DNA of 64,000 bases, from assembly GCA_949128115.1 (NCBI GenBank), contig OX421963.1, positions 868,001 to 932,000 on the forward strand, written 5' to 3'. The position numbers and the translations under genes are program-made. The DNA is from Anaspis maculata. Lineage: Eukaryota; Arthropoda; Insecta; Coleoptera; Scraptiidae. The notes beneath the pieces are model-generated. The model saw nothing but the letters and a program-made list of their open reading frames with translations, made no database searches and was not told the DNA's origin. Below, in pieces: positions 1 to 64,000 of the stretch (its first letter is position 1; each line of letters opens with the position of its first letter).

Positions 1-380
1 CCTACCTACCGATGAGCTACCTCAGTGCACCGAAGTAGGGTCGTTTGGTGGCGGTCGAGGGGTTGACGAAAAAAAAAAAAGAAAGGCCGCAATACTAGAA
101 CAATAGCAGATAACCCAGATACCTCAGCTCCCGCGCCGAAATGCTCTGGGGGCGTTGTCTGTCGACTGTCACGTAACTCGACGTCCGGGCTTGCAGGCTC
201 GACGGGTTCCACGGGCGAATACTATCAACCACCAATGTTCCAATTTTTGCCCATAAGGGTAGGGAAAATGTACAGGGAACTATAGAACCATAGAAGGTTA
301 GTGGGATAAAAGGATGGAAGGATGGAACCCTAGAAAACGGATTAGATTACTGGTCTGTCGATTGCAAAATCTGAGCTTAC

Positions 381-539
381 CTTTTCGGGGAAAAGGGCTT
401 GGAGAATAATTTTGATGAGTAAGGGTTCGGCAAAATCCCGGACCTGACCGGTTTGAGCTCGACTCTTCTCGTCGTCGACTGCTCTGCTTGCTAGTCGTTT
501 GCTGCGTAAATCCTCCGCAAGGAGTTCGGTATTGAACCT
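381..539 (-). CDS. Possible internal coding exon, unknown protein
   Basis: This is a 53-codon stretch, open in phase 0 at both ends. It finishes in GAAAAG followed by a good donor (GTAAGC), and a CTGCAG acceptor-like site stands just before it. The translation is charged and coding-like (RFNTELLAEDLRSKR near the start, ALFPEK at the end), with mixed codon use unlike the repeats nearby. The frame stays open about 20 codons further upstream to a TGA but contains no ATG, so a single-exon gene is unlikely. The weak point is the acceptor, which lacks a clear pyrimidine tract. No family is recognised. An ORF1-like remnant of a LINE is an alternative. If real, the rest of the gene would lie to lower coordinates, partly outside the window. 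Confidence 0.22.
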
Positions 540-699
540 CTGCAGCAATACAAACTGTTCGAACGTTTTTTTTGCTTGTCAGATTTTTTTTTGTCGTTAA
601 TCAAAACTTTTCTCGCCTGTTGTTTTGTTTTTGTTTTCCCGCGCCAACCCAGATAATGTCTCCCAGACCAGCAATCTTTCCCTAGGTTAAAAAAAACGT

Positions 700-893
700 A
701 ACAAAACAAGTGAAACTCTGACTTTCAGCCGGAAGACTGAATTTAAACCACGAAATCACGACTTACACGCTTGAAACTACGACCTTCAACAAAAAAATCC
801 GACTTCAATCAAAAAAAATTTCGACCTTTACCACAAGGAGCTCTTTTTACTTCATCAAAATAGTGACTTCACACCTGACAGTCTCCAATTTAA
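700..893 (+). repeat. End fragment of the GACTTC composite repeat
   Basis: The sequence matches 34400-34590 and 51640-51826 nearly base for base, including the words GAAGACTGA and CACCTGACAGTC. It is the distal end of the long degenerate GACTTC array and runs straight into the CCGG unit at 894. The rest of this copy is missing on the left. Confidence 0.8.
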
Positions 894-1176
894 TTAGTGC
901 TGGCAAAAACCGGGAGAAAAAAAATCGGTATTCTGTTCGTTATAACTGATATTGAAAGCTGACTCCGAAAACCGGTATTGAAAACTGCTGCGAAGACCAG
1001 TATTGAAAGCCGGCTTCGAAGACCGACACTGGAAAACGCTTCGTAAATTTGGAAGCCGGCTCCGAATACCGACTCCGAAAGCCGGCTGTGTGAGCCGGTT
1101 TTCAGCTATCATCGAAATTTGGTTTTCGGAGCCGGTTTTCAAAGCCGGCTATCAGAACCGATTCGGTTGCCAGCAC
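894..1176 (+). mobile_element. CCGG-rich terminal-inverted-repeat unit, copy 1
   Basis: It begins AGTGCTGGCAA and ends TTGCCAGCACT, an inverted terminal repeat. The interior is a degenerate 20-25 bp repeat of the type AAAGCCGGCTCCGAAAACCG. No coding capacity is present beyond artefactual open frames. The structure is that of a non-autonomous TIR element; hAT ancestry is possible but unproven. Other copies lie at 2888, 28651, 47632, 51828 and 55549 (inverted). Confidence 0.75.
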
Positions 1177-2426
1177 TAGTTCTTATAGAACAGAAACGAA
1201 ACAGTTATAATTCTGAAACACGCACGTAATACGAAACAAAATAACCTTAATTTTCAATTCGAAAACATACGAGTACAAAGACCAGTGTCAAGGCCGGATC
1301 GTTACATCACAGCCGAAAAACTGTAACGAAATTTGCATTTTCGTTAATTGAAATCGATCGCGCATACAATGGACCCGACGCGAATACATTGCCATCAAAT
1401 TTAGCCGGGCAAAAAACCATCAGACAGACAACATAATAAACGACAAATTAACAAAATTGTACGGGTATCGGATGACAAACACACACGCCGACCCACCATG
1501 AAAAAAACATAAAAAAAAAAGAAATTCTCTATCGTTTCGAGAAGATTGATGCGGCATGGCCTAGCGCTAAAATGTTAATAAATTCAATTCCTTATTGCTT
1601 AAGCCTCTCGCGCGTCTAATGGACGACGTAAATTAGATGCGTAAACGATGCGTATATTACCGAAAAGTTGATAATGCCGTTTTGATTGGCCGCATGAAGC
1701 TATCTGCCACATTATAAAAAATGCGTGTGCTTATAATTTGAAATATTAATAGTGAACGACACACCTGCTTTATAATGAGGGGTTCTATGAACAAGGGGGT
1801 CTCCCATAAGAGGATAATCACTGACCGATGGTTTATCCACCGCTTTTTTCGTGTGTCATTATACTTAGACCATTGCTACTTGATAAATCGACTATTTCCT
1901 CTTGGCTCCGTTTCAGCTGGGAAGAAAACTGGAATTGTAGTGAAAACAGCTTCTCGCTTGGTGAGTTACAACGTAATTTTTAGAGAATGTTACACAGAGA
2001 AGTTATACCTCGAGTTATACCTTCTCGAAAATTATAACACCTGTTCATTGGTCGTGCATGATGTATTTATAAACGCGGTTAAAAAACGCAGCTTTTTACG
2101 ACTCAATCCGTTTGTTTACGTTTGAATTGTAATTAATCAATGCCCGGGTATAAGTACAAACTGTAGAAGAAAGAACACAACAAGGATAATCGTGTCGAAT
2201 GATAACGATACGTGGTAATTTCGCTCCTCTCTTGAATTGCCAAGACATTACGAACACATGTCTGCATTAAATTAAATTACCGCAATTTGCATAAAAAATA
2301 ATTATGTATGCTACTATCGTGGCATAGAGCATTATAGGAGCTGTACAAATAAGAGGCAGTTGCTCGCATGCGACCCGCCACTTTTTACATTATTAAAATA
2401 TTAAAATATTACAGTCGGGTGTGTAA
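1177..2426. other. Unique island, no recognised gene
   Basis: This single-copy-looking AT-rich sequence has many CpG and TAAT/ATTA words. A 116-codon open frame at 1775-2125 has no recognisable domain and no codon bias, so I do not call it. It may be intergenic or intronic host sequence. Confidence 0.5.
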
Positions 2427-2936
2427 AAAATTAATTTCGCATTCTTCGAGCATGGCATAAGCACCTACATAAATTACAAACCCTCGTACAGAGCCTTACG
2501 AAAAAATCCTTCGGCTGAAAAGCTTAGAACTGCAGTTTTAGTTAGGTCTGGTTCAACCCCAGAAATATCCACTATTTCACTATCAGTAAATCGAAGGTTG
2601 ACTTTGAACTGCCATCCTTCTCTCTGGCACTTAACAAAGAAACCTAATTCAGAACATTTTTATTTTGACAATATAACAAGCTTTCCATGTGAAACCTCGG
2701 GACACGTGGCCGGTGAGTGCTCCAACCGCATCAACAGCACAAACTCAAAATCGCATGGATTAAAAAAAAACATCACTCGACAGCCATATAATTACGAAGA
2801 GTCTGACCCGGAAGAAGAAGATGATGTGAAAGAAGAGGAGCAAAAAGTGGTTCTACTAGTTATTTTGATAAGACCGTACTGCAATCACAAAAATGAATAC
2901 CGGTATACCGGTTTTGTCGAAAACCGGTATCGGTAG
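2427..2936 (+). pseudogene. Possible gag-like remnant with degenerate zinc knuckle
   Basis: An open frame of 169 codons runs from just after a TAA into the following CCGG repeat. At about residues 85-99 it contains SFPCETSGHVAGEC, which has the CX4HX4C half of a retroviral-type CCHC zinc knuckle, with serine exactly where the first cysteine should be. An acidic stretch follows (EESDPEEEDDVKEEE). This arrangement is usual in Gag-like proteins of LTR elements, which bind nucleic acid through the knuckle. No reverse transcriptase, protease or LTR is seen nearby, and the frame has no good ATG before residue 58 (2598). It is most likely a decayed fragment cut off by the CCGG element; a chance frame cannot be excluded. 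Confidence 0.3.
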
Positions 2937-3165
2937 AATCGGTATTGAAAGCCTAATCCAAAAGCCGGTATTCAAAGCCGGCTCCGAAAATCGGCATTGG
3001 ACACCGGCTTTGTAAACCGTTATTGGAAGCCGGCTCCGAATACCGACTCCGAAAGCCAGCTCGAAAAACCGGTCTCGAAAGCCAGATCTGAAAGCCGGTT
3101 TTCAGCTATTATCAGAACCGCGGTTTTCGGAGCCGGCTTTCAAAACCGGTTTCGTTGCCAACACT
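2888..3165 (+). mobile_element. CCGG-rich TIR unit, copy 2 (left end lost)
   Basis: It corresponds to 28665-28990 but lacks the first terminal repeat; it starts at the AAAAATGAATACCGG word. It ends TTGCCAACACT and is followed directly by the GACTTC array, as in the other composite copies. Confidence 0.7.
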
Positions 3166-4075
3166 ATCTTAAATGGTGGAATTTCGACCTTATACATGAA
3201 ACTCCGACTTCAAACAGGAACTTATTCGACTCTAATCATGACATTCTGACTCCAAGCGAGAAATTTCTACACCATACGCAAAAACCCTGAACTTTCTATG
3301 GCTACATTTTGATTTCTATTATGTAAAACTTCCGACTTGAAACAAGAAAACTTCGACTTTCAACTCGAATATTCGATTCCAAAACTGACAAACTTTGGCT
3401 TTTATTGCAAAATTTTGACTTTGAACACGAAAAGACGAAACACTTTTGACATGAAAATTGGGTCTTCCAACGCGGAAAATCTAACCTCTAGAAGTCTATT
3501 GCGAAATTTCAACTTTAAACGCAAAAAACTTGATATAAAACTCTCGAAGTAGTGACTTCAAAAACTTCGAGTTTTATCCTAGAGTTTAGACTTAAAAACC
3601 GACAAACTTTGACTTTAATTGCGAAGCTTGGATTTTAAACACGGAAAACTTGAATTTAATCCCGAATTTTTCACTTCAAACACGAAATTTCGACTTTCAA
3701 CATGAAAACTTCTACTTCAAATACGAAAGATCTAACACAAAAAGTTTCAACTTTTATCTTGGCATTTCAACTTAAAAACCGACAAACTTCAACTTCTTTT
3801 GCGAAATTTTGATTTCAACACGAGAAACTTCAACTGTCAATTCTCAAAATTCTGACTTCAACCACGAAATTTTGCACGTTTATAATCATTTTAATTTTCA
3901 ACCATTTTGACATTGAACACGAAAAACCTCGACCTAATCTCAAAATTCAAATCCACAAAGCTTCATTTTGATCTTGATTTTCTGAAAATTGCGACTAGGG
4001 ATGTTGACTTTGAGGACGAAATTTCGAGTTCAAACATAAATTCTACTTCGAGCAATAAAACTTCGACATTACACA
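3166..4075 (+). repeat. GACTTC composite repeat, internally deleted copy
   Basis: This degenerate array of TTTCGACTTCAAACACGAAA-like units is collinear with 48000-48650. It then jumps at about 3870 to sequence matching 51390-51590, so roughly 2.7 kb of the interior is absent. Open frames across it are artefacts of the repeat. Confidence 0.75.
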
Positions 4076-4078
4076 ATC

Positions 4079-4330
4079 TATGGTAAAATCATTCTATGAT
4101 CTACAAAGATATAGCTGTATAGCTGGATGAGACATGGCTAAATCTATAACAAGTCAAAATTAGGTTCAAAACTGCCAAAATTATCGCTTACGAACCTGGA
4201 AGATGTTGCTCTACGAAAATCGAAATGGTTGTATTGAGATCCATGACAAAATCACTCTATGATCTACAAAAAAAATGCTCTATAGCTTTATGTGACATGG
4301 TTCAATCTACAACAAGTGAATATTCATTTG
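4079..4330 (+). repeat. Two-copy direct repeat
   Basis: Words around TCTATGATCTACAAA and GACATGG...AATCTA...CAACAAGT occur twice, at about 4088-4155 and 4254-4320. Related words (TTCATGATCTACTT) recur at 5505-5525. Confidence 0.55.
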
Positions 4331-4463
4331 CTGCTTGTTTGTCAATGACTCGGAACTTATGACACCTTTGATCAATGACTTCACCAGCATTAGAATAGCG
4401 TCGTAGCCAGAACAATTCTGATTAGAATGACGTCACTTCCGTGAGAATGGTAGAAGAAGAATA

Positions 4464-5404
4464 GGGGAAGAGAGGCGAATATCGACCGGTAGTCTAATAT
4501 CGACCACACCACTGTGGCCCACCTTGTAAGTTTTTTGAAATCATGACATAGAGTGCCATCTAGCATTTTGCAAGTGAACTCCAGCACAGCTGTCGGTCAG
4601 CCATTTATTCGAAGTGCTTGACTGACAGAAACGGATTATTGTTTCGAGCCGATATGATTCAAGTTCAGGAGTGTTCATGATAAGGTATTGCGGACTTTTC
4701 ATTGTAGTTAGACTTGGGTCTCCTGGTGCAACGTACCAAGGATTATTGATAGTAACTTTGTGTAGTAGGCCCAGTTCCATAATCTAACCATGTTCTTCAT
4801 CATCAAAGAATTGTTTTTTGCGTTTGTTGTCGGCCAATATCGATCACGATGGTCGATATTGTACAAATGGAGTTTTATACATAATTTTAGATGCCTCGCA
4901 AAAAATATCGGCGAAGAACGAATCGTGCCTCGTGTGGTGCGAAGATGACCTGATGAGGTTCTTGAGAGTACTTACACAAGAATTATTTTTAATTTTCTCT
5001 GATATTCTTTAGGTTCCTATCATGGGCGCCGTTCTTGGCAAATGTTAGGAATAGGGAGGCAAAATCAAAATAAAACTAGATGTTTTTCGAAAACAGATGT
5101 TTCGACTTGTATTTTTGCACTTTTGCTAAGCATGCAGACTTCAAAATGGCAAAGAAAACGTGCGATCGATATTATCCGACCTGGTGGTCGATTTTATCCC
5201 ACTGGTCGATATTACCCGCTAAAATTTTACCTTTGCTTTCAAATTTTTTTCACAAAAATGTTCCTACTTAGTGAGTGACTATTCAAGGTTTTGGGTAGTT
5301 AAATGATTGGGGAGTATGGTACAAAACGTACAGCCTCGACAGTGCACATGGCGACTGGTTTTGAATTTTTTGCCTTAAGTGGTCGATATTCACCTGCTCT
5401 CCCC
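4464..5404. mobile_element. TA-flanked TIR element with GGTCGATATT motifs
   Basis: The left end GGGGAAGAGAGGCGAATATC and the right end GATATTCACCTGCTCTCCCC are inverted repeats of each other, and each is bordered by TA, consistent with a TA target duplication. The element is 941 bp. The word GGTCGATATT and relatives recur inside (about 5160-5210). Two short open frames on the minus strand (4390-4780) are not recognisable as a transposase. It is likely a non-autonomous DNA transposon. Confidence 0.65.
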
Positions 5405-6960
5405 TACAACTCTGCAATTTTTGAAAATGCAGGAATGCAGCTTCATGATTGACTGCAAAATCACTCATCTTCTAGAACATGATTCAAATTCCATGGAGAT
5501 GCAGCTTCATGATCTACTTAAAAATTGCCCAACGATCCACATTATCTAGCGCAAAATCAAAAAAGTTCTTTAGGAAAAAGGCGGTTTTTGAATCATTTCG
5601 CAAAATATAACTATAGAATGTGTCACCATTCAATATATGATAGCAGCAAAGATAGCGAAAATCTTCTTTTTCGCACGAAAGTATTCTATGCTAATTGCTG
5701 AATTGCGATAATGCTGATTAAATACCAAATTGTAATAGTGTTAAATTAACCGCATACATCTCTTCATCTGGTGGAAAGGAAAAATGCCAAAACGATAACC
5801 ATCCGACAGATTCCTCATTATGCACATTATTACGGACGTGAAATTCAGCTTTGTATCATATTTATTCGAATAATTTACGGCCGCAAATCCCGAAACGCAT
5901 ACGCACTTGAAAACTGTGCATACATTTCAAATTTTCAAGTTCATAGCCCTGGACAATGTATATTTATATTACACTCTGCGAGCGCATATGAATTATTATT
6001 AAAATATATTAAAATATTTCGGGTGAAATATAAATAACGGCTAGCCAGACCCGCCGGATGCGTCAGCTTAGATTACCATGCATATTCATTAAAATATTAC
6101 ACGGCAATGACTTACTCTTTCACATCAACTGGATAATATCATACAAAATTTGAACGAGCATAAAAAAACTTGATGCAAGAATATTTTATCGATGATAAAA
6201 AATTGGAAATTAGCAAATCTTGGCAAGCCCGGCGCGTTTCGAATTGCTTGTTTTACGAGTGCAAGTCAATAAAAATAACCATTTAGATGTTTGTAGAGAT
6301 TCCCTTGCGCTTTTGGAATTTCTTTTTCGAATGCCTCTGCCTCATAGATTCATTAAATATGAAAAGCAAAAATTCGGACGGTAGAAAAATATTTGCTTTG
6401 CTTAGAAGTGAAGCGAACGTGGAGGTTATATCGAAGCCTAAGAAAATAGGGCAATAAACGGTAAAAGCTTGGCGAGGTTGTGGTATATGCTTTGAAATTT
6501 ATCTAAACAGGATGTGCTTTCAGAGCTTTTTGCTCATTCCAAACGATTTGTAAGGAGTAGGTGTACCCAGGTACTGATACAAAAGCACAGTGATAATCGC
6601 CGATTATCTCTCCTTGTCGTAGTAAGTCTCCTGTCAACGATTTTGTTTCGACCATCAGAATAACTCATTTCAAGCGAAATACAAAGGCTTAAATACTTGT
6701 ACACCTACCAGATATTTTTAAGCTAGTGATTCCATTGAAGAAGCATTGCCTTCATGTAGAATAAGAGTATAATAATTGAGCTTAATTTCAGACACATCTA
6801 GAACTAAAGAGTCAAGCTGTGGTTTATTCTGAATGAAAATGGAGCTTTTGGGGCATCTTCATCGCTTATCCCCTCGCTTGAATCTCCGGCATCTTACTCC
6901 AGTTTTTGGCTCTTCACTTCAGTTTTCACAAAAAATTGTATATTCATAAAGCTCTAATTT
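5405..6960. other. Unique island, no recognised gene
   Basis: This is AT-rich sequence without repeats I can pair inside the window, apart from a short repeat at 5440-5525. Open frames are below 90 codons and carry no recognisable motif. Confidence 0.5.
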
Positions 6961-6964
6961 GATT

Positions 6965-9732
6965 CCTGTATCACGGAAATAATCGAAGGTGTCGCCAACA
7001 ATTGTATTCCAGACTCACGCTAACGTAATTGCTCCACTATTTCCACGTAAGTGACGTCATTTTAATCTAGAAAATGATTGACAGGCGAATAATTTTGCTT
7101 CGCTATGTTCACGTTGGTAACGCCACTCTCAGTAACGTCACTCTTACTGACTGCAGATGACTGTACCAAAATCTCACGCTAGAAATTGCGCCAATATCAT
7201 CACGCTAGTGATGTCACTATAGTCGTTGTCAGGCTTTCAACGTCACTTTAGTTGCAGCAAACAAGCAAGTGATTGTTTTTTTTTTAATAATCATTGCTCT
7301 GCGTTTCTCACGCTAGCAGCCTCACTCTCACTGACGAACAATTATGTTACAGATTCGCCCTAACGTGCAAGTGATTGCTTCACTATTTTCAAATTAGTGA
7401 CGTCATTTCAGTCAAAGGAGTGATTGCCGTGCAAAAAATTATCACTCCACTATTTTAACGCCTTTTCAAATATTGAAGTGCAGAAATCTATATTGAATTA
7501 TCACTAGAGGATGCAGTTCACGTCAATTATCTCACTCTATTGTTGCCATTCTAGTAAAAAGTGCCGTCGATACGCTAACAATTGTATTTCAGATTAAGAC
7601 CAACGTGCAAGTGATTGCTACACGATTCTAACGCTAGTAGAGCCCACTATGCTCAATTGATGTGCGAATGATCATACCAAAGTCTCACGCTAGCGTGCAA
7701 TCATACCACTGTTCTCACGCTGGTGACGTTACAATTGCTATTATAGTCAAAGGTGTCGCTGACACGCTAACACAGACGCGCTAACGTGCGAGTGATTGCT
7801 TCACTATTCTCACGCCAGTGACGTGATTGTTGCTCCGCTATTTTCACGTGTATGACAACAGAAAAATGATAGCTCCGCTATTTTGACGTCACACTAATTA
7901 TTGCGCGAACATCTGGTATGATCATCTCGCTATTCTCACGCTAGTTACATCAGCTATCACGCTTAGGGTCTCAATGATACGATAACAATTCTATAGACTC
8001 ACGCTTACATGCAAAGTATTGCTTCACTGTTGCTAAACCAGCAACGTAATTTCATGCAAGCAAGTAATTGTGACGCGAATGATTATTGCTTCAGTATTCT
8101 CACGTTAGCAACGTCACTCTGATTTTCGAATCGTCTCACGCGAAAATATTCCCCTCAATATCCTCCAAGACGTTACTGCGGTCAAAAGTGTCATTGTCAT
8201 GCGAATAAAGTCTCACGCTGACGTGCAAATGATGCTACACTATTCTCACTTCAGTGACGAGACGCGAGAGTGATCGACTTTATCAGTCTCACGCTAGTCT
8301 GCTAATGATCACGACACTTTTCTCACGCTAATGACGTCGCTTTTCTCAAGAGAGTGACCAACGTGCGAATAATTATTCCTCGGTCAATTTCACGCCAGAA
8401 ACGTGATTCTAATTGACTTTCGAATAAAAAGAGTGAAGTCTCACGCTCACGTGCAATAATTACGCCAATATGTTTATGATAATGTCGTCACTGGACTCAG
8501 AAAGGTTGCTGACACGCTGATAATTATATTTCGGACCAACGATGACCTGTGAGTAATTGTCTCACTATTATTGTGTCCGGGACGTCATTATAGTCAAGGG
8601 AGTGATTGAGTTGTGAATGATGCTTGCTTCACTATTATGACGCTACTCACGTCACTCTCATTGTCATGCGAATAGTTATAGCAAAATTTCACGCTGATGA
8701 CGTCATCCAACGGTGTCGCTGACACGCTGGTCATTATATTTCAGACCACCGATGACCTGTGACGAATTGCTCCACTATTCTCACGCCAGGAACGTTGATA
8801 TAATCAAGAGAGTGATTGATTTGTGAATTATTTTTGCTTCTCTATTATCGTGCAACTCACGTCACTTTTATTGTTATATGAATAGTTATAGCAAAGTCTC
8901 ACGGTAATGACGTCAGTCAACGGTATCGCTGACACGCTGATAATCATATTTCAGACGTCATTACACCCAACATAGTGACTGACGTGCTGATGATTATTTC
9001 TACACGGTTTACACGCCAGTAACATTGACGTACAAATAATTACAGCAACGTATCACGCTAATGTGTTATTGGGGAGCTTGCCAACGTAACTTCCCACCTA
9101 AAAATTGGCGAGTTTGTTATCTGCAATTCATTAGTTACAGGGGAATTTTTATGTTCTACGTCGCGTTACGTCGTACGTTCAATGAAATCGCAAACTCCTT
9201 TTTATTCACGCCAAGATTCTCACGCTCGTGACAACGCTACACATAAAGCTGTCGTTGATGGGCAGTGATTATATTTTATACTCACGGCAACGTGCAAGCG
9301 ATTGTTTCACTATTCTCACGCCAGTGACGCTTTTTAGACAAGCAGAGTTTATGACGTGCGTTCTATTACTGTTTTGCTGTTCTCATGCTAGCAATGTATT
9401 TCTTATTCACGTGTGAATAATTATTGGCAAATATGATGTAAAACTCACGCCAACGTGCAAATGTTGCCTCACTATTCTCAAGTAAGTGACGACACTCAAG
9501 TCAAGGAAATAACTGACGTGTCAATAATAGCTTTGCGATCTCCAAGCTAGCAACGTCACTCCAATTGCGAGCGAATAATAATACAAAAGTCTCACGCTGA
9601 TGTGTAGATACTCACGCTACTATAACCGCGCTTGTGTCGTTACTGAGCTCAAAAGTATAGTTGACACGCTGAAATTTATATCATTCCAGATCCACGTCAC
9701 TATGCAAGGAACTGTTTCACTTATTTCACGCC
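6965..9732 (+). repeat. TCACGC/TGACGTCA degenerate satellite, left arm
   Basis: It consists of diverged units of roughly 65-75 bp built on TCACGCTAGTGACGTCACT and GACACGCTAACAATTG words. TGACGTCA, the palindromic cAMP-response-element core, recurs, for example near 7050 and 7398. The same satellite continues at 13325-13640 and appears on the opposite strand at 14762-17490. Confidence 0.85.
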
Positions 9733-9964
9733 AGTTGGATACCATCTGCCAGGTTCGTGGCCACTAGGTGGGCCTGGCTCCAGCCTTCCGCAGACGTTCA
9801 AAAACTTCCGCCAGGAGCTCCAGGTGTTTCGAGAACGTCTCAGACACGATGATGATGTCGTCGAGGTAGACGAACACGCAAGACTCTAGCTCGGGTCCCA
9901 GGACACAATCTATCAGCTTTTGCCAAGTGGCAGTGTTCATGACAAGTTTTTTCCTTTTCAAATC
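9733..9964 (-). pseudogene. Ty3/gypsy-type reverse transcriptase fragment
   Basis: The translation contains TWQKLIDCVLGPEL and FVYLDDIIIVSETF followed by HLELLAEVFERLRKAG. This is the highly conserved palm segment of Ty3/gypsy reverse transcriptases, with the catalytic YLDD motif intact. Only about 65 residues remain of a roughly 1000-residue polyprotein. It starts abruptly, and a stop codon follows where the conserved cysteine-containing segment should continue. The codons are clearly GC-richer than the surroundings. It lies between the TCACGC satellite and the flank of secreted-peptide unit 1. No LTR, integrase or protease is visible, so it is an inactive fragment. Confidence 0.85.
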
Positions 9965-10322
9965 ATCTCAAAGGGCCAGGATCTCCAGTATAGGGGGGAG
10001 TTCTCATGTGATCACCCTGTACAAGTACATAGCCAGAGCTATCAGTTTGAGCAGATAATGGCCGATTTTCTCAAAGATATTTGAGCAGGACTTTCTTATC
10101 CTTAATTTTGGAAAGCCATCTGGTACTGTTGGCGTCACTTCCACATTTTATACTGTTGTTTTATGATGCTGTTTCAGACAGTATCAATTCTTTGACACGC
10201 ATAATGGGCATTATCGTCTCTTGCACAAAAAATAAAATTATCTTCTGAACTATTCTATTCTATTCCACTTGGCTTCTTCCGCAGCAGGTGAGTCAAGTTC
10301 GTCGTAGCCTAGCCTCGCTGCG

Positions 10323-12321
10323 TTTTTTTTTCAATTTACATTTACAATGTTGCATCAACCATTGAAGGTTATTAGCAACTCACTTGAGTTACTGAAGTGT
10401 CACGTACGGGTCAGATGGAGTCAAATATTTATTTGATTTTTTTTCAGAAAAGTTAGAACTTTATCATATTTCTTAGGGTCTGTAAGAGTTGTTGGAGACT
10501 CTGCAACACCATTATAGTGATCTATGATTATGGTGGTTTGGGCAATGGTAGAGGATATGGTCGATTGACAGATGGATGTCGCAGGTTGGACACTTTGGAC
10601 GAACTTGCCTTGACAACAAAAAAGAGTGGGTAAGTCTGGAGTATCCCAGTCTCAACCTATTGAGTTCAGCTTGTTCGTTTCTTTGTACAGATAAGTGGTT
10701 TTGTTTTTTGAAGATAGTGGTCTTTTCGGGTCCAACACTGCTGCCAGATACGAGATATACTGACCTTCACATACGTTTTGAGGTCAGCTGGGGGATTAAT
10801 TCGACAAATTGGTAGATTGTTTGATGATGTTGCCTTTTTGGCCAGATCGTCCGCTCTTTCATTACCATTTATTCCAATGCGTGATGGTGTATACATAAAA
10901 ACTGTTTTGTCAACCCTATCGGACAGTTCGTCTTTTATTGTTTGTATAAGGGGATCTCGTGGGTAGAGATGATTCAAGGCCTTTGGTGAGCTTAGAGAGT
11001 CTGAACAAATAATAAAATTTCTTTCAGGGTGTGTTCTTGTGTAAATTAACGCTTGAAGTATGGCATAGAGCTCAGCTGCATAGTAGTATTGTAGTTTTGG
11101 AGGCAAAAGAATAGTTTAGATGTTGGGGTGATCAGAGCAGATGCCACTTTATCGTCAATTTTGGAGCCATCGGTGAAAATCAGTCTGTGATTTGGAAAAC
11201 CATCGACTATTTTGAGGAAATGTGTCTTGATAAGAGTGTGATTCGTTTCAGCTTTGTCAAACCTTGTAGGATCAAAGATCAATTTGATCCTAGATTGTTT
11301 TCGTGGCGGGACCGAAAAGTTTTGCCAAGGAAAAGTTTCAGGGATGGTGAAGTTGATTTCTCGTTGGATGCAAGCGATTCTTTCATGAACTGGTGGAGCT
11401 ACACTCCCGTTCAAAGTGATTTCAGGCCTAGTTGGGAACACTAAGTCACGACTCAGGCTTTGTGGATTTGAGAGGGTGTTTATAGCGGAGTTCAGGGTGG
11501 ATCGTTTGTTGCGGAGTTCGAAAGAGTTCGTTGCGTTCACCAACGCTAGGAGACTTTCCACCGGAATGGTACAAAACGCTCCTGTTGCTATTCTGATAGC
11601 CATTGATTGTATAGCACTGATGGATCTATCTGAGATAGGACTTTTTGGCTGTCATGAAGGCAATTGCTTCATAGTCAAGTTTTGATCTTATAAGACTGCG
11701 ATAGATCTTCAACAATGTTTTGGTGTCTGCTCCCCAGGTGTGGTTAGACGAAATTCTCATTAAATTTAAACCTTGGAGGCATGATGTCTTGTGTTGTGAT
11801 AAGTGTTGTTTCCAAGATAGCTTCTGATCAAATGCAATGCCTAGAAATTTAGTTGATTCAGGGAATTTTAAGCTTCTGCTTTTCAGTCGAAGGAGAAGGG
11901 AGCTTATTTGTTTGATCCTACTGAAGTTGATGCTGGTTGTTTTTTGCGTAGAAAATTTAAAACCTGGTGTTGAGATTTTTTCCTCTGAGGTATATCACCA
12001 AATCATTTGCGGATAGACAACAGCGTACTGGAGCTTCAATGCGTTATAGTTTGACATTAATTGCTATCAGGAATAGGATCACACTCAAGACTGAGCCCTG
12101 GGGAACACCGTTTTGCAGTTTCTCACTGTTGGAACTTGAAAAAACTGCTGTTGATTTTGACTTTGAATGACCTGTTACGTAGAAAATTTTGGATGAACGC
12201 CAAAATATTACCCTTTATGTTCCATTCTATCAATTTTTTGATCACATGGCGAGTCCAAGTCATGTCATAGGCTTTCTCGACGTCAAAGAAGATGGCCAAT
12301 AGGTTTTGTTTGGTTGCAAAA
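10323..12321 (-). mobile_element. 5'-truncated I/Jockey-like LINE insertion
   Basis: The element is read right to left and ends in a nine-base poly(A), seen as T at 10323-10331. The flanks both read GCTGCG(T), at 10317-10322 and 12322-12328, a 6-7 bp target-site duplication. Comparison with unit 4 (about 24595-24615) shows the uninterrupted site. The 5' end lies inside the reverse transcriptase, so the endonuclease and ORF1 are missing, as is usual for LINE insertions made by target-primed reverse transcription. Confidence 0.85.
10500..12321 (-). pseudogene. LINE pol remnant: reverse transcriptase, RNase H, C-terminal zinc motif
   Basis: In order from 12321 downward, the first segment is the palm with FFDVEKAYDMTW. 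Then, after a frame change, comes NGVPQGSVLSVILF. Next is SANDLVIY, where families normally have YADD, so one catalytic aspartate position is altered. The RNase H follows: FTDGSKIDD (about 11150-11175), then AAELYAIL, CSDSLSS and GINGNERADDLAK in the next frame, which supply the four acidic residues. Last is a C-terminal LRLGYSRLTHSFLL...CPTC...H..C segment near 10520-10680. At least three frameshifts and several stops show it is dead. RNase H-bearing non-LTR elements of the I/Loa/R1-like groups have this order. The host target was secreted-peptide unit 1. Confidence 0.85.
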
Positions 12322-12880
12322 GCTGCGTAGTTTTGGAATAACTTTCTGTAGTGGTTGCGCAGACCTAGGGAGGCCTGCATATGCTCCAGCTTTTGCTAAA
12401 ATCCACAAATGGCCATGATTTTCTCTGATTCGAGCCAAATTCGAATTCTTTGGCTTCATAATATTCAGAGCATTCTTCCCAAAACTTCATCCTAACGTCT
12501 ATGGAATTGGAACATTCAATCAAAAGTTCTTTAGGACTATTGGATTGGTGTCCAAAAATTGTGTGAGGGATTCAATGAAAAAACAGGAAGGAAATACCGC
12601 GTCTCAAACTGGATATTTTGTATTGAATGATACGTCTGGGGGCCGTAACCGAAATAATTTTGAGCTTGATTTATGTTATCTTTCAAATTTGAGAATTAAA
12701 TTTCCAATAAATGCACCTGGAATCATAAAGAATCACACGATTGAGGCTTTGTTCAAAGCAGAAGTCGCAATCAGAAAAGTTGCAACATAACGATTTATAT
12801 TGTTCGAATATAATGACAAATGAAACCATAATAGTGCTCGAACAATAGCCAATAAATCCAATGAAGCTCCTCAGATAGGG

Positions 12881-12937
12881 TATGAAATAAGTGCAAGTAT
12901 CCACGTCGATGACCAGTTATAGACTCCAGCTCCAGCC
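12881..12937 (+). promoter_or_regulatory. Core promoter and 5' UTR of secreted-peptide gene 1
   Basis: TATGAAAT at 12881-12888 stands where copy 4 has a perfect TATAAAAG. A CCAGTTA initiator-like word lies about 30 bp downstream (12913-12919). A 20-odd base leader runs to the ATG. The segment is almost identical in copies 2 and 3. A CCAAT word lies just upstream (12849-12853). Confidence 0.55.
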
Positions 12938-13134
12938 ATGAAGTTATACATCGTTATGGTCCTGATCTTGGCCACAGTCGCCGCTGTAAGTTGATCATCA
13001 ACACTATCATAATCATTTTCAGCTCAAACTCAGCTGCAATTTCTGTCGCTTTTTAACATGTTCTCAACTGACAGGTGTTGGCCGACCAATATAAACTACA
13101 ACCGTCTCCTAGTTTCATCCAAGCCATGGAATGA
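12938..13134 (+). CDS. Small secreted peptide gene, copy 1 (2 exons)
   Basis: Exon 1 is 12938-12985, the intron 12986-13074 (89 bp, GTAAGT...ACAG, phase 0), and exon 2 13075-13134 ending TGA. The 35-residue product begins MKLYIVMVLILATVAA, a hydrophobic signal sequence. Exon 2 opens with VLA, which fits the -3/-1 rule for signal peptidase. A 16-residue mature peptide beginning DQYKLQ and containing PSPSFIQAM would be released. It has no cysteine, so it should be linear. Evidence that it is a gene comes from four paralogues in this window conserving start, splice sites, reading frame and promoter. It lies in opposite orientation to the other three, downstream of a LINE insertion. Function is unknown: secreted effector, venom-type or antimicrobial peptides have this architecture, but no family is recognised. 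Confidence 0.82.
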
Positions 13135-13324
13135 GATAGTACTTACCGATGATACCTCGAGTCTCCACGATGAAATAATAATTCCATCCAAGTACTTATA
13201 TTTTTGTTTGTTCAACTTATATGAATATAAGAAAATACCTCTGCCCATCTACCACGCAAAGCTCGGATATTGCCATTTATTTTGTTTCGTGCTATTAGTC
13301 ACGCAGCTATTGTTAAGCTAGTGA

Positions 13325-13640
13325 TAACACGACTACAGTCCAAAGTGTGGAAGACACATTTTATAAGTGTGTCTCATATACTCACGGCATAATGTGTTTC
13401 ACTATTCTCACGCCAGAGACGTCGTCTTAGACGAAGGAGTGAATCACATGCAAGTCATTATTGCTTCACTATTCTAACGCCATCAGTAAAATTCCTCGGA
13501 TTTACATGCGAATATTCACGCAAAATGAAAATACTCACGTTACTCTGCAGATAATCAGACCACTATTCTCACGTCATTGACGTCACTATAATCAAAGGTA
13601 TCGACTATCGTTTACACATTAACGGTTATATTTTGATCTT
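13325..13640 (+). repeat. TCACGC/TGACGTCA satellite, continuation of left arm
   Basis: It has the same units and orientation as 6965-9732 (ATTCTCACGCCAG, GACGTCACTATAATC). The 3.6 kb between the two blocks is unit 1 plus the gypsy fragment, so the satellite was probably one block before that sequence arrived. Confidence 0.75.
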
Positions 13641-14761
13641 AAGCTTATATGCGCAGTTTTCTTTCTGATAAATTTCATCAGCAAAATGGGTTTCCACGCA
13701 ATGTCAAAACTGCTGTGAGTGGTGACAATTTGGAAAATATCGATGCTTGATTAGCTGGCGGAATATGAGGAAAACTCTCACGGTGTTTCTTTCGAAAAAT
13801 CAATTGTTGGTAGATTTGCAATAGATAAACTTTGAACTCCAGTTGTACGGGGATCATAAATCACTGGAAAAAATTAAAGCTCGACCACGGTGGCATTTCA
13901 CCAGCGCGGTTAACATTTTCGCGACACTACTGCGTGTGGTGCCCACCCTTTGTTTCGCTCAACCAAACAGCCATATAAATATCGAAAAACTACGACCAAT
14001 AAAACAGCAAACGCGCACTGAACGGGTAATTTACCGCCACAACAATATTCTCTCTTCCATCAACCGCGATCAAACTCGCCATTATTACCTCCCTGTGGTA
14101 CGACCGCGTGTATATGTGCCTCTGCCAACCTAACCTTTGACCGGCCGTCTAAAAACAATGCCTTCTGTTGTATGTGCGCCGTGTGCGCGATAATTAAAAT
14201 GATTTTATAGTTTTTGATCGAAATTCCGATCCCGCGAACGAGACACAATGGCCGTTCATAAATTCCCAATAATTCGCCGGCGCAGTGGTAGTGCGGTGTA
14301 GGTTTCGCCTTTTTTTTTCTGCATCGGGCATAGAGGAAGCAGAAAATGAACGGGAGAGACGGAGAGAGAGAAAAAAGATGACCTCAGGCACGGGTCAGTT
14401 GCGTGAGAGACTTCTCGGAGGCCGTAAATAGTGTGTACGTACACCGGCTATGTACTCGTAAATAGGGCGGATATCGCATTATGGAGGATAAGTATGGAAT
14501 ACCAGTAGCGGTCCGTTTGGAATTTCACGAGTGCGACGTGTTAATTTCGTTTGCGTATCTGATGCTCGTCGAAGGGTTAAGTATTTGGTATGATGAACCA
14601 CACGGCAAATATTCGATCAAATTTCCCAGAAACTGTATTCTAACAACCTTTTTTTTGTTATTGCGTTGCTACTGCTACTTTGAAGTATTGTATTTTAGCA
14701 AAATAGGTATAAATTTTTTTGGTACTGCCCAACTGGAATGGCTGACAACTGAACAATAATG
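13641..14761. other. Unique core between inverted satellite arms
   Basis: The 1.1 kb is GC- and CpG-richer than its surroundings at 13880-14450. Open frames of 60-96 codons on both strands show no recognisable domain. Neither strand has a convincing splice-linked coding series. Confidence 0.5.
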
Positions 14762-17490
14762 AAACGTTATTTTTCCGTTAGCGTGAGTCTTCTGAGTCGT
14801 ATTTATCCGCACGTTATTCGCAAGTCAATCACCTTTTTGACTGGAATGAGTGAGAATAAGGGTCACTGGCGTTGGAATAGTAATAGTCATTATTTGGACG
14901 TTGATCGCTCTCTTAACTACGTGAGAATAGCAAAGCAATATCAATCATTTCTCTCTTGACTAAAATGACGTCACTTGTTTGAGAATAGTGCAGCATCACT
15001 TGAACGTTAGCGTGAGAATTCATATCATTATTCGTACAATGACACTTCTGGCTATTTTGACCTTGTCACCATAGCGTGATAATAGTGGCATACTATATTC
15101 AGGTAAGCTTGAAACTTTGGTATCATCATCAGCATGTCAATCAAAGTGACGTTGCTAGCGTGAGCATGACACAACAATAACAGTTCGCACGTCAGTCAAT
15201 CTTCTGACTAAAATAACGTCAGTGGCGTGAGAATAGGTCGCTAGCTTGAAAATAGCGACGCAATATTTATTCGCACTTGAACCATCCCCTCGACTGGAAT
15301 GAATGGGAATACGGGTCACTGGCGTGGGAATAGTGACGCAATCATTATTCAGACGTTGATCACTCTCTTGACTACGTGAGAGTAGCGGAACAATATTTAT
15401 TTCTCTTCCGACCAAAATGACGTTACTTGCTTGAGAATAGTGAAGCATCGATTAAACGTTAGCGTGAGAATTGATATAGCTATTCATACAATGACACTTT
15501 TCGAACGAAATGACGTCTTTGACGTGAGAATAGTGTTCACTGGCACTATAGCGTGAGTATGTGATATTTATTGTTAACGTGTAGAGAAAACCGTTGACTC
15601 TAGCAACGTGAGTATTTGCACCTTAGCTTGAAACTTTGGTGTGATCATCGGCACGTCAATAAAGTGACGTTGCTAGCATGAGAATATCGAAACAATAACT
15701 ATTCTCATGGTAATCAGTTCACGTATAAACAGTAAACACGTCACTGAAGTAAGAATAGTAACGCAATAGTCAGCGTGAACCTAAATTATTATTCAATCAT
15801 ATTGTGTCGATGTCAGTATTGGAACTTTTTAATAATAATCACGTCACCAACATGAGAATAGCTGCGTGATCACAAAAATGCTACCGTGAGACTTTGAAAT
15901 AATTATTCGCAGGTTTAGAAGAGTGACGTTGCTGTAGTTAAAAAAGCTGAGCAGTAAATATTCGCACGATGTTCACCACCCTCTTGTGACTATTTGATGT
16001 CACTGACATGAGAGCAGTGGAGCAATGATAGCTGAGACAATGAAATCACTTTCACTGCTACATGAATAAGGCTGTCAAAATATCACTTCTCACACCACTA
16101 GCGTGAGAACAGTTGAGAGATTGTATGCGCACTGCGTGAGATTGTGGTATGAGTAATCACATCTCAATCAGAATGTTTTTACCAGCGTAAGGATAGTGAA
16201 GCAATAATTGTTCGTACGTCGACCACTCTCTTGATTACGTGAGAATAGCGGAACATTATCTATTATTTCTCTCTTCGACTAAAAAGACGTCAATTGCGTG
16301 AGAATAGTTCACCATCACTTGCACATTGCGTGAGGCTTTAATATTATTGTTCGCGTGTTGACGGCACATTTGACTATCGTTGCGTCACTGGCGTAAGAAT
16401 CGTAACACGATTGAATACGGACTATCTTGAAACTTTGGTATGATTATCCACATGTCAATCATAGTGAGTTGCTAGCGTGAGAATAGCAGAATGATAATTC
16501 GCACGTCAATCAGTCTTCTGACTCAGATAAGGACAGTGACGTGAGAATAATAGTAGGGCGATCATTTATACATTAGTCTGAATGTGTATTGAAATTTTGT
16601 CGTTATCGCGTCACTCAGTGTCACGTCAATGTCACAAGTGACACGTTTTGACAATAATGACGCGTCTAGCGTGAGCATAAGTAGCCAGCTTGAAAAAGCG
16701 AAGCAATAGTTATTCGCACGTCAATCACTCTTTTGACTGAGATAAGTGAGAATGAGGGTCACTGGCGTTGGAACAGTTGCAGTCATTATTTGGACGTTGA
16801 TCGCTATCTTGACTACGTGAGAATAGCGAAGCAATATTTATTGTTTTGCTCTTGACTAAAATGACGTCATTTGTTCAAGAATAGTGCAGCATCACTTGAA
16901 CGTTAGCGTGAGAATTAATATAATTATTTTTACAACGACACTTTTGGCTATTTTGACCTTGTCACTAGCGTGATAATAGTGACATTACTATATTCAGGCA
17001 AGCTTGAAACTTTGGTATAGCGACGTTGCTAGCGTGAGCATAGCACAACAATAATTGTTCGGACGTCAGTCACTCTCCTGACTAAAATAGCGTCAGTAGC
17101 GTGAGAATAGGTCGCTAGCTTGAAAATAGCGACGGAATAATTATTCGCACTTGAACGATCCCCTCGACTGAAATAAATGATAATACGGGTCACTGGCGTG
17201 AGAATAGTGACGCAATCATTATTTAGACGTTGATCAGTGATCCCCTCCCTTGACTACGTGAGAATAACGGAACAATATTCATTTCTTTCTCGACCAAAAT
17301 GACGCCACTTGCTTGAGAATAGTGTAGCATCAATCCAACGTTTGCGGGAGAATTATTATAACTATTCATACAATGTCACTTTCGGCTATTATGACCTTCT
17401 CACCGGCGTAGGAATAATTAAGGCAAGCTTGAAACTATGGTGTGATTATCCGCATGTCGATTATGGTAACGTTGCTAGCGTGAGATAGCA
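14762..17490 (-). repeat. TCACGC/TGACGTCA satellite, inverted right arm
   Basis: On the given strand the units read GCGTGAGAATAGTG...ATGACGTCACT, the reverse complement of 6965-9732. A higher-order duplication is visible: a TTATTTGGACGTTGATCGCT word near 14892 recurs near 16788, and TCATTATTCAGACGTTGATC near 15337 recurs, slightly diverged, near 17215, both about 1.9 kb apart. Confidence 0.85.
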
Positions 17491-18189
17491 GCTGAAATTT
17501 TTGAAAATATCATTTTAGACAATTGAGGATTTACAAAACACTTTTTGTGATGAAAAAAAAAGGGAAAATGGAAACAATCCGGATTCAATGATGTAGTTGC
17601 CAAAATCATTGAGAATGTAGTGGTGAGCTTTGAGACTCTTACCTGAGAGGCTAATGCGCTTTTTCCTTGGAATTTTGAGAATCAATCATGTTGAGAGAAT
17701 CATGTTCACCATCAATCTAAGATCCTTCTGCTAGCAGTTCCACACCAGAGCAGTCACACGTATACGGTTCTCCTTTGCAATGAACGGTCGTATACAGAAT
17801 TTATTCTGTCACACGATAGAATATTCCAGGGTGGCAGGGTTCACAAATTTTCATATCAGGTGAGTCAGTGCAGATTCAATTCTTCTGCATTCTACGAAAT
17901 ATTCCTGTGCCCTACAATGTCGCCTTTGAAACAGTCACATCCAAACAAAAAAGACCACCGGAAACAATATGGTCATATTTTCGTCATCTACCTGTGGTAT
18001 CATTCCAAAAATGTCGCAGTACCTACTGCCTACCAGTCTGGATCACTTGAATAAAGTCAGTTCCACTACAAGCAGCAGTATGCAAACGAAAATAATGGTA
18101 GCAATCCACTCAACCACACTCAACTCTTGTCTTGCCTGATCCGAATCGATTCGAATCCTAATTTTAATCAAGAGTTATTCGGAGACCAT
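17491..18189. other. Unassigned sequence
   Basis: About 700 bp without recognised repeats or genes. Overlapping 60-64 codon frames at 17860-18054 have no known motif. Confidence 0.4.
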
Positions 18190-18632
18190 CTTGAGCTTAA
18201 TCTGGCGTCATCCCATTCTAGAATAGAATTCCATTCCGTCTGTCGACCTGCCGTGAGGCGAATAAAAAAGCTAACAATTGAATTGCTCAGCTTCTTGGCT
18301 CCAAAACAGTCGCTGTTGAAGGCAGCAACTCAAAATAAATACTTGATATGCTGACTTCAACTTTCTGCCAATCCATTCAAAGGATGTTTTTTTGTCATTT
18401 TCATGACTAACTGTAAGCTTTGTTCTGGAGGTTTCAGTTTTCAGAAGTCAGGGTGTTGAAGTTGATGGTAACACTTAATGTGTTTCCATTGAGGCAAACA
18501 AAATAAATGACGATATCATTTATTTCGAACTTTGCGTGATCGAGTATCCAGGCAGAGAATATTCATTTATCTATATACTTATTCATTTTCTTTTATTCAT
18601 ATAAATAGAACAATGAAAAAATATATAGAATA

Positions 18633-18638
18633 TTTATT
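18633..18638 (-). terminator. Poly(A) signal of secreted-peptide gene 2
   Basis: AATAAA on the minus strand, about 30 bases after the stop codon. Copies 1 and 3 have AATAAT at the corresponding place and copy 4 has AATAAA (23760-23765). Confidence 0.45.
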
Positions 18639-18666
18639 TTATCGAGGAAACTCAAAGCATCATCGG

Positions 18667-18876
18667 TTAGAGCAGTTGTCTTAGCATGGCTTCGATGAAA
18701 CTAGGAGGCTCTTGTAGTTTATCTTGGTCGGCCAACACCTGTCAATTGAGAACATGTTAAAAAGCGACAGAAATTGCAACTGAGTTTGAGCTGTAAAATG
18801 ATTATAATAGTGTTGATGATCAACTTACAGCGGCAACTGTGGCGAAGAACAGGACCATAACGATGTATAACTTCAT
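18667..18876 (-). CDS. Small secreted peptide gene, copy 2 (2 exons)
   Basis: Exon 1 is 18829-18876, the intron 18739-18828 (90 bp, GTAAGT...ACAG, phase 0), and exon 2 18667-18738 ending TAA. The product is 39 residues. The signal sequence differs from copy 1 only at two positions (LFF for LIL). After VLA the mature peptide starts DQDKLQ and keeps P.SFI.AM, but it is more acidic in the middle and ends with a four-residue extension (RQLL after AML). The extension arises because a substitution and a one-base length change remove the stop used in copies 1 and 3. The result is a more amphipathic C-terminus. Neighbour copy 3 is in the same orientation 1.9 kb away. Secreted and linear; function unknown. 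Confidence 0.82.
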
Positions 18877-18933
18877 GGCTGGAGCTGGAGTCTATAACTG
18901 GTCATCAACGTGGATACTTGCACTTATTTCATA
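18877..18933 (-). promoter_or_regulatory. Core promoter of secreted-peptide gene 2
   Basis: TATGAAAT on the minus strand at 18926-18933, an initiator-like CCAGTTA about 30 bases downstream and a short leader. It is nearly identical to the promoter of copy 1. Confidence 0.5.
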
Positions 18934-19340
18934 CCCCATCTGGGGAGTTTCATTGGATTTATTGGCTATTGTTCGAGCACCATTATGGTTTCATTTGCCA
19001 TTACTTTCGGACAATATAAATCGTAATGTTGCAACTTTTCTGATTGCAACTTCTGCTTCGAACAAAGCCTCAATCGTGTGATTCTTTATGATTCCAGGTG
19101 CATTTATCGGAAATCTAATTTTCAAATTTGAAAGATAACATGAATCAAGTTCAAAATTATCTCGGTTACGGCTTCCAGACGTATCATTCAATACAAAATA
19201 TCCAGTATGAGAAGCGGTGTTTCCTTCCTGTTTGATTCATCGATCAATCCCTTGTGAAATTTCAGAAAACAAATTCAATAATCCTAAAGAACATTCGATC
19301 GAATGTTCCATGGACGTTAGAATGAAGCTTCGAATCGCCA

Positions 19341-20110
19341 AGAATCCGCCAAATCGTTCCTGCAGTCCGTCCTACCGACCACGTCCCGTTCCCATTTCAT
19401 AAATAATCACGTCATGTCGTTGTCTTTCCCACATTTAAGGGTTTGCTTCACTCAAAATTATTATTTCACATTCCGTTTTTCTATCCGTTGTATCTAGTGT
19501 TCGTACAACAACAGTTCTTTTGCCATGTGAACTGCGTGTGAATCATATTTCTAGGTACCGGCCGTAGAGGAGTCCACGATAGCTGGCGGAGCAGCCGAGC
19601 TCTTCACTTCCTCGCCGAACTGCTAGACTTGGGGGAGAACTTCTTGAAGATGACGCCCACACTTTATATCAGTACCCGCCGCATAGAGCAACGCTGCGGC
19701 AATCCCCAGGTCAGTATGCAGTGGCCAAGACACCGTCAGGCTGGGCTTCTTCTGCGGTCGGCCTAGGAATTCACCCACCGCAGTACTCGTAGTGTTCGTC
19801 CCCGATTCCAGATGAGTAATACGTTTCGATCCTGGTTTATCATTACATTTTATTTATTTACACAACACGTTCTTTCAAAATTTCATTATGTTCCTACACT
19901 GCTCGCCACGTCATCTAATAGATTTGTTGAATTGTTCAAATGGCGTTCACCTTTCCTAGCCCAACTTCCAACTCATTCTTCTCCAAATCACAACCCCCTG
20001 CTCTACGCTTCTAGCCGGCAACGAGTCCAGGGCTGGTACCTGGGTGGTGGTCATAAGCGGCCACCCTTCAGCCCTTCTTCCATAAAGACAACCACTCCAC
20101 CACTACCCTC
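19341..20110. other. Inter-unit spacer with a GC-rich patch
   Basis: Positions 19550-19800 and 20010-20110 are distinctly GC-rich. On the minus strand 19620-19810 is open for about 60 codons (ending LQEVLPQV before a stop) and looks like a decayed coding fragment, perhaps of a retroelement. No family can be named. Confidence 0.35.
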
Positions 20111-20571
20111 AGGATTGGAAAGGTTACACATTCCAGAATGGAATTCCACTCCCATCGGTCGCCTTGCTGTGAGTCGAATAGTATAAGCTAACCATTGGAT
20201 TGCTCAGCTGCTTAGCTCCAGAACAGTCGCTGTTGGAGGCAGCAATTGAAAAAAATCCTGATAGCCTGATGAAATTCCTGTCAATCCATTCGAAGGATGA
20301 TTTTTTGTCATTTTCACGACCAACTGTAAGCTCTGTTTTGAAGGTTTCAGTTTTCAAGATACAGAATGTTAAAGTTGATGGTCACACTTAGTGTGTTTCC
20401 ATTGAAGCAAACAAAATAAATGACAATATCATTCATTTCGAACTTTGCGTCGTTGAGTATCTAGGCAGAGGTATTTTCTTTTATTCATATCAAGTAAAGC
20501 AAACGAAAAAATAAGTGGATGGAATTATTATTTCATCGTGAAAACTCGTGGTATCATCGGTAAGCACTATC

Positions 20572-20768
20572 TCATTCCATGGCTTGGATGAAACTAGGAG
20601 ACGGTTTTAGTTCATATTGGTCGGCCAGCACCTGTCAATTGAGAACATGTTGAAAAGCGACAGAACTTGCAACTGAGTTTGAGCTGAAAATGATCATAAT
20701 AGTGTTGATAATCAACTCACAGCGGCGACCGTGGCCAAGATCAGGATCATAACGATGTATAACTTCAT
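20572..20768 (-). CDS. Small secreted peptide gene, copy 3 (2 exons)
   Basis: Exon 1 is 20721-20768, the intron 20632-20720 (89 bp, GTGAGT...ACAG, phase 0), and exon 2 20572-20631 ending TGA. The 35-residue product is closest to copy 1. The signal sequence has one conservative change (MIL for MVL). The mature peptide starts DQYELK instead of DQYKLQ and keeps PSPSFIQAM. Promoter and splice sites are intact and the frame is undamaged, so it is probably functional. Two of the few differences from copy 1 fall within six residues of the mature peptide's N-terminus. Secreted; function unknown. Confidence 0.82.
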
Positions 20769-20825
20769 GGCTGGAGCTGGAGTCTATAACTGGTCATCGA
20801 CGTGGATACTTGCACTTATTTCATA
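20769..20825 (-). promoter_or_regulatory. Core promoter of secreted-peptide gene 3
   Basis: TATGAAAT on the minus strand at 20818-20825 with a CCAGTTA initiator-like word downstream, as in copies 1 and 2. Confidence 0.5.
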
Positions 20826-21119
20826 CCCCATCTGAGGAGCTTTATTGGATTTATTGGCTATTGTTCGAGCACTATTATGGTTTTATTTGTCATTATATTC
20901 GAACAATATAAATCGTAATGTTGCAACTTTTCTGATTGCGACTTCTGCTTTGAACAAAGCCTCAATCGTGTGATTCTTTATGATTCCAGGTGCATTTATC
21001 GGAAATCTAATTCTCAAATTTGAAAGATAACATGAATCAAGTTCAAAATTATTTCGGTCACGGCTCCAATACAAAATATCCAGTATGAGAAGCGGTATTT
21101 CCGTCCAGTTTAATCCATT

Positions 21120-21545
21120 GATCAATCCTTCACAAAATTTTGGAATACCAATCCAATAATCCTGAAGGACATCTGATTTAACGTTCCATAGACTTTAGAA
21201 TGAAATTTTGGGAAAAAGTTGTGAATATTATTATGGGGCCATAAAATTTGAATTTGGTTCGACCCAGAGAAAGTCATGGCCATTTGTGGATTTCAGCAAA
21301 AGCTGGAGCATATACAGTCTTTCCTAGGTATTTCCTTCCTGTTATATTCATTGATGAAAAATGTATTGCAAAATTTGAGAATACCAATCCAATAATCCTT
21401 GAGACTACTCTGATTGAAAGTTCCATAGACGTTAGAATGAAGTTTCGAGAAAATGCTGTGAATATTATGAAGCCAAAGAATTCGAATTCGGCTTGACCCA
21501 GAGAAAGTCATGACCATTCGTGAATTGCTCACGCCACACAAGCTG
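21120..21545 (-). repeat. Internal tandem duplication in unit 3 flank
   Basis: Sequence around CAATAATCC...TTCCATAGAC...TTAGAATGAA and GACCCAGAGAAAGTCATG occurs twice, at about 21145-21275 and 21385-21515. Unit 1 (12400-12545) and unit 4 (24380-24520) carry it once. Confidence 0.7.
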
Positions 21546-21880
21546 AAGCATGATTATGCAAGCTTTCCTAGGTCTGTGCAACTACTACAGAAAGTTATTC
21601 CAAAATTACGCTCTACCCAGCGAGACTACAATGCACCTGACCCACCTGCTGCGGAAGGAGACCAAGTGGAATAGAATAATAGAATAGAATAAAAAAGAAT
21701 TTTTTGTGCAGGAGGCGATAATGGCCATTATACACGTCAAAGAACTGATAGGTACCCACCAGAAAAATATTGTGTCGTCCACATTATACTTGTTCATGTG
21801 TAGATCCTAACAGATCGCTTCTACTGCCTTGGCAAACTGTTCAAATTTCGATCGTCATTCCACAATATTTCATGAATTTT

Positions 21881-22189
21881 ATCATAGGAAAAAATGGCAA
21901 AGTTTCAATATTACGATTTATATTACCCAATTATACCTAATGGCAACTTAAATCGAACACTAAACAGTGTTCGAACAATAGCCAGTATACTTAATCGAAA
22001 AGAATTATCATTCCAGATTGTAAAGAGAAAAGGAGGAAGAGTAAGAGTTTCAAATGGGAGAAAGTTCTCTTCGTACTAAGAAGAGGAAGCATGATATTTC
22101 TTCTGAGAGATGGTGGAGCAAGTCGTCTATTAAATCGACTTCAGACGGCTAAAGGGTGGACTACTGCTGCTTTGCCGGAAACTATCGCC
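21881..22189. other. Unassigned sequence
   Basis: About 300 bp, AT-rich, leading into the GAGCCCC minisatellite. A 61-codon frame (21894-22079) ends in a basic stretch (KRKGGRVRVSNGRK) but has no recognised family. Confidence 0.35.
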
Positions 22190-23500
22190 AGCAGGATCAC
22201 TTTTCATAGCTTTCAGCCCTCCAGTAAGGCCCCTTTTGCAGTCCTGTGTTACCAAGACCTCTATTGGGGCCCCTTATTCTGTCTTCAATCTAATTTGGAG
22301 CCTTGCTGAGCCTCCTTGCATTTTCCGTGACATCCGAAGTAACAAGCAGCGTTGTGCCGTCATGTCATGTTCGGAGCCCTATCGCGCCCCCATCGTGTCT
22401 TCTAGTGTTGTTGAAACCCCGTTGAACCCTCTTTTGTTTCTTATGGCAGTCGACGTGAGTACCAGTCAGCTCCATTTTGCGTTATTTTGTTATACAGAGC
22501 TCCATTGGGCTCTCTTGTGTTTTCAGTACCGTTGGAAGTTCTGTCGAGTCTTCTTGCATCAGACCCTCTTGTGCCTTCAAGTTTAATTTGGAGCCCTAAT
22601 GAGCTCCCTTATTTGCTTCATGGCTTCCAGAATTCCACTGAGCCCCATTTTTCCATCTTGTGCCATCCAGGCCTTATTGGACCACCTTATTGTGTTTTGA
22701 ATGTGATTTGAAGCTCTGCTGAGCCCCTTTGCATTTTCCGTTACTTTCAGAGCATGGTAATCATCCTTGTGCCCTCATGTCACTTGGAGTTCTTTCAGGC
22801 CCCTTTGAGTTATCAATTGCAGTTGGAGCCCCAGTGAGTCCCCTCGAGTTTTTTCGTACTTTTCCGATTTCCAGAGAGTCATCTTATGTCTTCCTCTTCT
22901 TGCATTGCTATCAGCTCTAGTGTAAGTTCCTTGTGCCTTTGTGTGATATACGGAACCCCATCGGACTTTCTTGTGTCCGCGAATGTAGTTTGAAGCCCTA
23001 GTTAGCCTCTTCATGTTTTTTCATGCCTCCCAAAATTCCAGTGAGCCCCCTTTTGCCTTTTTGTGTTATCCAGATCCTCATCGGGTCCCCTTGTTTCTTC
23101 AACGTCTTTCGAAGCCCCGGAGCCCTGCTGAACTTTCTCACATTTTTCCGTAGCTTTCGGAGCATTTGGTGAGCCCCTCATGCCTTCATGTGATATCAAG
23201 AGCCCTATAGGGCCCCTTGTTAACCCACTTATGTTTTTATTGGCTTTCAGAGCAACAGTAACTCTTTTGCCTTCATTTATTATATGTATGAAGTTCCATT
23301 GGGCCCCCTTGTATCTCCAATATCGTTTGAAACTCTGCTGAGCCCCCTTGCATTTTTGGGTGATTTTCGGGGCTCCGTCGCACCCCCTTGTATTTGCTTA
23401 TGGTATTATGAACCCTTTGTTGAGCTGCTTTCCTTGTCTCTTCATGTATTCAAGCCCTCTTACGTTCCGAAGCCTTACGGGTGATTTTTTCTTGCAGTTC
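22190..23500 (+). repeat. Degenerate GAGCCCC/CCCCTTGTG minisatellite
   Basis: Diverged units of about 55-65 bp combine GAGCCCYRTTGGGCCCCCTT with TTGTGCCTTCATGTCAT. A larger unit is visible from CTCTGCTGAGCCCC-like words at about 22300, 22713 and 23333. Long open frames on both strands (up to 116 codons) are repeat artefacts. Confidence 0.75.
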
Positions 23501-23502
23501 CT

Positions 23503-23534
23503 CTTGCGACCTCGCTTGCGACCTCGCTTGCGAC
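23503..23534 (+). repeat. Short tandem repeat, 12 bp unit
   Basis: The unit CTTGCGACCTCG is repeated about 2.7 times. Confidence 0.8.
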
Positions 23535-23798
23535 CAATTGTCTGTGGAACGCATTGCCCTAGCGCCCTCCAAAGGGCAGAGGTGCGTTATAGCTTCAAGG
23601 TAAAAAGATAAAATTGACGTCGGTGAACTTCGAAAGAGGCCTCTGCAGTTGCACAACGTTGTTTTGTGTTTATTCGTTCTTAGAACGTGTGAACTGCGGG
23701 TGGGATATGCGTGGTCAGATCAAACAATCAAAACAAAACAAAAATAAGTAGATAGAATTTTTATTTTTATGTGAAAACTTCAAGTATCATCGGCAATA

Positions 23799-23998
23799 CT
23801 AGCGTCCTCCATTTAGGATAAAATCAGGGAGCGGCTCTTCAGTTGGGTCGGCCAACACCTGTTGATTGGGAATTTGATGTTAAAAAGCGACAGAAATTGC
23901 AACTGAGTTCAAGTCGTAAATGATTATAATAGTGTTGATGATCAACTTACAGCGAAAACTGTGGCCAAGATCACGACCATAACGATGTATAACTTCAT
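23799..23998 (-). CDS. Small secreted peptide gene, copy 4 (2 exons, divergent)
   Basis: Exon 1 is 23951-23998, the intron 23859-23950 (92 bp, GTAAGT...ACAG, phase 0), and exon 2 23799-23858 ending TAG. The 35-residue product keeps the signal sequence with two changes (VVI for VLI, VFA for VAA) and the VLA cleavage site. The mature peptide is strongly altered: it starts DPTEEP, keeps only the P.FI core, and ends NGGR. A terminal glycine-arginine is a possible C-terminal amidation signal after trimming (inference). The promoter has a perfect TATA box, unlike the other copies. Upstream, beyond 24770, lies the heat-shock-element-like array. Open frame, splice sites and poly(A) signal are intact. 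Confidence 0.75.
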
Positions 23999-24011
23999 AG
24001 TTGGAGCTGGA

Positions 24012-24055
24012 GTCTGGAACTGTTAACCAACGTGGATTTTTGCACTTCTTTTATA
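24012..24055 (-). promoter_or_regulatory. TATA-box promoter of secreted-peptide gene 4
   Basis: TATAAAAG on the minus strand at 24048-24055. The initiator region AACAGTTCC lies about 30 bases downstream. It is the canonical form of the TATGAAAT seen in copies 1-3. Confidence 0.65.
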
Positions 24056-24770
24056 CCCCATCGGAGCAGTTTTACTGGATTTATTGCGTATTGTTCAAGC
24101 ACTATTAGGCTTTTATTTGCTATTTTATTCGAACGATACAAATCGTCATGTTGCAACTTTTCCGATTACGACTTCTGCCTTGAATAAAGCCCCAGTTGTG
24201 TAATTTTCCATGATGTGCGTTTATCAGAAATCTAATTCAAGTTTGGGAGATAAGATGAATCAAGTTTAAAATTATCCCGGTAACGGTTCCCCTGACGTAT
24301 CATTCGATACAAAATGTCTAGTATGAGGAACGGTATTACCTTCCTGTTATATTCATTGATGAAAAATCCATTGGAAAGTTTTAAAATACCTATTCAATGA
24401 TCTTTGAGGAGAATCTGATTGGAAGTTCCATAGACGTTAGGATGAAGTTTCGACAAAAATGTTCTGGATATTATGAAGCCAAAGAATTCGAATTTGGCTC
24501 GACCCAGAGGAAGTCATGGCCATTTGTTGATTTCAGCAGGAGCTGTGGCATTTGCAGGCATTCATAGGTTTGCGCAACAACTACAGAAAGTTATTCCAAA
24601 ACTACGCAGCGAGGCTATGACGAGTAGAATATAATTTTTTTGTGCAAAAGGTGATAATGGCCATTATGCACGTCAAAAAACTAATATTACCCACCAGGGA
24701 AATATTGTATGGTTCACATTCTACTGCCTCGCAAATTGTTCAAATTTCGATCGTTATTCCACACTAGCTT

Positions 24771-26945
24771 TCGCCGGGGCCGTTCTGGAATGTCCCACAG
24801 TGATATGGAATGATCCGGGATGTTTTTGAGTGTTCCAGACTATTCATGACAATCCCAGAACGTTCTGGAATGTTATAGAATGATCTGGAATGTTCCAGGA
24901 TGTTTCCGAACGTTCCAGACTACTTTAGATCATTCTAGAACATAATGGAACATTCTGGATTGTTTTCGAACGTTCCAGACATATCCCAAACATTCCAGAA
25001 CATACGGGAACATTCTGGAATGTTGTGGAATGATCTTGAATACTCTCGAATATTCTGTACTTATTCTGTACTGCACCTCTACTAATGGGTGGCTCCACAC
25101 CAAAAAGGCTTCGAAGGCACAATGTTGCAGGAACTTCAAAGGGTGTTCTGGAATGTTCCACAGTGATCTGGAATGATCCGGGATATTTTCGGGAGTTCCA
25201 GACTATTCCTCACAATTCCAGAACATTCTGGAATGTTATAGAATGATCTCGAATGTTCCACAATGATTTGGAATGTTCCAGGATGTTTCCGAACGTTCCA
25301 GACTATTTTTGATTATTCTAGAACATAATGGAACATTCTGGAATGTTTTCGAACGTTCCAGACTACTCCCGAACATACCGGAACATTCTGGAATGTTGTG
25401 AAACGATCACGAATGCTTTACAATGATCTGGAATGTTCCGGGATGTTTTTGAACGTTCTAGATGATCCCGACCATTTTAGAACATACCAAAACATTTTGG
25501 ACTGTAATGATTTTGAATGCTCCACAATGATCTGGAATATTTCGGGATGTCTCCGAACATTCCAGACTATTCCCGACCATTCCAGAACATACCGGAACAT
25601 TATGGAATGTTGTAGAATGATCTAGAATGTTCCGCAATGATCTGGAATGTTCCGGGATGTTTTCGAACGTTCCAGACTATTCTCGAACATTCTAGAACGT
25701 ACCGGAACATTCTGGAATCTGAAATGTTGTGAAACGATCTCGAATGTAGGTACTACAATTCATTGGATTGTTTCGGAATGTTTCAGAACGTTCCAGACCA
25801 TTCCCGACAATTCCAGAACATTATGGGATGTTATAGAATAATCTCGAATGTTCCACAATGATCTGGAATGTTCCAGGATGTTTTCGATCGTTCCAGACTA
25901 TTTTCGATCATTCTAGAACATAATCGAACATTCTGGGATGTTTTCGAACGTTCCAGACTACTCCCGAACATACCGGAACATTCTGGAATGTTGTGAAATG
26001 ATCACGAATGCTTTACAATGATCTGGAATGTTCCGGGATGTTTTTGAACGTTCTAGATGATCCCGACCATTTTAGAACATACCAAAACATTTTGGACTGT
26101 TATGGAATAATTTTGAATGCTCCACAATGATCTGGAATATTTCGGGATGTTTAGGAACTTTCCAGACTATTCCCGACCATTCCAGAACATACCTGAACAT
26201 TCTGGAATGTTGTAGAATGATCTAGAATGTTCCGGGATGTTTTCAAACGTTCCAGACTGTTCACGAACATTCTAGAACGTACCGGAACATTCTGGAATCT
26301 GAAATGTTGTGGAACGATCTCGAATGTAGGTACCACAATGGATTGGAATGTTTCGGAATGTTCCAGAACGTTCCAGACTATTCTCAACAATTCCAAGACA
26401 TTCTGGAATGTTATAGAATGATCTCGAATGTTCCACAATGATCTGGAATGTTCCAGGATGTTTTCGAACGTTCCAGACTATTTTTGATCATTCTAGAACA
26501 TATTGGATATCCATAATGGTATTCTAGAACATACCTGAACATTTTGGAATGTTGTAGAATGATCTAGAATGTTCCGCAATGATCTGGAATGTTCCGGGAT
26601 GTTTCCGAACGTTCCAAACTATTCTTGAACATTCTAGAACGTACCGGAACATTCTGGAATCTGAAATGTTGTGGAACGATCTCGAATGTAGGTACCACAA
26701 TGGATTGGAATGTTTCGGAATGTTCCAAAACGTTCCAGACTATTTCCAACAATTCCAGAACATTCAGGAATGTTATAGAATGATCTCGAATGTTCCACAA
26801 TGATCTGGAATGTTCCAGGATGTTTCCGAACGTTCCAGACTATTTTCGATCATTCTAGAACATAATGGAACATTCTGAAATGTTTCCGAACGTTCCAGAC
26901 TACTCCCGAACATACCCGAACATTCTGGAATGTTGTGAAATGATC
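24771..26945. repeat. Heat-shock-element-like minisatellite
   Basis: This is a 2.2 kb array whose basic word is GAACATTCTGGAATGTTCC: alternating GAA and TTC blocks at 5-base spacing, the arrangement bound by heat-shock factor trimers. Units are diverged and near-palindromic. Longer units recur: a CTGAAATGTTGTG...GAATGTAGGTAC segment lies at about 25717, 26299 and 26660, and a CCATTTTAGAACATACCAAA segment at 25473 and 26067. Frames of 60-95 codons on both strands (rich in W-N-V-F-R) are artefacts. Confidence 0.85.
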
Positions 26946-27659
26946 ACGGTCACTTCAGCTGGATTCAATCTTTGAAAGTGGCATTCAAATAGCCAAGAAC
27001 TATTACAGCACACAACGGGAGAGTCGTTACCCACTCTACAGTTCGATGATCAAAATACAAGTGGATTTGTATTGGTCATGCGCTTCTGATGTGTTGAGGT
27101 TGAGGCACTAACTTTGTGGGGGCTTATCGTTTCGACAAATTGGTCTATTCCAATTTTGAGTTGTTTTTATTGAAACGTTACTGGTATGGGTTACGTTACG
27201 GTACTGAAAAAATTTCTAATAAAAAAAAGTCAACTTTGAAGGGCTGTATCTTCGTTATTAAGCCGAGCTTCGCAAAATGGCATATAGATTTCCGTCATAT
27301 TTTGTCAGGATCTACCAACAGTTGATGTTTTCGCTATCATCGCTGGAACAGCTTGTATAATGTATCTGCTTTGAATTCATCAATTTTCCAGCAATTCCTT
27401 ATACTTTCATATTTTACAAATATATTGATGATTTCTCAAGCAACGTCAATTCATTGCCACTTACTTGAAGTGATCGCTGATGCTTCAATATCTCACTTCG
27501 CACAGAGACTTCAGGAGTACAAGTATATGCAGTCCTTACCTGAAACAAAAAAAAAAGACATGAGTCAAAATATTCATTTCTGAGATTGGACGATACATTT
27601 GATACTATTACAGTTAGTGGTGTTTCACAATTACAATTACAATTTAGATATTACACTCG
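26946..27659. other. Unassigned sequence
   Basis: About 700 bp with no repeat pairing seen here. Frames at 27116-27325 and 27353-27583 have no recognisable domain. Confidence 0.4.
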
Positions 27660-28645
27660 TTTCAAGTAGCTACAATGGGGACATCTTTGTCAAGTCCTGT
27701 GGGACAATGGCGTGACATTGCTTGAAACGGAACAGCATCACGTGAGATGATGGCATAGGTGTGTTCAGATGATGCAAGATTGCGTGAGACGTTGGCGTTA
27801 GGTTGATTGTAGAACTGATTGAGATCACGTGGAATGATAGAAAAATGCTTGGAATGATGATATTAGTATGAGCGAGATGGGTAGGAAGAACGTGGGATGT
27901 AGTGAGATAACGTGAAATCGCGTGGGATGATAGGGAGGAATGGCGAGTTTCCATGATGCATTATCGCAATGGATCGCGTGAAATGGTGTGAGGGGTGTAG
28001 GATAGGATAGCGTGAGATCACAAGAAGCTGATATCACGTGAGATGATAGGGAGGGACGGCTGACATCGTGATGCTTAATAGCAACGATCGCATGGAATGG
28101 CGTGAAGTGGTTCAAGTTTGAGTGAAACAATGGCGAAATGAGACAAGACGAAATCGCATTAGATCACGTTGAATTATGATAGTATCGTGAGTTGCGGTAT
28201 CCAAGAGACTGCGGTCAGTACCGTACGATAAAGTGAGATGACACGAGATCAATCGAGATAACGTAACTTTGCGGAAGATGATCTAGAAAAAGATGAAGTG
28301 ACATTGCGGGGCATAATAGGAAAGGATCGCGTGGGCGGAGTGAGTAAGGAGGAATGGGGAGAAGTGAGAAGTAGAGAACCCTGTACAAACATAGAGTTAC
28401 GCAGGAAGGCGTGAGACTGAATATGCTTGCGTGAGGTGAAGTCGTCAGATTGGAATGCGAAATAATCACATGAAATCGCATTGAATGGTGTGAGAATGCA
28501 TGAAATGATAGCATAGCTGTGCGTGAGATGGCGTAAGGTACCGTGAGATAGAGTGAGACTGAGATAACTTGAAATTAAGTGAGATAACGTATGGATGTAA
28601 TCATATCAGGAAGTATTGGAGCAAAAAATCGCGTGGGATGCTATT
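27660..28645 (-). repeat. TCTCACGC/CACGTGA array, inverted block
   Basis: On the given strand the units read GCGTGAGATGATAGGGAGG. The reverse complement matches the higher-order unit at 40490-41640, for example CCCTATCATCTCACGTGAT. CACGTG E-box words occur in it. Confidence 0.8.
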
Positions 28646-28650
28646 TATTA

Positions 28651-28990
28651 GTGCCGGCAAAAACCAGCAAAAATGAATACCGGTATACCGGTTTTGTCGA
28701 ATACCGGTTTCGGTAAAACCGGTATCGAAAGCCTAATCCAAAAGCCAGTATCCAAAGCCGGCTCCGAAAATCGGCATTGGAAACCGTAATTGAAAGCCGG
28801 CTTCGAAAACCGATACTTGAAACCAACTGCTCCGGAAACCAATTTTGGAAGCCGGCTCCTAATACCGACTCCGAAAGCCGGCTCGAAAAACCGGTCTCGA
28901 AAGCCAGATCTCAAAGCCGGTTTTCAGCTATCATCAGAACCGCGGTTCTCGGAGCCGGCTTTCAAAACCGGTTTCGTTGCCAACACTAAT
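28651..28990 (+). mobile_element. CCGG-rich TIR unit, copy 3 (complete)
   Basis: It starts AGTGCCGGCAAAAACC and ends TTGCCAACACT. It is the best-preserved long form, about 340 bp, and is followed by the GACTTC array. Confidence 0.78.
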
Positions 28991-30893
28991 TCTAATGGTG
29001 GAATTTCAACCTTATCATGAAACTCGGACTTCAAACAGGAACTAATTCGACTTTAATCGTGACATTCTGCTCCAAGCATGAAATTTCTACCCCATACGCA
29101 AAAACCTTGGACTTTCTATGGCTAAATTTTGATTTCTATTGATGTAAAACTTTCGACTTGAAACAAGAGAACTTCGACTTTCAACTCGAATATTCGATTC
29201 CAGAACTGACAAACTTTGGCTTTTATTGCAAAATTTTGACTTTGATCACGAAAAGACGAAACACTTTTGACATGAAAATTGGGTCTTCCAACGCGGAAAA
29301 TCTAACTTCTAGAAAACTATTGCAAAATTTCAATTTCAAACGCAAAAAACTTGATTTGAAACTCTCGAAGTAGTGACTTCAAAAACTTCGAGTTTTATAT
29401 TGGAGTTTAGACTTAAAAACCGACAAACTTTGACTTTTGATGCGGAGCTTGGATTTTAAACACGGAAAACTTGAATTAAATCCCGAATTTTTGACTTCAA
29501 ACACGAATTTTCGACTTTCAACATGAAAACTTCGACTTCGAATCCGGAAGATCTAACACGAAAAGATTCAACTTTCATCTTGGCATTTCAACTTGGAAAC
29601 CGACAAACTTCAACTTCTATTGCGAAATTTTAATTTCAACACGAGAAACTTCAACTGTCAATTCTCAAAATTCCGACTTCAACCACGAAATTTCGCCGTA
29701 ATTAAATACAAAAAACTACGACTTTCAACACGGAAACTTCGATTCAAAAACAAAAATTTCTGACTTTTACCGGAAAAAACTTGAATTTTTATTTCGCAAT
29801 AGTGACTTTGAATCTTAATATCGACATTTCTATTTCAAGCACGTTTCGACTTCAAACACGAATGACTTTGATTTTGATCTTGACATTCCGACTTCAACCA
29901 CGGAATTTCGACTCTACACCAAAAACCTTGTACTCTACATCTTGGAATTTCAATTTTGATCACGTACAACTTTCGACTCCAAACAAAAATTTTGACTTGG
30001 AACACGAAGAGCTTGACTCTCGAAAATTTGGCTTAGACAAGAAATTTTGACTTCGAACATGGAAACTTCGACTTTATCTCGAAAATTCGACTTCAAATGC
30101 AAAAATCTTTACTCTTATCGTGGATACTTCACTTCGAATACAAAGAACCTCGCGGAAAACTTTGACCTCAACATGACAGTTCCTACTTCAAACATGAAAA
30201 TTCCGATTTTAATATCACATATTGGCTTTGAACACAAAATTTCGACTTCAAACACGGAAATTTTGACTTTTGACTTGAAATTTTGACTTGAAATACCAAA
30301 ACACTTTGACTTTGAACACAAGAAATCCAACACGAAAAACTTCGACTTCTCTATCTCGGAATTTCGACCTCCGATGCAAAAATCTTTCAGGTGCATCATG
30401 AAATTTCGACTTCAATATCTAATGATGGAGTACGAATACAAAATTTCGACTTCAAACGCGGAAGATTTTGGCTTGGATCTCGACTTCGAAAACGAAAAGC
30501 ACTGATTTAATCAGGAAACTTCGACTTCAAACACAAAAAGTTTCGACTTGGAACACGAAAATCTATACTTTGAACCCTGAAAACTTGAACCCAAGAAACT
30601 TGACCTTGATCTCGACATTAACACTCCAAACACAAAGCTTTGAGTTTGAAGATGAAAACTTTGACTTCAATTTGGAAACTTTGACTTAATACGCGAAATT
30701 TTGATTTGAACATGGACATTTCCCCTTTAAACAAGAGAAGTTGACTTGTCCGACCCCGCGACCCAACTTCGACTATCGAGTTCGTAAATCTCCACCGAAA
30801 CCACGAAATTTCGTCTCGAAATACAACAAATATTCAACTTTCAACACAAAAAGCTTGGTCTTTCACTTCAAATTTTCCACATGAAAAGTTATA

Positions 30894-32692
30894 CAGGGTG
30901 TCCCAGAATTAGCGTGCAATACTTGACCAGCAGATTCTACGGCTGAATATAAGAAGAAAAGTTCCTATAAACATAGGTCGAAAAATGCTTCATAAGCGAG
31001 CTACAGCCCTCTAAAAGTAGTACCCTGAAGATGGTTTTTATTCAATATCTTCGAAACTGTTGACAGCAGAACCATGAAATTTTGCAAATTGGCCAATCTT
31101 CTGATGTCTAATAATATGCAATAATAAAAATTTCAAAATTCTATCCAGAAATAGGTCAGACTTCAAGGGGTGGGGGGTAAAATCACCCCAACTTTTTCAA
31201 GTGTCGTTTTTTTGCAACTTAAGCATATAGTTATGAAGCGTTAAAGCATTTTGCATGAAAAAGGTCCTCTTGTTCAACTCCGATAGGAAGCACCGTTCTT
31301 GAGTAAAATCGATTTGAAAATTACCCTACCTGTCATAAAAATTCATAATGAAATTACAAAAAGAAACAAATCGAGTGTAGGCCATGGAACACGCTACTAT
31401 GTTTGGGGAAAAATAATTAAGACAGGGTGACAGATTCATGAAATAAGTGACAGTGTGTTTGAAAGTTGTGTTAAAGGGGTTTCTGATGCGACTAAAAAAG
31501 TTGTTGACGGGAATAGGTTTAATTTTATTTTTTTCGTCAAGTGGAAACTCCTCCAAGAAAAAATGTACGGGCAATGCTATCAAATTATGTAAATTTCAAA
31601 AAAAAAATTGGAAATTTTTGATTTTGATTTTTGAAAATTCAAAAGCTAGATAGCATCGACAATGCATCTTTCCCCAAAAAAGTCGCATGCCAAATTTGAA
31701 CTTTCTATTTTCGAAAAAAAGGTACCAAAAATGTTTTCTACTAATTCAGTTTTTCATGTCTACGAAAAATCATTTTTGGTACCCTTTTTTTTGAAAGTAG
31801 AAAGTTCAAATTTGACATGCGACTTTCTTGGGGGCATGCATTGTCGATACTTTCTAGTTTTCTAATTTTCAAAAATCAAAATTAAAACTTTTCAATTTTT
31901 TTTGGAAATTTTCAAAATGTGATAGCAATGCCCGCACATTTTCTTTTTGGAGGAGTTTCTACTTAACGACAAAAATAACATAAGAGCGGTTCCCGTTAAC
32001 AACTTCTTTAGTCGAATCAGAAACCCCTTAAAGCTATTTAAAGAAGTTTTATTGCGGGTACTGTTTTTTAAAAATGGAACGTTCCAAAAACCAAGAGCTG
32101 GCAGACATGCACTTCGTGTATGGCTTCTGTGATGATCGTGCTCGGCCTGTCACCTGTCTCGATTATTTTTTTCCCAAACATAGAAGTCGTGTTTCATGGC
32201 CTACGCTCAATTTTTATTTTTTTTTTGTAATTTTCATTATGAATTTTTATGACATGTAGGGTAAGTTTCAAGTCTATTTTACTCGAGAACGGTGCTTCCT
32301 ATCGAAGTTGAACAAGAGGACATTTTTATTGCAAAATGCTTTGACGTTTCATAATTTTATGCTTAAGTTGCAAAAAAACGACACATGAAAAAGTTGGGGT
32401 GATATTTCCCCCCACCCCCCCACAGTCTGACCCATTTCTGGATAGAATTTTGAAATTGTTATTATCACATATTATTAAACATAAAAAGATTGGCCGATGT
32501 GCGAAATTTCATGATTCTGCTGTCAACAGTTTCGCAGATATTGAATAAAAACCATCTTCGGGGTACCACTTTTAGAGGGCTGTAGCTCGCTTATGAAGCA
32601 TTTTTCGACCTATGTTTATGGGAACTTTTTTTGTAAGTTTGGGTCGCAGAATCTGCTGGTGAAGTATTGCACGCTTATTATGGGACACCCTG
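30894..32692. mobile_element. Long foldback element with CAGGGTGTCCC ends, TA target
   Basis: It is a near-complete palindrome of 1.8 kb. The left end CAGGGTGTCCCAGAATTAGC mirrors the right end, and matching words continue to a loop near 31735-31770. It is flanked by TA on both sides. The equivalent sites in copies C (49866-49867) and D (53679-53680) are empty, each with a single TA, which proves insertion. No transposase frame is visible. TA targeting suggests mobilisation by a Tc1/mariner-type transposase. Confidence 0.9.
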
Positions 32693-33754
32693 TATTGTGA
32701 TTCCAAAATGTCGACTTTGAACAGGAAATTTCGATTTCAAACACGAAAGATTTCAACTTTAATTCCGAAATTTCGACTTGAAATAAGAAAACATGGACTT
32801 GAGACATTATTTCGACTGCAACTTGAAATTTCAACTTGGAAAAAATCAAACAATCCGACTTTCATCACGAAAAGTTGACCATAAATACGAAATACATCGA
32901 CTCCAGATGAAAAAATTCTACTTAAAAACAAAACACTATGACTTCAGACGCGGAAACCTCCAATTTTATCTTGAAATTCTGACTTTGAACACGGAAAACT
33001 CTCGACTCTGGATTCAGTGGTAATTTCGACTTGGAGAAAAGACATACAACTTTGTCTTTTGTTGCAAAAATTTGACTCTTGAAACGGAAGACTTCGCCTC
33101 CAAACATGAAAATTCTCCTTGGACAAAAGAAAACTTAAGTTTCATTTGAAATTTTGACTTCAGGCTTGAAAGCCTTCGACTTTGATTCCGGAATTCTGAC
33201 TCGAAAAACTTGACCTTGATATGTAAATTTTGACTTCAAACACGAAAACTTCGACTAAAGATATTTTGTGAATTTTTTTGGACATTTTCCAGAACCATTC
33301 CAACATTTCTTCAAATCATTTTGACATCCAAATCCTCAATATATGAATAATTTGACGTTTTTGAATTTTTTGACATGTTTGAAATCATTCTGATAGTTTT
33401 GGCGTTATTTCAACATTTTTAATACTATGTATTTTGGATTTTTCCAGCACTTCTCCAGCTCAGAAATATTTTAACATTTTTTGGAACTAATCTGACATTT
33501 TTTGGAATAATTGCGGCACTTTTTGGGATCATTGTGATAATTTTTGGATTCATTGTTGCACCTTTTTTCATTAATTTTGACATTTTTATAGTTGTTTAGA
33601 CAGTTGTTTTCAAATTATTTCAACATTTTTTAAATGATTATGGAACTATCTTGACCTATTTCAATCATTGTAAAACTGGAATTCGAGAGCAATAATCAGT
33701 TATTTGACAATTATCTTGACATATAATTGAGGTTGATAATGCTACCAACACATC

Positions 33755-33985
33755 ACATTCTTTCATTTTTGCTCAAATGAAAAAAGCTGTGAAATTGGTT
33801 ATGGGTATTGCCCAGTTGCTCGAGCGGGAGATTTTGTTGTTTTTCGTTGTGTTTCGAGGGATACAGCCAGGATGGGGCGATTAACGAGTTGCAAAGCATA
33901 ACATTGTAAATGGCTACAATCGAGGTGCGAAGCACCGAGGTATACAATATTATAAGGCATTTTCTGGAAATATCCTGACATTATG
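33755..33985 (+). repeat. Non-minisatellite island inside composite repeat
   Basis: The 230 bp segment includes TTGCTCGAGCGG and GAGGTGCGAAGCACCGAGGT and does not share the flanking repeat unit. The same island sits at the same place in copy C (50992-51215). It was therefore there before the composite element spread, possibly an old SINE-like insertion. Confidence 0.6.
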
Positions 33986-34596
33986 AGATCATCTTAACTT
34001 TTTAATATTTGGACATATTTCGATCATTGACATTTTTTTTTAAGATTTCGACATATTTTTAGAATCATCTTGACATTTGTTCCAAATCATTCCGATATTC
34101 GAATTATAAAAGATTGAAGAATAGGTTATTTTTCTTCACATTTTTGGAATTATTTCGACACGTTTATAATAATTTCAATTCTCAACTATTTTGACATTGA
34201 ACACGAAAAACCTCGACCTAATCTCAAACTTCAAATCCACAAAGCTTCACTTTGATCTTGATTTTCTGAAAATTTCGACTAGGGATGTTCATTTTGAGGA
34301 CGAAATTTGGAGTTCAAACATAAATTCTACTTCGAGCAATAAAACTTCGACTCTTACCTCGAAGTTTCGACTTCATCAACACGAAAAACTGCGACTTTAA
34401 ACTAGTGAAACTCCGACTTTTAGCTGGAAGACTGAATTTAAACCACGAAATTACGACTTACACGCTTGAAACTACGACTTTCAACAGAAAAATCCGACTT
34501 CAAGCATGAAAAATTCCGACCTTTACCACAAAGAGCTATTTTCACTCCATCAAAATAGTGACTTCACACCTGACAGTCATCAATTTAATTAGTGCC

Positions 34597-35995
34597 AGGG
34601 CCGGATCAAGAGGATGTGGGGCCTGGGGCTAAACATGAAATGGGGGCCCCACATAAAAAGTATGTCGGGAGAATGACGTCAAGGGGGACCGGTGGGCGCA
34701 GCCCCCCTGGAGAGCGCCGCAGACGAATTTTTCTTTCGCTTTGGTCACCAATTCTTGGCCGAACCCCCCTTTCCCCCCCAAAAATAGTACCAAATGCTGG
34801 CGAATTTTTTTTCCGCCACTGAGCCAGCGGAAAATACTCTTATCAAAATACCGCCAAAACGGCGGCATGTTTTTTTTGTACTTATTTCAAGAAAAAAATC
34901 GCGTTCTGCGTGCCAGAACACTTTGGAACTTGGGAGAACAATAATAACTGAACACAACAGCACCCAGTTCAAGGAAGGGACAACAATAATAATAAACTGC
35001 TGGACAACGAAGTTGTAAGTATCGGAAAAATGGTTCGACTTTGGAGGCCAATATCTCCCGATTGCCGTTTGCAATTCTCTATTTGTTTGCTGCGTCAACT
35101 GGCCCTATTTTTCCTTAGCCCATCCTATAACAATGAATGTTGAGAAACTCCATGTAAATTTTCTACAGGGTGATACGTAAAATGGTGTAAATTTGCATCA
35201 AATTCATCGTACCCCCATTTTCCAAAAAAATATTTTTTTCAATATTTTAATAAAAAAAATATGAAGAGTGGTGTCTTGTCTCGGAATATTTTTGGAATTA
35301 CCCAGATTGGAAGTCGAACATTGAAGATATAAGTTTTCATGTTGAATGTCGCAGATTTATGGGAAAGGTACGGAACTCAGGCATATAGCACAAGCACAAG
35401 AAGTATAACGTCCGAGGGGGCGCTTCACTTCACTCAGAAACTGGAGTTTTACATCGTTACCATGTTCAGGGGCTTAAACTTGCAAATAGAACATGTCTCA
35501 CATCTAAAATTCTGATGAAATTCTGACGAGATTCAACGTGCGAAAAGCAGCCAGTGACAACCACTTGAAAAAATGCCCCCTGCTTGGGTTTTGCATATGG
35601 GGGTACGATGAAGTCGGTGCAATTTTGCAGCATTTTACGTATCACCCTGTAGAAATGTTACATGGAATTTTTCAACATTCACCTTTACAGGATAGGTTAC
35701 GGAAACATAAGGCTAATCAACACATTAAACAAAATGGAAATCACATTCGGAAATATGAAGTTATTGGTCTTCAAAGTCGAACACTTTTTCCGACACCGAC
35801 GTCCAGCAGTTTAGAAAAACAGAAATTGTAGGGCCCCATGAAGCAACAAGTTACTTCCTTTATCTAAAATAATATATTATTCAGCAACATACTTTTTGTT
35901 CAGCAATTATTTTTGTTTGTATATCATTAATTTCATTCCTAGAATTGAAATAAAAAACCTTTTGGGCCCCCCCCCTGAACTGGGGGCCCGGGGCT
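34597..35995. mobile_element. Palindromic element with GGGCC ends
   Basis: The outer arms are inverted: 34597-35160 pairs with 35652-35995. For instance TTCGACTTTGGAGGCC at 35035 pairs with the TCTTCAAAGTCGAA word at 35769. The outer ends carry GGGCCTGGGGCT and TGGGGGCCCGGGGCTA words. An inner TA-flanked foldback occupies the symmetry centre. It joins the truncated end of composite copy B directly. Confidence 0.65.
35166..35649. mobile_element. Inner TIR element with CAGGGTGATACG ends
   Basis: The left end CAGGGTGATACGTAAAATG is the perfect inverse of the right end, with TA on each side. The element is 484 bp, with diverging inner arms (ATCGTACCCCCAT and its inverse). No coding frame. Confidence 0.75.
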
Positions 35996-36301
35996 ATCTT
36001 GTGTGGGCATCAGGTATAACTTTCAATAATACTGGCTCGACAGTTCTGACACCCTTATTGCCTCACAAATCCCAGCAGCCCGAATATTTTTACAATAACA
36101 CAGAGAACCATGCCGAAAGTCGCAAAGCTCGAAAGTAAACTGTGTTTATGAAAGCTCAGTGTCGGGTCCGGAAGTTCCAATAAAAATACTTGAATGTAGA
36201 CCGCCAATAGAAATAGTTAGGCGTAGACCGATTGACCGCCATAAAAAGCTTTATTATATTCAATTTGTAAAAAGGCAATAGGTATACACCGTGCTATTAT
36301 A

Positions 36302-36636
36302 CAGGGTGAGTGATTCATGACCAGCTGAAAGTAGTAAAATCAGCATCAATAAGAGCTTAAATTAAAAATAAGAAATCATGATTTCCTAATTTTTTTTTCG
36401 TATTTTCCCAACGGCTTTGGCCTGATTTCAATATTCTACAATCTTCAAGCATGATAAAGCACCATTATCTTCCATTTCTCTTATCAACTGTTTTACCTAT
36501 GTACAATTTTCTTCAACTTTGGAGGACCATAACTTCAAAACTAGGGCCGCCAGCAAAAAAATAACAACTGTTTCGTACTGGCGAGATCTTTCTCGATACG
36601 GTGGGTCAATTTCTTATCGTGCCGTGAGTCACCCTG
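36302..36636. mobile_element. Short TIR element with CAGGGTGA ends
   Basis: The left end CAGGGTGAGTGA and the right end TGAGTCACCCTG are imperfect inverted repeats bordered by TA. It is 335 bp long and belongs by its ends to the same broad group as the elements at 30894 and 35166. Confidence 0.55.
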
Positions 36637-38560
36637 TATGGAATTCTGGCGCACTTATTCCGACGGCGCCAGGCTTGCACGGGCTGCAGGATACCTGGTA
36701 TTTCGTTTCCCACCATAACGTTCCTGTTACACCAGGTATATACCGAAATATATGTATAGAGACGAAGCTTGAGGAATTCGAAATGACAAAGTTTTATTAT
36801 TATAAATATATACACGTAGACAACTGCGGGAATGCCCCCCGTCGGCTACGAGCCACCCCTGACCAGGTCCATCCAGGGGGGCTAATCAAGAATGTGTTGG
36901 ATACAACCAAATACAATTATTACTTACATAAAATATATTTAGTATACAACTATATAATTATGCCTATTACTTGTGATTCAATTCACACTTAGTGTACTTA
37001 GATGAATATCGTTTACTTATAGATTACATTCTCGTATAAGCACAGGTATACCTAAGTATACGAAATGAGGCTATTTTATCACATGTGACTGGAATTTACC
37101 TGAATGTAATTTTTTTAAGAAGCGCGACCTAGTTGTCTCACATTGAAATCTAGGAGCTTTTGGTGTTGAAAAAGCTCCCGTGGGTCATCAGGTATAATAC
37201 TTTCCTCTTCTGTTATTCTATACTTCCGTTATACGGCGCGCTTCCGAATTCAGGTATAGGATAACCTGATGCTTATACAGGTAAAGGTACAAACTGACGT
37301 TTAGTGGTATAAACAAATCAAAACTCGGCTTCGCCGTCCAAAGCCGTAAAGTTATTGGCATGCCGGCCTTGGAACCCGCACAACAAAACAGACCTCCGAA
37401 AACACCTGTTTTTCGGCGTCCGTAAAAATCTATTATGGAGCTCCACATCAACCCCTCATAACAATCCCTAACGTCGCTTTTACTGCCCGCCCGCGTTTAT
37501 TGGGCCACTTAATCACGCTTTTTTGTATATCCGTTGTAAACACACTTCAGCAGCCATATACTGTACAGAAAAATCATCAAAGCCAATCCTTGCTGCCTGC
37601 AGACCACCCCCTCGTACACCGATCCACCCTAATATCCATTTATTTAATTGTGCCGTGTCTGAGCTGCATTTAAATTAAAACAAGGCGACAACTGCGCCGT
37701 ATAGTAATTTGAATAAGTTTTAATGGCATTAATTCCAAGAATAAGGGTTCAGGACGCGTTCCTTGAACTTTCCCCCCTCAGCGTCATCAACAACATGTGT
37801 GTGTGATCCTCCTCCTGAATATCAAATCTTGAGATTCGCTGCTGTATAAGTACTTGCGGTTAGAGTTGAAGGGTTGATACGCAGGGTGGGCCAGAATTTG
37901 ATGCCTCAAGTATAGACATGTTTCCACACGCCGGCTTTTTGCATCAATCAGCTTCAAAAGAGCGATAATTTTGCTCCTGTGCTTTGAATGAGTGCTACCT
38001 GAATGAGACAAACCTGAATATTTCACGTTGACTATAATACTCAAAAATATTTGTCAAAATCCTATTCAGCGTCCTCGATTTAGTCAGAAGCGACATATCA
38101 CTCGTCACAGTTCTTCCAATAAAAAAATGTCACCGCCATTTTGTATTCTCAAAGTGACAGGTGGAAAACAAGAGGCATTGTGTGGTGATCGCATGCGATT
38201 TACTTGAAATGAGGTCTGTCTCGTTATAGACTAAATCGAGGTTGCACAGCACGTTTCTGGAAATATCTTTCCCGTAAAACCATGAAATTCGAAGCAAAAC
38301 ATGTATTTTAAGTGTAATATTTTTATTTCGATACATGCTAAGGCCGTAGCATGCTTGTCGTCGCGATGGCAGCACTTCTTTATCTAAAAAAGGTTCCTTT
38401 TAATCCAAACAATCCAAAACAGGACGAAAAAAGACAAAAAATTCATCTTGCCTTCTCCCTATAAAGGCGACTGTGTTTCATCCATTGCCTAACATGCGTG
38501 TGTTGACGGTGTACAAAAAAAGTTGATTCTTGGAAACACGCCGTATTGCTATCTTGGCTG
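36637..38560. other. Unique island, no recognised gene
   Basis: The 1.9 kb has CpG-containing AT-rich sequence with GTATAC/TATACCT words around 36730-37270. Short frames on both strands (for example 37218-37451 minus and 37787-38044 minus) show no domain. It sits between repeats and resembles the islands at 1.2, 46 and 52 kb in composition. Confidence 0.5.
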
Positions 38561-41500
38561 GAGAAGTTCTACACGTCATCATTTCACGCAGTCCTGATCC
38601 ATCTCACGCCATTTCACGCAATCCTACGTTCGTATATTATATGCCTCGTGATCTCTCACTATAGCTTCCTATCGACTCACTCCATCTCACGTTATCTCAC
38701 ATTGTCTTGAACAGCCTCACGCATGCCTATACCATCATTCTGAAACTCGATTATGATGTCGTTCCACGTAATCTCACGTGATTCTATCCAGTCTCCAAAA
38801 ATCACACGCCATCAACTCACGCAATTTTGAACCATGTCACACCATTTTACGCGATCCAACGCCCGCATGTCTCGCGACGTGTTGCAGCACCACACTATCT
38901 CACGTTAACTCGACATACCTCGTATTATCTCGCGCCTTCTCACGCATAGCTGGTGGCTACGGTATCATTTTCACGCCTTCTCACTCCATTCCAAGCGATT
39001 TCACGCGATTCTATCTCATTCCAAGCAAACCTCTACATCCATGTTATCTGACTGGATCTCGTCTATTTCAAGCAATCTCACGTAATCACCTCACGTAATT
39101 TTCGATCATTTCACGTCATCCTTTGCTAGTATGTCTCACGATGTTACTCCATTTCTCCCAAGATCGTTCATTGTGATGTCACTATACTCACTTCATCTCA
39201 CGTTATCCTATGGCATATCACCCCTATTTATGCTTCAATCACAACCATTCTTTCATCTATCTCCTCACGTCTAGCGTAACCTCACGCTATCCTCTCCTGT
39301 CTGAAACAACCTTGAATTGTTGTCTCACACTACTTGACGCGATCTTTTGCTTGATGCATCATGATGTCACGCCATCTCTCCTATTAATTCACGCGATTCC
39401 ACGTCCATCCTCGTCATCCTTCGCAATCTCATGTTTTCTCACTCTATCTCACATAACCACACTACGTATCACGTTGTCTCACGCCATTTATTCCACGCAT
39501 ACCTGTGCCATCATCCTGCTAAGTCCCACATTCCCTCAAGCAGTCTCATGGCAGTTTCCAATACAAACTTAATACGTCTCACGCCTTCTCACGCGTTCGT
39601 TCGGTCGTATGCCTCGCGATCCTTCACTTTATCTCCCTATCAATTCACGCTGCTATCTCGCGTTGGCCTGTAACCTCACGCATGCCGTCACCATCCTCCC
39701 ACGCAAAACTTCATCATCCTACGTAATCTCAATGGAACCCATTAATTTCAAACAGTCTCAATTATCGTGATATTAAATCACCTCACGCCATTTCACGCAA
39801 TATTACGCCATCATACAAGTACACCTCGCGACGTCACTTCATTCCTCTCTGGATGTTTTTCCCGATCTCACGTTATCTCACTCCCCCTCACGTTATCCAA
39901 CGGCGTTTCATTCATCGTACTTCTACCGTTATCTCAGGCATTCTCCGACTATCTCACGTGATCGCCCGCTATCCTATCCTGTCCCGTCCGAAACAATCTC
40001 ACATCATTTTGCCATGCGAAATTTCACCATTTCATGCCAATACATGCGATATTTCATTATGATGCATGATGATGTCACGTCATTCCCTTCGGTTATCTCA
40101 CGCGATCTCACGTTATCTTATCGTTATTCATCTCATTCATACTTATATCATCATCTCAAGTTTATTTTATCATTCCACGTGATCTCGTCCAATCCTTCAC
40201 GTTCAAAGCAGTCTTACACTATCATATCACGCCATTTCATGTCATTTCAAGCTATGGTATATTACGTTTTCATATCATTTATTCCTATGATCTCACGCAA
40301 TTTCATGCTACCACACTACATCCCATATTTTCTCACACTCACCTTCACCATCATTACAAGAATTGTTTAATTATCCCACGTGATTTCAGTAAGTGCTTCA
40401 CGTTCAAATCAACCTCACGCCGTCATTCCACGCGCAGTTTTATCTCATCTCACGCAATCTCACGCTATCCTCCGCTGAAATTGCAACACGATGTCACGCC
40501 ATTTCTCCCCCATCGTCGCACGCAATCTCACGTTATATCACTACATCCTATTTTATCAAAACCATCTCACTTATACTTGAACCAGCTTTTCAAGCATTCT
40601 CTTGTCATCCCACGTGATCTTACTCCATCCTATTGTTCAATGCAATCTCGCGCCATTATCCCACGCAATTTCACGTTACCCCACGGCATTCCACGCGATC
40701 CCTTGCGAAAATACGGCACGTTGTCACGCCTTCTCTCCACATCTCACGCGATTTCACCTTATCTCCTCACACCCACATTATCTGACTTATCTCATTCATA
40801 CTTATACCATTAACTCAAGCATTCTCCTATCAGCTTACGTACTCTTACTCTATCCTATAAATTTAAAACAACCTCATGCCATCATCCCACGTAACGTCCC
40901 ACTCAAACTCACGTCACCTCATGGCATATAATGCGATAACTTGCTACAAGGCATTGCGATGTCATGCCATTCTTCTCTATGATCTCACGCAATCTCACAT
41001 CACCTCACTACAATTCACGTTATCCTACTCAATTAACTCATACCTACTTCTATAATCATCCCAAGCATCGTTACGTGGATTCCACTCGATCCCATGTTCA
41101 ATACAAGCTCATAATTCCACGCAACCACAAATCATCCCAGGCCATTTCACGCGATCCTTCGCTATAATGCATTACGTTGTCACACCATCCTTCCCTATCA
41201 TCTCACACGATCTCACGTTATCTCACTACATCCGACGTAGTCTCACTTTTATCTTACGTTATTCTACGCCATCTCACGCGTACCTATGCCATCATCTCAT
41301 GTGATCTCACGCGATCCTGCCGCGTTTCAAGTAATCTCACGTCACTCGTCACTCGCACTATAATTGCATTGCGATATCATGCCAGATCTCTTTATCATCT
41401 CACGCGATTCACGTTATCTCACAACATCTCAGTGATCCCTTGGTATACATCTCACTTATTATATTATCATCCTCAAGCATTCTTCCACCATCTCTCCTTA

Positions 41501-41744
41501 TCCCACTCAATTGTATAAGTTCTAAGCAACCTCTCATAGTCCCACGCAATCTTACATCATCTCACTACCCTCATGCAATCTTGCTTCGTTTTACTGCATC
41601 ACGATGTCACGCTATTCCTTCCTATCATCTCACATGATCTTACGTCATCTCACTACATCCCGAGTTATCCTAACCATCGCACTAATACAATCATCTCAAG
41701 CATTATTTCAATAACTCACACGATCTCACTGCATTCTCAGAGGC
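38560..41744 (+). repeat. TCTCACGC/CACGTGA array, direct block
   Basis: Basic units of about 13-14 bp (ATCTCACGCGAT, ATCTCACGTTAT) are built into a longer unit of about 225 bp, seen from GATGTCACGCCA-like words at about 40490, 40718, 40958, 41178, 41372 and 41603. It is the opposite orientation of 27660-28645. The many 60-120 codon serine/histidine-rich frames are artefacts of a stop-poor unit. Confidence 0.85.
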
Positions 41745-44700
41745 GATCTTGCGAAACTAAAGCCCGGTTTACACTACCAGAAAATTTGATGATGCTAAAG
41801 CTTGATCGACACTTGCATAATTCTAACCGCCTATTGCAATAGGTTTAGCTGTTCAGAGACGATTTTGCTGAACTTAAGCCAGGTTCACACAGCTAGATTA
41901 CTTGATGATACTGAAGCCATGTGGCAATTTATCACTGGTGTAAGTTGGTAGCTTCATGCAAGCTCAGCTCTAGTAGAATAGAGCTTGGAATATTTTGGAC
42001 CAACTCGGAAAAACTGAGTCAAGCGACAATCTGGAAAAAGCCAGGTTTACAATACTATGAAACTTGATGATGCTAGAGCAATGTCGCTACTTATCACTAG
42101 GGTGAGTCTTGCGAATCAATGCAAGCTTCGCTTTAGCAGAGAGTATTACAATGTTTTGGGCCAACTAGAAGTGATCAGGTTCAAAGACGATCTTGCAAAA
42201 CTAGAGCCCGGTTTACACTGTAAGACAACTTGATACTAACTAAAGCCATTATGTAGCTATTTATCACTAGTAGTTAGTTAGTGAATCAATAACTTTATGC
42301 AAGCTCAGCTTTAGTAGAATAGATATTCAAATATACTGGACCAACTCGAAACAACTAGATTTGAAGACAATTTTGCGAAACTGAAGCAATGTCGCTGCTT
42401 ATTATAAGGGTGAGTCTTACAATTCGATGCAAGCTTAGCTTCAGCAGAGAGTAGACACTAAAATATTTTGGGTCAACTCGGAGTGACTGGTTTTGAGCCG
42501 ATCTTGCAAAACTTAAGCCTGGTTTACACTGCCAGACAACTTGATGATACCGGAGCCATTGACTCATCACTAGTTTGAGTCTAGTAGCTCGATGCAAGCT
42601 CAGCTTTAGCAAAACATGGCTTCAAATATTTGGAACCAACTCGAAATCACCAGCTTAAGAGACAATCTTACGGAATTAAAGCTTGCTTCACAATACTTAA
42701 AGCTTTGTAACACTGAAGCAATGTTGCTATTTATCACTAGGGTCTTACGACTCAATGCAAGCTTAGGTTTAGCGAGTTGACACTTAAATATTTTGGGCCC
42801 ATAACTCGGAGTAACAAGGTTTAGAGACAATCTTACAAAACTAAAGCCAAGTTCACACCGCAACTCAGTGATACTCAAATCATGTCGCTACTTATGACTA
42901 GTGTAAGCCTAGTAGCTTGATACAAGCTCAGCTTTTGCAGAGCCTGGCTCCAAATATTTTGGACCAACTCGAAATAACTGGGTTTGGAAACAATCTTGCG
43001 AAACTAAGGCCAGGTTTACACTGCTAGACAGCTCGATAATACTGGAACCACGTCGCTTCTTATCATTAGTGTGAGTTTAGTAACTTGATGCAAGCTCAGC
43101 TTCAGCAGGGCACAGCTTCATATATTTCATACCCAACTGGGAATAACTAGGTGGAGAGGGAGAGACGACTTTGCGATTTTGCAATTTTTGTCAAGCCAGG
43201 TTTACACTGGTAGACAACGTTGATTATACTGGAGCATGTCGTTATACTTATCACTAGTGAAAGTTTCACGACCTAAAACCAACTTGGCTTCAGCAGAGTA
43301 GACAGCCCTCAATATTTCGGGCCAGAACGAAGTTACTAGGTTTGAAGTTTGAAGACGATCTCACTAACTAAAGCCTGGTTTGCGCTACTAGGAAACTTGA
43401 CGATACTAAAGCAATGTCGCTAATGATCGCTAGTGTGATTTTCACGACCCATTGTAAGCTTTGCTCTAGCAGAACTTCAAATATTCCGGGTCAACTCGAG
43501 TAAGCAAGGTTTAAAGACGATCCTGCAAAACTAAAGCCTGGTTTACACTTGTAGACAACGTTGATTATATTAGAGCATGTCATTATACCTATCACCAGTG
43601 TGAGTTTCACGACCGAAAACAAACTTGGTTTCAGCAGACTAGACAGCCCTCGATATTTCGGGCTAGCTCGAAGTAACTAGGTTTAAAGACGACCTCACCA
43701 ACTAAAGCCTGGTTTGCGCTAATAGGAAACTTGACGATACTGAAGCAATAACGCTAATGATCGCTAGTGTGATTTTCACTACCCATTGCAAGCTTGGCTT
43801 TAGCAAAACTTCAAATATTGCCGGGGACTACTCGAATAAGCAAGGTTTAGAGACGATCCTGCAAAACTAAAGCCTGGTTTACATTTGAAGACAACGTTGA
43901 CTACCGTTGACAGCGTTGATAGAGCATGCCATTATACTTATCACTAGTGTGAGTTTCGCGACCTAAAACCAACTTGGCTTTAGCAGACTAGACAGCCGTC
44001 AATATTTTGGGCTTGCTCGAAATAACTAGGTTTGAAGACGACCTCACTTACTAAAGCTTGGTTTGCGCCACTGGAAAACTTGACGATACTGAAGCAATTT
44101 CGCTAATGATCGCTAGTGTAATTTTCACAATCCATTGTAAGCTTAGCTTTAGCATAACTTACAATATTTTGGGCTAACTCGAGTAAGCAAGGTTTAAAGA
44201 CGATCTTGCAAAACTAAAGCCTGGTTCACACTTGTAGACAACGTTGATTATACTAGAGAATGTCAATATACTCATCACTAGTGTAAGTTCCACGACCTAA
44301 AACAAACCTGGCTTTAGCAGACTAGACAGCCCTCAATATTTCGGGCTAGCTCGAAGTAACTAGGTTTGAAGACGACCTCACTAACTAAAGCCTGGTTTGC
44401 GCTACTAGGAAACTTGACGATACTGAAGCAATGTCGCTAATGATCGCAAGTGTGATTTTCACGATCCATTGTAAGCTTGGCTTTAGCAGAACTCCAAATA
44501 TTCCGGGCTAACTCGAGTAAGCAAGGTTTAGAGACGATCCTGCAAAACTAAAGCCTGGTTTACACTTGGCGACAACGTTGATTACACTAGAGCATGTCAT
44601 TATACCTATCACTAGTGTGAGTTCCACGACCTAATACAAACTTGGTTTCAGCAGACTAGACAGCCCTCAATATTTCAGGCTAGAACGAAGTTACTAGGTT

Positions 44701-45575
44701 TAAAGACGACCTCACAAACTAAAGCCTGGTTTGCGCCACTAGAAAATTTGACGATACCGAAGCAATAACGCAAATGATCGCTAGTGTGATTTTCACGACC
44801 CATTGTAAGCTTGACTTTAGCAAAACTTCAAACATTCCGGGCTAACTCGAGTACGCAAGGTTAGAGACGATCCTGCAAAGCTGAAGCCTGGTTCACACTT
44901 GTAGACAACGTTGAATATACTAGAGCATGTCAATATACTCATCACTAGTGTAAGTTCTACGACCTAAAACAAACTTGGCTTCAGCAGACTAGACAGCTTT
45001 CAATATTTCGGGCTAGCTCGAAGTAACTAGGTTTGAAGACGACCTTACTTACTAAAGCCTGGTTTGCGCTGATAGAAAAGTTGACAATACTGAAGCAATT
45101 TCGCTAATGATCGCTAGTGTAATTTCCACGATTCATTGCAAGCTTAGCTTTAGCAAAACTTGAATATTCTGGGCTAACTCGAGTAAGCAAGGTTTAGAGA
45201 TGATCCTGCAAAACTGAAGCCTGGTTTACACTTGTAGACATTGTTGATTATACTAGAGCATGTCGTTATACTTATCACTAGTGTAAGCTTCACGACCTAA
45301 AACAAACTTGGCTTTAGCAGAGTAGACAGCCCTCAATATTTTGTGCCAGCTCGAAGTAACTAGATTTGAAAACGACCTTACTAACTAAAGCCTGGTTTGC
45401 ACTACTAGACTTGACGATACTAAAGCAATGTCGCTAATGATCGCTAGTGTGTGATTTTCACGACCCATTGTAAGCTTGGCTTTAGCAGAATTCCAAATAA
45501 TTCAGGCTAACTCCAGTAAGCAAGGTTGAGAGACGATCCTGCAAAACTAAAGCTTGGTTAACACTGCAAAAATTT
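41745..45575 (+). repeat. Dimeric satellite, ~165 bp monomers in ~335 bp pairs
   Basis: Monomers contain AAAGCCTGGTTTACACT, TCACTAGTGTGAG, GCAAGCTTGGCTTTAGCAGA and CTCGAAGTAACTAGG words. From about 43200 two monomer types alternate. The ACACTTGTAGACAACGTTGA type occurs at about 43533, 43870, 44216, 44552, 44885 and 45217, and the GCGCTA...GACGATACTGAAGC type lies between. The left part (41745-43200) is less ordered. Confidence 0.88.
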
Positions 45576-47264
45576 GAATATACCAAAGTTGTCTCCTCAC
45601 TTATAATTCTCATTATCAATGCAAGTGAAATAATTTGACTTAGTGCAAGCCTGGCTTCAGCTCAGAGTAGAGCTTCAGTTCTCTTTGGTCCATTCACGTT
45701 TTCATGAACTAAATAGATGAAGATTCAAATTCACTTCTCATTTTCTTCTTCTCCAAAAAAAAATTTCATTGAATAAAAAAACAATGTAAAACTTGATGTT
45801 GATGACACGAGTTTATTTTTTTCTTCAAATTGTGATTTGAACGATAAATTTCAGTTGCAAAATCAGGCTGTGATATGCGAAAGCGTGACTACATTGTCCA
45901 GTGATCGACCAGGCGCCCTTAAGCTTCTAGAATCGATATTTTCGGCATGTTTTTCAAAATAATAGAATAGCTTGAAAACGAAGCATCCAACGGAAATTTT
46001 GCTGGTACAACGTTTTCTTCAAATGAAACAGATAATCCATAACTGGGACGTGTTCCGCATTGTTCAGAGCTCATCAGGGCAGTCACTAATCCCAATAAAC
46101 AGCAAAACTTGCAGTTATTAAACTACTCAAGTTCAAAATGTTATCTGGCGTTATTTGAAAGGCCCCCAAAGTAGAACTGGGTACAGCATCTCCAACCTGA
46201 ATACTTTCTTTGACAAGATTTCGGTACTTGAGTCCTATGTACTCAAAAAACCGCGCTAAAATTGACGAACACGGTTTTTAATTTACCGGTATACAAGGAG
46301 AGAAATGAAAAAATTTCACAGAAAAAAATTCACACAGCTCTTACAAATGCATTTCTGTGGTAAAAGTCCGAAATTTGAAAGCAATAAAACAACAAACACC
46401 TTATGTTTCACCATGCGGGGAATGGCAAGATGTACCTACATTTGGAAAATTGATTGAAGCCACTTAAGTACAGGAATCCTTTCGAATCGCGCTAAGGTGA
46501 AGTTTTTTCTAGAAAAATTTTATGTGGGACACCCAATCGTCCAAATTTTTTTCAACCACATTTTTGACAAGTTTTACCGGAATCGTTGACAAAAAAAGCT
46601 GGCGCGTAAAGCACCTACACATCTAGTCGATTAAGAAGAAACTAGGTACCTGAAAAAATGCGTTATTTCTCCAAAACTACGAAATTCTTCACTATATGTA
46701 AAATACCTCAATCAAAGTGCAAATTTTACGACCTCATTCATCTCGAGATGCCTGTCTGTACACCTTTTCGTACGTACATCTAATAATAACATAATAAATT
46801 AAAATAATTGGCCGTCAATCATATAGCCGGCCGAGAAATTGCTTTGATTCCAATCTCTGCCTTCGGATTACATAATTAACACATATGCATGCATATACAA
46901 GAGAGCCATATCGCGGAGAGCATAAAAAGACTTCCTCTCTCTCCTCGTCGGGTGTGGAATATTGGCCGTGGCGGCTTTTGTTTTTTTAATGGCCACACGT
47001 TTATTGCACAATTTGAATAAAGAGCCTCCTCCATGCGGTAAATTACTCTCTAAGTATATACGCGCGAGTATATACACGGCGTTATGTTGTTAGGAATTCA
47101 TATAGTAATTACAGGGGATCGGTATAAGTACGCTTATTGGGTATTATACCTGTACGTATAATATAGCGATTAATTAACGCCAGAGGATGATACTACGTCG
47201 GGCTTGTTGTACGCTCACGTCCACCCTTTTCTGGCTTGACCCTGAGGAGATCTGCTCTCATCAA
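45576..47264. other. Unique island, no recognised gene
   Basis: It is AT-rich with a GC-richer, CpG-bearing part at 46790-47260. No frame above 70 codons carries a recognisable motif. Confidence 0.5.
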
Positions 47265-47620
47265 CCCCCTCATCACCGCACCTATAGCTTGCAGGATTCT
47301 CGAGAAATCTAATTTTGAAATTTTTTTGTCACATCGAAATTTTAGTTTTTCCAGTCAAGTGGCCATGGAGCAAGCTTTCACGAAAATGACTTTCGCTTCC
47401 AGACGCTCTATCGCAAAGACCATGGGTCGCAGAAAGTCAAGTTAAAAACCATACTGTAGGGAATTTCATCGGCTCCGAAATGACTCCTTACATCTTTTGC
47501 TGTCAGCGATGACCCAAAATTAGGTTATTCGGCAAAAACCACGCTGGTGCACTTCTTGCTGATGATGGCAACATGACGCCGACATTTCCGAAAGATGAGA
47601 AATTAGTGTGTTGAAACCTA
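47265..47620 (+). repeat. Partial copy of the 58-60 kb palindromic element
   Basis: It contains CAAGTGGCCATGGAGC, GACTTTCGCTTCC and CACGCTGGTGCAC words found in the arms at 58400-58700 and 59480-59640. It retains the segment (47470-47610) that the right arm there has lost. Confidence 0.7.
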
Positions 47621-47631
47621 AGCTACAATGT

Positions 47632-47955
47632 AGTGCTGGCAAAAACCAGCAAAAATGAATACCGGTACGCCGGTTTTGTCGAATACCGGTTTCGGTGAAA
47701 CCGGTATTGAGAGCCTAATCCAAAAGCCGGTATTCAAAGCCGGCTCCGAAAATAGGCATTGTATACCGGCTTTGAAAACCGTTATGGAAAGCCGGCTTCG
47801 AAAACCAATTTTGGAAGCCGGCTCCGAGTACCGACTCCGAAAGCCGGCTCGAAAAACCTGTCTCGAAAGCCAGATCTGAAGGTCGGTTTTCAGCTATCAT
47901 CAGAACCGCGGTTTTCGGAGCCGGCTTTCGAAACCAGTTTCGTTGCCAACACTAA
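47632..47955 (+). mobile_element. CCGG-rich TIR unit, copy 4
   Basis: It starts TAGTGCTGGCAAAAACC and ends TTGCCAACACT, and it precedes composite copy C. Confidence 0.78.
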
Positions 47956-50900
47956 TTCAAATGGTGGAATGTCGACCTTATACATGAAACTCCGACTTCA
48001 AACAGGAACTAATTCGACTTTAATCGTGACATTCTGACTCCAAGAAAGAAATTTCTACCCCATACGCAAAAACCTTGGACTTTCTATGGCGAGATTTTGA
48101 TTTCTATTATGTGAAACTTCCGACTTGAAACAAGAAAACTTCGACTTTCAACTCGAATTTTCGATTCCAAAACTGACAAACTTTGGCTTTTATTGCAAAA
48201 TTTTGACTTTGAACACGAAAAGACGAAACACTTTTGACATGAAAATTGGGTCTTTCAACGCGGAAAATCTAACTTCTAGAAGTCTATTGCGGAATTTTAA
48301 CTTTAACGCGAAAAACTTGATTTAAAACTCTCGAAGTAGTGCTTCAAAAACTTCGAGTTTTATCTTAGAGTTTAGACTTCAAAACCGACAAACATTGACT
48401 TTTGATGCGAAGCTTGGATTTTAAACACGGAAAACTGGAATCAAATCTCGAATTTCTGACTTCAAACACGGAATTTCTACTTTCAACATGGAAACTTCGA
48501 CTTCGAATACGAAAGATCTGACACGGAAAGTTTCAACTTTTATCTTGGCATTTCAACTTGAAAACCGACAAACTTCAACTTTTATTGCGAAATTTTGATT
48601 TCAACACGAGAAACTTCAACTGTCAAAAATTCCGACTGCAACCACGAAATTTCGCCGTAATTGAATACAAAGAATTACGACTTTCAACACGGAAACTTCC
48701 ACTCCAAAAACCAAAAATTTCTGACTTTTACCGCAAAAAACTTGAGTTTTTATTTCGCAATAGTGACTTTGAACATAACAATCTTCAATTTAATTATCGA
48801 CATTTCTATTCCAAGCACGCTTCGACTTCAAACACGAATGACTTCGATTTTGATCTTGACATTCCGACTTCAACCACGGAATTTCGACTCTACACCAAAA
48901 ACCTTGTACTCTGCATCTTGGAATTTCAATTTTGATCACGTACAACTTCTGACTCCAAACAAAAATTTTGACTTGGAACACGAAGAGCTTGACTCTCAAA
49001 AATTAGGCTTAGACAAGAAGTTTTGACTTCGAACATGAAAACTTCGACTTTATCACGAAAATTTGACTTCAAATGCAAAAATCTTCACTTTCATCGTGAA
49101 TACTTCACTTCGACTACAAAAAACCTCGCGAAAAACCTTGACTTCAACATGACAGTTTTTACTTCAAACATGAGAATTCCGATTTTAATAATATCGAAAT
49201 ATTGGCTTTGAACACAAAATTTCGACTTCAAACACGGAAATTCAGATTTTTGACTTGAAATTTTGACTTGAAATACAGAACACTTCGACTTTGAACACAA
49301 CAAATCCAACACGGAGAACTTCGACTTCTCTATCTCGGAGTTTCGACCTCCGATGCAAAAACCTTTTGGATGCATCATGAAATTTCGACTTCAATATCTA
49401 ATGGTGGGGTACGAATACAAAATTTCGACTTCAAGCACGGAAGATTTTGGCTTGGATCTCGACTTCGAAAACGAAAAGCTCCCGATTTAATCTGGAAACT
49501 TCGACTTCAAACAGAAAAAGTTTCGAATTGGAACACAAAAATCTCTACTTTGAACCCTGAAAACTTAAACCCGAGAAACTTGACCTTGATCTCGACATGA
49601 ACACTCCAAACACAAAGCTTTGAGTTTGAAGTTGAAAAACTTCGACTTCAATCTGGAAACTTTGACTTATAACACGAAATTTTGATTTGAACATGGACAT
49701 TTCCCCTTTAAACAAGAGAGGTTGACTTGTCCGACCCCGCGACTCAACTTTGACTCTCGAGTCCGTAAACCTCCACCGAAACGACGAAATTTCGTCTCAA
49801 AACACAACAGATATTCAACTTTCAACACAAAAAGCTTTTTTTTTTATTTTTCACATGAAAACTTCTATTGTGATTCCAAAATGTCGACTTTGAACAGGAA
49901 AATTCGATTTCAAACACGGGAGATTTCAACTTTGATTTCGAAATTTCGACTTGAAATAAGAAAACATGGACTTGAGACAATAAGTATTTCAACTGCAACT
50001 TGAAATTTCAACTTGGAAAAAATCGAACAACTTCGACTTTCATCGCGAAAAGTTTACCATAAATACGAAATACATCGACTTCAGATGGAAAAACTCTGCT
50101 TAAAAACAAAACACTATGACTTCAGACTCAGAAGCTTTCAATTTTATCTTTAAATTCTGACTTTGAACACGGAAAACTCGCGACTCTGGATTCAGTGGTA
50201 ATCCCGACTTGAAGAAAAGACATACAACTTTGTCTTTTGTTGCAAAAATTTGACTCTTGAAACGGAAGATTTCGCCTCCAAACATGAAAATTCTCCTTGG
50301 ACAAAAGAAAACTTCAGTTTCATTTGAAATTTTGACTTCAGGCTTAGAAGCTTTCGACTTTGATTTCACAATTTTGACTCTAAAAACTTGACCTTGATAT
50401 GGAAATTTTGACTTCAAACACGAAAACTTTGACTAAAGATAATTTGTGAATTTTTTTGGACATTTTTCAGAAGCATTCCAACATTTCTTCAAATCATTTT
50501 GACATCCAAATTTTTAATACATGAATAATTTGACGTTTCCGAATTTTTTGACATGCTTGAAATTATTCTGATAGTTTTGGAGTTATTTCAACATTTTTAA
50601 TACTATGTATTTTGGATTTTTTTTGCACTTCTTCGGCTTAGAATTATTTTAACCTTTTTTGGAACTAATCTGACGGTTTGTGGAACAATTTCGACACTTT
50701 TTATCATTTTTGGAATTATTGTGACATTTTTTGGAATAATTTCGGCATTTTTTGGGATTATTGTGACAATTTTTGGAATCATTGTTGCATTTTTTTTTTA
50801 ATAATTTTGACATTCTTATAGTTAGTCTTTTAGACATTTTTTTTTTATTTCAACATTTTTTGAATTACATATTATGGAATTGTCTTGACCTATTTCAATC

Positions 50901-51826
50901 ATTGTGAAACTGGAATTCGAGAGCAATGATCAGTTATTCGACAATTATTTTGACATATAATTGAGGTTATTAATCCTACCGACACATCACATTTTTTCAT
51001 ATTTTGCTCAAATGAAAAAAGCTGTGAAATTGGTTATGGGTACTGCCCAGTTGCTCGAGCGGAAGATTTTGTTGTTTTTCGTTGTGTTTCGAGGTATACA
51101 GCCAGGATAGGGCGATTAACGAGTTGCAAAGCATAACATTGTAAATGACTACAATCGAGGTGCGAAGCACCGAGGTATACAATATTGTGAGGCATTTTTT
51201 GGAAATATCCTGACAGTATGAGATCATCTTAATATTTTAATATTTGGACATATTTTGATCATTGACATTTTTTATTGATTCCGACATATTTTTAGAATCA
51301 TCTTGACATTTTTGTTCCAAATCATTCCGATATTCGAATTATAAAATATTGAAGAATAGGTTATTTTTCTTAACATTTTCGGAATTATTTTGACACGTTT
51401 ATAATCATTTTAATTTTCAACTATTTTGACATCGAACACGAAAAACCTCGACCTAATCTCAAAACTTCAAATCCACAAAGCTTCACTTTGATCTTGATTT
51501 TCTGAAAATTTCGACCAGGGATGTTGACTTTGAGGACGAAATTTCGAGTTCAAACATAAATTCTACTTCGAGCAATAAAAGTTCGACTCTTACCTCGAAA
51601 TTTCGACTTCATCAACACGAAAAACTGCGAATTTAAACAAGTGAAACTCCGACTTTCAGCTGGAAGACTGACTTCAAACCACGGCATTACGACTTACACG
51701 CTTGAAACTCAGACTTTCAACAAAAAAATCCGACTTCAAGCATGAAAAATTCAGACCTTTACCACAAAGAGCTCTTTTTACTCCATCAAAATAGTGACTT
51801 CACACCTGACAGTCTTCAATATAATT
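47956..51826 (+). repeat. GACTTC composite repeat, copy C (most complete)
   Basis: It is the full-length reference copy: GACTTC array 47956-50440, then a TTTTGGAATTATTTTGACA array to about 51425 with the 230 bp island at 50992-51215, then the terminal segment ending TTCAATATAATTG. It lacks the foldback found in copy B. All open frames are low-complexity artefacts. Confidence 0.85.
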
Positions 51827-51827
51827 G

Positions 51828-52015
51828 TGCTGGCAAAAACCGGGAAAAATAAAAATCGGTATTCTGTTCGTTAAAACTGATATTGAAAGCTGACTCCGAA
51901 AATCGGTATTGAAAACTGCTGCGAAGACCAGTATTGAAAGCCGGCTTCGAAGACCGACACTGGAAAACGCTTCGAAATTTTGGAAGCCGGCTCCGAATTC
52001 CGACTCCGAAAGCAT
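51828..52015 (+). mobile_element. CCGG-rich TIR unit, copy 5 (right half lost)
   Basis: It begins GTGCTGGCAAAAACCGGGA like copy 1 and matches it for about 190 bp, then breaks into unique sequence. It shows that composite copy C had a CCGG unit at both ends. Confidence 0.72.
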
Positions 52016-53348
52016 AGCTTCACCCACTCAAAACCTTCAAATATGCTTATCATTATCATAAGAAATTGAAAAACTGATGCCATTAAATCTTGATAAAAAA
52101 TGAACATTATAACGGTGATGGTGAAAACGACGAAAACGGATAAAAATGACAACAACGCCAAGAATATACCCGAGCTGAACTTAGTAGCAAAAATTTATCG
52201 CCCATTACGCAAATATAAACCATCAAATTATGCACGGCTTTTCAATACAAAACACGCATATTAAAACAGGATTACGAAAGGATTAAGCCCCGCGCAGGAC
52301 AGGATCGAGGATTAAACGGCCGCGTATAAGATTAAAAGTCCGCATTATTTCAATTAACAACAACGACGACCCGTCATAAATCATCCAAACGTGCCAACAT
52401 CCTGCCACCTTCCCACCAATTTTCCAAAATTGAACCTTTTAATATCGATGGGCAATTTATTACGATATCAATTACGCCTAATATTATACGTGGGACCATA
52501 CACTTTATACCAGTATAATATACTATGTAGAGAAACGCATATTATAAAAGAACGCATAAAGGGCCGTTTAAGTGCCATAAGTACCCGACAAAAGGCGTCG
52601 TAGGTGCTGCAGGTGTCCGATTATTCCAAGTCGACATGCAAGGGATGTCCGCGTGTGGTTTGTGTCCAATGTCCATTCCGGAAGTTGCTTAATTGCGTCA
52701 AAAGCACGTGTGCCACTCAGTGTCTTGGCTTATTCCATGGGAACTTAGAAGAAGAAGAAAAAAAAAACGACGGGTACTTATACCGCCGGTATACTAGTAC
52801 TTAGTACTGTTTTAATTAAAATATGTAGATGAACACTTAACAGTCTTAACTGAATAAATCATTATCTGATGACTGGTATTGATCACGTGTCAAGACAAGG
52901 GAGTTCCATTTAGCAGGTGCTTCCACAAAAAAATCTTGATTCGCGGTTTTGAACTGGCGTCAACGGAGTGGTAATTAAAAAAATAATCAGATGGAAATGT
53001 CACGTCACTGAGTGATAGCTTGAAAGAAAATGATAAGTGATGTTTATCCAGAATTTTTCATGGAAAATGCGAGGTGACCGCAATATGGCGCGATATTTAT
53101 ATTTGCGTGTTTGTTGTCTTTGAAGTTTTTTGTGATCCCCAGAATCTAGAAATATCAGGGAATCCTTGGAAATAATTGATAATTCTCAGAAATCCTCAAA
53201 AATTTCTAGAATTGTCTAATCCCTGGAAATCCCATGGAAATTCATTGAAATCTTTGGGAATGCTAAAGAATCCGTCTTCATCTCGAAACATTTTTTTAGC
53301 GCGTTCACAATACTTCCCCTCCTCGTTGGGTGGTGGGTCGGGGAAGTA
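52016..53348. other. Unique island between inverted composite copies
   Basis: The 1.3 kb is CpG-containing AT-rich sequence (for example 52160-52400) of host-like character. Around 53130-53280 short GGAAATC-type words are repeated. No gene recognised. Confidence 0.5.
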
Positions 53349-55548
53349 AAAATGTTAAAATGATTCTGAGCTGAAGAAGTGCAAAACAATCCAAAATACA
53401 TAGTATTAAAAATGTTGAGATAACGCCAAAACTATCAGAATGATCTAAAAGTGAAATATTTCCATTTGAAGTCGATGTATTTCGTATTTATGGTCAACCT
53501 CTCGTGATAAAAGTCGAAGTTGTTTGATTTTTTCGAAGTTGAAATTTCAAGTTGCAGTTGAAATAATGTCTCAAGTCCATGTTTTCTTATTTCAAGTCGA
53601 AATTTCGAAATCAAAGTTGAAATCTTCCGTGTTTGAAATCGAGATTCCCTGTTCAAAGTCGACATTTTGGAATCACAATAGAAGTTTCCATGTGAAAAAT
53701 TTGAAGTAAAAGACCAAGCTTTTTGTGTTGAAAGTTGAATATCTGTTGTGTTTTGAGACGAAATTTCGTGGTTTCGGTGGAAGTTTACAGACTCGAGAGT
53801 CAAAGTTGAGTCGCGGGGTCGGACAAGTCAACTTCTCTTGTTTGAAGGGAAAATGTCCATGTTCAAATCAAAATTTCGTGTAATAAGTCAAAGTTTCCAG
53901 ATTGAAGTCGAAGTTTTTTATCTTCAAACTCAAAGCTTTGTGTTTGGAGTGTTAATGTCGAGATCAAGGTCAAGTTTCTTGGGTTTGAGTTTTTAGGATT
54001 CAAAGTAGAAATTTTCTTGTTCCAAGTCGAAACTTTTTAAGTTTGAAGTCAAAGTTTCCAGATCAAATCAGGAGCTTTTCATTTTTGAAATCGTGATCCA
54101 AGCCAAAATCTTTCGTGTTTGAAGTCGAAATTTTGTATTTGTACTCCACCATTAGATATTGAAGTCGAAATTTCATGATGCACCTAAAAGGTTCTTGCAT
54201 CGGAGGTCGAGATTCCGAGATAAAGAAGTCGAAGTTTTCCGTCTTGGATTTTTTGTGTTCAAAGTCGAAGTGTTCTGTATCTCAAGTCAAAATTTCAAGT
54301 CAAAATTCAAAATTTCCGTGTTTGAAGTCGAAATTTTGTGTTCAAAGCCTATATTTCAATATTAAAATCGGAATTTTCATGTTAGAAGTAGAAACTGTCA
54401 TGTTGAAGTCAAGGTTTATCGCGAGGTTTTTTGTATTTGAAGTGGAGTATTCACGATAAGAGTGAAGATTTTTGCATTTGAAGTCGAATTTTCGAGATGA
54501 AGTCGAAGTTTTCATGTTTGAAGTCAAAATTTCTTGTCTAAGCCAAATTTTTGAGAGTCAAGCTCTTCATGTTTCAAGTCAAAATTTTTGTTTGGAGTCG
54601 GAAGTTGTACGTGATCAAAATTGAAATTCCAAAATGTAGAGTACAAGGTTTTTGGTGTGGAGTCGAAATTCCGTGGTTGAAGTCGGAATGTCAAGATCAA
54701 AATCGAAGTCATTCGTGTATAAAGTCGAAACGTGCTCGAAATAAAAATGTCGATATCAAAACTAAAGATTGTTATGTTGAAAGTCACTATCGCGAAATAA
54801 AAATTCAAGTTTTTTGCGGTAAAAGTCGAAAAATTCCGTTTTTGAAGTCGAAGTTTCTGTGTTGGGAGGCATAGTTTCTTGTATTCAATTACGGCGAAAT
54901 TTCGTGGTTGAAGTCGGAATTTTGAGAATTGACAGTTGAAGTTCCAAGATGAAATGCCAAGATAAAAGTTAAAACTTTTCGTGTTGAATCTTTCCTATTC
55001 GAAGTTGAAGTTTTCATGTTGGAAGTCGAAATTTGGTGTTTGAAGTCGAAAATTCGGGTTTTAATTTAAGTTTTCCGTGTTTAAAATCCAAGCTTCGCAT
55101 TAAAAGTCAAAGTTTGTCGGTTTTTAAGTCTAAACTCTAAGATAAAACTCGAAGTTTTTGAAGTCACTACTTCCAGAGTTTTGAATCAAGTTTTTCGCGT
55201 TTAAAGTTGAAGTTCCGCAATAAACTTCTGGAAGTTAGATTTTCCGCGTTGAAAGACCCAATTTTCATGTCAAAAGTGTTTCGTCTTTTCGTGTTCAAAG
55301 TCAAAATTTTGCGATAAAAGCCAAAGTTTGTCAGTTTTGGAATCGAATATTCGAGTTGAAAGTCGAAGCTTTCTGATTTCAAGTCGGGAATTTCACATAA
55401 TAGAAATCAAAATCTCGCTATAGAAAGTCCAAGGTTTTTGCGTATGGGGTAGAAATTTCTTGCTTGGAGTCAGAATGTCACGATTAAAGTCGAATTAGTT
55501 CCTGTTTGGAGTCGAAGTTTAATGTATAAGGTCGAAATTCCACCATTT
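53349..55548 (-). repeat. GACTTC composite repeat, copy D (inverted)
   Basis: It is the reverse complement of copies B and C, with a deletion near 53445 (joining sequence equivalent to 33430 and 32900). It faces copy C across the 1.3 kb island. Confidence 0.82.
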
Positions 55549-55906
55549 AAATTAGTGTTGGCAACGAAACCGGTTTTGAAAGCCGGCTCCGAAAACCGCG
55601 GTTCTGATGATAGCTGAAAACCAGCTTTCAGATCTGGCTTTCGAGACCGGTTTTTCGAGCCAGCTTTCGAAGTCGGTATTCGAAGCCGACTTCCAAAATT
55701 GGTTTTCGGAGCAGTTGGTTTCAAGTATCGGTTTTCATAGCCGGCTTTCAATAACGGTTTTGAAAGCCGGTGTCCAATGCCGGTTTTCGGAGCCGGCTTT
55801 GAATACCGGCTTTTGGATCAAGCTTTCAATACCGGTTTTACCGAAACCGGTATTCGACAAAACCGGTATACCGGTATTCATTTTTGCTGGTTTCTGCCAG
55901 CACTAA
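55549..55906 (-). mobile_element. CCGG-rich TIR unit, copy 6 (complete, inverted)
   Basis: On the given strand it runs from TAGTGTTGGCAACG to TGCCAGCACTAA, both terminal repeats present. It caps composite copy D. Confidence 0.78.
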
Positions 55907-58209
55907 CTTAAACCTAGCAAAGAAGCCGCCCTAAAAGCCATTTGTCTCATCATGGCAGGATTACGCCGGCAGTGTAGCGAAGCTGTCCATTCATGAAGAA
56001 AGTCCAAAACCCATACCGGAACCAAGTGGTCTTTGAAAGAGAAGCTCAAAAATGGTTCGATTTATTGAGAAGAAGTCACATCGCCGAGAGCTCCAGCCCT
56101 GAAAAGACAAGATTTCACGCTCCGATAAAACTCGAACTGAATAAAGTTTATTTGTGTCATGTTCTCGCGACTATCTGCGTCCACAATCGCGGCCATTCAT
56201 CTTCTCCAAGTCCACTGTCCACTTTCCATAAACCGAGCATCTCATTCTGCCTCCGAGCATCACCCGGTAATCATCACCATCGACAGTTAATTGCACTTTA
56301 TAGTTTGTTACGTTCAACACAAGCCTTGACCTTTTTCTGTGTGTTGCGTTATGTGCAACATGTCCGCTGGTATAGGCACAAGAGGGCCAAGTCATATATG
56401 AAAATGTTTCGCATGATGTGCGTTTGTACAATCAGAAACCCATCAGACGAGCTGTCCCGACCGATATGACTAATTAAAGAAAACGTGACAGTCGTACGGC
56501 GCGGTTGTGTTCGATTATGTGGACTCGTATTGCCGGGGAACTGCACGATATGCATATGGAATTGCCTAAGTATGACAGATGGGACAATAGAACACAATCT
56601 GCGTGGCTGAACACCGGCGCGTGTTTCGATTTTAGTTTCCATTTTGTAAGCCGTGTGCCTAGAGGTGTACGGAGGCGGAATACGGAATAAAACGTATAAT
56701 GCGGACTATGTATCGATTCGTCGATTCTTTTAATAGATATCTCATGGAATTGTTATTATGATGGCCAGCGCAAGAGGGGTGAGGAAGGGTTGGAAGTACG
56801 GAACGATTCGGTGCGGACGACTTCATTTGCGATGCACGACACAGTAGTAGTGAAATGGAAGTGGAATCGTTAATTTCCGTTTCTGGTTTATTGCTTTTTA
56901 AATATAGCAATTTGCGGTTAATGACGTGTGATTATTAGGCTGGTAGGTATGTCTGCGATTTGTGGTCTCCAAATTGAATCCAACCCAATCATTTTAGTAG
57001 CTATACCTAGATAGGCACTTTATTTTCACCGCAAATTTTGTATAAAAGATAGGAAGTGCCTCCGTAGCCGGCTCCGGCTTCATGTATTGTAGCCGGAGCC
57101 GGCTATTTGTAAGGAAGCCGGCATCGAATGACAGAAATCTGCATGAGATCATCAGACGGCTCCAGAGTTCCGGACGAGCTTGAATTTGTGGAAAAGTGAC
57201 TGCTTTCTACTATACTGGAACAGTTGCTACAATATGCTACAATTATATTGGCTGATGCATGTATCTGTACTTTAATTATTGACTAAAATTCATCAGTTTC
57301 AACTTGAGCGTTTTAAAAAGGTAGAAAGTTAGATACAATGTAACCTAGAAAAAGAAATCTGTCCAAACCGACACCTCATGCTGGTGTATTCCAGTTTTTT
57401 CCCACATTATCAACAATTTATTTGGTTCACGATAGGTATACTTCTGGGTTTCACTGATGAAACAGCCCCAATTTGAGGACTCTGGCTTCAGTCATGTCGA
57501 TTGTGTTGGATATCGATATGGACAGGGAGCTGGTGCATCAAAACTTACGTCATAAAGTACATGATTTTAACCCTGCATGTAGGTCTAATATGCGTTGATG
57601 AGGTTGTTGAAAATTGCTTTGTCTTACATGTCAGACCGGGGGCTTTAGGCTGGTATGAGCCTGTCAATTTTTGCAAAAATGGCCAAAAATTTACGTCATA
57701 AGATACATGAATGAAACCAACTGGATTTTGTGTGGGAACATCCCCTTGATCAAAAATCTGGTCGTAAGACAAAATTTTCAGGGGCTTTCGGTCCATAAGA
57801 CAAGTTTGAAATTTTCAAAAAAGGACCAAGATATATCAATTTTTTTACAGGCGTTTTGTTGACCAACTCATCAAGTGTGATATATATTTGTAATCAAGAT
57901 GGAACACGGAATCGATTTGAGAAAAATTTCTCGATGTTGCACCCTGTAAGCGATGAACCATTGAAAATTTTTGTGGACCAATTCGAAACCTGCGTAAAAA
58001 ATCATGTGAGAATCATTTTTCATTTCCAAAATTATGCCAAAGGAGAAGTCTCCAGGAGGAGGTAAATTTTGGCCGTTTTCGGAAATTTCAAACTTGTCTC
58101 ATGAAGCGAGAGCCTCCAAAATTGTTTTCTTTTGACCCGATTCTTTGATTAAGGGGATTTTCCAGGCACGTTCTCGACACCAAGTAGTCATATCTCCCCA
58201 GACCCAAAT
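55907..58209. other. Unique island, no recognised gene
   Basis: A 158-codon frame at 55993-56469 on + has no recognisable domain, and competing frames of similar quality exist on the minus strand. I do not call a gene. A direct repeat of TTACGTCATAA...TACATGA occurs at 57546 and 57692. Confidence 0.45.
57065..57105. other. Perfect 15 bp hairpin
   Basis: TAGCCGGCTCCGGCT and its exact inverse enclose an 11-base loop, and a further AAGCCGG follows at 57114. The GC-rich stem could be the remnant of a CCGG unit. Confidence 0.7.
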
Positions 58210-59900
58210 TCTCCAACCTTAGGTTCATTCGACAGCAAAAATAGCGCCCACTTGATTTGTGACGAAGAACTATTTTGCTTGGCTTATAGCCCAGACGTCA
58301 GGGAGCAAAAATCAGCTCAATAAGAAAATAATTGTTTCCTGGCTGGAAACTAGCTTGAAACGATCTGTGTGGCTTAGGTTTTGACATACTAATTTCCCCC
58401 CCTTTCGGAAATGTTGGCGTCATGTCGCCATCATCAACAAGAGGTGCACCAGCGTGGTTTTTGCCGAATATCTTGATTTTGGGCCATCTGACAGCAAAAG
58501 ATGTGAAGAGTCATTTTGAAACCAATGAGATTCCCTACGGAATAGTTTTTAAATGACCTTTTTGCGATCTATAGTTTTTGAGATAGAGCTTCTGGAAGCG
58601 AGAGGCATTGTCGTGAAAACTCCATGGCCACTTGACTCGAAAAACTGAAATGTCGATGTGATAAAAAAAATTTCAAAATGAGATTTCTCGAGAATCTTTC
58701 ATGCTATAGTTGCGGTGATGGTCTTAAACTCTTTTTTTTGAACCGTTGATCACAAATATAGGGAAGTCAAAAACGTCACATTGTACATATACAGGGTGTA
58801 CTGAGGGAATCAAATCAGATCAGAGAAATTTTACATATTTCTTCGATTTAGCCTATATGCGACACTCTAAGCACCTAACACGAGTCCAATATCGATATGG
58901 ATTTGCTCTATAAGCTTCACTCAATACACTAAAGAAGTGGTCAGCTCACAGCTTCACAGTAAAATGTTTTGAAAGCCCTCTGAAATCATCAAAATATTAA
59001 AAATTCACAGTACCAAGGAATGTATATAACAGTATATTATATACCAAGGGACCAAAGTAAATTTTTGATTTGAGGATTTGGACCCAAAGGGCCCTCGAGC
59101 AACAAACTCCACCCAAGGAATCAAAAATTCACTTTGGTTTCTTGGTATATCATATACTGTTACATACATTTCTTGCTACTGTAAATTTTGATGATTTCAG
59201 AGGGCCTTCAAAACATTTTACAGGAAGGCTGTGAGCTGACCACTTCTGAAGTGTATCAAGTGAAGCTTACAGAGCAATGCATATTGATATTGGACTCGTG
59301 ATAAGTGCTTAGAGTTTCGCATAGGCTAAATCGAAGAAATATGTCAAATTTCTCTGTTCTGATTTGATTCCCGTAGTACACCCTGTATATGTACGATGTG
59401 ACGTTTTTGACTTTATAATATTCGTAATCTACGGTTCAAGAGGAAGAGTTTAAGACCATCATCGCAACTATTGCATAAAGAGTTCTCGAGTAATCTCATT
59501 TTGAAATTGTTTTGGTCACATCGACATTTTGGTTTTTCAAGTCAAGTGGCCATGGAGCTTTCACGACAATGACTCTCGCTTCCGGAAGCTCTTTCTCATA
59601 GACCATAGGACGCAGAAAATTGATTGAAAAACCAAACTGTCAAACCTACGCTACACAGATCGTTTTAAGCTAGTTTCCGGCCAGGAAACAATTATTTCCT
59701 TATTGTTTTCCCTGGCGCCTGGGCTATTTACCACTGTTAAACTTTTAAATGGTTTTTTCGAAGGGCAACACAAGGGCAGCATTGCTTTATTCTTCTCGAG
59801 TACTACCACTACCTACTACGGTAAAGTGGACCAAGCAAATACTCAAATAGTCCCCCATGAATCAAGTGAGCGCCATTTTTGTTGCCAAGTGTCGCTACGT
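58210..59900. mobile_element. Large palindromic element
   Basis: The left arm words GAAACTAGCTTGAAACGATC (about 58346) and CTCCATGGCCACTTGACT (about 58620) are mirrored in the right arm near 59665 and 59545. The centre lies near 59090. Each arm has a segment the other lacks. Related fragments lie at 47265-47620 and 63710-63895. Confidence 0.75.
58792..59385. mobile_element. Inner TIR element with CAGGGTGTAC ends
   Basis: The left end CAGGGTGTACTGAGGGAATC mirrors the right end, with TA on both sides. Arms of nearly 300 bp meet at GGGCCC near 59090. It sits exactly in the centre of the larger palindrome. Confidence 0.75.
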
Positions 59901-59999
59901 CACGTTGTAGGAGTTTACAGGGTGTATTTCCACATGCCATATTTTGTTATAAATAGCTGATTTTTTATATTTTTGATTAAAACTGGCCACATTTTTCCA

Positions 60000-62900
60000 A
60001 CAACTTGCTAAATTTCCGTTGAAAATTCTGGATTTTTGTTTGGGATTGGTAGATTGTTGCTAAAACTTGCTGAATCTCAACTAAAGACTTCCTGAATATC
60101 AGCTAAAACTCATTAAAGTATCATACAAAATTGCTAAATTGTAGTTGAACATTGCTAATGCTTTGCTAAAACTTGCTGAATCAGCTGAATATTGCTGAAT
60201 GTTTGTTCAAAATTGCTGAATTTCACGTTATGCTGAAACTTGCTGAATCATCGCTGGAACGTGATGAATTTTTGTTGATCGTTGCTGAAACTTCTGTTGA
60301 AAATTGCTCAATCATTGTTACTTCAAGGCACTTGATTGCTATTGCTGAAAGTCGCTACATTCCAGTTGAAAACTGCCGCTTTTAGTGAACACGTGAAGCA
60401 TTCCAGAACATTGTTAATTAAGTATTGCTGCCGGAAATTTCCTAATTTTATCGAAACTTGCTGAGTTTTTGCTGCAAGATGCTTCATTTCAGTGGAAAAT
60501 TGCTGAATTTTTCTGAAAATTACTGAGATTCGCACAAATTCGCCGACTTTTGATTGAGAATTGTTCAATTGTTGCTAAAAATTGCTCAATTTGCCAAAAT
60601 TTGATCAAGTTTAGCTTAAATTTGCTCAAGTTTTGCTAAATTTTGCTACATTTGTGTCAGTCGCTCAATATTTGCTCAAAATTGCTAAATTGATGATGAA
60701 GCTTGCTAAACTATGGATAACATAGCCACTTTGTTGCCAATAGCTGGATTGTGCTGAAACTTGGCCAATGTTTGGTTGAAAATTCCTGAATTCTGTTGAA
60801 AATCGCTGAATCTTGCGGAAACTTGTCAAAAATTGCTGAATTCATCTGAAAATCAGTTGAAATATGCTGAAGCTTGCTGAATTCTGGGCGCGAATGATAT
60901 ATCGTGGTTTAGAATCACTCAAGATTGCTGAATGATTGCACAACATTGCTTATGTTTGCAACTTGCTGAAACATGCGCTAAATTCATATTGAAAATTGCT
61001 GAGATTTTGTTGAAACTTGCTACATTTCTGCCAAAATTCTATACATTTGTGATGAAATTTAACAAATTTTAGTTTGTTGCTTTTGTTGCACTGCTCAAGT
61101 ATGCTGGAACTTGTTACATGTTTGCTGGGATTGGTTGAACTGAAACTTGCTATATTTGTGCTGAAAAATTGCTAATTCTTTCTGAAATTAATTGAGATTC
61201 GCTCAGATTCGCCAAATTCCCATTGAAAATTAGGAATTGTTCACTGGAACTGGCAAAACTGAGAGTTCCTACATTTGTGCTGAAAAATTGCAGAATTTCC
61301 CTGAAAATTGCTGAGATTTGCTCAGCTTCACTGAACTTGATGCTAAAAATTGCTCAATTTTGCTGAAATTTGCTGGAGTATTGCTTAAAATTGCTATTTT
61401 TTGTGATAAATCACTAAATATCAGTTTAGATCCGCTAAATTTATGATAAAGCCTGTTGAATTTTGAATAGGATTGCTGATTGTTTGCCAATAGCTAAATT
61501 GTGGCGGAACTTGGCCAACTTTTGGTTTGGAACTACTGAATTCTTCTGGAAATTGTTGAATTGTGCGAAACCTTGCAAATCAATCATCGAAAATTGCAGA
61601 GTTTTGCTAAAAATTGTTGAAATTGGCTTAGGCAAGCTGAATTTCGGCTCCAAATTAGAATTATATATTTCAGTTCAAAATGACGTTTTCCTCTGGCAAT
61701 TGCTGAATTTTTCATGTAAGTTATTGAGTTTTCATTCAGAACTGCTGAAAACTGATATGAACCTTGCAAAAATCCAGTTGAAATATTCAAGTTTCTGCTC
61801 AGAATTCAGGAGTTTGTTGAAAATTAGCTGAATTGTTGCCAAAACTTTCTGAATGTAATCCAAAATTTTCAAATTGTTGCTAAAAATTGCTAATGTGTTG
61901 CTCAAGCCTGCTGAATCTTTGTTGGAAAATGATAAATTCATGCTGAAAATTGCTATATTGATCCTGAAACTTGCTAAACTTGCTACATGTTTGTTAAAAT
62001 TCTCTACATGTGTGTTGAAAATTGTCAATTTTTGTTTGTCACTTCAGATGCGTTGTTCTAGTGTGCTGGAAATTGTTGGTTGTTTGCTCGAATTTGCAAA
62101 AACTTGAACATGCTACATTTGAGCTGGAAACTTGCTGAATCCTTTTGGAAATAGCTAAAATTGGCTCGGATTTGCTTAATTTCGATTGAAAATTGTTGAA
62201 ACGTTGCTGAGAATTGCTCTACTTTGCCAAAGTTTGCTGAAGTATTGCTTCAAATAGCTCTATTTTCGTGAGAAATCGCTAAACATCAATTAGGATCAGC
62301 TAAGTTTATGACAAAGCTCGTGAAATTTTGAATTACATTGTTAATTTTTTGCTAATAGCTAAATTGTGCTGAAACTTGACCAACTTCCGGTTTAAAGCTG
62401 CTACATTTTGCTGAAAATTGTTAAATTGGGCAAAAAGTTGCCAGTCACTGGTTAAATTTGCTGAATTCAGCTCTTTCTGGAAAGTTGCTAAAAGGTTGAT
62501 TGACTTGCTAAAGTTTTGCAGAAGCTTGCTACATTTTTGCTAACTTTTTCTACATTTGTGATAAAATTTGATAGATTTTTGTTTGTTGCACTGCTCAAGT
62601 GTGCTGGAAATTGTTAAACTAAAACTTGACACATTTTCGCTTGAAGATTGCTGAATTTACCTGAAAAATTCCCGAAATTTCAAATTTGAAAATTGCTGAA
62701 AACCGCCAGGTATAGAACTAGCTGAATCTCAGTTGAAATGTTCGAATTTTTGTTCAGAATTAAGCAAAAATTGTCCTGAAAATTTGCTGAACTGTTGCTG
62801 AAACTTCCTGAATGTCTATTCAAAATTGCTGAATTGTTGCCACAGCTTGCTAAATCTTCGCTGAAACATGCTTAATTTATGTTGAAAACGGCCACATTGA

Positions 62901-63705
62901 TGCAACTTTGCTGAATTTTCGATGAGTTTTTCCACATGTTTCATCAACACCGAAAAAAATTTTGTCCGTTGCTTTTGTCGCATTGTTCGAGTAGTGCTGA
63001 AAATTGTTCATTGTTTGCTGAAGCTTGCCAACTCATGAGCGGAAACTGATGAATTACCTATTGCTAGAATCTGATTAGTTTCGTTGAATATTGTTGGAAC
63101 TTGCTTAATTGTTGGTTTAAAATTGCTTAACTTTTGCTGAAAATTGCTGCAAAATGTTGCTCGAAAATAAATGGTCAATTGTTTATGTCCTTGTTTCTGA
63201 ATTTTGCCGAAGCTTGCAAAACTTCGATCGAGAATATCTAAACAGTAGCAAACAAATTTGCTATTTTTTGTTGAAAAGTACTGAACTGTATCTAGGTTTT
63301 GCTCTCGATTTTGCTGATTTTTGTTCATACCGACTGAATTTTTATTCAGAATTGCTAAATTGTAGCTAGAAATTGCTGGAACTTGCTGGAAACGTTTTGA
63401 AGTTTGCTTGACATTTAATTATGATGAATCGTTATTGCGAACCGCTAAACTTCAGCAGAAGCTTGCTGAATTTCTGCAAAACATTTCCAAATTTTTGTCA
63501 AATTATGCTGAATTGGTGCCAAGAAGAATATCTTGCTCAAACTTGTTCGATTTTGGTCGGAAATGGCTGAGCTATCGCCGAAAATTGCTGAAACATCAGA
63601 AGTATCAGTCGAACTTGTTTGCTAGAAAGTAGAAATTGCAAAATTTTGCTAGAACTTTCTGAGTTGTGATGGAAAATGGCTAAATTGTGACTGGAAATTG
63701 CTGAG
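60000..63705 (+). repeat. TTGCTGAAACTTGCTGAATT minisatellite
   Basis: This is 3.7 kb of degenerate 20-26 bp units such as TTGCTGAAACTTGCTGAATT and AAAATTGCTGAATTTTTGC. Frames of 70-122 codons on both strands are leucine/lysine-rich artefacts. It is bounded by related sequences at 59700-59890 and 63710-63895. Confidence 0.88.
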
Positions 63706-63709
63706 TCCG

Positions 63710-63895
63710 GTCCCTGTCGGCACTTACCATTGTTTAACGCTTGAATGGTTCATTGAATGAGAATATAATGATAACAAGCTACAAGTTCCAGTTCTACTAC
63801 TACCTACTACGGTAGGGCAGGCCAAACAAATAGTCATCTTTGTCATATTTCAAGTGGGCGCTATTTTTGCTGTCGATCGTAAATCCTGAGTCTAA
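63710..63895 (+). repeat. Direct copy of the palindrome's right-arm end
   Basis: CTACTACCTACTACGGTA and CAAGTGGGCGCTATTTTTGCTG match 59809-59885. It brackets the minisatellite with the 59.7 kb copy. The final 105 bp of the window show nothing recognisable. Confidence 0.7.
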
Positions 63896-64000
63896 CTTGT
63901 GTTTCGAAGAGCAAAATCAAGTGAAACAGCCACAAAGTTTAGTTAAATTGAGATTGCTGTATCTCCTGAGAGAAATCACATATTTCCGTGAATTTTAGAC

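Follow-up and report, generated by a model that had tools for sequence, protein, structure and literature searches.

Four tandem minigenes at a single locus of the beetle Anaspis maculata probably encode short secreted peptides without cysteine

Introduction

Four described systems come closest to the locus considered here. In Drosophila, Bomanin and Daisho genes are Toll-activated; short forms occur among the Bomanins, and ten Bom genes are lost together in one deletion, 55C (PMC10059942). The Drosophila precursors IbinA and IbinB are 41-42 aa long, with an 18-residue signal and mature peptides of 23-24 residues (PMC12882233). Venom peptide genes of the ant Tetramorium bicarinatum show tandem local duplication and a conserved two-/three-exon structure (PMC10800049), and the KQY/KHI effectors of the pea aphid combine a highly conserved signal-coding region with a divergent remainder (PMC7495047).

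How does the present locus compare with these systems? Positions 12938-23998 of the 64,000-nt window, the whole stretch of DNA that was analysed, carry four two-exon genes (g1 to g4) on chromosome 3 of Anaspis maculata. Like the Bomanins and Daisho, their products would be taxonomically restricted secreted peptides, a likeness by description that makes them work-alikes only. Short-form Bomanins carry a CxxC motif, whereas the Anaspis peptides contain no cysteine; and while Bomanin and Daisho genes are Toll-activated, an NF-kappaB-like site occurs in only one of the four Anaspis promoters. Neither the CxxC motif nor a common NF-kappaB, Toll-responsive promoter was thus found in the four genes. 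The Ibin peptides fall in nearly the same size class, a likeness of size alone, and they have been reported from Sophophora flies, whereas this family comes from a beetle. The ant venom genes are likewise local tandem duplicates with conserved exon structure; however, conservation is lowest in their promoters, whereas among the four Anaspis copies the promoter shows no such deficit relative to the gene. The aphid effectors likewise join a conserved signal region to a divergent rest, but they are salivary proteins built from dozens of miniature exons at mostly scattered loci, whereas the Anaspis genes have two exons and sit at one locus; a non-homologous remainder made of miniature exons was not found in them, each having a single, homologous second exon.

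COI identifies the host as a beetle, and a hemipteran or gall-wasp host was rejected. The host (Coleoptera, Scraptiidae) is described as a flower-visiting beetle whose larvae scavenge and feed on fungus and wood, and no indication of venom or gall-making appeared in the literature found. This does not suit the venom or salivary-effector setting to which an earlier note on this DNA had likened the gene architecture.

Results

The genes start at 12938 on the forward strand (g1) and at 18876, 20768 and 23998 on the reverse strand (g2, g3 and g4), and have 35, 39, 35 and 35 codons. In g1, exon 1 (12938..12985, MKLYIVMVLILATVAA) is followed by an 89-bp phase-0 intron (12986..13074, GTAAGT...CAG) and by exon 2 with its stop (13075..13134), which reads VLA and then DQYKLQPSPSFIQAME; the product is MKLYIVMVLILATVAAVLADQYKLQPSPSFIQAME (35 aa). 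On the reverse strand, g2 consists of exon 1 at 18829..18876 (MKLYIVMVLFFATVAA), a 90-bp intron at 18739..18828 and exon 2 with stop at 18667..18738 (VLA followed by DQDKLQEPPSFIEAMLRQLL), giving MKLYIVMVLFFATVAAVLADQDKLQEPPSFIEAMLRQLL (39 aa). The corresponding parts of g3 are exon 1 at 20721..20768 (MKLYIVMILILATVAA), an 89-bp intron with a GTGAGT donor at 20632..20720 and exon 2 with stop at 20572..20631 (VLA followed by DQYELKPSPSFIQAME), giving MKLYIVMILILATVAAVLADQYELKPSPSFIQAME (35 aa), and those of g4 are exon 1 at 23951..23998 (MKLYIVMVVILATVFA), a 92-bp intron at 23859..23950 and exon 2 with stop at 23799..23858 (VLA followed by DPTEEPLPDFILNGGR), giving MKLYIVMVVILATVFAVLADPTEEPLPDFILNGGR (35 aa). 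All four retain the ATG, a 48-nt exon 1, a GT(A/G)AGT donor, a CAG acceptor, a phase-0 intron of 89-92 bp and an open exon 2, with splicing computed by script for g1, g2 and g4 and the structure of g3 taken from the alignment. Frames, splice sites and start regions are sound throughout, and the view of the locus as four intact two-exon genes holds. This intactness goes beyond chance: in a neutral simulation with g1 taken as ancestor, the three other copies all remain intact with a joint probability of 0.007, most of the strength coming from g4 (0.058).

Each precursor begins with MK and a 14-residue, mostly hydrophobic stretch, followed by VLA|D. Judged by rule, the charged n-region, hydrophobic core and small -3/-1 residues typical of secreted-peptide genes are present in all four. 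Tiny, cysteine-free secreted peptides behind a near-constant signal exon look real as far as sequence can tell. The mature peptides have net charges of -1, -2, -2 and -3 (hand count), and none of them is the net positive, amphipathic peptide expected of a cationic antimicrobial. Dibasic sites (KK, KR, RK or RR) are absent from the four precursors, and a GGR C-terminus, whose GR is a possible amidation signal, is found in g4 only. The second exons and their 3′UTRs can be aligned across the four genes, with a common core D-x(4,5)-[PE]-x-P-x-F-I; the tail of g4 differs by deletion of one codon and a C-terminal frameshift, and g2 has lost the stop of g1 and g3, its tail extending into former 3′UTR.

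Upstream, CAGT at -24 is present in all four genes, together with a TATA-like site at -57 that reads TATAAA in g4 (24050..24055, reverse strand) and TATGAA in the other three; in g1 these elements lie at 12881..12886 (TATGAA) and 12914..12917 (initiator-like CAGT), both on the forward strand. The genes do share a visible core promoter, as previously proposed. An immune-type promoter is unsupported, the NF-kappaB-like site not being conserved in a scan that used consensus motifs only.

Whole-genome DNA searches (758 Mb) returned four matches with the g1 unit and five with the g4 unit, at this locus only, and for this reason a dispersed repeat or transposon cargo was rejected. The family is a single-locus tandem family of four gene copies accompanied by adjoining, gene-less scraps of 5′ flank. 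The duplicated units span 12322..13287 (g1, forward; limits set by its outermost matches with the units of g3 and g4), 18214..19333 (g2, reverse; 3′ flank common to g3), 20129..21329 (g3, reverse) and 23731..24610 (g4, reverse). An orphan fragment of the 5′ flank occupies 21327..21611 (reverse), and a second, weak scrap lies at 21899..21987 (forward; 89 bp, 70% identity, E 2.8e-4). No further gene was found within 60 kb on either side (120 kb in all), where the best of the weak exon matches had E 0.18. The genome protein search gave four matches, to exons of g1 and g3 only (E 1e-4 to 0.8); since even g2 and g4 escaped it, distant members would escape it as well. With a degenerate exon-1 motif there were 30 matches, against 12 for a reversed control: the four exact matches are the four genes, 26 have one mismatch, and no donor is present at codon 16 in any of the 16 loci that were inspected among these 26. 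The search for other genomic copies that the earlier note had suggested thus leads to just these four, all intact.

No relative of the peptides was found in a collection of 5.8 billion proteins, in Pfam or in the PDB, in line with the proposal of an unrecognised family. Three of the four peptides have no Pfam match, and that of g2 to PF02950 (Conotoxin), lying mainly across the signal peptide, reaches 13.5 bits where the cut-off is 25.1; a known fold or family was rejected, nothing exceeding threshold in Pfam or the PDB. A viral origin was likewise rejected (113 pattern stretches in viral contigs, zero confirmed). The family appears to be lineage-restricted, without detectable relatives in the collections searched.

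Where do the four genes differ? Variable columns are concentrated after VLA|D, as had been claimed, with 20/43 in the mature part versus 9/57 in the signal (p = 0.0016; Fisher tests here assume independent sites), a difference that is not significant without g4 (9/48 versus 6/57, p = 0.27). Nevertheless, the supposition that selection is aimed at the mature peptide was not borne out: the 3′UTR is equally divergent (30/62 variable columns, p = 1), a density of change that the earlier note does not mention, and dN/dS is undefined or about 1. Across four genes the signal exon does not surpass the intron (p = 0.66) or the 5′ flank in conservation (p = 0.22; values from the multiple alignment, since the pairwise 5′-flank figures are inflated by an ungapped 14-bp deletion in g3). 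In pairwise comparison, the mature part of g2 and g3 has diverged to the same extent as the flank downstream (9/48 versus 50/339, p = 0.52), whereas that of g1 and g3 is slower (2/48 versus 17/68, p = 0.004), as expected under constraint; the downstream comparisons for g1 and g4 extend to the edge of homology. Changes private to g2 become abruptly denser at VLA|D, from 12/266 in the 5′ flank and 0/89 in the intron to 7/48 in the mature part and 17/63 in the 3′UTR, the last from an AT-rich, uncertain alignment.

At the other end of the gene, the first seven codons are invariant (0/21 sites versus 23.6% in the 5′ flank, p = 0.004), and two of 36 sites around the start vary; for the whole of exon 1 (8/48) the excess of conservation over the flank is not significant (p = 0.17). 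The exon-by-exon dN/dS comparison once suggested for these genes gave no usable contrast, dN/dS being undefined in the mature part of g1-g3 (nine nonsynonymous and no synonymous changes) and close to 1 in the g4 pairs (pN 0.32-0.42 versus pS 0.40-0.42). With so few sites dN/dS was rejected as proof of selection; it provides neither evidence of diversifying selection nor a clear sign that the mature peptide is under purifying selection.

Discussion

We consider it fairly probable that the locus is a single, lineage-restricted family of four tandem minigenes for short secreted, acidic, cysteine-free peptides. Each minigene would be read from its compact TATA/initiator promoter and its transcript spliced once, to yield a prepeptide of 35-39 residues. 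The N-terminal 19 residues would serve as a Sec signal peptide cut after VLA, freeing a linear peptide of 16-20 residues to act outside the cell. The family originated by local, partly inverted duplication, g1 facing the other three. From promoter to intron, g1-g3 have remained similar, and gene conversion is the probable cause; the exon-2/3′UTR half gathered changes, above all in g2 and g4, with their lost stop and frameshift. Since one half remained alike and the other changed, the pattern of constant signal and variable mature peptide reads as a gradient along the gene, not as exon shuffling.

The earlier note had raised exon shuffling of new peptides onto one signal; as a full rival account, one secretion exon would be joined repeatedly to new mature exons that then diversify under selection. 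The sharp climb of divergence at VLA|D and the purely nonsynonymous mature changes of g1-g3 would fit, but the second exons share one core and one 3′UTR and so descend from one exon, which means that nothing was shuffled in. The tails differ by frameshift and lost stop, the 3′UTR is as divergent as the mature exon, pN and pS are nearly the same in the g4 pairs, and no other gene with this exon 1 was found by exact motif or at the inspected one-mismatch loci, all of which makes this account very improbable. That the genes instead form the 5′ part of a longer gene with alternative splicing is scarcely credible, for all four frames end in exon 2, exon 2 of g4 has no GT usable as donor beyond its leading GTGTTGG, and AATAAA (g2, g4) or its variant AATAAT (g1, g3) follows within about 50 nt of the stop.

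Could the locus be a relict of recent, non-functional duplicates that drift neutrally and whose frames persist owing to their short length and recent origin? The flank-like rate of the g2-g3 mature exon and the altered tails of g4 and g2 speak for this, and the joint probability of intactness in the neutral simulation (0.007) is small, though not negligible. However, every essential site is intact in all four genes, the start region barely varies, replacements in exon 1 are hydrophobic-for-hydrophobic throughout, and g4 retains the D..P.FI core despite differences from the other genes at 33-51% of its aligned mature sites, so that we hold a relict to be unlikely. Divergence beyond the signal in small secreted genes, as seen here, is typical of seminal peptides, and the GR end of g4 might be amidated. 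That the products are fast-evolving peptides of reproduction (seminal or accessory-gland) or pheromone-like signals is nevertheless improbable, given the amidation motif in one gene of four and the lack, in all four precursors, of the flanking dibasic cleavage sites of neuropeptide precursors.

For the family of secreted minigenes that we favour, the most likely guess at function, by analogy, would be a short effector of the haemolymph, the gut surface or the reproductive tract, and we would guess an action akin to Bomanin, Daisho or Ibin rather than to a membrane-lytic antimicrobial peptide or a venom toxin. If expressed, the genes would have very short secreted products and offer a clean four-copy case of an orphan peptide family diversifying at one locus. 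They also show how a constant signal may come to precede a variable mature part when exons are not shuffled and positive selection is not proven, and automated annotation may overlook genes this small. We think it quite doubtful that the beetle has a system of its own in which recombination or conversion breaks at the signal/mature boundary, keeping the promoter-signal cassette uniform and the peptide ends free; if true, this would amount to a compact modular means by which new extracellular peptides evolve, their tails being renewed through frameshift and through stop loss into the 3′UTR. The altered C-terminal tails of g2 and g4 also fit relaxed constraint or early decay.

Gene structure and coding support

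The four genes, g1 (start at 12938, plus strand), g2 (18876, minus), g3 (20768, minus) and g4 (23998, minus), each have an intact ATG, donor, acceptor and reading frame, and the earlier note had observed them accurately. Every gene comprises a 48-nt exon 1, a phase-0 intron of 89–92 bp and a second exon with 19 or 23 codons, so that the precursors of g1, g2, g3 and g4 are 35, 39, 35 and 35 residues long; a rule-based reading predicts signal-peptidase cleavage after VLA, leaving 16, 20, 16 and 16 residues. All four have an initiator-like CAGT at -24, position -57 carries TATAAA in g4 and TATGAA in g1–g3, and shortly 3′ of the stop g2 and g4 have AATAAA, with AATAAT at the equivalent place in g1 and g3.

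When g1 was mutated in simulation, with substitution and indel rates taken from flank and intron, and scored for an intact gene, the chance of staying intact was 0.369 for g2, 0.320 for g3 and 0.058 for g4 (joint 0.0069). Moreover, the first seven codons contain no variable site (0/21 versus 61/259 in the 5′ flank, p = 0.004), yet exon 1 overall shows no significant slowing relative to the flank (8/48, p = 0.17). Support for a coding function is therefore moderate, and g1–g4 are probably real genes.

Relatives and copy number

Three of the four peptides had no Pfam match, and g2 reached 13.5 bits against the Conotoxin model, under the 25.1 cut-off and mostly across the signal peptide. The best PDB match was an antibody chain (E = 1.6). 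Stop-to-stop frames of 40–44 aa, queried against a 5.8-billion-protein collection by a search that depends on shared five-residue words, gave two word-sharing candidates and none at E ≤ 10. The earlier impression that the peptides belong to no recognisable family thus held across Pfam, the PDB and this collection. Viral contigs yielded 113 pattern stretches, none of them confirmed, and the literature, which is not searchable by sequence, contained no paper on the four peptides or on peptides of Anaspis among the matches listed. The four genes probably form an orphan family, and it is of an ordinary kind, that of short, tandem, lineage-restricted secreted peptides. Since A. maculata was the sole insect genome searched, the family may occur unannotated in other beetles.

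The assembly searched holds 757,842,296 bases in 50 contigs, with the window at G000:C3:868001-932000. Chromosome 3 of icAnaMacu3.1 is given as 100.7 Mb, and the raw-data table of the genome paper contains PacBio HiFi and Hi-C, RNA-seq being absent from that table (PMC11252652). A genome-wide DNA search with the duplicated unit around g1 found four places, all inside the window; the g4 unit found the places of g1–g4 and one gene-less 5′-flank fragment at 21327-21611, and a local search showed a further piece of flank, weakly matching and 89 bp long, at 21899-21987. A protein search of the genome returned four matches, exons of g1 and g3 only, and is insensitive, since it missed the known g2 and g4. 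A degenerate exon-1 motif matched 30 times genome-wide (12 for the reversed control); the four perfect matches are g1–g4, the 26 others carry one mismatch, and the 16 of these that were inspected all lack a donor at codon 16. Flanking DNA totalling 120 kb yielded nothing more that was convincing as a copy, the best weak exon match having E 0.18. These genome copy counts are lower bounds.

Divergence along the gene

Across the four genes, variable columns amount to 61/259 in the 5′ flank, 12/60 from TATA to ATG, 9/57 in the signal part (exon 1 plus VLA), 17/89 in the intron, 20/43 in the mature part (the exon 2 codons after the predicted cleavage site) and 30/62 in the 3′UTR. The mature part is more variable than the signal part (p = 0.0016) and the intron (p = 0.0017), which bears out the claim that changes are concentrated after the signal peptide. 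However, it does not differ from the 3′UTR (p = 1), nor does the signal part differ from the intron (p = 0.66). Among g1–g3 alone, neither the intron (8/89, p = 0.11) nor the signal part (6/57, p = 0.27) differs significantly from the mature part (9/48), which the 3′UTR (24/63) outpaces (p = 0.036). By these comparisons, the contrast is between the 5′ and 3′ halves of the gene, not between coding signal and coding mature sequence.

This pattern is best illustrated by g2. Changes found only in g2 among g1–g3 number 12/266 in the 5′ flank, 0/89 in the intron, 7/48 in the mature part and 17/63 in the 3′UTR, and at the 24 sites of the last two regions g4 is like g1/g3 at 16 and like g2 at 6, so that change there fell mostly on the g2 side. 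When g2 is compared with g3, divergence of the mature exon (9/48) exceeds that of the intron (5/89, p = 0.03) but is on a par with that of the downstream flank (50/339, p = 0.52); between g1 and g3, the mature part (2/48) has diverged less than the downstream flank (17/68, p = 0.004).

Why are the 5′ halves so alike? The simplest candidate cause would be homogenisation by gene conversion. The g2–g3 differences in the 5′ flank are 6/167 at -318 to -138 and 9/79 at -138 to -60. The earlier note had suggested that new peptides could be shuffled onto one signal exon, and the alignment does not support this idea: the second exons align mutually, and also to one another's 3′UTRs, and have a common core, D-x(4,5)-[PE]-x-P-x-F-I. 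The NGGR tail arose in g4 once one codon and a further 2 nt had been deleted, the LRQLL tail in g2 once the stop codon had been lost and 1 nt inserted. Diversifying selection on the mature peptide likewise finds no support, the 3′UTR being as variable as the mature part. Silent and replacement changes in the mature part number 0 and 2–9 among g1–g3, and 3 and 9–12 against g4 (pS ~ pN), counts that cannot show positive selection because silent sites are only 7–9.

Possible function

The mature peptides are acidic (net charge -1 to -3) and linear, with no dibasic sites and, as had been noted, no cysteine in any of the four; the GR end of g4 might serve as an amidation signal. These properties speak against a lytic cationic AMP and, given the lack of dibasic sites, a classical neuropeptide precursor. 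In size and clustering, Drosophila non-classical immune peptides come closest as work-alikes (PMC12882233, PMC10059942); a seminal or gut peptide role would be about as likely as an immune-type one. None of the promoter motifs decides function: an NF-kappaB-like site occurs in one of four promoters, and a GATA site at -262/-255, present in all four, carries little weight because about one is expected per such stretch (an estimate) and the four promoters share it by descent. Adults of this false flower beetle visit flowers and its larvae are scavengers feeding on fungus and wood; the literature consulted on the host gave no hint of venom or gall induction.

Neighbouring sequences

Much of the g1–g2 gap is occupied by an interspersed repeat family centred on the word CGTGAGAATAG (7800-9320 and 13400-17500; 15 exact copies versus 0.02 expected), with internal duplications. 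At 24800-26950, imperfect palindromic units of 10/20 bp (GAACATTC.. / GAATGTTC..) stand in an array and build GAAnnTTCnnGAA arrays, which resemble heat-shock elements; the whole window contains 27 such matches versus 1.8 expected, and 23 of these fall inside the array. A 334-bp satellite at 43193-45565 has seven copies with 86% matches. The broken piece at 10666-11994 (minus strand), with weak RNase H similarity at 10666-11115 (PF00075, E 0.007, below cut-off), is non-LTR retrotransposon-like, and a 361-codon open frame beyond the window (G000:C3:935006-936088, minus strand) looks like an IS630/mariner-type transposase. About 42 kb left of the window, a minus-strand frame containing ...CCESGRPLVTDPMTGQSVCSCQYDPARIAALQYPRSVGVYGTPYPSTDQNPYPSIGVESSAFYSPL... 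(G000:C3:825100-825600) looks like an N-terminal portion of a homeobox protein of the Iroquois type (araucan/caupolican); if so, the peptide genes lie near an Iroquois gene. Contig C50 has 16,310 bases with mitochondrial genes; its COI shows 96% identity both to a sequence labelled Cucujiformia and to one from Anaspis sp. (Scraptiidae), among the 120 best of 7997 scored candidates. At about 7219-7971 of the mitochondrial contig near-identical repeats stand in an array with the translation PGRGSWAALLVSYISTAHTLVGLQ.
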